Of a DNA stretch of 46,060 nt, positions 1 to 46,060 are shown piece after piece. The DNA lies in the NCBI GenBank assembly GCA_028280565.1, contig JANQLQ010000004.1, positions 1 to 46,060 on the forward strand, written 5' to 3'. The notes below the pieces were generated by a model that saw nothing but the letters and a program-made list of their open reading frames with translations, had not been told where the DNA came from and did no database searches. How positions within the stretch are numbered: position 1 is the stretch's first letter; each line of letters starts with the position of its first letter. A program made the position numbers and the translations under genes. Source of the DNA: Fulvivirga sp. GTDB taxonomy: Bacteria; Bacteroidota; Bacteroidia; Cytophagales; Cyclobacteriaceae.

Positions 1-83
1 GTATAACAAGAGCCGTATGACGGGAGACTGTCACGTACGGTTCTGTGAGAGGTTTGGGGTGAAATTCCCCTTACCTACTCGAC
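1..83 (+). mobile_element. 3' end of a group II intron (domains V and VI)
   Basis: The segment at 10-43 has the 34-nt form of group II intron domain V: it opens GAGCCGTATG, has a GGGAGACTG-type bulge/loop and closes CACGTACGGTTC. It is followed by a GGGG...CCCC stem at about 55-70 with an unpaired A near 72, as expected of the domain VI branch point, and the ending CTACTCGAC at 75-83, a common bacterial group II intron 3' end. The intron-encoded reverse transcriptase would lie upstream of the window, so only the ribozyme tail is seen. The exact 3' splice boundary is inferred. Confidence 0.85.
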
Positions 84-114
84 TTTGTAACTTGTGCCTA
101 TCTTATATTTTTTA

Positions 115-249
115 GGGTTTGTAACCCGGCTTACAGGTGGCTAAAACTGTTATCCTAGGATAAGTGCTATGCCTTAGGTTGCCTTTGAAAGTAGCTAGCA
201 GGTTCGGAGAACCTGCATATACTTAAGCACGGGTTTAGAAAACCCGCGC
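115..249. repeat. Cluster of short palindromes after the intron
   Basis: Three small inverted repeats sit between the intron end and the first gene: GGGTT/AACCC at 115-127, GCAGGTTC/GAACCTGC at 198-216 (perfect, 3-nt loop) and CGGGTTT/AAACCCG at 230-246, extended to 227-249 with one mismatch. All share a GGTT-AACC core, and the last two lie only 10 bases apart like a paired REP sequence. The rest of 84-339 contains no convincing gene; GCTAGG occurs several times at 248-280. Function unknown. Confidence 0.55.
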
Positions 250-339
250 TAGGTTATGCTAGGGAAGCTAGGTTAGGTAGTGTTGTAAAGTCCTTGGCCC
301 CTATCCATATGGCAGACATCATGCTCTCTCATTACATTC

Positions 340-1839
340 CTAATTAAATACTTCGGTGATATCAATCACTGAAAACATCGCCAGCATGAGCACTACCACG
401 ATCAACAGCGATACGATCTTTATCGCCCAGCCAAACCGGACCATGTCCATGACACTTACGCGGCCGCTGCCGAAGATCACGGCATTCGGTGGAGTGGCTA
501 CGGGCATCATAAAGGCCATGGAGCTTACCATCGTGGCGGGGATCATCACCAAAAGCGGGTGCATATCTTGCGCAATGGCCCAAGCGGCTAATACCGGCAA
601 GAACATTTGTACGGTGGCGATGTTCGACACAAATTCTGTGACCAATGTTACACCGGCACAGGCGATCAGTACCGTCAGCCAGAGCGGCATAGTGCCAAAT
701 GCGTTGAATTGGCTGGCCAGGTATTCGGTCAAGCCGCTGGAAGCAAAGCCTCCTGCTACGGCAAAGCCACCGCCAAAGAGCAAGATGGCCGTCCACGGTA
801 GGTCGCGGATGGCATTGGTTTCCAATATAGCCTTGGCCTGGCTGCTTTTGTCTTTTACCGGGAGGATAAAAAGGAGTACGGCCATAAATACCGCTACGGT
901 GGAGTCATCTACGATTTCGAATAACGAGGAAATGCCCGACCAGCCGGGCAGATGGAAGCTTCCTACGGAAAGGTCTTTCCGGAAGATCCAAAGAAGGGCG
1001 GTAAGGCTACCGGCAGTCACTACTACTTTTTCTTCAAAGCTCATTTTTCCCAAGGCGTCGAGCTCTGTTTTTACTACGGATACATTTACATTGAGGGACT
1101 TGGGGATACGTGCCACCCATTTTACCAGCATATACCAGGATATGATCAAAACGATGATGGAGAGCGGAAGGCCGAAGATGAACCACTGGCCAAAGCTTAT
1201 GGGCTCGGCTTCGGGGAACATTTCCGTATAGATCTTGGCAAATGCCAAATTAGTCGGGGTACCTACCAAAGTGGCCACACCACCGATGGAGCACCCGTAA
1301 GCGATGCCTAAGAGCAAGGTCAAGCCCATTTTCCGGGCGTTTTCTGCGTCAAACTCCTCTTCTAGCTTGCCTATAATGGCCATACCGATCGGGAGCATCA
1401 TCACGGCGGTGGCGGTATTGGAGATCCACATGGACAGGAAGGCCGCGGCTACCATAAACCCAAAGATCAGTTTTGCGGGGTTTTTACCGATCTTGTAGAT
1501 GATGTTCAAGGCTATTCTCCGGTGCAGGTTCCACCGCTCCATGGCCAGCGCCACCAAAAATCCACCGATGTACAGGAAAATAATGGAATTCATGTACGCG
1601 CCGGCGGTAGTTTTCGGTGAGTTGATCCCAAAGAGCGGGAACAAGATCATCGGTAAAAGCGCGGTGATGGCCAAGGGGATGGCCTCTGTCACCCACCAGG
1701 CCGCCATGAGGACCACTACGGCGGCCATCTGGCCGATCAAAGGATTGTCCGGGTCAGGATTAAAAAGTATCAACGTTAAAAAAAAGAGGGCTATCCCGAG
1801 GTATAAGCCCCAAATTTGCATTTTGCTTCGGTTTTTCAT
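340..1839 (-). CDS. DASS/SLC13-family sodium:dicarboxylate symporter
   Basis: The 499-residue polytopic membrane protein belongs to the divalent anion:Na+ symporter family (SLC13, VcINDY-like), which imports C4-dicarboxylates, citrate or sulfate with sodium. The two hallmark hairpin motifs are visible: WISNTATAVMMLP near residue 138 and EFVSNIATVQMFLP near 406. GTPTNLAF near 192 and the C-terminal ATPPNAVIFGSG also fit. Length is normal. It is the last gene of the long minus-strand catabolic run, 64 bases after the FAH-family gene, with an inverted repeat in the gap. From context it probably takes up a C4 acid or a related intermediate. The substrate cannot be fixed from sequence. Confidence 0.9.
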   Translation of the reverse strand: MKNRSKMQIWGLYLGIALFFLTLILFNPDPDNPLIGQMAAVVVLMAAWWVTEAIPLAITALLPMILFPLFGINSPKTTAGAYMNSIIFLYIGGFLVALAMERWNLHRRIALNIIYKIGKNPAKLIFGFMVAAAFLSMWISNTATAVMMLPIGMAIIGKLEEEFDAENARKMGLTLLLGIAYGCSIGGVATLVGTPTNLAFAKIYTEMFPEAEPISFGQWFIFGLPLSIIVLIISWYMLVKWVARIPKSLNVNVSVVKTELDALGKMSFEEKVVVTAGSLTALLWIFRKDLSVGSFHLPGWSGISSLFEIVDDSTVAVFMAVLLFILPVKDKSSQAKAILETNAIRDLPWTAILLFGGGFAVAGGFASSGLTEYLASQFNAFGTMPLWLTVLIACAGVTLVTEFVSNIATVQMFLPVLAAWAIAQDMHPLLVMIPATMVSSMAFMMPVATPPNAVIFGSGRVSVMDMVRFGWAIKIVSLLIVVVLMLAMFSVIDITEVFN

Positions 1840-1861
1840 TTTGTTTGTTTCGCTTGGCTGA

Positions 1862-1892
1862 GACCCTCCGGGTTTTTGAAACCTGGAGGGTC
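1862..1892. repeat. Inverted repeat between FAH-family and DASS genes
   Basis: GACCCTCC (1862-1869) pairs with GGAGGGTC (1885-1892), and the inner GGGTTT/AAACC part adds further pairing. It could form a strong RNA hairpin after the FAH-family stop codon and before the DASS start. There is no clear U-run on the minus strand, so it may act as a processing or stability element rather than a terminator. Confidence 0.5.
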
Positions 1893-1903
1893 TTCTAGAT
1901 CTG

Positions 1904-2506
1904 TTACACCACTTTAAAGTCTAAATACTGGGTCTCTCCTATCCAACCCCCACAATGATCGCCTTTTTGAATAGGCCCGGGCGTGGGGACCGTGCCGGTA
2001 TAAATAAGATCACCGGGTGTAAGGGTGATATACTTTGAAATATAGGTGAGGGTATGTTCAAAGGAAGAGATCATACGGCCGGTATTCCCGGATTGCTTGA
2101 CCTCCCCGTTGACCTTGAAGACCAAGTCTACCTTTTGAATATCTTCAAATTCGCCCCTCGGCAGCCATTCGCCGATAAACGCTGCTTGGTCAAAACCTTT
2201 GGCGAAGGTCCACGGCCAGCCTTTTTCCTTTGCTTTTCGCTGTTCATCTTTGGCAGTCCAGTCGATGCCCAGCGCTACTTCGTCAAAGCTTTCTAAGGCC
2301 TGCTGGGGGGTAGCGTCTTTCAGCGTTTGGTTGATCTTTATCACTACCTCTAGCTCATACACCACGTGATCACTGAAAGCGGGGTACGTGAAGGTATTCC
2401 CGGAATGAAGAGAAGTAGGTTGTTTTGGAAAGATCATCAGGTCTTCCCCGGGAAGACGGGTTTCCCCCTCAGGCTGGTAGTTCGCTCCTATGCCAAATAT
2501 TTTCAT
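1904..2506 (-). CDS. Fumarylacetoacetate hydrolase (FAH) family protein
   Basis: The 200-residue protein is a compact FAH-fold enzyme. It starts with KIFGIGANYQPE, the usual first strand, followed by the metal-binding YELEVVIKI segment (residues about 50-58), the IDWTAKDEQ motif (near 79, matching D-x-TARD-x-Q), and the C-terminal GDLIYTGTPTPG-like segment. Relatives hydrolyse or decarboxylate C-C bonds in 2,4-dioxo acids such as fumarylpyruvate or 2,4-diketo-3-deoxy sugar acids. With two sugar-acid-dehydratase-like genes in the same run, it could cleave an oxidised 3-deoxy-2-oxo acid to pyruvate plus a hydroxy acid. That role is inference. Start ATG at 2506 fits the family. Confidence 0.85.
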   Translation of the reverse strand: MKIFGIGANYQPEGETRLPGEDLMIFPKQPTSLHSGNTFTYPAFSDHVVYELEVVIKINQTLKDATPQQALESFDEVALGIDWTAKDEQRKAKEKGWPWTFAKGFDQAAFIGEWLPRGEFEDIQKVDLVFKVNGEVKQSGNTGRMISSFEHTLTYISKYITLTPGDLIYTGTVPTPGPIQKGDHCGGWIGETQYLDFKVV

Positions 2507-2552
2507 AGCTGTCGTTCGTTTATTGATAGGACGTGTAAATGCAAGGCTTTCC

Positions 2553-4469
2553 TTACGAATTTCCTGTCACACCTGCCAAAATCGTTTCAGCATAGAGCAA
2601 GTCCCCCCGTAGCGCATCGTAGTACTGCACTACTACTTGGGGGTGCTGGTAGGCTACCCAATGGTTTTGCCCCTGCTCTTTGGGATTGTTGAATACGTTA
2701 TTGACCTGGAATACGGCATATACCGGCTGGCGCCGCATGGAACGCGGGGTGGCTTCCGTGTAGAAGGTAGACCACCGGATCTCCACCTCTCGCCCCTGTG
2801 AATTGTACTTGCCGTTGTTCGGCCGGTTGCCTTCCACGCGCAGCGTGTGCTGGTTATCCGATGTAAGCGGGCTGCTGCAAAACTCCCATACGCGATCGGT
2901 CACTTTCACGCCAAAGGCGTTGTGGAGGTCACCCGTGATCACCAATACAGGTTTGCCTAGGCCGTCCCAGAAGTCGACCAGTTCGTCGCGTTCTTTTACA
3001 TAGCCGGTCCAAGCCTCTTCACTGGCGCCTACGTCTCCCCTGCCCAGCGGATCACTGCTCGCATGGGGGATGACCAGGTTCACGGAAGATACGATAAAAA
3101 ACACCTCTGCATCACTTTTCGCCATGCTCTCTTTTAGCCATTGCAGCTGCTTATCTCCCAGCATTTTCGGATCCCGGCCATCGGTGTATTCTCCTACGAT
3201 CGGGTCTTCACGGTGGCCCCGGGTATCGAGTACGAAGAATTCACAATTGGCCTTACGGAATGAGAAATGATTGTAACTGCCTATGGAATACGAAGAAGTA
3301 GTATTGGCCTTGGGCGTAGGCGATATTTGTAGCTTCGTTTTGTCGATGACCTTTTCAATTTTGTAGACCAAGGCATTAGGGTCTGCCGGGGCGGCTATGT
3401 CCAGCTTATTGCCCGGGCTACCGGCGTTTTCCGTACCCCAGTGGATATGCAAGGCACTGGTGTTTTCCAAGTCCAGTTTTGTGAAATCTGCATTCGTATC
3501 CGTTAAAACATTATTCCCTTTTTTGAGCTTGGCCTTGCCGAAATGAAGATCTTTCGGAAAATCGGTTGGGTTACTCCAGGCCACGTAGTCGTACCAGGCT
3601 TGCAGGCCTATGTCTCGCCAGAGTGCTCTCCTCCCGGGAAATCCTGCTTTTGAAGCGCCGAACACATTGTTCAAGATCTCATGATCATCGAACATATAAT
3701 AGGAAGGCACATGCTTGTGGAAAGCTGCCAAATTAGGATTGCGAGAGGTGTAGATCTTGTAGTTCTCCCACCCCCCGACGATCGTCGGGGCGATCTTCAC
3801 TTTGGTGGGAATATCCTCTTCGTCTTCTCCCACCTCGTCGAGCCATTCGCCCACCGTGGTGTCGCGGCCTTCTTCGTAGATAAAATCCCCGTTATGAATG
3901 AAGAAGTCTACCTTCTCGGCATGATTTTCCAACATGGTCCTATGCGGAACGTACCCGGCGGATTTATCCTCGCGCTGCCGGGCACAGGCCGCGGCTATGA
4001 AGCTGAAATTGTAAAGCCCTTGGGGATTATCCGATGAATTTCGGTAATCATTTTCCGCTGCCCAAGTCTTAAAAGATCCCTTTCTCAACTCGTTAACGAT
4101 CTCGTCTTTTACCTGTACTTCATAGTAATACTTGGTGCCGGGTTTTAGGTCTTTCAAAATCACATAGGTAGCATTATCATGCTCTAAAGTAGTTTCCACG
4201 GTTTCGGAGACCTGGTCCAAGATGTTGGGATGGGTGCCATACCGGACCCTGAACTGCCCGGGTTCCGTAGTTCGAGCCCAAATGCCCATTTGTGTGGGGC
4301 CCGGAGCGCCTAGCATGGGGCCGTTGGAAATGTGCAGGGGACCAAGCAATCGCTTTTTCTTACGCTGGGTCTTAGGGTTTTCTTTCGTGGCGCCGGCGAT
4401 GGCGGGTACGGCTGTAGCAGCTACCCCGGTAGAGAGCGCTACGGATCTGACGAAATTTCTTCTTTTCAT
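2553..4469 (-). CDS. phoD: Tat-exported PhoD-like alkaline phosphatase/phosphodiesterase
   Basis: The 638-residue protein begins with a twin-arginine signal (MKRRNFVRS followed by an alanine-rich stretch), so it is predicted to be exported folded. An N-terminal Fn3-like PhoD domain covers about residues 45-130. The metallophosphatase domain follows with ACARQRE (near 160), HNGDFIYE (near 191), FDDHEILNN (near 260), LDTRGHRE (near 414) and ITGDLHNAFG (near 510), which carry the Asp/His metal ligands of PhoD enzymes. The family hydrolyses phosphomonoesters and phosphodiesters in the periplasm using Fe/Ca. It lies inside the catabolic run, suggesting that dephosphorylation of the imported substrate comes first. 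True substrate unknown. Confidence 0.85.
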   Translation of the reverse strand: MKRRNFVRSVALSTGVAATAVPAIAGATKENPKTQRKKKRLLGPLHISNGPMLGAPGPTQMGIWARTTEPGQFRVRYGTHPNILDQVSETVETTLEHDNATYVILKDLKPGTKYYYEVQVKDEIVNELRKGSFKTWAAENDYRNSSDNPQGLYNFSFIAAACARQREDKSAGYVPHRTMLENHAEKVDFFIHNGDFIYEEGRDTTVGEWLDEVGEDEEDIPTKVKIAPTIVGGWENYKIYTSRNPNLAAFHKHVPSYYMFDDHEILNNVFGASKAGFPGRRALWRDIGLQAWYDYVAWSNPTDFPKDLHFGKAKLKKGNNVLTDTNADFTKLDLENTSALHIHWGTENAGSPGNKLDIAAPADPNALVYKIEKVIDKTKLQISPTPKANTTSSYSIGSYNHFSFRKANCEFFVLDTRGHREDPIVGEYTDGRDPKMLGDKQLQWLKESMAKSDAEVFFIVSSVNLVIPHASSDPLGRGDVGASEEAWTGYVKERDELVDFWDGLGKPVLVITGDLHNAFGVKVTDRVWEFCSSPLTSDNQHTLRVEGNRPNNGKYNSQGREVEIRWSTFYTEATPRSMRRQPVYAVFQVNNVFNNPKEQGQNHWVAYQHPQVVVQYYDALRGDLLYAETILAGVTGNS

Positions 4470-4779
4470 GATTTGTTAGTGTTTATAAATCGGGGGTACG
4501 GATGTTTTTTGTTTGTTTTTATGGCTTGTGAATTGACATACTTGAGAAAGAATTTGGCACAGTCATTAGCACGTCACATAGATAGGATCGGGCTATCGTT
4601 AAGTGTAATGGGACTATTTTTTCCCATCCCATTCTTAAAGTTGGCAGTCGGCAATGCGCTATCGGTAACTTCCATTTTTTTGCCTACTGCCCTTTGCTGA
4701 TTGCCGACTGGTCCATACTTCAAACAGCTCAAATTGTACCCGGTACTTCATTTAAGGTTTAACTTGACACCCGTGACAA
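4470..4779. repeat. Gene-free spacer with degenerate heptad repeat and inverted repeat
   Basis: This 310-base gap lies between the WD40 gene and phoD. CAGTCGGCAAT (4645-4655) is perfectly inverted by ATTGCCGACTG (4700-4710). Read on the minus strand from 4710, the segment is a degenerate seven-base repeat: CAGTCGG, CAATCAG, CAAAGGG, CAGTAGG, CAAAAAA. No credible coding frame is seen. Similar heptad tracts occur in other spacers of this window. Confidence 0.55.
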
Positions 4780-5898
4780 TCAGTTCTTTTCACCTCGCAT
4801 GTTCTTGTCTTGCCTTTTTTTCACCATGCTATGTTGCAGGCGATTGATGTTGGGGTCCTCTGACATGAAATTCCACAGGCGAATGGTGCCGTCTTGGTGC
4901 GCAGATACCAAGAAGCTGCCGTCCGAATTGAAATCGAGATATTCAGCCCCGTCGATGACGTCCGACTGCCATGCCACGGGTATCCTTTTCATCGCTTCGT
5001 CCAGGATGGTTTCCATACGAAGGATACGTATGTAGGGATCATTCCCGGCGGTAAGGAGATATTTGCCGTCCGGTGTAAAATCAATCGTCTCTATCTTTTG
5101 GCCGGTGTTGTTAAACTGCCGTATTTTCCTGCCGGAAGCTACTTCCCAAACGTAGATCTCCCCATAAAAGCCGGAGGATACCACGTATTTATCATCGGGT
5201 GAGAAACGAACGGTAACACCGCCTTCTTTCTCATCGGCTTTAAAGGTTTTAACAAGTTCCATCTTATTTTGCACATCCCAAACCCGGGCCTCGGAGTTAT
5301 CACCGGTAGAAACGATATACTTGTCATCGCTGCTGAAATGTAAGGAGTTCACGGTTGCTCCATGATTTACCTCGTATTGCAGTGTTCCCCCAGGCATGTT
5401 GAATACCCGGATCTTACCTACCCCTTCCCCGGATTCCTCCTCGCCGGTAGCCAGCCAAGTTCCATTATTTGACCAAGTGAGTGCATCTATACCTTGGGTG
5501 TGCTGGAGCTTTTTGAGCAATTCACCGCTTTTGGCATCGTAAATACGCACTAGGTAATCTTCGCTGCAAGAAGCCACCACGGAGCCATCCGGGGCCCATC
5601 CCACACGTTCGATCTCCTCGTCTGTTTCGGCGCGCCAAAGCTCCGTGCCGTCTGAAGTTCGCCACATCACCACTTGGTTATCGAACTTGGTCCCGGACAC
5701 GATGTAACGATTATCCTTGGAGAATTCGGCACTTTCTACGGAGCCGTACTCCCCGTACAGATCGGCTACCCTCACCCACACGGGGCTTAGCCTCACACTT
5801 TTCTCTTGTTGTGCGTGTACGGCTTCACTCGCCAGCAGCAGGTGAAAAACGATCAATATCCCTATAACTTTTCCTTGTTGATTCAAATTCATTTTCAT
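4780..5898 (-). CDS. Exported WD40-repeat beta-propeller protein
   Basis: The 372-residue protein has an N-terminal signal peptide (hydrophobic core at about residues 12-27 ending AVHAQ), so it is likely periplasmic. About seven WD40 blades follow between residues 55 and 345, each with the F/W-S-x-DGKY-V-S/T-G pattern and ends such as VRIYD, ARVWD, IYVWE and IRLWN. A positively charged tail follows (KKRQDKNMRGEK). WD40 propellers serve as binding scaffolds; no catalytic motif is visible. It lies 13 bases upstream of nothing but its own spacer and 13 bases downstream of the aquaporin gene, so the two are almost certainly cotranscribed. The role in the catabolic locus is unknown. Confidence 0.8.
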   Translation of the reverse strand: MKMNLNQQGKVIGILIVFHLLLASEAVHAQQEKSVRLSPVWVRVADLYGEYGSVESAEFSKDNRYIVSGTKFDNQVVMWRTSDGTELWRAETDEEIERVGWAPDGSVVASCSEDYLVRIYDAKSGELLKKLQHTQGIDALTWSNNGTWLATGEEESGEGVGKIRVFNMPGGTLQYEVNHGATVNSLHFSSDDKYIVSTGDNSEARVWDVQNKMELVKTFKADEKEGGVTVRFSPDDKYVVSSGFYGEIYVWEVASGRKIRQFNNTGQKIETIDFTPDGKYLLTAGNDPYIRILRMETILDEAMKRIPVAWQSDVIDGAEYLDFNSDGSFLVSAHQDGTIRLWNFMSEDPNINRLQHSMVKKRQDKNMRGEKN

Positions 5899-5911
5899 TT
5901 AAAACTTCATT

Positions 5912-6634
5912 TTACTGCAAAACATTAAATACAATTGCTGCCAGCACCCCTCCTGCCACTGGCCCCGCTACCGGTATCCATGCGTAGGACCAGTCACTTT
6001 TGCCTTTATTGGCGATGGGCAAGAGGGCATGGGCAATTCTTGGCCCTAAGTCCCGGGCAGGGTTGATAGCATACCCCGTGGGACCACCTAAGCTCAGACC
6101 GATCCCCAGCACCACCAGGGCGACAGGCAGTGCATCCAGTGAGCCTAAGCTACCGGGCTCTCCGCCCATGGACGGCCCGGTGATGTACAGCACGGCAAAC
6201 ACCAAGACGAATGTGCCGATGATCTCTGAGGCCAAATTGTCCCACGTAGAACGGATCGCCGGCCCGGTACTGAAAGTGGCTAGGATCATGGCTGGATCTT
6301 CGGTATCGCGATAATGCAGGCGATAATGCACCCACACCAGGCTGCTCCCAATAAAGGCACCGATCATTTGTGCTGCGATGTACACCGGTACCTGGGCCCA
6401 ATCAAACTTACCTGCCGCCGCTAACCCCACGGTCACCGCCGGGTTAATATGTGCGCCACTGTAGGGACCAACGATGAACACCGCCATGAACACGGCTATA
6501 CCCCATCCGAAAGTGATCACGATCCACCCGCTGCCAAACGCTTTGGATCCTTTAAGCAATGCGTTAGCCACCACACCATTCCCAAGAAGGAGGAGGATAG
6601 CCGTACCGATGATTTCACTGACGAAAGGTGACAT
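5912..6634 (-). CDS. glpF: MIP-family aquaglyceroporin (glycerol facilitator type)
   Basis: The 240-residue membrane channel has both half-helix NPA motifs of the major intrinsic protein family: [13 protein letters not shown] (near residue 68) and [13 protein letters not shown] (near 192). Aspartate directly after NPAR is typical of glycerol-conducting members, whereas water-only aquaporins usually have serine. Six membrane spans are apparent and length is normal. It would let glycerol or small polyols diffuse across the inner membrane. The neighbouring dhaK/dhaL genes fit polyol or triose use, but no glycerol kinase or glycerol dehydrogenase gene is in the run, so the physiological solute stays open. 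Confidence 0.88.
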
Positions 6635-6704
6635 AGGATTGATGTTTAATGGGTGACTGGTTCTGTTTAGTCAAATTTTTGTTTGTAGACAAAGAATATC
6701 TAAA

Positions 6705-6732
6705 TATGAAATCAGAAATATGAAATATGAAA
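6705..6732. repeat. Heptad tandem repeat TATGAAA
   Basis: Four consecutive seven-base units are visible: TATGAAA, TCAGAAA, TATGAAA, TATGAAA. The opposite pattern (TTTCAT, TTTCATA) recurs at about 6790-6806, so the flanks could pair. The tract is part of the 335-base gene-free gap between the aquaporin and dehydrogenase genes. Confidence 0.6.
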
Positions 6733-6838
6733 TTGGGTAGATGTGATATTGAGCGCTACGATCTTCCATTCAAAAATTATTTCCTTGGTTTCATTTTTCA
6801 TATTTTAACTTCATTGCCGTTAAGTTTGGCCTTTCACT

Positions 6839-6906
6839 CGCACCCCTAACCCCTAAAGGGGAAATCCAGCGCGCGTTAGTTTTCCCCTTTAGGGGTTAGG
6901 GGTGCG
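6839..6906. repeat. Perfect 26 bp inverted repeat (CACCCCTAACCCCTAAAGGGG type)
   Basis: The left arm 6839-6864 (CGCACCCC...AGGGGAAA) is the exact reverse complement of the right arm 6881-6906 (TTTCCCCT...GGGGTGCG), with a 16-base loop. Each arm contains its own CCCCTAAAGGGG palindrome. An outer GGCC pair flanks it. I recall similar CACCCCTAACCCC repeats being frequent in Bacteroidota spacers. As RNA it would be a very stable hairpin that could terminate, protect mRNA ends or separate upstream from downstream expression in the run. Confidence 0.85.
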
Positions 6907-6969
6907 AAGGCCATTTAATATATGGCATTGATCCCTGGTTCCAAATCTTTGACATACCTTACCTACAAG

Positions 6970-7944
6970 CTAATCATAAATCACAGGGTTGACCACATTT
7001 GGTGGAGTTTTTCCTTCCAAAGCAGCCACCAAGTTTTCAACCGCCATCGTTGCCATTTTGGTCCGCGTCGCGATCGTGGCACTGCCTATGTGTGGTAGCA
7101 GTACTACGTTATCCATCTCCAGTAACCCGGGATGTACTTTTGGCTCTTCTTCAAATACATCCAGGCCGGCCCCGGCGATCTCTTTGTTTTTAAGGGCCTC
7201 TACCAAGGCATTTTCATCGATGATCGGTCCACGGGCGGTATTGATGATATGGGCGGTATTTTTCATAAGCATGAATTCCTCCGCGCCAATAAAATGATGG
7301 GTCTCACGGTTATAGGCCGTATGGACGGATATAAAATCCGACCGGCGCAACACCTCTTCCAACGGTCCGTAAGTCACACCAAGTGCTCTTTCTTCCTCTT
7401 CGGCCAGCCGGGTCCTGTTCCAATACACTACCCGCATATTGAAGCCCTGTGCCCGTCTTGCCACGGCTTTGCCAATGCGCCCCATGCCTACGATGCCTAA
7501 GGTAGAATTGTAAACATCGGTACCTAAAAATTGTAAGATCCCCCATCCGTGCCATTTGCCGTCCCGCAAGTATCGCTCGGATTCCGTGATACGACGAGCG
7601 CTGGCCATGAGCAGGGCAAACGCCAGGTCAGCGGAGGTTTCCGTCAATACGCCCGGGGTATTCGTTACGGGGATCTTAAGCTCGGTAGCTTTAGTCACAT
7701 CAATGTTGTTGAACCCCACGGCTACATTGGCTACCACCTTTATATGTGCACTTGCCGCCAAGATCTCGGCATCGATGTTTTCCGTCAGCAGGCACAACAG
7801 GGCCTGTTTATCTTTTAACCCTTCCATGATGGATTCTTTCGTGACGTTATCGCTGTTGAGAAGTTCTGCCGAAACACGATCGTTCAACAGTTCCATGGCT
7901 TTCGGAGGCAGTTCGCGGGTCAATAATATCTTTGGTTTTGTCAT
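6970..7944 (-). CDS. D-isomer-specific 2-hydroxyacid dehydrogenase (glyoxylate/hydroxypyruvate reductase type)
   Basis: The 324-residue NAD(P)-dependent enzyme starts KILLTRELPPKAMELL. It has the Rossmann motif LGIVGMGRIGKAVARRA (near residue 150) and the catalytic triad: Arg in NTARGPIIDE (near 238), Glu in VFEEEP (near 268) and His in LLPHIGSA (near 286). It most resembles GyaR/GhrB-type reductases that turn glyoxylate into glycolate or hydroxypyruvate into D-glycerate. In this run it could reduce the short oxo acid released by an aldolase or hydrolase. The exact substrate is inferred only. It lies 69 bases after the TIM-barrel gene. Confidence 0.88.
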   Translation of the reverse strand: MTKPKILLTRELPPKAMELLNDRVSAELLNSDNVTKESIMEGLKDKQALLCLLTENIDAEILAASAHIKVVANVAVGFNNIDVTKATELKIPVTNTPGVLTETSADLAFALLMASARRITESERYLRDGKWHGWGILQFLGTDVYNSTLGIVGMGRIGKAVARRAQGFNMRVVYWNRTRLAEEEERALGVTYGPLEEVLRRSDFISVHTAYNRETHHFIGAEEFMLMKNTAHIINTARGPIIDENALVEALKNKEIAGAGLDVFEEEPKVHPGLLEMDNVVLLPHIGSATIATRTKMATMAVENLVAALEGKTPPNVVNPVIYD

Positions 7945-8013
7945 GTGTTTAAAAGAGAATACCTAGGATTTAAGACATAGTTTTTAAGTGTTACATTAAG
8001 TTCAATTTGTACT

Positions 8014-8934
8014 TTAAAGGGTTAATTCCTGCCATGCTGCTTCTAATTTGCGCTTGGTGTTGGCTACCACCAAGCCAGGGGCTTCACTACCTACCGGTTT
8101 TACTTCAAACGATACGATGGCTCGTGAAGAACCATCTTTTTTTAAGTAACCGATCTCGAAAAGTTCGCGTAAAAATTCTACAATCTCGGGCACATCATTT
8201 TCCCCGCCGGGATAGCCAAAGCGCGGGTGCAGGTCACCATAGGCGGCGTTGTCTGTATCCTTCATATAGCAATTCCCGATATGGATATGGCGGACGTATT
8301 CTTTTACAGGCTGCAGCGCCTCTGCCGGGGATTCATGTAATAATGGGATATGGCTAAGGTCTACCATTAAACCAAAATTGTTATGCTTCGCGGTGACCCT
8401 GGCAGCGATCTCCTTCGCATCGGCCGCGGGCCCAATAAGACAGGCTTTGTCTATCTTTTGGTCAAACACTTCCAAGACGATATGGGCAGACTTGGAAGCT
8501 GCGTAAGCGCAAATCTCATCCAAAGATCGCTCGAGCTGGTCCATGGATTTTCCCTTCTTTTCTTCCCCGGCATACTTTCCGCTGAGGATGCCAATATCAT
8601 GAATACCCATGTCCACCGCATCATCTACGGCTGCCTTCACCTCTTGGACGGCTTCCAGGCGTTCGGCATCTTCTAAATGGTTGAGATCTAGCTTTTGGCT
8701 CAGTAGCCTGGGTTGCGCGCCATACTTCACCTCTATGCCACTGGTCTCCAGCATTTGCCGCGCTTGGGCCCTTACTTCAGGGTCTTTTATCCACGTGATC
8801 TCCACCACGTCAAAGAAATGATCATCCAGGATCGCCCCAAGTGTTTCTAATACCGGTCCTTCCCCCAGCAGTACAGGGTAGGCCATGAAATGCACGAGGC
8901 CAGGCTTGATGAAATGATTTAAAGGTTTATCCAT
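8014..8934 (-). CDS. Sugar phosphate isomerase/epimerase-like TIM-barrel protein
   Basis: The 306-residue protein fits the xylose-isomerase-like TIM barrel (AP_endonuc_2) family. Predicted metal ligands sit at barrel-strand ends: Glu in IVLEVFD (near residue 154), Asp in LMVDLSHIP (near 193), His in VRHIHIGN (near 218) and Glu in VSFEVKP (near 279). Family members isomerise or epimerise ketoses, hydroxypyruvate or inosose compounds with a divalent metal. Placed among dhaK, dhaL and a class II aldolase, it is the likely isomerase or epimerase step that makes the ketose for phosphorylation. It has no signal peptide and should be cytoplasmic. Confidence 0.82.
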   Translation of the reverse strand: MDKPLNHFIKPGLVHFMAYPVLLGEGPVLETLGAILDDHFFDVVEITWIKDPEVRAQARQMLETSGIEVKYGAQPRLLSQKLDLNHLEDAERLEAVQEVKAAVDDAVDMGIHDIGILSGKYAGEEKKGKSMDQLERSLDEICAYAASKSAHIVLEVFDQKIDKACLIGPAADAKEIAARVTAKHNNFGLMVDLSHIPLLHESPAEALQPVKEYVRHIHIGNCYMKDTDNAAYGDLHPRFGYPGGENDVPEIVEFLRELFEIGYLKKDGSSRAIVSFEVKPVGSEAPGLVVANTKRKLEAAWQELTL

Positions 8935-8978
8935 TCGTATTCGATATTAGTGATCCATTGTTTAATGAAGGTTAATGA

Positions 8979-10670
8979 TTACATCCATGGGTCTGTCACG
9001 CCCAAAATAAAAATAGCAATGAGCCCGAGCACACCTGCCACCGTTACATAATACAAGGTAGGAATGACGGTCTTTCGCAAGGTTTTCCCCTCTTGCCCGA
9101 GCAGCCCCACGGTAGCCGAAGCGGCCACGATGTTATGAATGGCGATCATATTACCGGCAGCTGCTCCTACGGCTTGCAATGCCACGATCATACTCGCTGA
9201 CAACGAGAGCGAAGTAGCGACTCCAAACTGGAAGAGGCTGAACATCAAGTTGCTCACCGTATTTGACCCCGCAATAAAAGCGCCTAAGGCCCCTATGGTG
9301 GGAGCAAAAAGAGGCCACACTGACCCTACATTTCCCGCTACCCATTCTGCCATGGCAATGGGCATGCTGGAAAGCCCGGTTTCGTTCATCCCCGAGTTGA
9401 TGTACACACGGACCATGGGAACCGTGAAGATCAAAACGAACCCTGCACCTAGTATGATCCTGCCGGAATCTTTAAAGGCGGCCACTAAACCCTTTGGCTG
9501 CATGTCATGCAAGAAATAGGTAATGAATACAACGAACAACAGGATGGTGCCGGGCAGGTAGAGTATGGTGGTAGAGCCGTTGATACCTGTACCTAAAATG
9601 TCATTCCATTCTATGGCAAAGGCACTCAGCAAGGACTTGATGGGTAACTGGTTCAGCCGGCTTAGCACTAAGAATAAGGCGACTAACAAGTAAGGTATCC
9701 ATGCTTTGACCAAGCCCATCTTTTTCTGCCCTTGGATCTCACCCAAGTCCATTTTTAAACTGCCCATCCAGCTTTTAGGCCAATCCTTTTCCGGGGCGAA
9801 ATCCCAAGTATCTTTGGGTAACAAAAAGCCACGGCGAGCGGCATAAATGACAATGGCCATGCCTATTAAAGAGCCTAGCAGGCTCGGGAATTCCGGCCCG
9901 AGCAATATCCCGGTAAAAGCATAGGGAATGGTGAAGGCTAGCCCCCCAAACAAGGCAAAAGGCCAAATGGAAAGCCCTTCTTTCCAAGACTTGTTACGCC
10001 CAAAAAAGCGTGTCATCATGGCAGACATGAACAAAGGCATCAGGGTGCCTACCAAAGCATGAATAATGGCCACCTCCACGGTGATGATCTGCAAGTAATC
10101 CATAAAAGAGAGCCCCGAAGCGGCCAGCTTATCCGTGAGTGCTTGATGTTCCAGCCCTCCATTCACCCCGACTAAGATAGGGGTGCCGGCGGCGCCGAAT
10201 GTGACCGGTGTACTTTGGACCATCATACCCAACATGACCGCGGTAGCTGCCGGGAAGCCCAATGCCACGAGCAGCGGGGCGGTAAGCGCGGCTGGCGTAC
10301 CAAAACCAGCCGCACCCTCGATAAAAGCACCAAACAGCCAGACAATAATGACCATCTGCACCCGGCGGTCGGCGCTGATATCTGAAAAACCGTTCCGGAT
10401 AACCGTAATGGCGCCAGAATACTTCAGCGTATTAAGCAGTAGCAGAGCCCCGAATATGATATAAAGAATGTTGAACGTAATAAAAAATCCTTGGATCGTG
10501 GAGCCTATCACGTTGATTATGCCCATCTCCCAAGCAAAATAGGCGATCCCCACGGCTAAAAAATAGACGATGGGCATGGCTCGCTTGGCGGGTTGGGAAA
10601 ATCCCACCATTAGGACTGCGGCGGCTAAAATGGGCATAAAAGCCAGGAGGGCTTGCAAGGAAAGTGGCAT
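8979..10670 (-). CDS. L-lactate permease (LctP/LldP) family transporter
   Basis: The membrane protein of about 563 residues from [11 protein letters not shown] has a dozen or more hydrophobic spans and LctP-family segments such as [37 protein letters not shown] [14 protein letters not shown] near the C-terminus, and [19 protein letters not shown]. This family imports lactate and glycolate, and probably other 2-hydroxy acids, with protons. The frame is open to 10733, but that start would overlap dhaK, so the ATG at 10668-10670 is preferred. With a 2-hydroxyacid dehydrogenase two genes away, glycolate, lactate or glycerate are plausible substrates. Confidence 0.88.
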
Positions 10671-10711
10671 ATTACGATTACTATGATGTGTATATCTATG
10701 ACTCGAAAATC

Positions 10712-11707
10712 CTAGAATACCCGTATGGCACACTCTGCCGGGGCGGCAAGCAGTTCTTCCAGTTCATTGTCTAACTTAAGCAGGGTCAATGAGACACCTG
10801 CCATTTCGAGCGAGGTGCAGTATTCTCCTACATAATTTCTTACCACTTTCAAGCCATTGCCTTCACAAAGCTGTGCGGCTTTGCGGTAGAGGACATACAG
10901 TTCGCTGATAGGGGTACCTCCCAGCCCGTTGATCATCAGGGCCACCCTATCCCCCGATTGGAAGGGAAGGTCTTTGTACACTGCGTCGAAGATCTCTTCC
11001 ACGATGGCATCTGCGGATTTTATTTTATCCCTTCTTCTACCCGGTTCGCCATGTATTCCCACGCCTACTTCTATTTCATCTTCTCCCAATTCGAAGATGG
11101 GCTCGCCTTTGGCCGGCGGTGTACAGGAGCTCAGGGCTACTCCCATGCTTCTCACATTGTCATTCACCTTATTCCCCAAGGCTACCAGCTCTTCCAGGCT
11201 GGCTCCATTCCCAGAGGCTGCACCGCAGGCTTTTATGGCGAAGAAGTTACCGGCCACTCCTCTCCTGCCAAAGGTGTGGGTGCTGTTCTCCACCGCTACA
11301 TCATCATCGATGACGACTGCGCCCACTTTTATTCCTTCTGCTTCGGCCATCTCTTTGGCCATTTCCCAAGCCATTTTATCCCCTTGGTAGTTATTGACAA
11401 TGTATAGCACTCCTTTTTCCGAATTCATAAGCTTCAGGCATTCGAAGGCATAATCCACCGGGGGCGCCGCGAATACATTACCGGGAGCGGCGGCATCTAA
11501 CATGCCTTTCCCCACCGCCATGATATGGGCCGGTTCGTGCCCACTGCCCGAGCCTTGTACAATAGGCACCTTGTCGTTAGGATTAAGATCGGCGCGGTAA
11601 ATGATATTGTATTCTTTGACATATTTTAGTTTTCCCGGGTTGGCCATGATAAGGCCTTCCATCATTTCGGGTACAAAATTAGCGGGGTCGTTAACGAATT
11701 TTTTCAT
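10712..11707 (-). CDS. dhaK: Dihydroxyacetone kinase subunit DhaK (or a related ketose kinase subunit)
   Basis: The 331-residue protein has the DhaK fold. [10 protein letters not shown] (near residue 52) binds substrate, and [12 protein letters not shown] carries the histidine (near 219) that forms the covalent hemiaminal with the keto group of dihydroxyacetone in characterised Dha[16 protein letters not shown] fits the C-terminal half. The usual F.SP substrate-site segment reads VFAAPP here, which might reflect another ketose. DhaL is encoded separately just upstream. No DhaM, EI or HPr gene is in the window, so an ATP-dependent two-subunit kinase is more likely than a PTS type. The product would be a ketose 1-phosphate for the adjacent aldolase. 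Confidence 0.9.
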
Positions 11708-11720
11708 ATTGAATGTATGT

Positions 11721-11768
11721 TTAGTGGATTAGTGGATTAGTCTTGAGTCCTTGGTATTGAGTATTGAG
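11721..11768. repeat. Short tandem repeats in dhaL-dhaK spacer
   Basis: TTAGTGGA occurs two and a half times at 11721-11740. Seven-base units follow at 11741-11775: TCTTGAG, TCCTTGG, TATTGAG, TATTGAG, TCAAAGA. The tract lies inside the 367-base-free but gene-poor spacer of 165 actual non-coding bases between dhaK and dhaL. No other signal is seen there. Confidence 0.5.
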
Positions 11769-11872
11769 TCAAAGAGCCGGTGGTTTGAAACAGGGAGTGC
11801 CTGGCTTTCATGTTGTTCCGGTTTTGGCCCACGGTAGATCATTACGCTGAATTTCAATGATTTGAGCCTCGT

Positions 11873-12505
11873 TCATTCTTGTCCTACGGTTTCGAGGTTT
11901 TTCATGATGGTGGCGATGGCTACTATACCGGGGTCGGGAGTACCAGCGCTTCGCTCACCGGTAAACGATTGCCTGCCGCGTTTTGCCACCCAGTCTTTCG
12001 TGGTCTCTACGGCATCTTCAGCGGCCTTAGTGGCCATGGCTATCACCCCTGTATGGTCTTTGTCTTGGGCGTGTTGTTCAAACACCTCCGCCACGGGGAT
12101 AAGGCCATCAATAAGGGTTTTGTCCCCTACTTTGGCGCCTCCGCGGGCCATAATGCCTTCTATGGCAGAACGCATCATAGAGGCTACGTCAAGGAGGCTG
12201 ATCTCTTCTTTCCCCTTGGCTTTGATGCCCGCCCGCATGAAGGCTGTACCCCATAGCGGCCCGGAGCTTCCTCCTACATTGCCGGTGATGACCATGCTGA
12301 CCTTTAATAAGAAGGCATTGATGGAGCTACGATCATACTCTTCCCATTTGTCTAGCACCACTTTAAAGCCGGTGGCCAGCGAAACGCCGAAATCAGCATC
12401 TCCAGCGGCGGCATCAAGGTCTGAAAAGTATTTTTCATTGGCGATCGCTGTATTGGCTATGCTCTTCACTACAGCTTCGACATCGTGTAAATCGAATGTT
12501 TTCAT
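11873..12505 (-). CDS. dhaL: Dihydroxyacetone kinase subunit DhaL
   Basis: The protein of about 210 residues from MKTFDLHDVEAV is the nucleotide-binding DhaL subunit. The metal-binding motif reads LDAAAGDADFG (near residue 31): the three aspartates that bind two Mg ions are kept, but the usual GDGDHG/GDGDTG has Ala and Phe at the variable places. GGSSGPLWG (near 80) and the C-terminal DPGIVAIATIM also match the family. The start at 12503-12505 lies 10 bases after the phosphatase stop; the longer open frame to 12580 would overlap that gene. Together with dhaK it should phosphorylate a ketose at C1 using ATP. The altered motif might mean a non-standard substrate or nucleotide geometry. Confidence 0.88.
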   Translation of the reverse strand: MKTFDLHDVEAVVKSIANTAIANEKYFSDLDAAAGDADFGVSLATGFKVVLDKWEEYDRSSINAFLLKVSMVITGNVGGSSGPLWGTAFMRAGIKAKGKEEISLLDVASMMRSAIEGIMARGGAKVGDKTLIDGLIPVAEVFEQHAQDKDHTGVIAMATKAAEDAVETTKDWVAKRGRQSFTGERSAGTPDPGIVAIATIMKNLETVGQE

Positions 12506-12515
12506 CTTTCGGGCA

Positions 12516-13238
12516 TTATGCGTTATTCTTTTTTTGTACAATTTGATGCAGGTCCGCCAATGTGACCCGGGCAGGATCATCGCCTAGCTCGGGAACGACC
12601 TGGTCCGCTTCGGTAAAGTCTTCTTCAGTGGTGTAAGTGCTGGTCGTTACTACACAGCTCATCCCTGCTTGGGTGGCGGCCAATAGGCCATTTCTACTGT
12701 CTTCGATGACCATACAGTCCTTAGGGTCTAGCGAAAGCTCGTCCTTGGCCAAATTATAGACGGCCGGATCCGGTTTTTTCTTGGCGACTATGTCGCCAGC
12801 GAATATTCCTGCGAATTTCACCTCTCGTCCCGGTCCCAGCAGGTGATGGACCACGGCCCTTACCGCTTTTTCATTGGAAGTGGAGCATACGGCCAACGTA
12901 ATACCTTCTTCAATGGCTTCGTCGATAATGCGCTTGATGCCGGGGCGTACGGCAAGTTCCCCGGATTCGATGATCTTCATGAAAAGTTCCGTTTTATCGG
13001 CATGCAAGGATTTGATAAGCGATCCCTTATCTGCGATGCTTTCGGGCCAACCGTATTCTTCAAAAAAGTGTTTCATTCGCTCTTTGCCGCCAGCCACTTT
13101 TAGCAGTTCACCGTAGCGCTCGACATCCCATTCTGCATCGATCTTGTTTTTCTTAAAGGCTTGGTTAAATGCCACGCGGTGGCCGTCACGCTCGGTGTCT
13201 ACCAATACCCCGTCACAATCAAAAATCAATGCTTTCAT
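12516..13238 (-). CDS. CbbY-like HAD phosphatase
   Basis: The 240-residue HAD hydrolase starts ALIFDCDGVLVDTERDGHR, holding the nucleophile aspartate (DCDGV) and a TERDGHR-x-AFNQAF cap segment that closely resembles CbbY, the xylulose-1,5-bisphosphate phosphatase of RuBisCO-bearing organisms. AGGKERM in the cap, CSTSN (motif II), KKKPDP (motif III lysine) and VIEDSRNG (motif IV) complete the set. Its ATG overlaps the aldolase stop by four bases (ATGA), implying translational coupling. No RuBisCO gene is here, so it probably removes phosphate from a ketose phosphate or bisphosphate made in this pathway, or repairs a dead-end product. Confidence 0.88.
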   Translation of the reverse strand: MKALIFDCDGVLVDTERDGHRVAFNQAFKKNKIDAEWDVERYGELLKVAGGKERMKHFFEEYGWPESIADKGSLIKSLHADKTELFMKIIESGELAVRPGIKRIIDEAIEEGITLAVCSTSNEKAVRAVVHHLLGPGREVKFAGIFAGDIVAKKKPDPAVYNLAKDELSLDPKDCMVIEDSRNGLLAATQAGMSCVVTTSTYTTEEDFTEADQVVPELGDDPARVTLADLHQIVQKKNNA

Positions 13239-14125
13239 ACGCTTTGCTTTTGGATCTCTCCTAACATGGCAGCGCCTTTCCCGGCTCCGCCGAACTCGGT
13301 CATTTTAGCGCGGAACAGCTCTTTCATAGCTTCGAACTGGGCTCCCAGCACCTTTAGAGGCTCGTAATCCTTGGGGTGATCTACATGGTATTGTGCAAAG
13401 CTGTCTACAAAGATGTGTTTCAGGTTGGTAGAGATGTTCACCTTGGCGCACCCCAGCGAGATACACCGTGCAATGGTCTCCTCGTCCAGCCCGGTGCCCC
13501 CGTGAAGGGCCATAGGCGTTTGGGTACGTTGGTATATTTCTTCGATCAAGTCGAAGGCTACCTTGGGCTCTCCATGATAGTATCCATGGGCAGTGCCTAT
13601 GGCGGCGGCAAATACACCCAGGTCGAATTCTTTGCAAAAACGCTCCGCTTCATCCGGGTTGGCGAGGTGTGCATCCTCTTCTGCTACTATGATGTCCTCC
13701 TCTACTCCACCGATCTCCCCGATCTCTGCCTCGATGGCCAGCCCCCCTGCCGTAGCCATGTCATAGACCTGTTTGGTGATCTCGAGGTTTTCCTCGAAAG
13801 GGCGGTCGGAGGCATCGATCATCACGGAGGTCCAACCGGTTTCTATACATTTTTTGATCATATCCAGGTCCTTGCCATGGTCCAAATGGAGTGTTACCGG
13901 TACGGGGGACTCTCCTGCCAATTGTTTATACCACGACGCCAAAGGCTCATGACCGTAATACCGGATCGTTTTTGCCGAAGTTTGCATGATCAAGGGGGCG
14001 TCAATTTCTTCCGCTGCTTCTACCATAGCCCTCATCGAGGCATAATCTACGGGATTGAAGGCCGCTACCGCATAACCGCCACTTCGAGCGATACGGAGCA
14101 TTTGTTTAAAGTTTACTAGTGCCAT
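13235..14125 (-). CDS. Class II (Zn-dependent) fructose/tagatose-bisphosphate-type aldolase
   Basis: The 296-residue enzyme matches the FbaA/KbaY/GatY family. It opens with FKQMLRIARSGGYAVAAFN. Zinc ligands are His in LHLDHGKD (near residue 83), His in IGTAHGYYHG (near 180) and His in ALHGGTGLD (near 208). AEIGEIGG carries the conserved Glu loop and NISTNLK the phosphate-binding segment. Such enzymes cleave ketose 1-phosphates or 1,6-bisphosphates to dihydroxyacetone phosphate and an aldehyde. Coupling to the HAD gene and closeness to dhaKL suggest it acts on the DhaKL product rather than in central glycolysis. Confidence 0.9.
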   Translation of the reverse strand: MALVNFKQMLRIARSGGYAVAAFNPVDYASMRAMVEAAEEIDAPLIMQTSAKTIRYYGHEPLASWYKQLAGESPVPVTLHLDHGKDLDMIKKCIETGWTSVMIDASDRPFEENLEITKQVYDMATAGGLAIEAEIGEIGGVEEDIIVAEEDAHLANPDEAERFCKEFDLGVFAAAIGTAHGYYHGEPKVAFDLIEEIYQRTQTPMALHGGTGLDEETIARCISLGCAKVNISTNLKHIFVDSFAQYHVDHPKDYEPLKVLGAQFEAMKELFRAKMTEFGGAGKGAAMLGEIQKQSV

Positions 14126-14127
14126 TT

Positions 14128-14158
14128 TAGTTATTGGTTATTAAGTAATCGGTTATTG
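14128..14158. repeat. Degenerate seven-base repeat between aldolase and dehydratase-like gene
   Basis: AGTTATT, GGTTATT, AAGTAAT and CGGTTATT follow one another in the 107-base gap. It has the same seven-base rhythm as the other spacer tracts, with different unit sequence. Confidence 0.5.
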
Positions 14159-14232
14159 GGGTGCTGTCTATTGTTATTGTTAGATCATTCATTATTTGAT
14201 AGGTTTTGTATTTGCTTGATCGCCCGTAAAGA

Positions 14233-15468
14233 TCAGTTGATCTTATCCCGTTCGATTTGAGATTCATTAAGTTCGAGTCCTAGCCCCGGTCCATTGGGCA
14301 GGGTGACTTGCCCGGCTTGATACGCCAGTTGGTCTTTAAAATATCTTTGCAAAACGCTTTCGCTTCTTCCTGCCAGGTCGTACTCTTGGAAGTCACTGGC
14401 ATTATGAATAGCGGCAGAAAAATGGAACATTGCGGCCGCCGCCAGTTCGGTCCCTTCATGGCGGCACATGACGGGTACGTCAAATGCTGACGCTACCGTG
14501 GCGATCTTAGTCGCTTCTGTGATCCCTCCTGCCTGGCAAGGCCCGGGGTGGATCCTATCCGCCCTTCCTCGCAAGATAAGCTCTTTGAATTGCCAGCGGT
14601 TAAATGCATGCCGACCCGCTGCTACCGGTATATCCAGAGCATCGGCTACCTGCGCAAGGCCTTTGAGATTATGGGCGTCGACAGGTTCTTCAAAAGAAGC
14701 TATGTTGTACTTTTCGTACAGCGTTTTTCCTACCCGGATGGCTTTATTGACAGGGTAATTGTTATTAGCGTCGAAAAACACGGTGACCTGGTCGCCAACA
14801 GCTTGACGAACTTCACGGGTCAGTCCTGGTGAAACACCCGGGGTGAGGGATGGGGTTAGTTCTCGGGCTTGCATTTTTATCTTTACCGCATCGTATCCTT
14901 TTTCAACCAGCTCTTCGGCCCTGTGCGCCGCTTGTAAACCAGGGTTGGGGAGCCCTAGGTCGACATGACAACTACCGTAAACTTTGATTTCTTCCCTGTA
15001 CGGGCCTCCTAGCAATGACCAAACCGGCTGCCCAAGGAGTTTACCCTTTAAATCCCACAAGGCATGATCTATGCCCGCAATTGCTCCTGCCAGTAAACCA
15101 TTCTGGCCGGCGTCTACCTCTTTGAAGAACATGAGGCTCCACAAGTATTCGGTATCCCAAACGCTTTTGCCCTCTACCCTTCCCTTCAACTCGTTGATCA
15201 TGCCTAGCACGATCGGGGCGTAATTTCTATTAGCCTCACCCCATCCTATGACGCCTTCGCTGGAGGTGACCCTGACAAAAAGGGCGGCATGGCCTGGCAT
15301 GAGAAATGGGTCTATGGAACGGATGGTAACGTTGGGTTGGGAAGCAAACGAGGTGCGTGGTCCAGGGATCGCTTTATTCCATTCGTTGAAAGGCATAAGG
15401 CTGAGCATACCTAATCCCCCCGAGGCTTTAAGGAATTCTTTGCGTGTAAGGTTGATCATTTCTTCCAT
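14233..15468 (-). CDS. Enolase-superfamily enzyme (mandelate racemase/sugar-acid dehydratase type), divergent active site
   Basis: The 411-residue protein has an N-terminal TRKEFLKASGGLGMLSL segment resembling a Tat-type signal, then the MR/MLE capping and barrel domains. IDHALWDLKGK (near residue 134) is a family hallmark. The catalytic KxK is VKIKMQ (near 198). Metal ligands are Asp in FFDANNNY (near 236) and Glu in FEEPV (near 261). The third expected Glu, AGEH in the neighbour, is Arg here (AAGRHAF, near 286). The C-terminal catalytic-His region is also altered (CRHEGTE). Starting three bases after the paralogue's stop, it may be a partner or a re-tuned enzyme. Dehydratase activity is inferred. 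Confidence 0.85.
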   Translation of the reverse strand: MEEMINLTRKEFLKASGGLGMLSLMPFNEWNKAIPGPRTSFASQPNVTIRSIDPFLMPGHAALFVRVTSSEGVIGWGEANRNYAPIVLGMINELKGRVEGKSVWDTEYLWSLMFFKEVDAGQNGLLAGAIAGIDHALWDLKGKLLGQPVWSLLGGPYREEIKVYGSCHVDLGLPNPGLQAAHRAEELVEKGYDAVKIKMQARELTPSLTPGVSPGLTREVRQAVGDQVTVFFDANNNYPVNKAIRVGKTLYEKYNIASFEEPVDAHNLKGLAQVADALDIPVAAGRHAFNRWQFKELILRGRADRIHPGPCQAGGITEATKIATVASAFDVPVMCRHEGTELAAAAMFHFSAAIHNASDFQEYDLAGRSESVLQRYFKDQLAYQAGQVTLPNGPGLGLELNESQIERDKIN

Positions 15469-15471
15469 CTT

Positions 15472-16725
15472 TTAAGGCTGGTAAATGTTCGCCTTGGTGA
15501 TCGCTTTTTCGTCCACCTCCATCCCTAACCCCGTGGCCCCGGGAACGGCGAGGTGGCCCTTATCCACTTTCAGTTCGTTTTTGAAATACTTCTGCAATCC
15601 CATCCAATACCTAGGCCCCGCATACTCTTGGTATTCGGCGGCATTGGGGCAAGAGGTCACAAAATGCAACGCCGTGGCCGTGGCCAACCCGGGGTATGCA
15701 TTATGGATCATAAATCGCCTATCAAAGGCTTGGCCCAAAGCCGCTATCTTTTTGCATTCGGAGATACCAGAGGATTTGATCAAGTCTGGGTTAAGGATGT
15801 CTACGCCGCCGATCGTGACCAGGTCGCGAAAGTGCCAACGGGTGTACTCGTGCTCTCCCGCCGTTATTGGGAAATCCAATGCTTCGGAAACCTCCTTCAG
15901 TTCATGGTAATTGTTCATCGTAACAGGCTCTTCTATCGAAGCAATGTTGTACCACTCCCTAAGCTTTTGACCGTGTTCAATGGCGCGGTGGGCGGTGTAG
16001 CCATTATTGGCGTCAAAAAAGATCGTGATATCGTCTCCCACGGCCTTTCGCACTTCTTTGACAGTTTCGAATGAAGGGTCAGGATTTGGATCGATATTCA
16101 GCTGGCGGATCTGCATCCGTACTTTAATGGCTTCATAACCTTGATCCACATAGTCCGCAGCTATTTTAGCCATTTCGAGTGGTGTTTTTTTGCCACTACG
16201 ACCGTATTGTTCTTTTTCGTGGCTCTTGATATTGGCCCCAAAGCTGCCGTATAACTTGATCCTGCTTTTAAACTTACCGCCCAACAGCTTGTAAACAGGC
16301 ACGTTAAGAGCCTTGCCTTTTAGGTCCCATAAAGCGATATCTATCCCGGAAAGGGCGCCCGCCAACAGTCCGTGGGCGCCTTGCGAATAGGTTTTGAAAT
16401 AGGCCAGCGTCCAGAGTTTATCGATTTGAAAAGGATCTTTGCCTAAGAAATGCGGCTTGAGCACTTTTTCAATAAAATCACAGCAGATGAGTTTGTAATC
16501 CTTATCTGCCTCTCCCCAACCCGAGACGCCCTCGTTGGTCTCAATCTTGACGTAAACGGCGCTGTTGCTCACCTTGGGCTCGGGCTTGGGGTGAAACACT
16601 TTGATACTGGTTATCTTCAAACCTGACCGGGGTCCATCCAGCAAGGCTTCCTCGAATTCCTGGGGTGTGCTTTTGCCAAACAAAGATGAGATGAAGGCCC
16701 TCCTATTCTTATTGTTATTTCGCAT
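15472..16725 (-). CDS. Enolase-superfamily sugar-acid dehydratase-like enzyme
   Basis: The protein of about 417 residues from MRNNNKNRRAFISSLFG belongs to the mandelate racemase/muconate lactonising group. IDIALWDLKGK (near residue 135), the base motif AIKVRMQ (KxR variant, near 205), Asp in FFDANNGYT (near 241), Glu in IEEPV (near 267) and Glu in TAGEHEYTRW (near 292) give the complete Mg-binding set. FMIHNAYPG (near 342) supplies the second catalytic His candidate. Family members abstract the alpha proton of a sugar acid and lose water to give a 3-deoxy-2-oxo acid. The frame is open to 16761, but the Met at 16723-16725 gives a signal-like RR start. It is paired with a divergent paralogue. 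Confidence 0.87.
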   Translation of the reverse strand: MRNNNKNRRAFISSLFGKSTPQEFEEALLDGPRSGLKITSIKVFHPKPEPKVSNSAVYVKIETNEGVSGWGEADKDYKLICCDFIEKVLKPHFLGKDPFQIDKLWTLAYFKTYSQGAHGLLAGALSGIDIALWDLKGKALNVPVYKLLGGKFKSRIKLYGSFGANIKSHEKEQYGRSGKKTPLEMAKIAADYVDQGYEAIKVRMQIRQLNIDPNPDPSFETVKEVRKAVGDDITIFFDANNGYTAHRAIEHGQKLREWYNIASIEEPVTMNNYHELKEVSEALDFPITAGEHEYTRWHFRDLVTIGGVDILNPDLIKSSGISECKKIAALGQAFDRRFMIHNAYPGLATATALHFVTSCPNAAEYQEYAGPRYWMGLQKYFKNELKVDKGHLAVPGATGLGMEVDEKAITKANIYQP

Positions 16726-16784
16726 TTGATTGTGTGATCGTTGGGGGAATATTCCCTGCACATTCCCCCTTACTACGCATTTTT

Positions 16785-18389
16785 TTATCGAATACTGCCG
16801 TCCTCATTTTTACACCATTCCCCTTCGGCCGTCCAGTCGTTTTCCGCAGACGCTATAGCCCCGATAAAGCTGACCGGGTCAAACCATTCTCCTAGGGTGG
16901 AAGCGTCCAGCGCGGCTGTGGCAGTGGATCCTACCCATTGGTTGACATCTACGGACCCTACGGGAGTGTCAAAAAGGGTATTGGCCGGATCGTCGAAACG
17001 GGTTTGGGCTTCCCGGGCATAGTTATCGTCATTGTCCCAAGAGTGGCCGTGGGTAAGCACCACGCTGTTGTCAGCGTCGTTGTCTAGCCGAATAGCATCA
17101 TCCGGGAATTGTGTGACTAAGAAGTTATGGTATTGCCCTGAAGCGCCTTGCCGAATGCGTAGTCCCCGGTTTCCTTTTTCCGGGACTTCATTTTTAGTTT
17201 CTTCTCCCGGGCCGACGAGGGTAAAGTTGGAAATGACAGGTGCCGTCCTGGGCAAAGCGTCAAAAGCGGCATCATTGTTTCTCACTTCGAGTGCCCTGGG
17301 ATCGTCTTCGTTGGCCAAGGCCTGGGCCACCCAAAACTGGCCAAAACCTCTCCATCCGTGCCGGCAATTAAAGGAATGGTCCAGTGCCCCTACTACTACG
17401 GCGTTTCGTACGTTTACCGTGCCTCCGAAGACCTGTATCCCGGCATTCCCACTGTTAAATGACTGGATATGATCTATCCTTGTCCCTGATCCTACGGCAT
17501 TCAAGATGATGGCGGCGTCAGCATTACCGCCCCCGGCATATTCCACCCGCACGTAGCTCAGCCTGCCGCTGCTTTCTTCATCATCTTGCCCACCGAAAGT
17601 GCCGGCAGCGCCTAGGTTGAGGTCATTCCCGGTAAGATTGACCTGGCCGTTCCCTAAAATGTATAGTCCTTCCCAATCCCCTGCTGATTCTTGCCCCGAT
17701 CCTGCCAGCACTCCTGAGGAAGTGAAAACGATGGGTTCTCTAGCAGTACCTTCCGCCTGTATGGTGGCGCCGGGTTGTATGGCTAAGAAAGAAGCGCTAT
17801 CACCGTAAATGATCGTGCCGGGTTCAAGGGTGAGTGTAGCTTCATCCGTGATCACGGTGGGTCCGTCTAATATCCATGGCTGGTTGCTATCGAGGGTAAG
17901 GTTCTCATCGACCCTGGCTACATCACCCCCGAAGGCCACTAATCTTTTGACCGTTGTACCCCCGGCAGTCTCATCTTCCACATCAAATGTTTTTTCGCGG
18001 ATGCCTAAGGAGAGCGTAAAGGGTTCGGTAGTACGATCTTCCAGGTCCGTGGCGGTAAGCACAAAGCTCAAGGTATTTCCGACCAGGTTTGTGTCCAATG
18101 CTATGGAATACTCCAGTCCAAAATCATCAAGGAAAGTGCCGGGTTCATAGCTTCTACTATCAAAAGCTGCGCCATCGAGTGTCACTTCCAACGATCTTAA
18201 GCCGGCCGATGCGCTGATCCTAATGGTTTTGACGAAAGTCTCCCCTATTTTTTCCACCTCGTTGGTGATGCCGTCCTCCACAAATATGGACGGCCCGGGC
18301 CTAAGATGGTCTTCATCTTCACAAGATAGCATCAAAAATACCATCGGTACCCATAAGAAGTAACTGGGGTTTATAATTGTATTTTTCAT
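16785..18389 (-). CDS. Surface lipoprotein with parallel beta-helix domain
   Basis: The protein of about 534 residues from MKNTIINPSYFLW has a lipoprotein signal ending MLSC, with EDED right after the cysteine. Acidic residues there match the Bacteroidota surface-export signal, so outer-membrane surface display is likely. Residues about 150-330 contain LTLEPGTIIYGDSASFLAIQP, DWEGLYILG and LSYVRVEYAGGG, typical of right-handed beta-helix partners of TonB-dependent receptors. It lies 15-33 bases after the receptor gene. It may capture or process the ligand for that receptor. No polysaccharide lyase active site could be identified. Confidence 0.8.
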   Translation of the reverse strand: MKNTIINPSYFLWVPMVFLMLSCEDEDHLRPGPSIFVEDGITNEVEKIGETFVKTIRISASAGLRSLEVTLDGAAFDSRSYEPGTFLDDFGLEYSIALDTNLVGNTLSFVLTATDLEDRTTEPFTLSLGIREKTFDVEDETAGGTTVKRLVAFGGDVARVDENLTLDSNQPWILDGPTVITDEATLTLEPGTIIYGDSASFLAIQPGATIQAEGTAREPIVFTSSGVLAGSGQESAGDWEGLYILGNGQVNLTGNDLNLGAAGTFGGQDDEESSGRLSYVRVEYAGGGNADAAIILNAVGSGTRIDHIQSFNSGNAGIQVFGGTVNVRNAVVVGALDHSFNCRHGWRGFGQFWVAQALANEDDPRALEVRNNDAAFDALPRTAPVISNFTLVGPGEETKNEVPEKGNRGLRIRQGASGQYHNFLVTQFPDDAIRLDNDADNSVVLTHGHSWDNDDNYAREAQTRFDDPANTLFDTPVGSVDVNQWVGSTATAALDASTLGEWFDPVSFIGAIASAENDWTAEGEWCKNEDGSIR

Positions 18390-18422
18390 TTTTCCGTTGT
18401 TAAACATGAGTGAATAGGGCGA

Positions 18423-21400
18423 TCATAACCGGTAAGAAACCCCAAAACGAGACCACCAAGAGAAAAAGCCTACATCGAATATCCTATCTCGTGACCCCAG
18501 GTATTGTAACTGCGGCTGGTTGGTCACATTGATGAATTCCGCGTATATCCTGAACCTATCATCCAGTTGCTGGGAGGCATTCAAGTCGAGCTGGTAACGC
18601 GACTCCCTTAAGATATCCGTGGATGCATCGGCACCCAGGTCCTCGATAAGGTCATCTTGGTAATTAAGGGAGGCTTTTGCCGAGAATCCTTTGTAATCAA
18701 AAGTAATTGCAGCGTTCCCGGTATGGTCTGCCTGGCCGGGGAGCCTTATCCCGGTACGATCACGGGTGAAGGCATCGGAACTGGTGTAGGTATAATTTAA
18801 GAAGAGGTTGATCCCTTTCAGTATGCCCGGCAGGAAGTCTAAGTTAGCTTGAACATTCAATTCCAGGCCCCATACTTCAGCTTCGTCCCCATTTAAAGGC
18901 TCATCTACCCGGTAGATCACCCCTGGCAGGATACCCAGGTCTGGGAAGAGGGTGGCTCCTTCTACCTGTGTCCGGCTGTTGAACTGGAAGTTTTCAATCC
19001 TTTTATAAAAGCCATTGATAGACAGGATCCCCACATTTCCTAGGTAGTGTTCGAACATGAGATCATAATTCCAAGCTATCGGCGGGAGTAGGTTAGGATT
19101 TCCACGTATCACCCTTTCATTTTCAATATTGATGTTGGTGGTAGGTACAATATCTCCAAAATTCGGCCGGGCAAAAGAGCGGGTAACAGCCGCCCTAATG
19201 TTGGTAAATTTGCTTAGACTGTACTTGAATTGCAGGTTGGGTAACCAAAAGTCGTAGTCAGTGCCATCGGTAACAGGTCTGCGGGTAAGGGTATCATTGT
19301 CTTGTATGGTTTCTATGGCGCTATATTCCACGCTGATGTCTTCATAACGGACACCGGCGAGGATCATAAGTTTATCCTTGATCTGTAGTTTGCCCATGAG
19401 GTATGCTGCATTGGTAGTTTCAGAAGCGTCATAAAAAAAAGGTTCATCCTGGTTGGCCTCTTCTTCCGGGTCCCTTGCAAAATCCGACTGGTTATCGTTA
19501 AAAAAACTATTGACAGCACCCGTATTGATCGCTGGGCCAAAGGTGACATTGTCGTCTAGGAAGTCTGTACGTATAGCGCCATAGTCGGCGAAGGAGGCAT
19601 ACAGTCCGTCGCTGTCCTGCTGGTATTCATAGGCTTGGGTCACCCTGCTCCTTTCACTATTGGTGACGCGGTGTTTATAGCCTGTTTTGATCAGCCCGGT
19701 GTTTGTTCCCAGTTTGAACGGGTGGGAAAGGTGGAGCCTCCCCACAATATTCTCGTTACTATTTACCCGGCTGTAAGTTTGGTACTCGTTCCATTCGTTA
19801 TAAATGGTAGCATCATCCAGCCGAAGGATAGGGTCTACGGAAGTGATCTGCGGAAAATCCGAGGTGAGGTCAGACAGCCCAAGGTCAATTTCCCGGTTCC
19901 TGAAATCGGCTAGGGCAGCATTTTCATCTCGCTCCGTGGTGGTGTAAAAACCGGCAGCTTCCAGGGAAAGGTTACCTAGCACGAAATTCCCCTGCAGGTT
20001 ATAGTTAAAGTTATCCCTTTGCACTACCCTGTCACGGAATGTTTTACGTACCTGGGCATCCCTGCTGAAGGTAGGTGTTCGATCGCTGCCGCTGTTCATA
20101 CGGAAGCGTGTCCGGAATCTTTCTTCGTCTTCCTCTAATATGCTGTACATAAAGTTAAATCGTATGGAAGAAGCTTGGTCTAGTTTGTAATCCAGGTTGA
20201 CCCCCGCCCCTGCCCGGGTCCTTTGCGTAACGAGCGCGCGCAGGTCGTGCTCGGCCAGCGCCAATTCTGTTCTTTCTTCTCCATCGGCCGAGTAAGTCAG
20301 CTCTTCCCATTCCGACTCGGTACGGTCTTCGCCGTTATCTGTTCTAAAGAAGCTGCCGCTTAGCAGGACGCCCAGCCGGCCTTGGCTCACTTTATCGTCC
20401 GGGAAAAAACGTTGTCCTAGCGAAAGGCGTCCAATGCCATTCACCCCTTTTGACAGGTTATTATACCCACTTCCTGCTTCGAGTTTTACCGAAGGAGTAA
20501 GCCGGGTGGCCGTAGGCGGTAGCATATTGACCACACCCCCGATCGCGTCGCCGTCCTGGTCGGGAGTGAGGGATTTGGTTACTTCTATGGAGCCCAATTG
20601 GTCTATGGGATACATGGTGAGAGAGGGGCTCCGGTCGCCACCTACCCCATTGCCAGGAAGCTGTTCCCCATTGACTTGTATAGAGGTATAATTTAGGGGG
20701 GTTCCGCGAATTTGTACGGAAGAGCCCTCACCATTGTCGCGGCCTATGTTGATCCCGGGCACCCTTTGCAAGGCCTCGGCAGTATTCAAGTCAGGGAACC
20801 TGCCGATAAGGTCTGCCGAGATGATGTTCTTAATGTTGTCTGCTGCTTTTTGCTGGTTGAGCGCACGCGTCTGCCCTTCAAGGCTGCCTGTTACCACCAC
20901 TACGGCCAGGCTTTGCACATCTGGCGACAGTGAAAAATTGACCTCTACCATGCTTTTTGATTCTACATTGACTACTTGTTCTGACTCGGCGTAACCAATG
21001 TAAGTAGCTACAACGGTTTGGCGTCCTGCCGGAATATTGAGTATGATGAATTCGCCCTGTAGGTCTGTCGCGGCTCCTATCGTAGTTCCTTTTACGTATA
21101 CCGAGGCGCCCGGTAAGGGCTGTTTGGTAGTGGCTTCAATCACCCTGCCGGTGATGGCTCCTATCTTTCCCGCTTTTTTCGCCGGGGCCGGGTCTATACG
21201 CCGGGATAGGATGATCTGGTGTTTGTGTAAGTGTGCATTGATCTTATGGGGGCGCAACAGCGAAACGAGTACGTTTTTCAAGGGCTCACCACGCGTTTGA
21301 ATCGAAACGTGATGAGAGAGCTCCACAAAATCCTCGCTGTAAACAAAAGAGACTTCAGCTTGTCTCTCAATCTTGGATAATACGGCCTTCAAAGTGACTT

Positions 21401-21557
21401 GCTCTACGGTGAGGGAGATCTTTTTGTCCAAGATGTCTTGTCCATGGATGTCTTTACCGAAAAGGGAAAAAGTCATCCATACTGTCAAGACCAGTGACAC
21501 CGTCGAGATACGCATAACTTGAATGGCAACTTTTGAAAAAAAGTAGTAGTTTTCCAT
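18423..21557 (-). CDS. TonB-dependent receptor with STN and carboxypeptidase-like domains
   Basis: The 1044-residue outer-membrane receptor has a signal region, an STN (secretin/TonB short N-terminal) domain at about residues 50-115, a CarboxypepD_reg_2 domain at about 132-215 (ITGRVIEATTKQPLPGASVYVKG), a plug with LIGRFPDLNTAEALQRVPGI (near 255) and GGVVNMLPP (near 335), and a long C-terminal barrel ending in aromatic residues (FGVSYRL). It resembles the Caulobacter-type receptor class (TIGR01782) rather than SusC, and there is no SusD gene nearby. The STN domain suggests signalling to the FecR encoded just upstream. Its cargo presumably feeds the downstream catabolic genes. Confidence 0.9.
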   Translation of the reverse strand: MENYYFFSKVAIQVMRISTVSLVLTVWMTFSLFGKDIHGQDILDKKISLTVEQVTLKAVLSKIERQAEVSFVYSEDFVELSHHVSIQTRGEPLKNVLVSLLRPHKINAHLHKHQIILSRRIDPAPAKKAGKIGAITGRVIEATTKQPLPGASVYVKGTTIGAATDLQGEFIILNIPAGRQTVVATYIGYAESEQVVNVESKSMVEVNFSLSPDVQSLAVVVVTGSLEGQTRALNQQKAADNIKNIISADLIGRFPDLNTAEALQRVPGINIGRDNGEGSSVQIRGTPLNYTSIQVNGEQLPGNGVGGDRSPSLTMYPIDQLGSIEVTKSLTPDQDGDAIGGVVNMLPPTATRLTPSVKLEAGSGYNNLSKGVNGIGRLSLGQRFFPDDKVSQGRLGVLLSGSFFRTDNGEDRTESEWEELTYSADGEERTELALAEHDLRALVTQRTRAGAGVNLDYKLDQASSIRFNFMYSILEEDEERFRTRFRMNSGSDRTPTFSRDAQVRKTFRDRVVQRDNFNYNLQGNFVLGNLSLEAAGFYTTTERDENAALADFRNREIDLGLSDLTSDFPQITSVDPILRLDDATIYNEWNEYQTYSRVNSNENIVGRLHLSHPFKLGTNTGLIKTGYKHRVTNSERSRVTQAYEYQQDSDGLYASFADYGAIRTDFLDDNVTFGPAINTGAVNSFFNDNQSDFARDPEEEANQDEPFFYDASETTNAAYLMGKLQIKDKLMILAGVRYEDISVEYSAIETIQDNDTLTRRPVTDGTDYDFWLPNLQFKYSLSKFTNIRAAVTRSFARPNFGDIVPTTNINIENERVIRGNPNLLPPIAWNYDLMFEHYLGNVGILSINGFYKRIENFQFNSRTQVEGATLFPDLGILPGVIYRVDEPLNGDEAEVWGLELNVQANLDFLPGILKGINLFLNYTYTSSDAFTRDRTGIRLPGQADHTGNAAITFDYKGFSAKASLNYQDDLIEDLGADASTDILRESRYQLDLNASQQLDDRFRIYAEFINVTNQPQLQYLGSRDRIFDVGFFSWWSRFGVSYRL

Positions 21558-21627
21558 CTTGAATGGGTTTGGTACGATATAATTAACTTGCTTGGTAAGA
21601 GTTATTTGAAAGGTTTACTAGATCCAG

Positions 21628-21651
21628 CCGGGTGTGCGGCAACACACCCGG
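21628..21651. terminator. Hairpin between fecR and the receptor gene
   Basis: CCGGGTGTG (21628-21636) pairs perfectly with CACACCCGG (21643-21651) around a six-base loop. On the minus strand it follows the fecR stop at 21684 and precedes the receptor start. No U-run follows, so partial attenuation or mRNA processing is as likely as full termination. Confidence 0.5.
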
Positions 21652-21683
21652 TATCCTTTAGAGGGATTGTGGAGTAACTGTAC

Positions 21684-22658
21684 CTAGGGGCAACCTATGC
21701 CTGTCAACCTGACTTTATCATTCTCAATACTGTAATTGATCTCATTCGTTTTACTTATAATTTCCAATGTTTTATTCAACGAGTTATTTTCTAAGGTCAT
21801 CGTCAGCGAGCAAGCCTTTAAAGCCTCATTTTCAAAGGTGATCTCGACATTGTAGACCTTAGCGAGTACGTTGGCCACATCTTCCATGGTACTGTTATCA
21901 AATTGTGCTTTATAGGTGAACCAGGACCTTACCAAAGAGGGGTTGGTGATCTCGCTTACCTTCATTTCTTGTTCGGCATGGTAAAAGTCGACGTGATCGT
22001 TTTTTGTGAGCTGGGTTCTAACCGTCCCGGGGGCATGCCGTTCATCTTCTTCCTGTGGACTTGCAAAGACTTCAACGATCCCCGACACCACGGAAACACT
22101 GGTTTTTTCACCTATTTCGCGGGCTTCTACGTTAAACGCCGTACCAAGTACCTTAACATTGAGCTGTTCCGTTTCTACGATGAACGGTTTCTGTTTATTT
22201 TCGGCTACTTCGAAAAAGCCCTCTCCTTCCAGCCTTACACGCCGTTCAGATGCGCTGAAGCTGGCAGGATAAGTGAGCTTGCTGCCGATATTCAGCCACA
22301 CTTCGGTACCATCTTCTAAGAAAAAATGATTTCGTTGGGTGGAGGGGGCCGTCTTTTCTACCATAGCTATTGCATCGGTCGTCTCGATCGCTGGCCTGTC
22401 GATGTAAAATTGAGAGGTGAAGTACGCTACTGTACCGAGTAGCAAAAAGCTGGCTGCGGCTTTAACCATAAAAGGTAGTGAGCGTGTACCTCGTTTGAAA
22501 CTACGTACAGGGATCGTTTTCTCACTTGTTTTTTTGTTTTGGATCGCTTGGAAGATCCGGTCGGAATCGTGATCATCCAGCAGGCGAGCGTCTTCGGTAT
22601 TGTCCCATACCGACTCCATGTCTTTTTTTATGGGGTTCCGTGGTTTTTTCTTGTCCAT
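21684..22658 (-). CDS. fecR: FecR-family anti-sigma factor
   Basis: The 324-residue protein has a charged cytoplasmic N-terminus, one membrane span at about residues 62-82 (LPFMVKAAASFLLLG), a FecR domain (THRNHFFLEDGTEVWLN-like segment near 110, then RVRLEGEGFFEVAENKQKPF) and a C-terminal DUF4974 domain (FDNSTMEDVANVLAKVYNVEI). In Bacteroidota such proteins relay a signal from an STN-bearing receptor to an ECF sigma factor. The receptor follows directly, but no sigma gene is found upstream, which is unusual. Regulation may use a distant sigma factor, or the original gene was lost in the adjacent scarred region. Confidence 0.88.
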   Translation of the reverse strand: MDKKKPRNPIKKDMESVWDNTEDARLLDDHDSDRIFQAIQNKKTSEKTIPVRSFKRGTRSLPFMVKAAASFLLLGTVAYFTSQFYIDRPAIETTDAIAMVEKTAPSTQRNHFFLEDGTEVWLNIGSKLTYPASFSASERRVRLEGEGFFEVAENKQKPFIVETEQLNVKVLGTAFNVEAREIGEKTSVSVVSGIVEVFASPQEEDERHAPGTVRTQLTKNDHVDFYHAEQEMKVSEITNPSLVRSWFTYKAQFDNSTMEDVANVLAKVYNVEITFENEALKACSLTMTLENNSLNKTLEIISKTNEINYSIENDKVRLTGIGCP

Positions 22659-22988
22659 GTTTGTAAAAGATTTACATCAAATGGTCTTAGGCATTGATTG
22701 CAGCAAGAGCAAGTTTAGAGGTAGTACGCCCCTGTGGTAAGGGTACCACTATTGTGAGCAGATCTTTTTTTGTAAATCGACTAAAATTTCTCAGCGACGG
22801 GAGAGGATCATCGCAAAATTGGCGAAAGTCCGCCGCTCGACGTCGGGTAGTTCGTATCTCGGTTCAATATGGCATGACCCGGTTAGGTAAATGCAAATTC
22901 ATAGGCACTGATCGCCTTAATTTCTAATCAACTGATATTCAATACGTTGATTTTCTTCACATTTATATTGAAATAAAGTATGATTTTA

Positions 22989-23150
22989 AAAATGAGCCAT
23001 AATTCGCGCAGAGGTTTCTTAAAAAAATCTTCATTGATCAGCAGTAGTTTGATGGCTATGTCGGCTGGCCTTGTTTCAACCGACATATTCGCAAGTGTCT
23101 TGCATAAAGACTTACCTTATTATCGTGCTGGCAGTCCTTTTCGTAAAGAC
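22989..23150 (+). pseudogene. Truncated start of a Tat-signal protein
   Basis: An open frame starts at the ATG at about 22992 (SHNSRRGFLKKSSLISSS) with a twin-arginine motif and a hydrophobic stretch ending near DIFA, a classic Bacteroidota Tat leader. After about 45 residues (VLHKDLPYY) the likely mature protein stops: the frame runs into a dispersed repeat from about 23172 and ends at 23198. No continuing homologous frame is seen downstream. I read it as the surviving 5' end of an exported enzyme, often an oxidoreductase or isomerase in this phylum, cut by repeat insertion or deletion. A genuine short peptide is possible but less likely. Confidence 0.5.
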
Positions 23151-23171
23151 TTAAGGGTGAGCGGCAGCGGT

Positions 23172-23302
23172 ATTGGCTTAAAACGAGGTTTTGAATAATT
23201 GCACAGTCTTTAAACCGAGGAGTAGCTTCCGTTCTACGACACCGCAGATCCCGGCTTTCGTAATGAGCCCTCTCACAACCACAGGCCCGGAATGACGATC
23301 AT
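23172..23302. repeat. Dispersed repeat A, copy 1
   Basis: The segment matches 36114-36247 over its full length with scattered differences: both contain GGTTTTGAATAATT-CACAG, TTCCGTTCTACGACA, AATGAGCCCT and GGCCCGGAATGACG followed by a T-run. It seems non-coding. It adjoins the truncated Tat-signal gene on one side and a MITE-like element on the other. Confidence 0.75.
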
Positions 23303-23307
23303 TTTTT

Positions 23308-23598
23308 GGCGTCAAAATTAGATTTGATAATAAACGTCTATTTTTAGCAAATTAGGTGACTTTTTTAAGATGTTCCGGGTAGTGCGAACCTCGAAACGAG
23401 TAGTTTAAGCGGGATTTCGGGGTTCTAAGTTCGTGTTCATTTTCTTTCATACGCAAAAAAAAGGCGCCAGCAACCAAGCCCATTTTCCCAGTAAAACGCA
23501 CTATCCAGCCCCAGCAGGCCGCTTACCCACAACCCTCAAGGGCCGCGCTGTTCTTGGATGTCCCCCTTCCATACGCTAATTGAATTTGCCAGGATGCC
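23308..23598 (+). mobile_element. MITE-like element, copy 1 (degraded ends)
   Basis: The segment aligns end to end with 38941-39256 and with the reverse complement of 31284-31623. Shared landmarks are TAAACGTCTATTTTT, GATGTTCCGGGTAGTGCGAA, GTAGTTTAAGCGGGATTT, AGGCCGCTTACCCACAACCC and CCATACGCTAATTGAATTT. The left end (GGCGTCAAAA) and right end (TGCCAGGATGCC) are decayed versions of the GGCATCCTTGAAAA inverted repeat. There is no coding capacity and no target duplication, so it looks old. Confidence 0.75.
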
Positions 23599-23664
23599 CT
23601 TTTTAATCGAATCCAGCTTATAAGTTAACACCGGTATCTTCCGAGCTTTATCCCTTAAAAAACT

Positions 23665-23702
23665 AAAGCCACCCTAGAATTCCTAAATCTAGGGTGGCTT
23701 TT
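23665..23702 (-). terminator. Rho-independent terminator after cold shock gene
   Basis: AAAGCCACCCTAGA (23665-23678) pairs perfectly with TCTAGGGTGGCTTT (23688-23701). On the minus strand the hairpin is followed by TAGTTTTTTAAG, a U-rich tail. It lies 25-60 bases after the stop of the cold shock gene. Confidence 0.85.
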
Positions 23703-23725
23703 GGTTTAAAACCCTTTGACAGCGA

Positions 23726-23920
23726 TTAGTCTATTCTTTCCACATTTACGGCGTTTATGCCTTTCCGGCCTCTTTCGGTATCGAATTTCACCCTGTCGTT
23801 TTCCCTTATCTCGTGGATCAGCCCGCTTTCATGTACGAACACATCGTCTCCACCTTCATCAGCCTTGATAAATCCAAACCCTTTCGTGCCGTTGAAAAAT
23901 TTAACTGTACCTTCTTTCAT
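23726..23920 (-). CDS. CspA-family cold shock protein
   Basis: The 64-residue protein is a single cold-shock domain. It starts EGTVKFFNGTKGFGFIKAD with RNP1 (KGFGFI) and continues with RNP2 (DVFVHES) and the usual end GRKGINAVNVERI. It binds single-stranded RNA/DNA and melts mRNA secondary structure at low temperature. The start lies 32 bases after the DEAD-box helicase stop on the same strand, and a strong terminator follows, so it is the last gene of a cold-adaptation transcription unit. Confidence 0.95.
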   Translation of the reverse strand: MKEGTVKFFNGTKGFGFIKADEGGDDVFVHESGLIHEIRENDRVKFDTERGRKGINAVNVERID

Positions 23921-23952
23921 TGTAATTACTGTTTATTAATTGTTTAAAAATA

Positions 23953-25137
23953 TTAGTCTATAAATGTAATGGCGGTCCCTTTTTTACCCGCCCTGCCGGT
24001 ACGCCCAATACGATGTATATAACTATCTAAGGTCTGGGGTACCTGGAAATTAATAACATGGGTAATATCCGCCACGTCAATGCCCCTCGCGGCTACGTCT
24101 GTGGCCACAAGCACCTTTATCTTATTTTTTCTAAAACTATTCAGCGCTTGGGTCCGCTGATTTTGCGATTTATTCCCATGGATCAAACCGGTGGCTATAC
24201 GCGCTTGACTCAGCTTTTTTTCAAGTTGATTCACTTGCCTTTTTGTCTCCGCAAAAACCAACACCTTTTTTAGTTCCTGCTGCATGATCATATCGATCAA
24301 AAGCTGTGTTTTATCTTTTCCTTGAACACGGATGGCTTCTTGGGAAACATCGCTACTGATGGAATGACCTGTACTTACTTTAACCTTGACGGGTTTATTT
24401 AAAATATCAGCCACTAATGACTTTTGACTACCATCTTCCGTAGCTGAAAAGAGCAACGTTTGTTTTCTATGTTGCATGGCTTTTGTGATACGTTTTACGT
24501 CATTAACAAATCCCATGTCCAGCATTCGATCGAATTCGTCGAGAATGAGTACGCTGGTTTTTTCCAAAGGCAATGCTTTTCGTTCTACCAAATCGAGCAG
24601 TCGCCCGGGAGTGCCTATAATGACGTGGTTCTTCTTTTTCAGCAGCTTGTAGTCTGCTGAAATCGTGGTGCCCCCGATAAAACAAGATGAAAATAGCTTT
24701 GTGCCTTTCGTGAGCAGGAAGAATTCTTTTTGTACTTGCTGGGCCAATTCCCGGGTAGGTACTACTACCAGCGACTGGAATTCTTTGCCTGACAGCAATT
24801 GTTGAATGATCGGCATTAAGAAAGCCGCGGTCTTACCCGTGCCTGTATTGGCAATACCCAAAATGTCACGCCCTTCAAGAATAGCCTCAAAGGTTTGATC
24901 CTGTATTGCGGTAGGATAGTCAAACCCGCGTCCTGAAAGATTTTTCGCCAAAGGAAGCTGGAGATGCATATCGGAAAATTTCCTCTGTGGCGCATCTTGG
25001 ATAGGCTCATGCGATGTACCCGGTGCATTTATCAGCTTGTTTAAATCAAAACCAGCGGGGCGTTTTTTTGCCCTGCTCGATCGATTTTTCCTATTTCGAC
25101 TCCTAAAGTCGTTTTTTTTCGTTTTTGTAAAGTTCAT
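23953..25137 (-). CDS. DEAD-box RNA helicase
   Basis: The 394-residue protein has a basic N-terminal extension (residues 1-30, rich in R/K/S), a Q-motif region (YPTAIQDQTF, near 76), Walker A ANTGTGKTA (near 96), PTRELAQQ (Ia, near 127), motif II as DEFD instead of DEAD (near 199), SAT (III, near 230), and motifs IV-VI with TDVAARGID (near 346) and HRIGRTGRAG (near 375). It unwinds RNA duplexes with ATP. The C-terminus stops soon after motif VI, so no accessory RNA-binding tail is present. The spacing to the desaturase (39 bases) and cold shock gene (32 bases) suggests cotranscription. Confidence 0.93.
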   Translation of the reverse strand: MNFTKTKKNDFRSRNRKNRSSRAKKRPAGFDLNKLINAPGTSHEPIQDAPQRKFSDMHLQLPLAKNLSGRGFDYPTAIQDQTFEAILEGRDILGIANTGTGKTAAFLMPIIQQLLSGKEFQSLVVVPTRELAQQVQKEFFLLTKGTKLFSSCFIGGTTISADYKLLKKKNHVIIGTPGRLLDLVERKALPLEKTSVLILDEFDRMLDMGFVNDVKRITKAMQHRKQTLLFSATEDGSQKSLVADILNKPVKVKVSTGHSISSDVSQEAIRVQGKDKTQLLIDMIMQQELKKVLVFAETKRQVNQLEKKLSQARIATGLIHGNKSQNQRTQALNSFRKNKIKVLVATDVAARGIDVADITHVINFQVPQTLDSYIHRIGRTGRAGKKGTAITFID

Positions 25138-25176
25138 TTTGATTTTTTTATTTTTCGAGCGTCAAGCTCACCCCTC

Positions 25177-26181
25177 TTACGCCATCGCGGGTTGCTGTCG
25201 TCCCAATTGTTTAAGCATCTTTGCATGTGCTATTAAGGCTGAAAAGAAATTCTTTTTCACATAATAGGGAATGCCATAACGAGCAGCGGTTTCAGCCACT
25301 ATACTCGATAATTTATGGTAATGTACATGAGAAATATTCGGCCACAGGTGGTGTTCAATTTGATAGTTTAACCCCCCGATAAGCCATGAAAAAATTCGAT
25401 TATTTGGTGAAAAATTATTTGTGGTCATGAGCTGGTGAATGTACCAGTTATGATCAATATTACCTTCGTCACTAGGTAATGGATAATGTACACCCGGCAC
25501 TACATGCGCCGCCTGGAAAACAAGACTGGTCAATAGACCCGTTATGAAGTGCATCGTAATAAATGCCAATACTACTAGCCACCAACTCAAGGGAACCATG
25601 ATCAAAGGGATGACCAGCGAAAATGTAAAATAAATGATCTTCCACATGGAAATCTTGAAGGCTTCATGGACAAAAGCCTTTCCTCCCTTAACCAGTCCCA
25701 TCTTATGGTATCTTCTTAGCCTAATAAAATCTTTGGTGGTGATCCATGACAAAGTGGATAGCCCGTAAAATACCCACACATAAAGATGTTGGTACCTGTG
25801 GAGTTTATTTAACGGCGCGTGAGGAGAAAACCTCAAGAAAAAGGGTGCATTAATGTCATCGTCCAGGGCATCAATATTTGTGTAAGTATGATGTAGTACG
25901 TTGTGTTGAATACGCCAGATATTTGCATTGGCCCCGATCAAATTCATGGTATAGCCTAAGCATTTATTCACCCTGCGATCTTTCGAATAAGAACCGTGGA
26001 TGGCATCATGCATCACCCCCATACCTATTCCGGCCATACCCAAACCAGCCATCACGTACAAGCCAAATAACTGCCATGCATTCGCAACCCAACCTGCGTT
26101 AATCAAAACCAAAGGGATAAAATAAATGCATAGCATGACCACTGTCTTAATGACCAAACTGCGGTCGCCCTGCTTATTCAA
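25177..26181 (-). CDS. Fatty acid (acyl-CoA/acyl-lipid) desaturase
   Basis: The membrane di-iron desaturase of at least 334 residues has the three histidine boxes: HDAIHGS (near residue 58), HNVLHHTYTN (near 94) and QIEHHLWPN (near 286). The Gln in the third box is typical of front-end (delta-5/6-like) desaturases. Four to five membrane spans are seen. The annotated start at 26179-26181 is TTG, but the same frame stays open to 26298 and encodes KNPRFSKTEGIAFVNAL and NVNDYFKQNNL, which looks like the conserved N-terminus of this family. No ATG, GTG or TTG precedes it before the stop at 26299-26301. Either a rare ATT/ATA start is used or the start codon was lost. Confidence 0.88.
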   Translation of the reverse strand: MNKQGDRSLVIKTVVMLCIYFIPLVLINAGWVANAWQLFGLYVMAGLGMAGIGMGVMHDAIHGSYSKDRRVNKCLGYTMNLIGANANIWRIQHNVLHHTYTNIDALDDDINAPFFLRFSPHAPLNKLHRYQHLYVWVFYGLSTLSWITTKDFIRLRRYHKMGLVKGGKAFVHEAFKISMWKIIYFTFSLVIPLIMVPLSWWLVVLAFITMHFITGLLTSLVFQAAHVVPGVHYPLPSDEGNIDHNWYIHQLMTTNNFSPNNRIFSWLIGGLNYQIEHHLWPNISHVHYHKLSSIVAETAARYGIPYYVKKNFFSALIAHAKMLKQLGRQQPAMA

Positions 26182-26358
26182 GTTATTCTGCTTGAAATAG
26201 TCGTTGACGTTAGAGGATAATGCATTTACAAATGCTATCCCTTCCGTTTTGGAAAATCTTGGATTTTTGATAATTGTATACTTTAAAACTAGCTCTTGCT
26301 ATTATGAGGATTGACTATGGCTCTAGAGCTGTATTACAATCATCAATGATGTTAAGGG

Positions 26359-26366
26359 CAAATATA
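26359..26366 (-). promoter_or_regulatory. Candidate Bacteroidota -7 promoter element
   Basis: Read on the minus strand this is TATATTTG, an exact match to the TAnnTTTG consensus of primary-sigma promoters in Bacteroidota. It lies about 85 bases upstream of the conserved desaturase reading frame. The -33 TTG element is not clear, so the call is tentative. Confidence 0.3.
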
Positions 26367-26419
26367 TTAGACACTATGAACGCACGGAACTTGAAAAGGT
26401 TCACTTGTGTCCCTAAATA

Positions 26420-26602
26420 TTATTCTGGCCGTTCATCTACTATGTTGCCGTTTTCGTCAACATAAGCAATCATATCGTCTAAGTTGCCGCCCTTGTCGTT
26501 GTTTTCTTGGCGTTCCTTTTTCCTTTCAGCTTTCGCCTTTTTCTTCTCTTGTTTTCTTTTTTCCTTCTGTTTCTTGATAAAGCTATTCTGAGATCGCGCC
26601 AT
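26420..26602 (-). CDS. Small basic lysine-rich conserved protein
   Basis: The 60-residue protein has a strongly charged N-terminal half (KKQKEKRKQEKKKAKAERK, probably helical) and an ordered acidic end with DDMIAYVDENGNIVDERP. The C-terminal DDMIAYVDE-GNI-D motif is one I recall from small Bacteroidota proteins near, or fused to, cold-shock domains. It may bind RNA or ribosomes. It is separated from the desaturase frame by roughly 120 bases on the same strand and opens the cold-adaptation cluster. The conserved tail and ATG start argue for a true gene. Function is unproven. Confidence 0.75.
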   Translation of the reverse strand: MARSQNSFIKKQKEKRKQEKKKAKAERKKERQENNDKGGNLDDMIAYVDENGNIVDERPE

Positions 26603-26626
26603 AAATTGAATTAAAATGGATGAAAA

Positions 26627-26641
26627 ATCACGTCACGTGAT
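26627..26641. promoter_or_regulatory. Palindromic operator-like site ATCACGT-C-ACGTGAT
   Basis: A perfect 7+1+7 inverted repeat sits 25 bases upstream of the start of the small basic gene at 26602. It could be a repressor or activator site controlling the cold-adaptation cluster. The rest of 26603-26893 shows no gene. Confidence 0.4.
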
Positions 26642-26893
26642 ACTTAAGTTTAAGTTAAATCCTGGGAGAGACTTATGCTACCTAATTCCAATGTCGATTT
26701 ATCTTAACTCTTACAAAGGTACATCTTTTAGGAATAATGTCGTTGCCTTACCTCAATTATCTTTTTTGTCGCTACTTGATATTGACCTTTTTAGCGGAGA
26801 AAGATCCCTTTTAAAGCAGGTTGCTGGTTTTAGTATTTGGTTGCGGTTCATCAGCACAGTAGGATTGATTGGCAAGCGTGTAATGATAAAGTG

Positions 26894-27904
26894 TTATTTC
26901 CGTTTCGCTTCTACATTGTAGGAAATAACATACTCCTCTCCCACCTTTACGTGTAAATCAAACTTACCTTTCAAACCGGGCTGGAAACTAAAATTATATC
27001 GTTGGCCAACTTTTTCAAGAATTGGCTCCATGACTTTAACATAGTTTCCACGGTTGATCTCTATCGAAATTTGATCTGCAACTGCAGCATTGCCCAGCTC
27101 AAAAACGAATTCAACCGGTTTACCTTGAGAAAGCCGTATATTCATTCCTGTCGGCTGTACAGGCTTTATTTGGTTGCTAAACGCGTATTTATACACAAGG
27201 GGGCTGTTCATGAAATCTTCAAAGCTGATTTTTGGATCGGTTAAGAGCCAAGCCGTGTCTAATGGATAATGATTCAATGCAAATAAGCCCGGCTCGGCCA
27301 AGAAATAGCCATCATTGTAGCCCGGCATAAATTCACGTTTTTCTAAGCTAATCCCCCCACTGGACCATGTAGCATCGCAGAGGTACCATTTTCCTTCCAG
27401 TTTAACAGCGTTCCAAGAATGATTCGGTATAGGCTTACCCTCAAGACTTGTGGTTACAGTACGACCATAACCATCGATGATCTGGACGCTGATCCCCGCC
27501 ATACCGGACAGTTCTGCTATCAAATAGGCATAACCGGTACAGATGGTTTTTTTTTCTTTGAGCAGTTTAGCGAACACCTTTTCCCGGAATTTTTCATTCC
27601 ATTCCTGTAGTGCCGCCGCGTCGTCGTGGAATTTTTCACGTTTCTTTTTATTGATTCGATAATCCTCTACGTCATTAGCTATATTGTTACTTACCCAGCT
27701 GTGTATCGCCCTGAATTTTTCCACGTCAGTCGTTAGCGGACTGGATAGCTTGTAAGAAAGTACTGGCAGGTTGGTCAAATCATGGCCCTTGTAATATGAT
27801 GCCACGCTATCTGCTTTTTGGAAATCAACGGTTTTAAAGTCACTTTTCTGTGCACTGGTATGGCTAAAAAAAATGACACATAAGCTTACCAAAAACAACT
27901 TCAC
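26894..27904 (-). CDS. Exported transglutaminase-like (cysteine protease-fold) protein
   Basis: The 336-residue protein has a signal peptide (KLFLVSLCVIFFSHTSAQ). The transglutaminase-like core has the expected triad: Cys in KTICTGYAYL (near residue 122), His in PNHSWNAVKL (near 162) and Asp in YLCDATWSSGG (near 178). This matches kyphoscoliosis/transglutaminase-type domains of bacterial periplasmic proteins, which act as peptidases or amidases. The C-terminal 80 residues look like a beta-sandwich. The start is GTG, sharing one base with the TAG stop of the preceding gene, so the two are translationally coupled. Substrate unknown. Confidence 0.82.
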   Translation of the reverse strand: MKLFLVSLCVIFFSHTSAQKSDFKTVDFQKADSVASYYKGHDLTNLPVLSYKLSSPLTTDVEKFRAIHSWVSNNIANDVEDYRINKKKREKFHDDAAALQEWNEKFREKVFAKLLKEKKTICTGYAYLIAELSGMAGISVQIIDGYGRTVTTSLEGKPIPNHSWNAVKLEGKWYLCDATWSSGGISLEKREFMPGYNDGYFLAEPGLFALNHYPLDTAWLLTDPKISFEDFMNSPLVYKYAFSNQIKPVQPTGMNIRLSQGKPVEFVFELGNAAVADQISIEINRGNYVKVMEPILEKVGQRYNFSFQPGLKGKFDLHVKVGEEYVISYNVEAKRK

Positions 27905-28620
27905 TAGAACAATGCCTTAACCTTGCTCCAAAAGCCCTTCCGAGATGAATATAGTTCTTCTACCGCCACTTCGCCCAGCAGATCAATGTCACAGGTCATG
28001 GTTACCATGCTCACATCGATGACATAGGCATCACTTTCTGCCACTTTGTATTCCTTCGTATCCATGCCTATAAAGCTGAATACCAGTATATCCCCTTCTT
28101 CAAGTTCTATTGGAAATGTGAAGTCGCCATTGATGTCCGTTACCGTTCCATGTGTACTTCCTTTCAGCACTACGTTTATGCCTGGCAAAGGAGTGCCATC
28201 ATGGGCATCCACCACTTTCCCTTTTACGATATGCCGGCGTATACTTGCTTTTAATGGGGTCTTATTATCCGGGTTGGCACTAATTTCCGTTTGCGGAGCT
28301 GTAGTCCTATCCAGTGAAAACACGCTGGGAGGGAACAGTGTGACCATACCTATAGCTCCTAATCCCAACCATTTCCAGCTTCTATTACGGCCATAAACCA
28401 CTGGCTGTGTGTAGGTCTTCATTTGACGTGCCCGGAAGCGACCGCAAACTTTACCGTTATTTCTGCTAAAATAGGATAAGATCTCAAGTTCAGTCATTGT
28501 CGCAAAATCTATCACCTCTTTTTGGCACGATTGGCAAAATCCACCGTTAGGAGTTGATGTGAGTTCATTAAATTTTTGAGTGCATGGTTTTTTTATGGAA
28601 AGATGGAATCTTCTTTTCAT
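27904..28620 (-). CDS. Zinc-ribbon plus CarboxypepD_reg domain membrane protein
   Basis: The 238-residue protein starts with a cysteine-rich segment (PCTQKF, GGFCQSCQKEVIDFATMTELEI, VCGRF at residues about 12-60) that looks like a small zinc-binding fold. A single membrane span follows near 83-103 (WLGLGAIGMVTLFPPSVF). Residues about 132-205 form a carboxypeptidase regulatory-like beta-sandwich (VKGKVVDAHDGTPLPGINVVLKGSTHGTVTDING). This arrangement is one I recall as conserved in Bacteroidota, without a known function. It lies directly before the transglutaminase-like gene with one-base overlap and is divergent from the GAF-domain gene. Confidence 0.8.
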   Translation of the reverse strand: MKRRFHLSIKKPCTQKFNELTSTPNGGFCQSCQKEVIDFATMTELEILSYFSRNNGKVCGRFRARQMKTYTQPVVYGRNRSWKWLGLGAIGMVTLFPPSVFSLDRTTAPQTEISANPDNKTPLKASIRRHIVKGKVVDAHDGTPLPGINVVLKGSTHGTVTDINGDFTFPIELEEGDILVFSFIGMDTKEYKVAESDAYVIDVSMVTMTCDIDLLGEVAVEELYSSRKGFWSKVKALF

Positions 28621-28811
28621 AAGTTTTTTATTTAGATCAAAGCCTACAAGATAGGGACATAAATGGCGATGTCAATCCCGTATTTTGTAGTAAAAAATGA
28701 TAACCTGTAATATTTCGGCTAAAAATCTATGCCAACACATTTTATCCTATAATTTTTTACTTATTAGGTACTTTTACCGTATACTATAAGATATCCCAAA
28801 AAGTACAGCGC

Positions 28812-31163
28812 ATGATTTACAATGGAAAAGAAGTAGAATTCCCTGCCGTAATGCAGATAAGCTTCTACAAACTGATCGAGACCCTGGAGGAAATGGCTGC
28901 AGACACGGATAAAGATGCTGCTAACTATGCCAAACAGCTGCTACAGGAAGTAGAGAAGCACCCGGAACTACGGGATGGCATCACTGACTTAGATCAACTG
29001 GAAAAATTAATGGGGCCGGTACGAAAGATAACACGGGTACTTTTTCCTGATGCACTCTCCACCAATGAGATCAAGGCCATTACACCTCCTTTTTATTTCA
29101 AGCCTATACATACTTCCACACGGTTTGATAACATTGTAAAGGCTTCCGGGGAGGAGTTTGACTTCACAATGAAAGATGTGGACGAGGAAACTTTCTATTT
29201 CTATTGCTGCTATTTTATCCTGGGGAGCTACTATGGTTTTCCCACACCTAGCGGTGGGTCTTTGAAGCTGGAGATAATGAACAAAGACCTAGGCCTGGTC
29301 CGCACCTATAAAATGCTCATCAACGCGGATATGTCGGAATTTATTCCCACTTCAAAAGCGGTGGATATCACCCGCAAGGACTTCGAGGAGCTGATGGATA
29401 ATTTCGGGGATATCAAACTTTGGAAGAAAAAATTCCCACCCAATAGCTGGATCATGCGCGGGGTGAATATCTTAAACCTGGTAGACGTGACCACGGACCA
29501 GTCCATAGGGACGATCACCTCGAACCTGCTCTTAAAGTCCAGCGACTCCTTTGATAACATCCGGAATGGAATCAGGGGTTTGCTGAACAATGCCCAACTC
29601 GCTATCGGTGTACTTACTATGGAGGACAACAAGCTGGTCCCTCTTGATAAAGAAGAGATTACCGGGATCTTGTTAAACCCCAACGAGACCTTGGATTGTA
29701 GCACAGGGATGTGTGACTACATCTCGGGGCAATTATTGCAAAAGAAAGAACCTCTTGTCATTCCCGATGTAGAACGCTTCCATTTACGATCGAATAGTAC
29801 GATGTCAGCCAAGCTGGTATCATTAAAACTGCAGAGTTATCTCCTTATTCCCATGATCCATGAGGAGGAGCTTCTTGGTTTCATAGAATTGGCTTCTGAT
29901 AACCGTTATGATCTAAATTATGGTACGCTTACCGTCCTAGATGAAGTGCTGCCCATCATCGCCATGGCACAGAAGCGTTTCATAGATGAAGCTCAAAATC
30001 GTATTGAAGCAATCATTCAGCAAGAATGCACCACCATTCACCATTCTGTGAAATGGCGGTTTGAGCAGGAAGCGGAGAAATTTATGAACAAGCAACTCAA
30101 AAATGAGCAGCCTGTCTTCAAAGATATTATCTTCAACAATCTCTACCCTCTATATGGACAGATGGACATAAAAGGGTCATCCGTTAAACGGAATAAAGCC
30201 GTTAGCACTGACCTGGTCAAACAAATCAACGGCGTAGAGAAGGTGCTGCAGTACGCATTTGACCAAACCCATATGCCTGTCTACGAACAATTGATATATC
30301 GTTTGGAAAACTATAAATCCGACCTTAAAAAGGAGCTATCTGCCGGCAGTGAGCATAAAATATTACGATTCCTCAAGCTGGACGTTTACCCGGTTTTTGA
30401 CCACTTAAAAGAGAGTGATCCCGGGCTGAAAAAGTTAATTGAGGAGTATGACAATATGTTGGACCCTAACTTGCAAACGGTGTACGAAGAGCGAAAAAAA
30501 TACGACACCAGTGTAAACCAGGTAAACCAACGTTTAGCCTCTTTCTTGGACCGGAAGCAAGTAGATGCACAAGAAATGTTTCCGCATTACTTTGAACGCT
30601 ATAAAACAGATGGCGTGGAATACAACATGTACATAGGCGAGTCAATCACCAAAAATGAGAAGTTTGATACGATCTACTTGCGTAACCTGCGTATATGGCA
30701 GTTGGTAGTGATGTGCGAAATGGAAAACGAATTCCATAAGATGAAAGATGAATTGCAGACGCCTATTGAAATAGCTTCCCTCGTCCTGGTGTATAATACC
30801 CCCTTAGCCGTTCATTTTCGTATGGATGAAAAACGGTTTGATGTAGAAGGGGCATACAACGCGCGCTATGAAATCATAAAAAAACGTGTGGATAAAGCGC
30901 ACATCAGGGGTACGAATGAACGCATTACGAAGCCCGGCTCGATCGCTATTATCTACTCCCAGGAGCAAGACGCCCGGGAATACCGCGAATACCTGCACTT
31001 CTTAGCGGCACGAGGTCATGTTAAAGAGCAATTCGAAGACCTCGAATTGGAAGACCTACAAGGAGTAACCGGTCTAAAGGCACTGCGGGTCGAAGTAGTG
31101 CTTGGAGAACAGCTCTCCGTTCATAGGCTTATTGAGGCTATTGAAAGTGGAGCGGCTAACTAG
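28812..31163 (+). CDS. Large GAF-domain protein
   Basis: The 783-residue cytoplasmic protein has an N-terminal helical region (about 1-120), a middle part ending in a GAF-like domain at about residues 235-395 (GVLTMEDNKLVPL, then LQSYLLIPMIHEEELLGFIELAS), and a long helical C-terminal half without any kinase, cyclase or response-regulator motif. It probably senses a small molecule or redox state, but no output domain is recognised. I recall similar long GAF proteins in Cytophagales without known function. It is transcribed away from the neighbouring zinc-ribbon gene across a 191-base AT-rich divergent spacer. Confidence 0.75.
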   Translation: MIYNGKEVEFPAVMQISFYKLIETLEEMAADTDKDAANYAKQLLQEVEKHPELRDGITDLDQLEKLMGPVRKITRVLFPDALSTNEIKAITPPFYFKPIHTSTRFDNIVKASGEEFDFTMKDVDEETFYFYCCYFILGSYYGFPTPSGGSLKLEIMNKDLGLVRTYKMLINADMSEFIPTSKAVDITRKDFEELMDNFGDIKLWKKKFPPNSWIMRGVNILNLVDVTTDQSIGTITSNLLLKSSDSFDNIRNGIRGLLNNAQLAIGVLTMEDNKLVPLDKEEITGILLNPNETLDCSTGMCDYISGQLLQKKEPLVIPDVERFHLRSNSTMSAKLVSLKLQSYLLIPMIHEEELLGFIELASDNRYDLNYGTLTVLDEVLPIIAMAQKRFIDEAQNRIEAIIQQECTTIHHSVKWRFEQEAEKFMNKQLKNEQPVFKDIIFNNLYPLYGQMDIKGSSVKRNKAVSTDLVKQINGVEKVLQYAFDQTHMPVYEQLIYRLENYKSDLKKELSAGSEHKILRFLKLDVYPVFDHLKESDPGLKKLIEEYDNMLDPNLQTVYEERKKYDTSVNQVNQRLASFLDRKQVDAQEMFPHYFERYKTDGVEYNMYIGESITKNEKFDTIYLRNLRIWQLVVMCEMENEFHKMKDELQTPIEIASLVLVYNTPLAVHFRMDEKRFDVEGAYNARYEIIKKRVDKAHIRGTNERITKPGSIAIIYSQEQDAREYREYLHFLAARGHVKEQFEDLELEDLQGVTGLKALRVEVVLGEQLSVHRLIEAIESGAAN

Positions 31164-31175
31164 TTCTAGTAAAGT

Positions 31176-31244
31176 CTGCAAAGAGCAGTGGGTAATTTGT
31201 ATATGGTAAGATTGCTTATTGTTCTTTGCCAACTACTGCCCACA
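31176..31244. repeat. Degenerate seven-base repeat after the GAF-domain gene
   Basis: Units such as GCAAAGA, GCAGTGG, GTAATTT, GTATATG and GTAAGAT follow one another. The second half (TTGCTTATTGTTCTTTGCC) shows the complementary units, giving an imperfect inverted repeat. It could form a loose hairpin behind the gene. Confidence 0.45.
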
Positions 31245-31283
31245 GGAGTAGATAGTGTTACAAGAGATAGGTTTGGCAAAAAA

Positions 31284-31623
31284 GGCATCCTTGAAAATTC
31301 AATTAGCGTATGGAAGGGGGACATCCAAGAACAGCGCGGCCCATTTGAGGGTTGTGGGTAAGCGGCCTGTAGGGTCTGGATAGTGCGTTTTGCTGGGAAA
31401 ATGGACTCTATTGCCGGCGCCTTTTTCTTTTGGTTCGGTTTCTTTCCCCGAAGGGATGCCTATGGCATGGGAGTCCAAAAGAAATTGAACACGGGCAAAG
31501 AACCCCAAAATGCAGCTTAAACTACTTATTTCGAGGTTCTCACTAGCCGATACATCCTAAAAATGTCGCCTAATTTGCTAAAAAATAGACGTTCTATTAT
31601 CAAATCTAGTTTTCAAGGATGCC
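31284..31623 (-). mobile_element. MITE-like element, copy 2 (intact 14 bp inverted ends)
   Basis: Terminal GGCATCCTTGAAAA (31284-31297) is exactly inverted by TTTTCAAGGATGCC (31610-31623). The interior is the reverse complement of the copies at 23308 and 38941, with about 25-50 extra bases near 31425-31490. A 69-residue open frame at 31299-31508 is a by-product of the repeat and has no protein features. No target duplication is visible. The element lies between the GAF gene and the molybdenum hydroxylase operon. Confidence 0.85.
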
Positions 31624-31644
31624 CTCCTTAGGGCGGAACCCAGT

Positions 31645-31878
31645 CTATATCACGTCCGCCGGGGTCACAAAACATTTCCTGCCCGTTATACAACGTGAAG
31701 GGTCTACGAACCCGCTATCCGGTGCAGCCGGGCTTTGGGTTTTTACACACCAGCACGTGGCCAAGTTATCTATGTTAAGATCCATGGCAGAGCTTCCCCC
31801 GGAAACTGCCCCGTGATAAGGGCTTTTCGCGCGGAAAAATTTACACCTAGAGGAGATAGAAAGATTTTTTGCACTCAT
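31645..31878 (-). CDS. Small cysteine-containing protein after the hydroxylase operon
   Basis: The 77-residue frame starts two bases after the stop of the FAD-subunit gene, so it is probably translated as the fourth operon gene. It contains six cysteines, including CWC near residue 43 and CITGRKC near 63, in a context (KTQSPAAPDSGFVDPSRC) that reads like an ordered protein. I do not recognise the family. A metal- or cluster-binding helper of the hydroxylase is conceivable but unproven. It ends 22 bases before a MITE-like element, so a truncated C-terminus is possible. Confidence 0.5.
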   Translation of the reverse strand: MSAKNLSISSRCKFFRAKSPYHGAVSGGSSAMDLNIDNLATCWCVKTQSPAAPDSGFVDPSRCITGRKCFVTPADVI

Positions 31879-31880
31879 TG

Positions 31881-32888
31881 CTAGACAGTTTTCATTATCG
31901 CTCTTTGTAATATGGCTTTGAAGATCGCCACCTTATACCCATTTTTCTCCAAAGGAGTGGCTTTTTCCATAGCCGCTTCCGCCGCCAGTTTGGCACTGCT
32001 TTCGTTAATGCCGTCACGCATCAAAATGGACTCGGCTTCTTTTGACCGCATGGGTACGGGACTGGCAGCCCCTAATACTACTTTTGCATCCTTACACTTT
32101 TTACCAGACACTTCGGCCACCACGGCTACATCAGCCAATGCCCAATCGTAAGACTGTCGAGCTCCCTGCTTGATGTAATGGCTTTTGATCTTGTCATTTA
32201 CCGACGGAAGCATAAGGGCCGTAATGATCTCCCCGCCCTTCAATACATTTTCTTTCCTAACATCCTGGTAAGGTGTGACAAAAAACTCTTCAATGGGGAC
32301 CTCCCTTTTTTGACCATTTTCCCCGGCAATTTCTATTATGGCGTCGTAAGCCATAAGCGCCGTGGCTACTGACGAGGCATACACACTCGCACAAGTGCCA
32401 TTGTTTATCACCGCGTGGTATTCATTTTCACCATTTTTCGCAAAGCAAGTGTTTCCTCCCTTTCTCAAGCATTCATGGTCTATGGAACGGAAGTACCAGC
32501 ACCGGGTCCGCTGCCCGAGGTTCCCTCCTATCGTTGACATATTTCTCAACTGGGGAGTAGCGGCCTTGGCCACAGCCAATTGGAGCGCCTTGTAGTTGGT
32601 CTTAACGTCATTGTTTTTCTCAATAGAGGACAGGGTCACGTTAGCCCCCATACGCAGTCCTGATTTCGAATTGTATTCGATCTTATCGAGTCCAGGGATA
32701 TTCCTGATGTTTACTACTTTCTGGGGAGCAATGAGTCCCTCTTTCATAAGGTCTAATACGTCAATACCCCCGGATTTGAGGATCGCAGAACCTTTTCCTG
32801 CACCGCTTAAAAGGCTCGATGCAGTGGCATCTACCTCTTGCTGGGCTTCTTGTAGGGTGGTAGCATTGTACCAGCTAATTTTTTTCAT
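31881..32888 (-). CDS. Molybdenum hydroxylase FAD-binding subunit (PaoB/YagS type)
   Basis: The 335-residue protein is the medium, FAD-binding subunit of the xanthine dehydrogenase family. SGAGKGSAILKSGG-like N-terminal segment, ATPQLRNMSTIGGNLGQRTRCWYFR (near residue 110-135) and the C-terminal CO dehydrogenase flavoprotein domain are visible. RCWYFRS, HECLRKGGNTCF and NGTC provide four cysteines placed like those that bind an extra [4Fe-4S] cluster in E. coli PaoB. It would pass electrons from the Mo site and [2Fe-2S] subunit to FAD. It follows the Mo-subunit gene by 11 bases. Confidence 0.9.
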   Translation of the reverse strand: MKKISWYNATTLQEAQQEVDATASSLLSGAGKGSAILKSGGIDVLDLMKEGLIAPQKVVNIRNIPGLDKIEYNSKSGLRMGANVTLSSIEKNNDVKTNYKALQLAVAKAATPQLRNMSTIGGNLGQRTRCWYFRSIDHECLRKGGNTCFAKNGENEYHAVINNGTCASVYASSVATALMAYDAIIEIAGENGQKREVPIEEFFVTPYQDVRKENVLKGGEIITALMLPSVNDKIKSHYIKQGARQSYDWALADVAVVAEVSGKKCKDAKVVLGAASPVPMRSKEAESILMRDGINESSAKLAAEAAMEKATPLEKNGYKVAIFKAILQRAIMKTV

Positions 32889-32899
32889 TCCTGTTTGAT

Positions 32900-35191
32900 T
32901 TAAGCTTTACCAAGAGCTGCAAGTACTTTTGCAGGGGTGATAGGAATCTCCCTGATCCTAACGCCAATGGCATTATACACGGCATTGGCTATCGCGGCTG
33001 CCGTGGCAATGTTAGAGGGTTCGCCGATACCGTAGGCGTCCGTAGAAGACTTAGCATTATAGTCTTCCATAAGCGCAATGTCGATCTCCGGGATATCCAT
33101 AGCATAAGGCACTTTGTAAGTGTCCAGTGTATGGTTTACCATATGTCCTGTATTACGATCTAAGATGCGATCTTCATACAATGCGTACGATATCCCCTGG
33201 ATGATCCCCCCATTAATTTGGCTTTCCAACTGTGTGATATTAATGGGCCTGCCACAACTATGGGCTGCCGTTACTTTATCGATCTTGATCATCCCCGTTT
33301 CAGTATCCACATTAAGCTCAACGAATTGTACCGAACCCAAGTCCCAATGTAAATACTCCCCGGCATATTCTTTTGTACGGCTCTCCGTGGCAGATACCTG
33401 GCTTACCGGCATGGAGGCCAAAGCTTCTCTAAAGGTCATTTTCTTAGAAGCATCTTTCGTAGAGATGACCTGGCCGTTCTCAGCCTTAAGCTCAGAAGCA
33501 TCGATCTCCAATTGATCTGCTACCATATCAAAGAGCTTTCGCTTGACTTGGTAGGCCGCATTCCTGGCAGCAGGTGTAATGGAAGCTGTGACTTGGCTTC
33601 CCCCGGACCCGGGAGCGTCTGGAAAAAGGGTGTCTCCTATCCGGACCATGATCTCTTCCGGGGTAATGCCCAACTCTTCAGCTACTACCTGTGCGAGTAT
33701 CGTCTTGGTACCTGTGCCAATGTCTTGCACACCGGAGCGTACCTCTATAGCACCGTCTTTAAATATCTTTACTTCTGCCGTAGCGTTGGTAGAATGAATG
33801 CGCCACCAACTCGATTGGGCCACACCTATTCCTTTCTTGACCACACCGGTACCCGATCCCGCAGGCTTTCTTCTCGACCAGGCGAATCGTTCGGCACCCA
33901 CTTTTCTTCCCACCTTCCTCACCTTACTTGGGTCGACCTTATCCCGGAGCGCTAGCGGGTCCATCCCTATTTTCTCGGCCAACTCATCTAGTATTTGTTC
34001 CAGCCCGAAAATCCCTTGTACCGCTCCCGGGGCTCTCCATGCAGCCCCCGGGCCGGCATGTGTGAACACATCGTATTGCTCCGTTCTAAAATTAGGGCAC
34101 GTATACATGGTTTGGGCTACCCCTCCTACTCCAGCGCCCAGGCCCACCCCGGCAGTACCATGGGACTTTTGCTCTATCGCGGTAAGTTCACCGTTCTTTT
34201 TCACACCCACCTTTAAATATTGAATAGAATTAGGACGGTTGCCCTGGGAGATCTGCTCCTCTTTACGGGTAGCCATCATCTTTACGGGCCGGCCTGTTTT
34301 CTTGGCCAGGTGGCCGGCAGCTACCCCGTGGGTACCTAAGCCATGTTTTGCGCCGAACCCACCGCCCATGAATTCTACGACAACACGGACTTTGCTCCTT
34401 GGCAACTCGAAGAGATCGGCAAATTCATTCCTTACGCCCTGTGTCCCCTGTGTGGAGGCATAAATGGTGACACCGTCCGGTTTCCAATCTACGATCATAC
34501 CATGTGATTCCAAGGCATTATGCGTCTGCACCTGTGTGCGATAGGTATTCTCTAACACTACATCGGCGGAGGCGAAGCCGGGTTCCAGTTCTCCCCTGGG
34601 CTTTCCTACATTCGGGCCCCTGACATTGCCTTTTAATTGCAAACCGCTTTCTATTTCTTCTCCACCTTCTGAAGCCGTCTGCTCCACGGGTGCCTCATAT
34701 ACGATAGGTGCTTCGGGGTCCATCGCTTTTTCCACATCTACCACGAAAGGCATGGTATTATAGTCTACCTTGATCATTGCTACAGCTTCTTCGGCTATGG
34801 CTTCTGACGTAGCTGCCACGGCTACTATAGGCTGCCCGGCATAGCGTACCTTGGGATACTCCTCACCTTCTTCATTTTGCATCATGTGGATACCGTATAC
34901 CCCTCGCAAGCTTTCGGCCTTGGAAGTATCGATGGCCCGGATCTCGGCACTGGGATGAGCAGCTAAAAGCATCTTGCCCACCAACAGGCCAGGCAGTTGA
35001 ATATCAGAGGTGTATTGAGCTGCCCCGGTCACCTTGGCCTGGGCATCAAGTCGTTTCACTCGTTTGCCGACGTGCTTGAGTTCTGCGTTCACGGGCCAGC
35101 CTTCCGGCTCGTTCATGGGCACTTCTCGCTCTACTTCGCTGATCTTATCTCCTGTGATGCCATAAGGCATTTTTATTTTTTTCTTCTCCAT
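32900..35191 (-). CDS. Molybdenum hydroxylase molybdopterin-binding subunit (PaoC/YagR type)
   Basis: The 763-residue large subunit has the aldehyde oxidase/xanthine dehydrogenase a/b hammerhead domain (residues about 35-155, VKRLDAQAKVTGAAQYTSDI) and the Mo-pterin domains (GGGFGAKHGLGTHG near 275, GPGAAWRAPGAVQG near 380, GSGGSQVT near 530). The C-terminal GIGEPSN (near 725) carries the catalytic glutamate. It hydroxylates aldehydes or heterocycles with water as oxygen source. It follows the [2Fe-2S] gene by seven bases. Without its own signal, it may be exported with the Tat-tagged small subunit as in PaoABC. Confidence 0.92.
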   Translation of the reverse strand: MEKKKIKMPYGITGDKISEVEREVPMNEPEGWPVNAELKHVGKRVKRLDAQAKVTGAAQYTSDIQLPGLLVGKMLLAAHPSAEIRAIDTSKAESLRGVYGIHMMQNEEGEEYPKVRYAGQPIVAVAATSEAIAEEAVAMIKVDYNTMPFVVDVEKAMDPEAPIVYEAPVEQTASEGGEEIESGLQLKGNVRGPNVGKPRGELEPGFASADVVLENTYRTQVQTHNALESHGMIVDWKPDGVTIYASTQGTQGVRNEFADLFELPRSKVRVVVEFMGGGFGAKHGLGTHGVAAGHLAKKTGRPVKMMATRKEEQISQGNRPNSIQYLKVGVKKNGELTAIEQKSHGTAGVGLGAGVGGVAQTMYTCPNFRTEQYDVFTHAGPGAAWRAPGAVQGIFGLEQILDELAEKIGMDPLALRDKVDPSKVRKVGRKVGAERFAWSRRKPAGSGTGVVKKGIGVAQSSWWRIHSTNATAEVKIFKDGAIEVRSGVQDIGTGTKTILAQVVAEELGITPEEIMVRIGDTLFPDAPGSGGSQVTASITPAARNAAYQVKRKLFDMVADQLEIDASELKAENGQVISTKDASKKMTFREALASMPVSQVSATESRTKEYAGEYLHWDLGSVQFVELNVDTETGMIKIDKVTAAHSCGRPINITQLESQINGGIIQGISYALYEDRILDRNTGHMVNHTLDTYKVPYAMDIPEIDIALMEDYNAKSSTDAYGIGEPSNIATAAAIANAVYNAIGVRIREIPITPAKVLAALGKA

Positions 35192-35198
35192 AGCTGTG

Positions 35199-35819
35199 CT
35201 ATTTTATCTTTTTTGCTGCGGCTAACGTGGCTTGAAATACATGTGGGTAAGTGCCACAACGACAGTAATTTCCCCTGGTAGCGTGTTTTACATCTTCCAA
35301 TGTAGGATTAGGATTCTCCTCGAGCAAATGCGCTGTGCTCATGATCATACCGGGAGTACAATAGCCACACTGCATAGCGTCATGATCTATAAATGCTTCT
35401 TGTATAGGGTGGAGTTGACCATCGACGGCCAGCCCTTCAACGGTGGTCACTTCGCGGTCGCCTACGTCCATGGCAAAGGTCATGCATGCATTGACCGGCG
35501 ACTTATCGATCCAAACGGTGCAAGCCGAGCAAGAGCCGCGGTCACATACCACCTTGGTGCCGGTCAATTGTAGCTTATCTCTCAAGGCCTCGGCCAGTGT
35601 GGATCTCGGCTCAACAGCTAGGGATCTCACCTTACCGTTTACCTTCATTTCTATGGTAACAGGGTCCGGACCCACCGTTTTTGATTCTTCGGTCTTTTTA
35701 CCGTCTTTCCCTAAAACACCGGTTTGAAGTACTATGGTCCCTGCCGTGGTTAGGCCCGCCCCTTTTAGAAATCCACGCCTGCTAGTACCTTTTTTGGTAA
35801 GTTTTTCGTTGTTTTCCAT
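35199..35819 (-). CDS. Tat-signal [2Fe-2S] subunit of molybdenum hydroxylase (PaoA/YagT type)
   Basis: The 206-residue small subunit begins with a twin-arginine leader (TSRRGFLKGAGLTTAG). Cluster I cysteines appear in CDRGSCSACTVW (near residue 95) with a later Cys in NACMTF, and cluster II cysteines in CGYCTPGM (near 147) and CRCGTYPH (near 187). It relays electrons from the Mo cofactor to FAD. The order small-large-medium subunit is that of paoABC (yagTRS); the pao accessory chaperone gene paoD is not present nearby. The Tat leader implies the whole enzyme works in the periplasm. Confidence 0.92.
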   Translation of the reverse strand: MENNEKLTKKGTSRRGFLKGAGLTTAGTIVLQTGVLGKDGKKTEESKTVGPDPVTIEMKVNGKVRSLAVEPRSTLAEALRDKLQLTGTKVVCDRGSCSACTVWIDKSPVNACMTFAMDVGDREVTTVEGLAVDGQLHPIQEAFIDHDAMQCGYCTPGMIMSTAHLLEENPNPTLEDVKHATRGNYCRCGTYPHVFQATLAAAKKIK

Positions 35820-36347
35820 GCTTAGTTGGTTTGAGGAAATGTTGTATTAAGTTAGCAAACATTGATCTGAAATTTCAATGATTCCAAAAGTGCAGACGGA
35901 ATTATATCCGTTTGTTCCGTCATCCTCGATGAACAACCGCTGTAAGGGTACAGATGACGTGGGATAACCGGGATATGGATGGTGGGAATATTGGTTTAAA
36001 ATGGGGCAGCGTCCTTTGCAGGGGCTTTAAACTGTGCTCTTTTGCTCTCGGATCGTTGTGTTCGGATCTCAAAAAATTTATAAACCTCAACTCGATTTAA
36101 AATTATTGTCGCCCAGGCTTAAGAGAGGGTTTTGAATAATTTCACAGTTTTTAAACTGGGCAGTAGTTTCCGTTCTACGACAAAGCAGATTCCGGCTCTC
36201 CCAATGAGCCCTTTCACAACCACCGGCCCGGAATGACGGTCATTTTTTTAATCGAGCCCAGGTTATAATATCCATTCTTCTAGATCCAAGTAGGTTTTAG
36301 TTTTGGGGATCAAGATAATCCAATAATTTATCACTTTACACCAAAAG
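35820..36347. other. Gene-free spacer containing dispersed repeat A copy 2
   Basis: No credible gene is seen in this 528-base gap. The section 36114-36247 is the second copy of dispersed repeat A (matching 23172-23302). The rest (35820-36113) is AT-rich with the promoter region of the hydroxylase operon presumably near 35830-35900; no clear consensus site was found. Confidence 0.7.
36114..36247. repeat. Dispersed repeat A, copy 2
   Basis: The segment aligns with 23172-23302: GGTTTTGAATAATT, TTTCCGTTCTACGACA, AATGAGCCCT and CCGGCCCGGAATGACGGTCATTTTTTT are shared. It has no open frame. Unlike copy 1, it has no MITE-like element next to it, so the two repeats are independent. Confidence 0.75.
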
Positions 36348-37439
36348 TCAAGCCGCATCTACTGCTTGGAGTCCCCCAGTGCCTTGTACAACAGCATAAA
36401 TGGATACCTCTTCTGATTTGCCTCTTAGGCTAATGCCAGCTAACTCTTCAAAACTAAAACCATCCTGTTCCAGTTGATCCAGCAGGTATCCCGAGATCAA
36501 CAACTCCCGGTTAAAGTCGTTGCATTTACCTTGTATCCTAGCAGCCGTATTGAGGGTGTCGCCATGGTAAGCAATTTCTTTTTTATATTTTCCCACCTCG
36601 GTAACCGTGACGTTACCAGCGTTCATACCCGCCTTAAAAAAGGGCACGACCCCGTATTTTTCAATGTAATGATTGCGCCTGTCGACCAGTTTTTGTTTGA
36701 AATTGAAATAGGCATGTAAGCAGTTTTGGTTCCTGATACCGTCTTTCAATTCCCAGGTCAAGATGACTTCATCCCCCACATATTGATAGATCTCGGCCTC
36801 ATTTTCTAACACTATGGCCAGGTCGTTAAAGCAGTCTTGAATGAAAAGGCTGTACCGGATATGTCCTAGCTTTTCGGCCAGTTGTGTCGAGGATTGCAAA
36901 TCAAGGAACATGAAGATCCTCTCTTCTTCGTGGGGTTTGTAAAACTTACCGAGTAATAGTTTTTTAAGATTGTTGCCCCCGAGTAATAGATTGACCTGGG
37001 CCAGTATGATCATAAAAACATCGATGGTAAGGATGTAAAAGTAAATAGCAAAACTGCCTGGCTCTACCATGAACTCCGCTAACCCCACATTGACCTCGAA
37101 AACCCGGGTGACTAGCGTATACGATACTAGGATGAGCAAAGCTATAAAGAGAAGGAAGTATATTACCCTGAGGATCAAAAGCTTTTGCAAAGACATGCGC
37201 CCGTATACCTTTGACTCCATCAAGACTTGTGCATAGCCAGATATGCTGCCGAAAAACGGGCCTAAAAAGCAAGCGACCAGTATACTGCTCCAAAGGTCGA
37301 ATTGAACTGAGCCTAATTCCAGTGTGCCGGAGCCGCGGACGATGCTTAAAAAAATAAAAGCCAATGTCCATCCCACAGAGTAATCGCGGATGATCCGCCA
37401 CCTTCGTTTATTCCTGAACTTCATTCCTGTTGCAAGCAT
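36348..37439 (-). CDS. Membrane adenylate/guanylate cyclase (class III)
   Basis: The 363-residue protein has four membrane spans in its first 160 residues and a class III nucleotide cyclase domain at about 172-345. Metal-binding aspartates lie in MFLDLQSSTQLAEKLG (near 178) and QYVGDEVILTW (near 222). FKAGMNAGNVTVTEVG (near 270) and YHGDTLNTAARIQ (near 291) are family hallmarks. It would make cAMP or cGMP from ATP or GTP at the membrane; the nucleotide cannot be told from sequence. The start may be at 37439 (ATG) or the second Met six residues later. It is flanked by gene-poor spacers and transcribed alone. Confidence 0.87.
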   Translation of the reverse strand: MLATGMKFRNKRRWRIIRDYSVGWTLAFIFLSIVRGSGTLELGSVQFDLWSSILVACFLGPFFGSISGYAQVLMESKVYGRMSLQKLLILRVIYFLLFIALLILVSYTLVTRVFEVNVGLAEFMVEPGSFAIYFYILTIDVFMIILAQVNLLLGGNNLKKLLLGKFYKPHEEERIFMFLDLQSSTQLAEKLGHIRYSLFIQDCFNDLAIVLENEAEIYQYVGDEVILTWELKDGIRNQNCLHAYFNFKQKLVDRRNHYIEKYGVVPFFKAGMNAGNVTVTEVGKYKKEIAYHGDTLNTAARIQGKCNDFNRELLISGYLLDQLEQDGFSFEELAGISLRGKSEEVSIYAVVQGTGGLQAVDAA

Positions 37440-37639
37440 GGATCACTTACCGTATCCACTTATCCATTGATGAAATGAAAGATAGAAAACGAGAGATTCT
37501 ATTTCAACGTCGTGCCCAATTTTATTCACGGATTTTACAATTCATCTCTTTGTATCGACAGTCCAGGGTGTTTTTTTTCAATATAGGTTAAGGCATTGTG
37601 TTATTTGACATAAAGTATTGAACCTCGAAACCAAGTATC

Positions 37640-38935
37640 ATGAAAAGATCTATTACCCTTTTTTTAGTTATTACAAGTTTGAAAAGTTTTGCCCAGTATG
37701 ATAGTACCTACACGCAGGCCTACCTGGAAAAAAGCACTAAGTTTGCTTGGCTCACATTAGGGGCAGAGCTCTTTACCGAGCCCGGTGGCACTGCACAATT
37801 CATTGATGGTGGTATTCTGCGCGAAACATCGTTCCAAAACGCTATCACCCCCCGCCTCACCATTGGCGGGATCCATTTCTGGGGCTATACTGATTTTTAT
37901 ATTACATTTCCCCTGGATTTCGCTTCCATCCGGGATACACCTCCTGAATTTGAAACCCTGGAATTCCGAAAAGGGATCGAAACAGGAGCACGGTTTTATC
38001 CCCTTAAGCTACAGCCTGGCCGGGTCAGCCCCTTTGCAGGGATAAGCTTTAATACTACCAGCTACCGGCAGGAATTAAATGGTACTAACTTCAGTGAAGG
38101 CACCCCCCTTCACCAGCAAGTAGTGGGGCCGTTAGAATTTGGTCTTACCTATACTACGGATAACTATTTGATCACCGCTTCTGCCTACTACCGTACGATG
38201 GATGACTTTAATTATTCTCTATCCGCTGGTGGCGAGGTAGGGGTAATTTCACCTGATCCGATGTCCTTTAGCCTGCGTGTATACAAGTACTGGGACACGG
38301 ACCGGCACATGAGGCAGCCCAAAGTTGTTCGCAGGTTGAACCGGATGCATGACATTTTGGAAGAAGAGAATAAGCTAAGCGCCTGGTATTGGGGTATTGG
38401 TCCGTCGGCCGCTATACAGCTTTCCAAATCCTCCTACCTGCAAAACAATTTTCCCTACTTATACAATGACCGCATTGGAGGCTTTATGCCTGATATCACC
38501 TTCGGACGTTTTTTCGCCCGCCCGGATATGAATTTGGGGGTGTCTTATCGTACCCTTGGCCATCGGTTGAGAGGTTTTGATACAGAAATAAAGTTAAGAC
38601 GTCATTCGTTTATGTTTGAAGCTTACAAAAACCTTTTTGATTACCTCGGCTTTGTTCCCTACCTGGGGATCACTGCATCAGTAGAAGACCTCCGTGCCGA
38701 GGTAAATGGTACGGAATACCAACAGACCAAAGGAGCTGTGGGGTTGATTTTTGGCTGGGATATCCGGGTCACCAACACTGGGACCAGTCTACTGCGTACT
38801 AACCTGCGCTGGACCCCAAACCTGCACTTAGACGTAGAAGGTGACGAGATCATGTTTGACCACCTGGAATTCAATTTTATCCAATACGTTCACTTCATCG
38901 GGAGGAAAAAAGCGTATGCGAAGTACAGTAAGTAA
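37640..38935 (+). CDS. Predicted outer-membrane beta-barrel protein of unknown function
   Basis: The 431-residue protein starts with a signal peptide (MKRSITLFLVITSLKSFAQ). The mature part is rich in alternating aromatic/polar strands (GGIHFWGYTDFYITFPL, GLTYTTDNYLITASAYYR, NLRWTPNLHLDVEG) and repeats tyrosine-rich turns, which suggests an outer-membrane barrel. I do not recognise a named family. It stands alone, divergent from the cyclase gene, with a 200-base AT-rich upstream region. A MITE-like element is inserted directly at its stop codon, leaving the coding part intact. Confidence 0.7.
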   Translation: MKRSITLFLVITSLKSFAQYDSTYTQAYLEKSTKFAWLTLGAELFTEPGGTAQFIDGGILRETSFQNAITPRLTIGGIHFWGYTDFYITFPLDFASIRDTPPEFETLEFRKGIETGARFYPLKLQPGRVSPFAGISFNTTSYRQELNGTNFSEGTPLHQQVVGPLEFGLTYTTDNYLITASAYYRTMDDFNYSLSAGGEVGVISPDPMSFSLRVYKYWDTDRHMRQPKVVRRLNRMHDILEEENKLSAWYWGIGPSAAIQLSKSSYLQNNFPYLYNDRIGGFMPDITFGRFFARPDMNLGVSYRTLGHRLRGFDTEIKLRRHSFMFEAYKNLFDYLGFVPYLGITASVEDLRAEVNGTEYQQTKGAVGLIFGWDIRVTNTGTSLLRTNLRWTPNLHLDVEGDEIMFDHLEFNFIQYVHFIGRKKAYAKYSK

Positions 38936-39264
38936 TACAGGGCGCCCTTGAAAATTAGGATTGATGATAAACGTCTATTTTTTAGCAAATTAGGAGACAT
39001 TTTTAAGATGTTCCGGGTAGTGCGAACTTCGAAATGAGTAGTTTAAGCGGGATTTTGTGGTTCTAAGTTCGTTCATTTTCTTTTGCACGCCCAAAAGAAA
39101 ACGAACCAAAAGAAAAAGGCGCCAGTAACAAAGCCCATTTTCTCCGCAAAACGCGCTATCCAGCCCCTATAGGCCGCTTACCCACAACCCTCAAATGGGC
39201 CGCGCTGTTCCTGGATGTCCCCCCTCCATACGCTAATTGAATTTTCAAGGATGCCATAATACAG
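38933..39264 (+). mobile_element. MITE-like element, copy 3, with 8 bp target duplication
   Basis: The element 38941-39256 starts GGCGCCCTTGAAAA and ends TTTTCAAGGATGCCA. It is flanked on both sides by TAATACAG (38933-38940 and 39257-39264), an 8 bp direct repeat that marks a transposition event. The left duplication includes the TAA stop of the upstream gene. The interior aligns with copies 1 and 2 and carries a hairpin of GTTCGTT/AACGAAC type near 39069-39105. No transposase is encoded, so movement would need a matching enzyme elsewhere in the genome. Confidence 0.88.
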
Positions 39265-39412
39265 GTCATCCCCGATCAATCTGTGCACAAGAGACCAGGT
39301 CTTTTGAAAGTCCTAAATCACTTTTTCAAGCCAATACTCTTGGAACGTTTTCCAACAGCATCAAAGAAGGTAAAATGAATGGTCTTACCAGGCTTAGGCC
39401 CGGCTAGTCTTG

Positions 39413-41344
39413 CTAGGGAATGGCCGTTTTAAAAGGCGTAGCGGGTAACCCTGCCGAGTTTACCAGGTTCAGCTCCCCCGGGTTATTGGCCCAGGCGTAT
39501 TTGATGTGCCTAGGAGACTTTATACCCGGATGCCATACGACTACCTCCTCTTTTCCTTTTACCTCGGCCTCTGCCCACTGGTAGATGCCGTCCTTACCCG
39601 CAATTGCGAAGCCTTTAAGTTTGGTTTGGCGATCCTGGGCAGCGAGGCCGGAACCCACATGTTCAAATTTGAGCTTCACTTTATCCTTTTCCACCCTAGC
39701 TGTTTTTAAGATGGGGCCGGCATAGACAAGGTCTTTCCCATAGGCTATTTTTTTGGCGGCTAGCGCGAGCCTTTTGCCCACATCTTGCTTGTTCTTAGGA
39801 TGAATATCACCGGCTTCACCAAGGTCTATGGCCAAGGCCATACCCGTATTTTTTACGGCTAAGGTTTGGGTTTGCGAACCACGCAACTCCGCCCAATTGC
39901 TCTGCTGGTTAGGATCGTCTGTAGTAGCCATATAGTTGGCAAGTTGCACAAACAAGAACGGGAAGTCTCCTTGCCCCCATTGTGATCGCCAATTCTTGAT
40001 CATCATCGGGAAAAGCTCCGCATAACGGGCGGCTTGAGAGGCATTGGACTCTCCTTGGTACCAGGTCACGCCCCTAATGCCGTAAGGAATAAGCGGATCG
40101 ATCATACCGTTATACAACACGGTAGGTCCATAGTTTTGCCCCATTACAGGTGGACGGGGAGGAATATTATCCGTTCCTATCTTATATTTCCATTCTCCAG
40201 CAAGCCCAAGTTTCGTGTTGCCGTAGTGGAGGAAAAAGTCTTCAGCATTTCCATGGAGCCCACCGCCCCCACCGGTATCTTCCACCCTGACCGTCAAAAT
40301 GTTTTTGCCCTTCCGGAGATGCTCTGAAGGTATTTCGTATTTCCTCTTTTGATCCCATTTCTCTTGGGTACTCCCTACAAGGTGCCCGTTGATGTAGGTC
40401 CGGTCGCTATCATCGATAGGTCCTAAATGAAGGGTGTAATTGTCATCTTGAACAGCTTGGAGCGAAAATGTTTTTTTAAACCATACCACACCATCCAGTC
40501 CCGGGTGCCCGGCTGATTCCCACAGGATAGGAATATCCATCTGCTCCCATCTCTTACCGGCATTCTCTTTGTCCATCCAACGTTCTTGCAGTCCCCTGTC
40601 TCCTGCCTCGAACTGGGTCAGCCAGTCTTTACGCGCTTGCTTAGATTGAGCCACGGCATTTTCATAGTTTGAGGCTTTTATCTCGTCAACACGGCTCTTA
40701 AGCCTGTCATTCTCAAACGCCTCGGCACTCATCCATGGCTCTACTTTAGACCCACCCCAGCTGGTATTGATAAGCCCGATGGGCACATCCAGCTCCTCTT
40801 TAAGGTCACGGCCGAAGTAGTAGGCTACTGCAGAAAATTGGTCAACCGTTGCTGGCGAACAAACTTGCCACTTTCCTTCTACATCAGCTGCTGGCTGGAA
40901 AGCGATTTGATGCTCAACCGTGAAGAGCCTGATCTTGGGATGATCGGCCTGTGCGATCTCTTGTGAGGCATCTTTTGATCGTGCTACCGACCATTCCATA
41001 TTCGATTGACCTGAGCATATCCATACTTCACCTACCATTACATCGTTAAAATTAACCTCCGAACTACCGCTAATGGTCAGTTGGAAGGGACCTCCAGCCT
41101 TTTGGGCAGGCAAAGTAAGCTTCCAATGGCCTTGACCATCCGCCCGCGTTTTTGATTCCTGCCCGTTCATACGTGCCATAATTTCTTGGTTGGGCTGGTC
41201 TTTTCCCCAAATGGGTATCGGCATTTCTCGTTGCAAGACCATATGATCGGAAAATATTGCCGGTAGCTTTGGTGGCTGCTGCCCGTATCCTATTAAAGGG
41301 AGAATAATAGTAAGTGTTAGCGTTAAGATTTTATGTGAATTCAT
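39413..41344 (-). CDS. Sialate O-acetylesterase-like (SASA family) exported esterase
   Basis: The 643-residue protein has a signal peptide (LTLTIILPLIGYGQ). The SGNH/SASA domain shows the nucleophile serine in WICSGQSNMEWS (near residue 112), GVTWYQGESNAS (near 430) and the Asp-x-His pair in EAGDIHPKNKQDVG (near 530). Between them, residues about 275-375 form a galactose-binding-like insert (DGVVWFKKTFSL, YINGHLVGSTQ), as in related carbohydrate esterases. It removes acetyl groups from sialic acid or other acetylated glycans in the periplasm. No sialic acid catabolic genes are nearby, so the natural substrate may be a plant or algal polysaccharide. Confidence 0.88.
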   Translation of the reverse strand: MNSHKILTLTLTIILPLIGYGQQPPKLPAIFSDHMVLQREMPIPIWGKDQPNQEIMARMNGQESKTRADGQGHWKLTLPAQKAGGPFQLTISGSSEVNFNDVMVGEVWICSGQSNMEWSVARSKDASQEIAQADHPKIRLFTVEHQIAFQPAADVEGKWQVCSPATVDQFSAVAYYFGRDLKEELDVPIGLINTSWGGSKVEPWMSAEAFENDRLKSRVDEIKASNYENAVAQSKQARKDWLTQFEAGDRGLQERWMDKENAGKRWEQMDIPILWESAGHPGLDGVVWFKKTFSLQAVQDDNYTLHLGPIDDSDRTYINGHLVGSTQEKWDQKRKYEIPSEHLRKGKNILTVRVEDTGGGGGLHGNAEDFFLHYGNTKLGLAGEWKYKIGTDNIPPRPPVMGQNYGPTVLYNGMIDPLIPYGIRGVTWYQGESNASQAARYAELFPMMIKNWRSQWGQGDFPFLFVQLANYMATTDDPNQQSNWAELRGSQTQTLAVKNTGMALAIDLGEAGDIHPKNKQDVGKRLALAAKKIAYGKDLVYAGPILKTARVEKDKVKLKFEHVGSGLAAQDRQTKLKGFAIAGKDGIYQWAEAEVKGKEEVVVWHPGIKSPRHIKYAWANNPGELNLVNSAGLPATPFKTAIP

Positions 41345-41428
41345 GGTGTAGAAAAAACTTTAAGGTATCCCTAGCCGCTCGACTGCTGGGAAGAAGTTGT
41401 GTTTTGTTTTCTGTCTAAAACTTAAAGA

Positions 41429-42328
41429 TCAAAAGTTTAAGGTTAGTGTGTCGCTACTATCCCTCGAAGCTGGAACCTTGATGTTACAGTCCAATCGTTT
41501 GTTTAAGCGATGGATGAGGTGTGCTGCTAATAAGGGGGATTCCTTTTCATGGTTTTGATGCACAAAGAAATAAAGCTCTCGGAGCCCATGGCCTATCCAG
41601 GTGTCTACCCTTTCTACCCAATCTTCCAATCGCCCGTAATCTGATTCATGGTTAGATCCTACCCATCGTATGAAGGCATAAGGAGTGGTCAAACGCATGT
41701 GCATGAGATCTCTACGGCCAGCCGTATCTGTGAGGATGTTAGTGATTTGGTGCTTTTCCAACAGGTCAAAAAGTGCCCCGGAAATGGCATCGTCATTATA
41801 CCAAGCCGTGTTGCGAAGTTCTATGGCCAAGGGAATTGCTTTTGGGAACTGTTCAACAAAAGTGACCAGCCGATCAAAATTTTTCGGTCCAAAATTATCA
41901 TGTAACTGCAAGAAAGCCATTCCTAACTTAGAGTCGAACGCTGTAATGTTATCACAAAACTCCTCGGTAATCGATGTTACGTTGTTAAGGCGCCGTAAAT
42001 GACTTATCATTTGTGGTACTTTTGGGAAAAATTTAAAATGTCCCGGGGTCTTGTCTCTCCATTTTTCGATTTGCGCTGGGCCGTAATTGTTATAAAAAGT
42101 AGCGTTGAGTTCAATGCTATTAAATTGGGTAGCGTAGTACTCGAGTTCGTCTTTTATTCCCCTGGGGTAGAAATTGGCCAGGTCCTGCCGGTTCCACTTG
42201 GCACAGCCTACATAAATATTGACCTTTTCTACGGGTGATGATCGCTTAAGTACCTCTATGGTACCTTGGGGATCAGGGGGGATTGTAAAATCAATTTGCT
42301 CGGGGTTTTCAACTTTACCAAATTTCAT
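41429..42328 (-). CDS. DUF72-family protein
   Basis: The protein of about 299 residues from MKFGKVENPEQ is a TIM-barrel DUF72 (YecE-like) protein. NIYVGCAKWNRQDLANFYP near residue 38, NSIELNATFYNNYG near 68, KFFPKVPQMISHLRRL near 98 and AFLQLHDNF near 135 are family segments, and AIELRNTAWY follows. The biochemical role of DUF72 is not established. The frame is open to 42472, but the extra 48 residues look unlike protein and the Met at 42326-42328 suits the family. It lies about 150 bases after the 2H phosphoesterase gene on the same strand. Confidence 0.85.
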   Translation of the reverse strand: MKFGKVENPEQIDFTIPPDPQGTIEVLKRSSPVEKVNIYVGCAKWNRQDLANFYPRGIKDELEYYATQFNSIELNATFYNNYGPAQIEKWRDKTPGHFKFFPKVPQMISHLRRLNNVTSITEEFCDNITAFDSKLGMAFLQLHDNFGPKNFDRLVTFVEQFPKAIPLAIELRNTAWYNDDAISGALFDLLEKHQITNILTDTAGRRDLMHMRLTTPYAFIRWVGSNHESDYGRLEDWVERVDTWIGHGLRELYFFVHQNHEKESPLLAAHLIHRLNKRLDCNIKVPASRDSSDTLTLNF

Positions 42329-42481
42329 AGCAGCATTATTGGGTTTAAATGACCTGTTTAAAGTTAAAAGGTTGATCCGATAAATCACCGCTTCCTTTCC
42401 AGCTTTTTGGCCATGACACGGGATGAATGCCCAATGGTATGAAAGGGCTCTCTTGGTAATCACCAATTTCAACCGTGACTA

Positions 42482-43165
42482 CTACAATTTAAAGGCAGCA
42501 AGCAAACGAGTAACATCCCTTCTTTGATACCAATCATTAAAGACTAGCTCCAGCTCATTTACCTTTATCACACCAAATACATGCGACCGGTAGGAGCTTA
42601 GCACTTGCATATATTGCTCAATATTTGAAATGGGCTGCCTGAAACGAACTACGGTCATATGGGCTGTTTTTATGCTATACCTCGAATCTATAGAAGATAC
42701 CAGGTTTTGTGTTTTGAAGGCCTCCCTGAGGTTGTCACGAAGTAGCGCTAGTGAAGAGTTTGTAGGAAACCCTTGGACAAGAATAGCGGATGGTGAAGCA
42801 GTAATACCTTCAAAATGGATCTCAAAGGGACCTACTGAAGCCAGACAGTGGGAAATGATCTCACGGTAGTCGTTTTTATCAATTTGCTGTAACCGGAAAC
42901 CTGTGAAACAAGAAATGATGGACATCACGGTCACATGCATATCATGTGGCGGGTAATAATATTGGCCGGGTTCTATGCCTGCTAACTCCTCCAAAAAGGA
43001 TGAGACCTCTTGCTTGATAAGATCATGGGGTCTCGTTATAAGCGTAATACCATACCTATCGTCCTGCCGGTCATCTATCCACTTATCCACGTCATGATTT
43101 CCCCGGGGCATTTCCTTTGAAAACTGGTCCCAAAGCCGGTTATAGATAGTGCGGACATCGTCCAT
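42482..43165 (-). CDS. 2H phosphoesterase superfamily (LigT-like) protein
   Basis: The 227-residue protein carries two H-x-T/S motifs, HVTVMS (near residue 77) and HMTVVRF (near 169), separated by about 90 residues, which is the signature of 2H phosphoesterases such as 2'-5' RNA ligase/cyclic phosphodiesterase. Surrounding beta-strand pattern fits the family. It would open or close 2',3'-cyclic phosphates or 2'-5' bonds in RNA or small nucleotides. Its position before the DUF72 gene may reflect a common transcript. No partner in RNA repair is nearby. Confidence 0.8.
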   Translation of the reverse strand: MDDVRTIYNRLWDQFSKEMPRGNHDVDKWIDDRQDDRYGITLITRPHDLIKQEVSSFLEELAGIEPGQYYYPPHDMHVTVMSIISCFTGFRLQQIDKNDYREIISHCLASVGPFEIHFEGITASPSAILVQGFPTNSSLALLRDNLREAFKTQNLVSSIDSRYSIKTAHMTVVRFRQPISNIEQYMQVLSSYRSHVFGVIKVNELELVFNDWYQRRDVTRLLAAFKL

Positions 43166-43435
43166 ATCTTTTACATCAGTTGATTGTCGATTTCCACTTA
43201 AGAGCTACCTAAATTACACTTAAGAATCCAGTTGACCTTACTTTGGCTGGTTTATGTCCGAAGATATCGTGGAAAAATATAGAATATGAAAGAGGAGACC
43301 AGGGAATATAAGTGAGAAAAAGCTTGAGACCGGGCTTTATTCAAATAATATAAAATACTGAATATCAATATCTTATATCATAAGTTAGAAACTATACATA
43401 TCCTTTAACTCGATACTCCCCTACCTCCTTCCTTC

Positions 43436-45745
43436 CTATGCTATTACATAGACCTTCTCCTCGCCGTCTTGCTGGTAGGTAAGGTTTAACCCCCTTTCAA
43501 TGTTGACCTCTTCTCCCATATACGTGTTCATATCAAGAAGGAGCCTGCCGAAAAACCTCAGGTTAAAATCTTTTAAAAAGCTGGTGTCCCCGATCCTCTT
43601 TAGGGCTTTTCTCACCTTTCTCTTGTCATAGTGTTCGTTGGCCATTATGGCAGTATTGATCTTATCCATATCGCGTATCAATCCTTCGATCTCCCTTCGG
43701 ATGTCGTTGCCTTTGAGGATCTCCACTACCTTTGAAGAGTTATAACTTCCTTTTTGATGGCGGTCGAATAACCGATCATAATTACCCTCACCACTTTCGT
43801 ACTTGGAAAGGTCCTTGAGCCCCTTGTCATAGAGCTCATTTGAAAGGGCGTCCGCCACATTTCTTAGGAAGCCGTCAGTAGGCAGGGTATCGTTTTGGTT
43901 GATATAGTTCACCCAAAAAGCAGTGTAGTATTCTCTTCTCAAATCGATGTCCTGCCGGGTGCGGAAATCCGCGATATTATCATAATCCACTTGTAGCACC
44001 GATGCGGCCAACGCCGAGGGCACGATGGTGTTTTTAACATTCTTAAAATAGGGAATAAGAATGTCGAATTCTCCCGCAGGGATTTTCAAAAAGCAATGGT
44101 ATTTTATGCCACGGGAGTCTACGCCGAGGACATTTGTCCTGATCGCCTCTATGGTGGGTTTTACACGGGACTGCGGGATGATGTCCCAGGTCAGGGCCCA
44201 ATCTACAATGTCACGGAGTTCTTTATCGCTGGTCCTGTTTTCTGTCATTTCAAAAGATAGGGACAGGTCAAAATCAAATTTATCCAGGGTCAGTTGACTT
44301 TCGCTTGAAACAAAATGAGGCATGGAACTATCAAAAGCCAGTACGTATTCATCCTTGTTTTTCCCATGTCGATAAGTTTTGGTCACTTTGTTATTGTACT
44401 GGTTTACCCTAAATTTTTCACCCGTGTCGTCAACAATACGCACTTGTTCCTGTGTAAACTCTTTTAAGACGGCGGAGGATAACTTGAAGTTTCCAAAAGA
44501 CAAGCTTATGCCTATGGATCTTGATACTTCTTCCAGGTCTCTTTTTAGGTATTTTTCTAACGTAAAAGGACGTTCCGCTGAAGGGCTGCCTAGGTAAGCG
44601 TCTATCAAACGGTTCACTTTTAGCCCAACGATATCCTTATGAAATTCTACGATCTTTGCTTGGGTAAAAGAAGCTTCAAAAATCGTTTCGTTCGTCTTAA
44701 CGATTGAGTATTCGTAAGCTACACCTAGTGCCACCTTGGTTTCTATGATCTCTAGCAGTTTCTCCCTCACTTTGCTCCTTTTTTCGAGATATGCCTCTTC
44801 GAAATCTCCCGGGGAAGGAAGATCTAATCCCAGGAGATACGCGGCTTGTTCTACCCATTCATTATCCAACAGGTCACTTAGGCTCGAGTTCTTGATTTTT
44901 TCATTGATCGGTTCAAAAACTTTCTCATCTATGCCTTCAAAGAACTGGTCCACCAGCTCTTCTAATTGATCATTTTGAACAGCACCTACTTCAATCCCGG
45001 CCTTTAGCCCTAGGCGGTTGGATCTTTTGATGATCTTGTTGATCACTACCTTGTAGTGATCTTCCCCGAGTTTGACGATGACCACTGAAAAGTCGTCTTC
45101 AATTTTCACATTCAAAGTGATAGAAGCTGACGCGTCTACTTTGACCTGGATCTTACCATTGAGATCCAAAAAACCAGCAACCACGGAAGCTGTGCCCGAA
45201 AATACATCGGAGACCTTTACCGAAGCGCTCAATTCCAACTGGCCTGCGGCTTCGTAGGCCAGTGCCTCATTCACCTGGAGGTCTCTCACATCGTCTTTTG
45301 AAAAGATATGCCTGAACTTTGACACATCGGCTGTGTAAGCCTCTTCAATTTTTTCACCACAACTATGAACTCTAAAAGCTTGTACATCAAAAATTTGATC
45401 TGCATCTAAACCAAACTCAAACTTTTCCAAGGCCGCCCCACTGGCCGAAGCCTTTATTTTTCCTTTCAAACTATAACCAAGCAAGGCATGACCAGGATAC
45501 AAGTCTTTGACCCCTGGCCAATGCTCAAATATTTTTTCTTTGCCGTGATCATTAGCATCATTAAATAATTTTAAAGAAAAAGAGGCTTCAGCTTCCGCAT
45601 TGAACATAAAGTCTTCGCTGGAAAATGCCAGTTTAGGGCTTACCGCTTTCTGCGAAAAGAGGTCCGGCGCAATCTGCTGGTCGCATACGTCATAATCATT
45701 ATTCAATGTGGGGGGTAAAGACGGGAGTAAATCGGAGAGATCCAT
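43436..45745 (-). CDS. Large protein of unknown function
   Basis: I do not recognise this 769-residue protein. It has no signal peptide or membrane span, so it should be cytoplasmic. The first ~250 residues alternate hydrophobic and polar positions over many short strands (AEAEASFSLKLF, LKGKIKASASGAAL, GQLELSASVKVS, LNGKIQVKVDASASITLNV), suggesting an extended beta structure. The middle (about 250-470) is helical and charged; residues about 470-620 show further strands, and the last 150 are helical (RKVRKALKRIGDTSFLKDF). Flanks are gene-poor and no operon partner is seen. Base composition does not look foreign by eye. The ATG at 45745 is the natural start. Confidence 0.75.
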   Translation of the reverse strand: MDLSDLLPSLPPTLNNDYDVCDQQIAPDLFSQKAVSPKLAFSSEDFMFNAEAEASFSLKLFNDANDHGKEKIFEHWPGVKDLYPGHALLGYSLKGKIKASASGAALEKFEFGLDADQIFDVQAFRVHSCGEKIEEAYTADVSKFRHIFSKDDVRDLQVNEALAYEAAGQLELSASVKVSDVFSGTASVVAGFLDLNGKIQVKVDASASITLNVKIEDDFSVVIVKLGEDHYKVVINKIIKRSNRLGLKAGIEVGAVQNDQLEELVDQFFEGIDEKVFEPINEKIKNSSLSDLLDNEWVEQAAYLLGLDLPSPGDFEEAYLEKRSKVREKLLEIIETKVALGVAYEYSIVKTNETIFEASFTQAKIVEFHKDIVGLKVNRLIDAYLGSPSAERPFTLEKYLKRDLEEVSRSIGISLSFGNFKLSSAVLKEFTQEQVRIVDDTGEKFRVNQYNNKVTKTYRHGKNKDEYVLAFDSSMPHFVSSESQLTLDKFDFDLSLSFEMTENRTSDKELRDIVDWALTWDIIPQSRVKPTIEAIRTNVLGVDSRGIKYHCFLKIPAGEFDILIPYFKNVKNTIVPSALAASVLQVDYDNIADFRTRQDIDLRREYYTAFWVNYINQNDTLPTDGFLRNVADALSNELYDKGLKDLSKYESGEGNYDRLFDRHQKGSYNSSKVVEILKGNDIRREIEGLIRDMDKINTAIMANEHYDKRKVRKALKRIGDTSFLKDFNLRFFGRLLLDMNTYMGEEVNIERGLNLTYQQDGEEKVYVIA

Positions 45746-46060
45746 AAGTAGCTGGTTTTAAGTTAAGCGTGATGGTGAAAATTGGCCAACGGGCGGACAC
45801 AGGGCAAAGTCAAAAACTTATACCCGGGAATCCTGTCACGATGTGTTGGTTGATCCTTAGCTTAAGATCGTCACTTTTACTGTCTTAGTCAATAGCTAGT
45901 TTTAGGTATTTCTACAGGCATGTCCTCTCCTTTTCCCCAATTTATTGGTTTTTAAAAAGATAGCCTAGTGTCATGTCAAGCCTCAAATAACGGCCAATCC
46001 GGGGTATCTTTTGCGGGATCTCTGCGTTGCAAAAAGACTTACGTAGCTATGGCTATGCTC
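45746..46060. other. Gene-free right end of the window
   Basis: No coding frame is supported. The last 60 bases contain a pairable TTTTGCGG...CGTTGCAAAA segment near 46010-46034 and TACGTAGCTATGGCTATGC at 46040-46058. These could be part of a further dispersed repeat that continues past the window. Confidence 0.5.

Follow-up and report, generated by a model that had tools for sequence, protein, structure and literature searches.

The window analysed here, a 46,060-nucleotide stretch of DNA from a Fulvivirga genome, contains a run of minus-strand genes that extends from a TonB-dependent receptor to a WD40 protein, listed below from 5' to 3'.

18423..21557, minus strand: TonB-dependent receptor, plug and barrel domains (Pfam; 63% identical in the sister genome)
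16785..18407, minus strand: lipoprotein-like secreted protein (open reading frame; 60% in the sister genome; lipoprotein start by eye)
15472..16725, minus strand: MR1, enolase-superfamily protein of mandelate racemase type, dehydratase-like (PF13378/PF02746; alignment)
14233..15468, minus strand: MR2, enolase-superfamily paralogue, Tat-like leader by eye (alignment with MR1 and the sister MR2)
13235..14125, minus strand: class II aldolase (FBA family), cassette gene 1 (PF01116; TIGR00167 256 bits, cut-off 215.6)
12516..13238, minus strand: CbbY-type HAD phosphatase, cassette gene 2 (4uav match, E 4.1e-81; tree)
11873..12505, minus strand: DhaL, cassette gene 3 (TIGR02365 172.3 bits, cut-off 138.3)
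10712..11707, minus strand: DhaK, cassette gene 4, Asn-104 clade (TIGR02363 419.9 bits, cut-off 406.25; residues, tree)
8979..10670, minus strand: LctP-family permease, lactate/glycolate type (TIGR00795 350.5 bits, cut-off 341.15)
8014..8934, minus strand: TIM-barrel protein, isomerase/epimerase fold (PF01261; model pLDDT 96.1, ketose 3-epimerase fold)
6970..7944, minus strand: D-2-hydroxyacid dehydrogenase, glyoxylate/hydroxypyruvate-reductase type (PRK13243 382.8 bits, below the cut-off of 455)
5912..6634, minus strand: MIP channel, aquaglyceroporin Gla/LarD type (TIGR00861 181.6 bits, cut-off 171.25)
4780..5898, minus strand: WD40 protein, 3' end of the run (PF00400; 84% in the sister genome)

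The open reading frames of MR1, DhaL and LctP open at 16761, 12580 and 10733, and their starts were placed by comparison with a relative. A sequence-only reading had described ten same-strand genes between 6970 and 16725; the genes it named (D-2-hydroxyacid dehydrogenase, TIM barrel, DhaK, DhaL, CbbY-like HAD protein, class II aldolase and two enolase-superfamily proteins) are borne out by open reading frames and family searches, and all are closely packed on the minus strand, but the count is nine and the LctP-family permease had been left out. The run also reaches further than noted, downstream to the MIP channel and WD40 protein and upstream through the lipoprotein-like protein, which has no Pfam match at 1e-5, and the TonB receptor to a FecR gene (21684-22658). 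Neither an aldehyde dehydrogenase nor an oxidase was seen in the run.

The order from TonB receptor to WD40 protein is identical in a second genome of the genus, with proteins 60–92% identical and one additional creatininase-family gene between DhaK and LctP. This argues that the run is more than a chance arrangement, although the two sister loci, L006 and L011, come from one and the same contig and therefore count as one independent genome. Conservation of the entire order is also what a single dedicated pathway would lead one to expect, in which one unusual ketose or branched polyol, together with a sugar-acid branch, would make use of all the genes. However, the modules separate in the other loci examined and MR2 has lost catalytic residues, making such a pathway highly improbable; of the earlier proposal of one unusual sugar pathway the conserved core stands, while the isomerase and dehydratases belong elsewhere. 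The run is instead a composite of three modules, a division in which we are confident, and would serve the use of small polyhydroxylated compounds. As proposed here, module 1 consists of the aldolase, CbbY, DhaL and DhaK plus the MIP channel, module 2 of LctP, the TIM barrel and the D-2-hydroxyacid dehydrogenase, and module 3 of the TonB receptor, the lipoprotein-like protein and MR1/MR2.

The four enzymes of module 1 form a cassette whose order, FBA-CbbY-DhaL-DhaK, is found in 10/10 other genomes with a close DhaK (64–68% identity); these are presumably actinobacterial and fall into two groups, seven being closely related with aldolases 89–97% alike. The same cassette is present on the Cryobacterium plasmid pA10BH1, accompanied by a MIP channel, TpiA, RpiB and a split transketolase. 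No FBA or CbbY was found near other DhaK genes in 17 loci, eight of which have only ~1.5 kb of flank. Kinase, aldolase and CbbY are thus co-conserved outside the genus, in ten genomes and Cryobacterium, which supports the earlier reading; what is shared is the four-gene core, whereas the whole set is not kept beyond the one sister genome. A literature search for this gene set found none, in agreement with the earlier statement that no described pathway has exactly this composition.

Both kinase subunits score above their family cut-offs, and alignment shows that the cassette DhaK retains the positions of His56, Asp109 and His218 (E. coli numbering), which we take to be catalytic. Together with the MIP channel, these features would suit ordinary assimilation of dihydroxyacetone (DHA) or glycerol, with the four enzymes in textbook roles and CbbY as a spare FBPase. 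The cassette DhaK nevertheless forms a separate clade in the tree, apart from the canonical DHA-kinase clade, with Asn rather than Lys at position 104 and Ala rather than Ser at position 80 (13/13 cassette rows versus 13/13 canonical rows in each case). Without the canonical Lys-104 and Ser-80, DHA may not be its substrate, and its place outside the canonical clade is in line with the unusual substrate suspected earlier. DhaM, the PTS-type phosphoryl donor, has no match in the window's own or the sister genome; it lies elsewhere in the genome in all ten other cassette hosts, three of which have a second DhaK adjoining it, so that a DHA kinase is already present there. Since, in addition, the aldolase is a second copy and CbbY falls in the plant xylulose-1,5-bisphosphate (XuBP) phosphatase group, ordinary assimilation appears improbable.

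The MIP channel is 60% identical to that adjoining the Cryobacterium cassette, and relatives of 56–58% identity lie near canonical DhaK in 5/8 loci, making a DHA/glycerol channel plausible. It adjoins the cassette in only three of the 13 cassette loci, namely those of the window, the sister genome and Cryobacterium.

One other PF01116 gene is present in the genome, so that the window aldolase is a second copy, which speaks for the earlier reading. The window aldolase falls below the cut-offs of the FBP-type equivalog profiles PRK12857 and TIGR01859 (292.1 versus 343.05). It lacks the Asp that we assume to mark FBP-type enzymes, but so do other paralogues, and this position is therefore not telling. 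For a similar reason the motif NIST-x-x-K, found in 10/10 aligned cassette/Shinella aldolases, was dropped as a cassette signature, as other paralogues carry it too.

The window CbbY groups with AtCbbYA, the Arabidopsis XuBP phosphatase, and with a Shinella protein (support 97/99), with RsCbbY outside; the AtCbbYA row was flagged for odd make-up in this tree, and the window CbbY is 56% identical to AtCbbYA over 224 aa. RuBisCO (PF00016) has no match in the window's own or the sister genome, leading to the rejection of CbbY as a Calvin-cycle component for the former; three of the ten other cassette hosts have a RuBisCO-family match. Plant CbbY-type phosphatases are described as taking off the 1-phosphate (PMC10212915), and known XuBP phosphatases as acting only weakly on FBP, their orthologues being believed absent outside photosynthetic organisms (review, PMC9833046).

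For the cassette we tentatively favour, at somewhat below even confidence, a condensing chemistry. DHA or a close ketone would be phosphorylated at C1 by DhaKL to give DHAP or a relative, the aldolase would join DHAP with an aldehyde phosphate, in the simplest case glyceraldehyde 3-phosphate, to form a ketose 1,n-bisphosphate, and CbbY would remove the C1 phosphate to leave a ketose monophosphate of the fructose 6-phosphate or xylulose 5-phosphate type, a dephosphorylation that would make the module 1 step one-way. Cassette conservation, the CbbY grouping in a genome with no RuBisCO match and the plausible DHA/glycerol channel speak for this reading; the DhaK residues, the DHA kinase already available to the ten other hosts, the weak action of known XuBP phosphatases on FBP, the scarcity of MIP genes beside the cassette and the Shinella kinase described below speak against it. 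Gene content, the division into modules, the conserved cassette, the separate DhaK clade and the CbbY grouping are observed, while all substrates, here and in the other modules, and whether the aldolase condenses or cleaves are what we infer.

Alternatively, DhaKL of the Asn-104 clade may phosphorylate a C4–C5 ketose at C1, with the aldolase cleaving the product into DHAP and an aldehyde, such as glycolaldehyde for the hydroxyacid module, and CbbY acting in repair by clearing ketose 1,5-bisphosphates that arise from side reactions. The separate clade is consistent with this: residue 104 is Lys, Gly or Asn depending on the clade, and DhaKs with Gly-104 have sugar-ABC, DthD or class I aldolase genes around them. 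A glycolate-type module is moreover linked in the window. In Shinella, an FBA and CbbY pair is clustered with TpiA (~10 kb off) and with GlpD-type and FGGY genes that would yield a ketose-1-phosphate without DhaKL; the kinase of this cluster scores as XylB/LsrK-like, not as glycerol kinase, and so better fits ketose-1-phosphate cleavage. The cluster had first been read as a glycerol operon from DUF2160 and GlpD-type names, an assignment that the XylB-like score weakens. However, the C1 phosphatase in every cassette would oppose a C1 kinase, the run has no visible aldehyde dehydrogenase, a MIP channel is more in keeping with C3 compounds and the role of DhaK residue 104 is itself presumed, leaving cleavage a credible but rather unlikely alternative to condensation.

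In module 2, the D-2-hydroxyacid dehydrogenase is the commonest partner of the TIM gene across the 80 loci kept, lying within 2 kb in 37, with 3, 1, 1 and 0 in the next 2-kb bins. LctP is also nearby in six of the 80, some relatives have TPP-enzyme and glycerate-kinase neighbours, and L012 and L016 have glycolate-oxidase-like neighbours, as do L014 and L026 on visual inspection. Matches to DhaK, DhaL, aldolase or CbbY were confined to the sister genome among these loci, which speaks against the earlier idea of an isomerase supplying the ketose branch. A further 19/80 relatives sit in another context (Tm-1-like and/or creatininase), the dehydrogenase being within 4 kb in none of them and farther away in one, L068.

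The TIM barrel falls below every NCBIfam equivalog cut-off, having nothing beyond weak matches to IolO, fructoselysine and psicose epimerase, and a structure search with its model returns the ketose 3-epimerase fold at 14–20% identity among the 50 matches listed, indicating no substrate. Glyoxylate carboligase (Gcl, TIGR01504) has no match over cut-off in 6/6 genomes, the window's own included, so the classical glycerate route is unsupported for this module; for this reason, and owing to the 19 relatives in the other context, a firm assignment of the TIM barrel as hydroxypyruvate isomerase was rejected. The genome has one PF02913 match, a long fused flavoprotein that is 38% like its counterpart in L016 and is not telling for glycolate oxidation. 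Module 2 would take up glycolate/glycerate-type acids and interconvert hydroxypyruvate/glyoxylate-level intermediates.

The genes of module 3 are absent from all 11 other cassette loci (the ten genomes and Cryobacterium). Alignment indicates that MR1 keeps three metal ligands and a His/Asp dyad, located by a motif that we presume to mark the catalytic positions of both proteins, and that MR2 (aligned with MR1 and the sister MR2) has lost one metal ligand and the catalytic Asp. MR2 looks inactive on this basis and, with the pair missing from the other loci, the case for a joint sugar-acid branch is weak. Module 3 would provide outer-membrane uptake with one active-looking dehydratase.

The cassette combines a member of the plant XuBP-phosphatase group with a kinase and an aldolase in a genome where RuBisCO has no match, and is kept in another phylum (Cryobacterium). 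A broader possibility, on balance distinctly unlikely, is that a XuBP-type intermediate is used on purpose without RuBisCO. In that case the class II aldolase would work with a DhaK-family kinase of a third class and a XuBP phosphatase of plant type in a portable one-way aldol route, from ketone and aldehyde phosphate through ketose bisphosphate to ketose monophosphate, common to Cytophagales-type Bacteroidota and Actinomycetota. The cassette is in any case a small, testable four-enzyme set for finding other roles of XuBP-type phosphatases. It also marks out a third DhaK clade, and the pattern at residue 104 could aid annotation of many so-called DHA kinase genes.

Compared with known systems, MR1 resembles acid-sugar dehydratases of the galactonate-dehydratase type in its metal and His/Asp positions, but both proteins score below the PRK14017 cut-off (221.7 for MR1 and 199.2 for MR2, versus 311) and MR2 is degenerate. 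Module 2 shares an LctP-type permease, a D-2-hydroxyacid dehydrogenase and a TIM barrel with glycolate/glyoxylate-glycerate utilisation (glc, gcl-hyi-glxR type) and differs in a TIM barrel below equivalog cut-offs, in having no Gcl over cut-off and in a run without an oxidase. The aldolase matches class II fructose/tagatose-bisphosphate aldolases over the full length of PF01116 and exceeds the TIGR00167 cut-off, but lies under equivalog cut-offs such as that of TIGR01859. DhaK and DhaL agree with DhaKL(M) dihydroxyacetone kinases in exceeding TIGR02363 and TIGR02365 and in keeping H56, D109 and H218, and differ in the DhaK clade of their own (N104/A80/S52/P82) and the absence of DhaM from the genome. 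CbbY, whose activity is putative and which does not lie beside RuBisCO, shares with CbbY and the plant CbbYA XuBP phosphatase the GGKER and HAD motifs and the well-supported grouping.

The genes under study form one minus-strand run in a 9.05 Mb genome, and they are laid out as follows.

22658 to 4780, minus strand: FecR, TonB receptor, lipoprotein-like protein, MR1, MR2, class II aldolase, CbbY-type HAD phosphatase, DhaL, DhaK, LctP permease, TIM-barrel protein, D-2-hydroxyacid dehydrogenase (D-2-HADH), MIP channel and WD40 protein
15472..16725, minus strand: MR1, enolase superfamily (module 3, with the TonB receptor, lipoprotein-like protein and MR2)
14233..15468, minus strand: MR2, paralogue of MR1 (module 3)
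10712..14125, minus strand: aldolase-CbbY-DhaL-DhaK, the cassette (module 1)

The sequence-only reading had outlined a catabolic gene set at 6970-16725; nine genes of the run do lie there, and the LctP permease and the outer parts of the run were missing from that reading. Among named relatives, the nearest to share the run is the Flammeovirgaceae MAG BBD 1991-12 (where "BBD" presumably denotes coral black band disease). Two of the loci compared, L006 (genome G304) and L011, are one contig, and the full run is thus known from two genomes in total; the sister genome carries one additional creatininase-family gene between DhaK and LctP. DhaK occurs in two of 15 genomes of the genus, the source genome counted, and in three of 38 relatives overall, the third at 45% identity. 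CbbY occurs in 2/296 genomes of the phylum sample at 1e-25 (the source genome again counted; the other match has 30% identity), and for the TIM barrel the source genome is the sole match at 1e-10 among 295 genomes of the class, a sample from which the sister is absent. Because matches to these three proteins are so patchy among relatives, the run was probably acquired by transfer.

The division of the run into modules is a firm result. The cassette was traced with DhaK at a threshold of 1e-95 in 345 genomes from the class to which an Actinomycetaceae MAG (L057, G594) belongs; 15 matched, ten at 64-68% identity and the next at 51%. Since the search was centred on that MAG and their G+C content is 65-74%, the ten are presumably actinobacterial. 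All ten have aldolase-CbbY-DhaL-DhaK in this order, although they are not independent, the aldolases of seven being 89-100% identical to that of the reference locus L121 and those of three 67-73%. Plasmid tblastn searches added a DhaK match (61%) on Cryobacterium pA10BH1, where the order is aldolase, CbbY, DhaL, DhaK, MIP, heme-binding protein, TpiA (opposite strand), RpiB, split transketolase and GntR, and adjoining CbbY (64-65%) and aldolase (51%) matches in Shinella. The proposed neighbourhood of DhaK, CbbY and class II aldolase is therefore co-conserved, in 10/10 of these genomes with a close DhaK and on pA10BH1; as a control, neither aldolase nor CbbY was found at 17 other DhaK loci, eight of them with only ~1.5 kb of flank per side. 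None of the TIM, D-2-HADH, LctP, TonB or MR genes was found at the 11 non-sister cassette loci (the ten and Cryobacterium) within the ~12-31 kb examined. In nine of the ten genomes, the gene next upstream of the aldolase encodes a GAF-domain regulator; in the tenth (L126) this gene is ~5 kb away, and it was not found at the Cryobacterium and Shinella loci. The one regulator tested, from L118, fuses GAF, histidine kinase, response regulator and LuxR parts. Literature searches returned no paper joining CbbY with dihydroxyacetone kinase and none on the other gene-set combinations, which is weak evidence of absence with subscription journals mostly uncovered.

Module 2 comprises the LctP permease, the TIM barrel and D-2-HADH. 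Scanning genome contigs with a four-protein TIM alignment matched 193 stretches, of which 154 were confirmed and the best 80 kept, all 80 being examined. D-2-HADH lies within 2 kb of TIM in 37 of these best 80 loci and in 3, 1, 1 and 0 in the following four 2-kb bins (flank covered in the five bins in order: 300, 257, 227, 195 and 171 kb); the pairing is common but not universal, as 43 of the 80 have no D-2-HADH within 4 kb. LctP lies within 8 kb of TIM in six of the best 80, all with D-2-HADH, one being the sister and one a weak 27% match. At an Opitutaceae locus (L012), TIM, D-2-HADH and LctP are joined by an aminotransferase-family gene and by two genes resembling GlcD (by eye) and GlcF (316.9 bits against a cut-off of 333). 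In Confluentibacter (L016), the TIM/D-2-HADH pair lies with LctP, a YdiJ-like fused oxidase and an aminotransferase under every cut-off. In Enterococcus gilvus, the TIM gene is flanked by a TPP enzyme and by D-2-HADH and glycerate kinase, with allantoin genes adjoining; TPP-enzyme or glycerate-kinase genes lie near 13 of the best 80 loci, ten of these with D-2-HADH. These neighbours point to glyoxylate/hydroxypyruvate-level chemistry. The AlphaFold2 model of TIM (pLDDT 96.1) has a ketose 3-epimerase fold; an isomerase name is not secured, because glyoxylate carboligase (Gcl) scored above cut-off in none of six genomes tested.

A second TIM context, which looks like a separate pathway, comprises 19 of the best 80 loci without D-2-HADH within 4 kb (protein names assigned by eye and from Thermus annotation):

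L044, L045, L047, L048, L049, L054, L056, L058, L060, L062
L063, L068, L070, L071, L076, L077, L079, L083, L087

These carry a Tm-1-like ATP-binding protein, a creatininase-family protein or both; Zn alcohol dehydrogenase is present in 15/19, a TctA-type transporter in 15/19 and LacI in 11/19. The sister's run likewise contains a creatininase-family gene.

In module 3, the TonB receptor together with FecR suggests regulated uptake of some larger compound. By alignment, MR1 keeps the expected ligands, whilst in MR2 Arg replaces the third metal-ligand Glu, Gly replaces the dyad Asp and the His is displaced, all intact in the sister's MR2 (positions presumed from a motif). Both N-termini have twin-Arg/Lys motifs, with a clear leader, by eye, in MR2 only, and a periplasmic location is possible. 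Apart from the sister, three of the best 80 TIM loci (L032, L033, L039) have weak MR-family matches, so that TIM and MR genes may be loosely linked. Elsewhere in the window, three genes at 31881-35819 resemble, by eye, a molybdenum enzyme of the xanthine/aldehyde-oxidase type (FAD, large, and 2Fe-2S subunits, the last with a Tat-like leader), and 2553-4469, likewise by eye, resembles a PhoD-like alkaline phosphatase with a Tat-like leader.

The cassette kinases are distinct. A midpoint-rooted DhaK tree has three groups: cassette (13 rows, 100/100), canonical (13 rows, 90/82) and a third (100/99) of six rows, some on long branches, whose genomic contexts are of the sugar-ABC, threitol-dehydrogenase or class I aldolase kind. 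At E. coli position 104, which with residue 80 we take to line the DHA pocket, the residue is Asn in 13/13 cassette, Lys in 13/13 canonical and Gly in 6/6 third-group rows. DhaM adjoins canonical DhaK in L194 and L195 (annotation) and in three genomes (coordinates), and a PEP-phosphotransferase lies beside it in L199. DhaM is present in all ten other cassette hosts, at least 39 kb from the cassette or on a different contig; the source and sister genomes have no match, so the window kinase would have to use another phosphoryl donor. Other pairings were seen: at L007 2256-4818 (G313, same family), a Gly-104-group DhaKL adjoins a DeoC/LacD-family aldolase, and at L200 370-5780 (Aureimonas) two DhaKL sets lie near a GolD/DthD-family dehydrogenase, one DhaK being fused to a sugar-binding regulator.

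The window aldolase is a second copy, the one other PF01116 gene being on a different contig, and scores above the broad subfamily cut-off and below the FBP-specific ones. A motif common to 10/10 cassette or Shinella aldolases was rejected as a signature, being present in other paralogues too. On the best model, which is tentative, module 1 would be an aldol condensation route, in which DHA or a close ketone would enter through the MIP channel, DhaKL would form its C1-phosphate, the aldolase would extend this product and CbbY would render the step one-way. This is favoured by TpiA in the Shinella cluster (~10 kb away) and near the Cryobacterium cassette, by the MIP link at five of eight canonical DhaK loci and by the C1 specificity of CbbY, predicted for the window protein; the non-canonical DhaK disfavours it, as do a XylB-like kinase and a GlpD-type gene in Shinella. 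Those two Shinella genes would supply a ketose-1-phosphate for cleavage by the aldolase, a reading less likely than condensation. A Phyllobacterium stretch (L191 7204-21503) has FGGY, GlpD-type and DUF2160 transporter genes as in Shinella, plus a TPP enzyme, GAF/Fis regulator and aldehyde dehydrogenase, with no aldolase or CbbY annotated within it.

The phosphatase has counterparts in photosynthetic organisms. Plant enzymes cleave the 1-phosphate of xylulose-1,5-bisphosphate (XuBP) ~5000-fold and 1000-fold more efficiently than RuBP, according to PMC10212915; PMC9833046 describes XuBP phosphatases as weakly active on FBP, with orthologues believed to be confined to photosynthetic organisms. 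The RuBisCO profile PF00016 has no match in the source and sister genomes and matches in three of the ten other cassette hosts. Among plasmid relatives of CbbY, four lie inside Calvin-cycle gene sets, one is near gph and gap with no RuBisCO in the stretch examined, and that of Skermanella adjoins an FGGY kinase and a sugar transporter. The window protein hits Arabidopsis CbbYA with an E value of 4.1e-81 and R. sphaeroides CbbY with one of 3.8e-44. In a 21-row tree, the rows of the ten genomes and of Cryobacterium have no resolved place among bacterial CbbY, and the window protein groups with the Arabidopsis enzyme and the Shinella rows (97/99).
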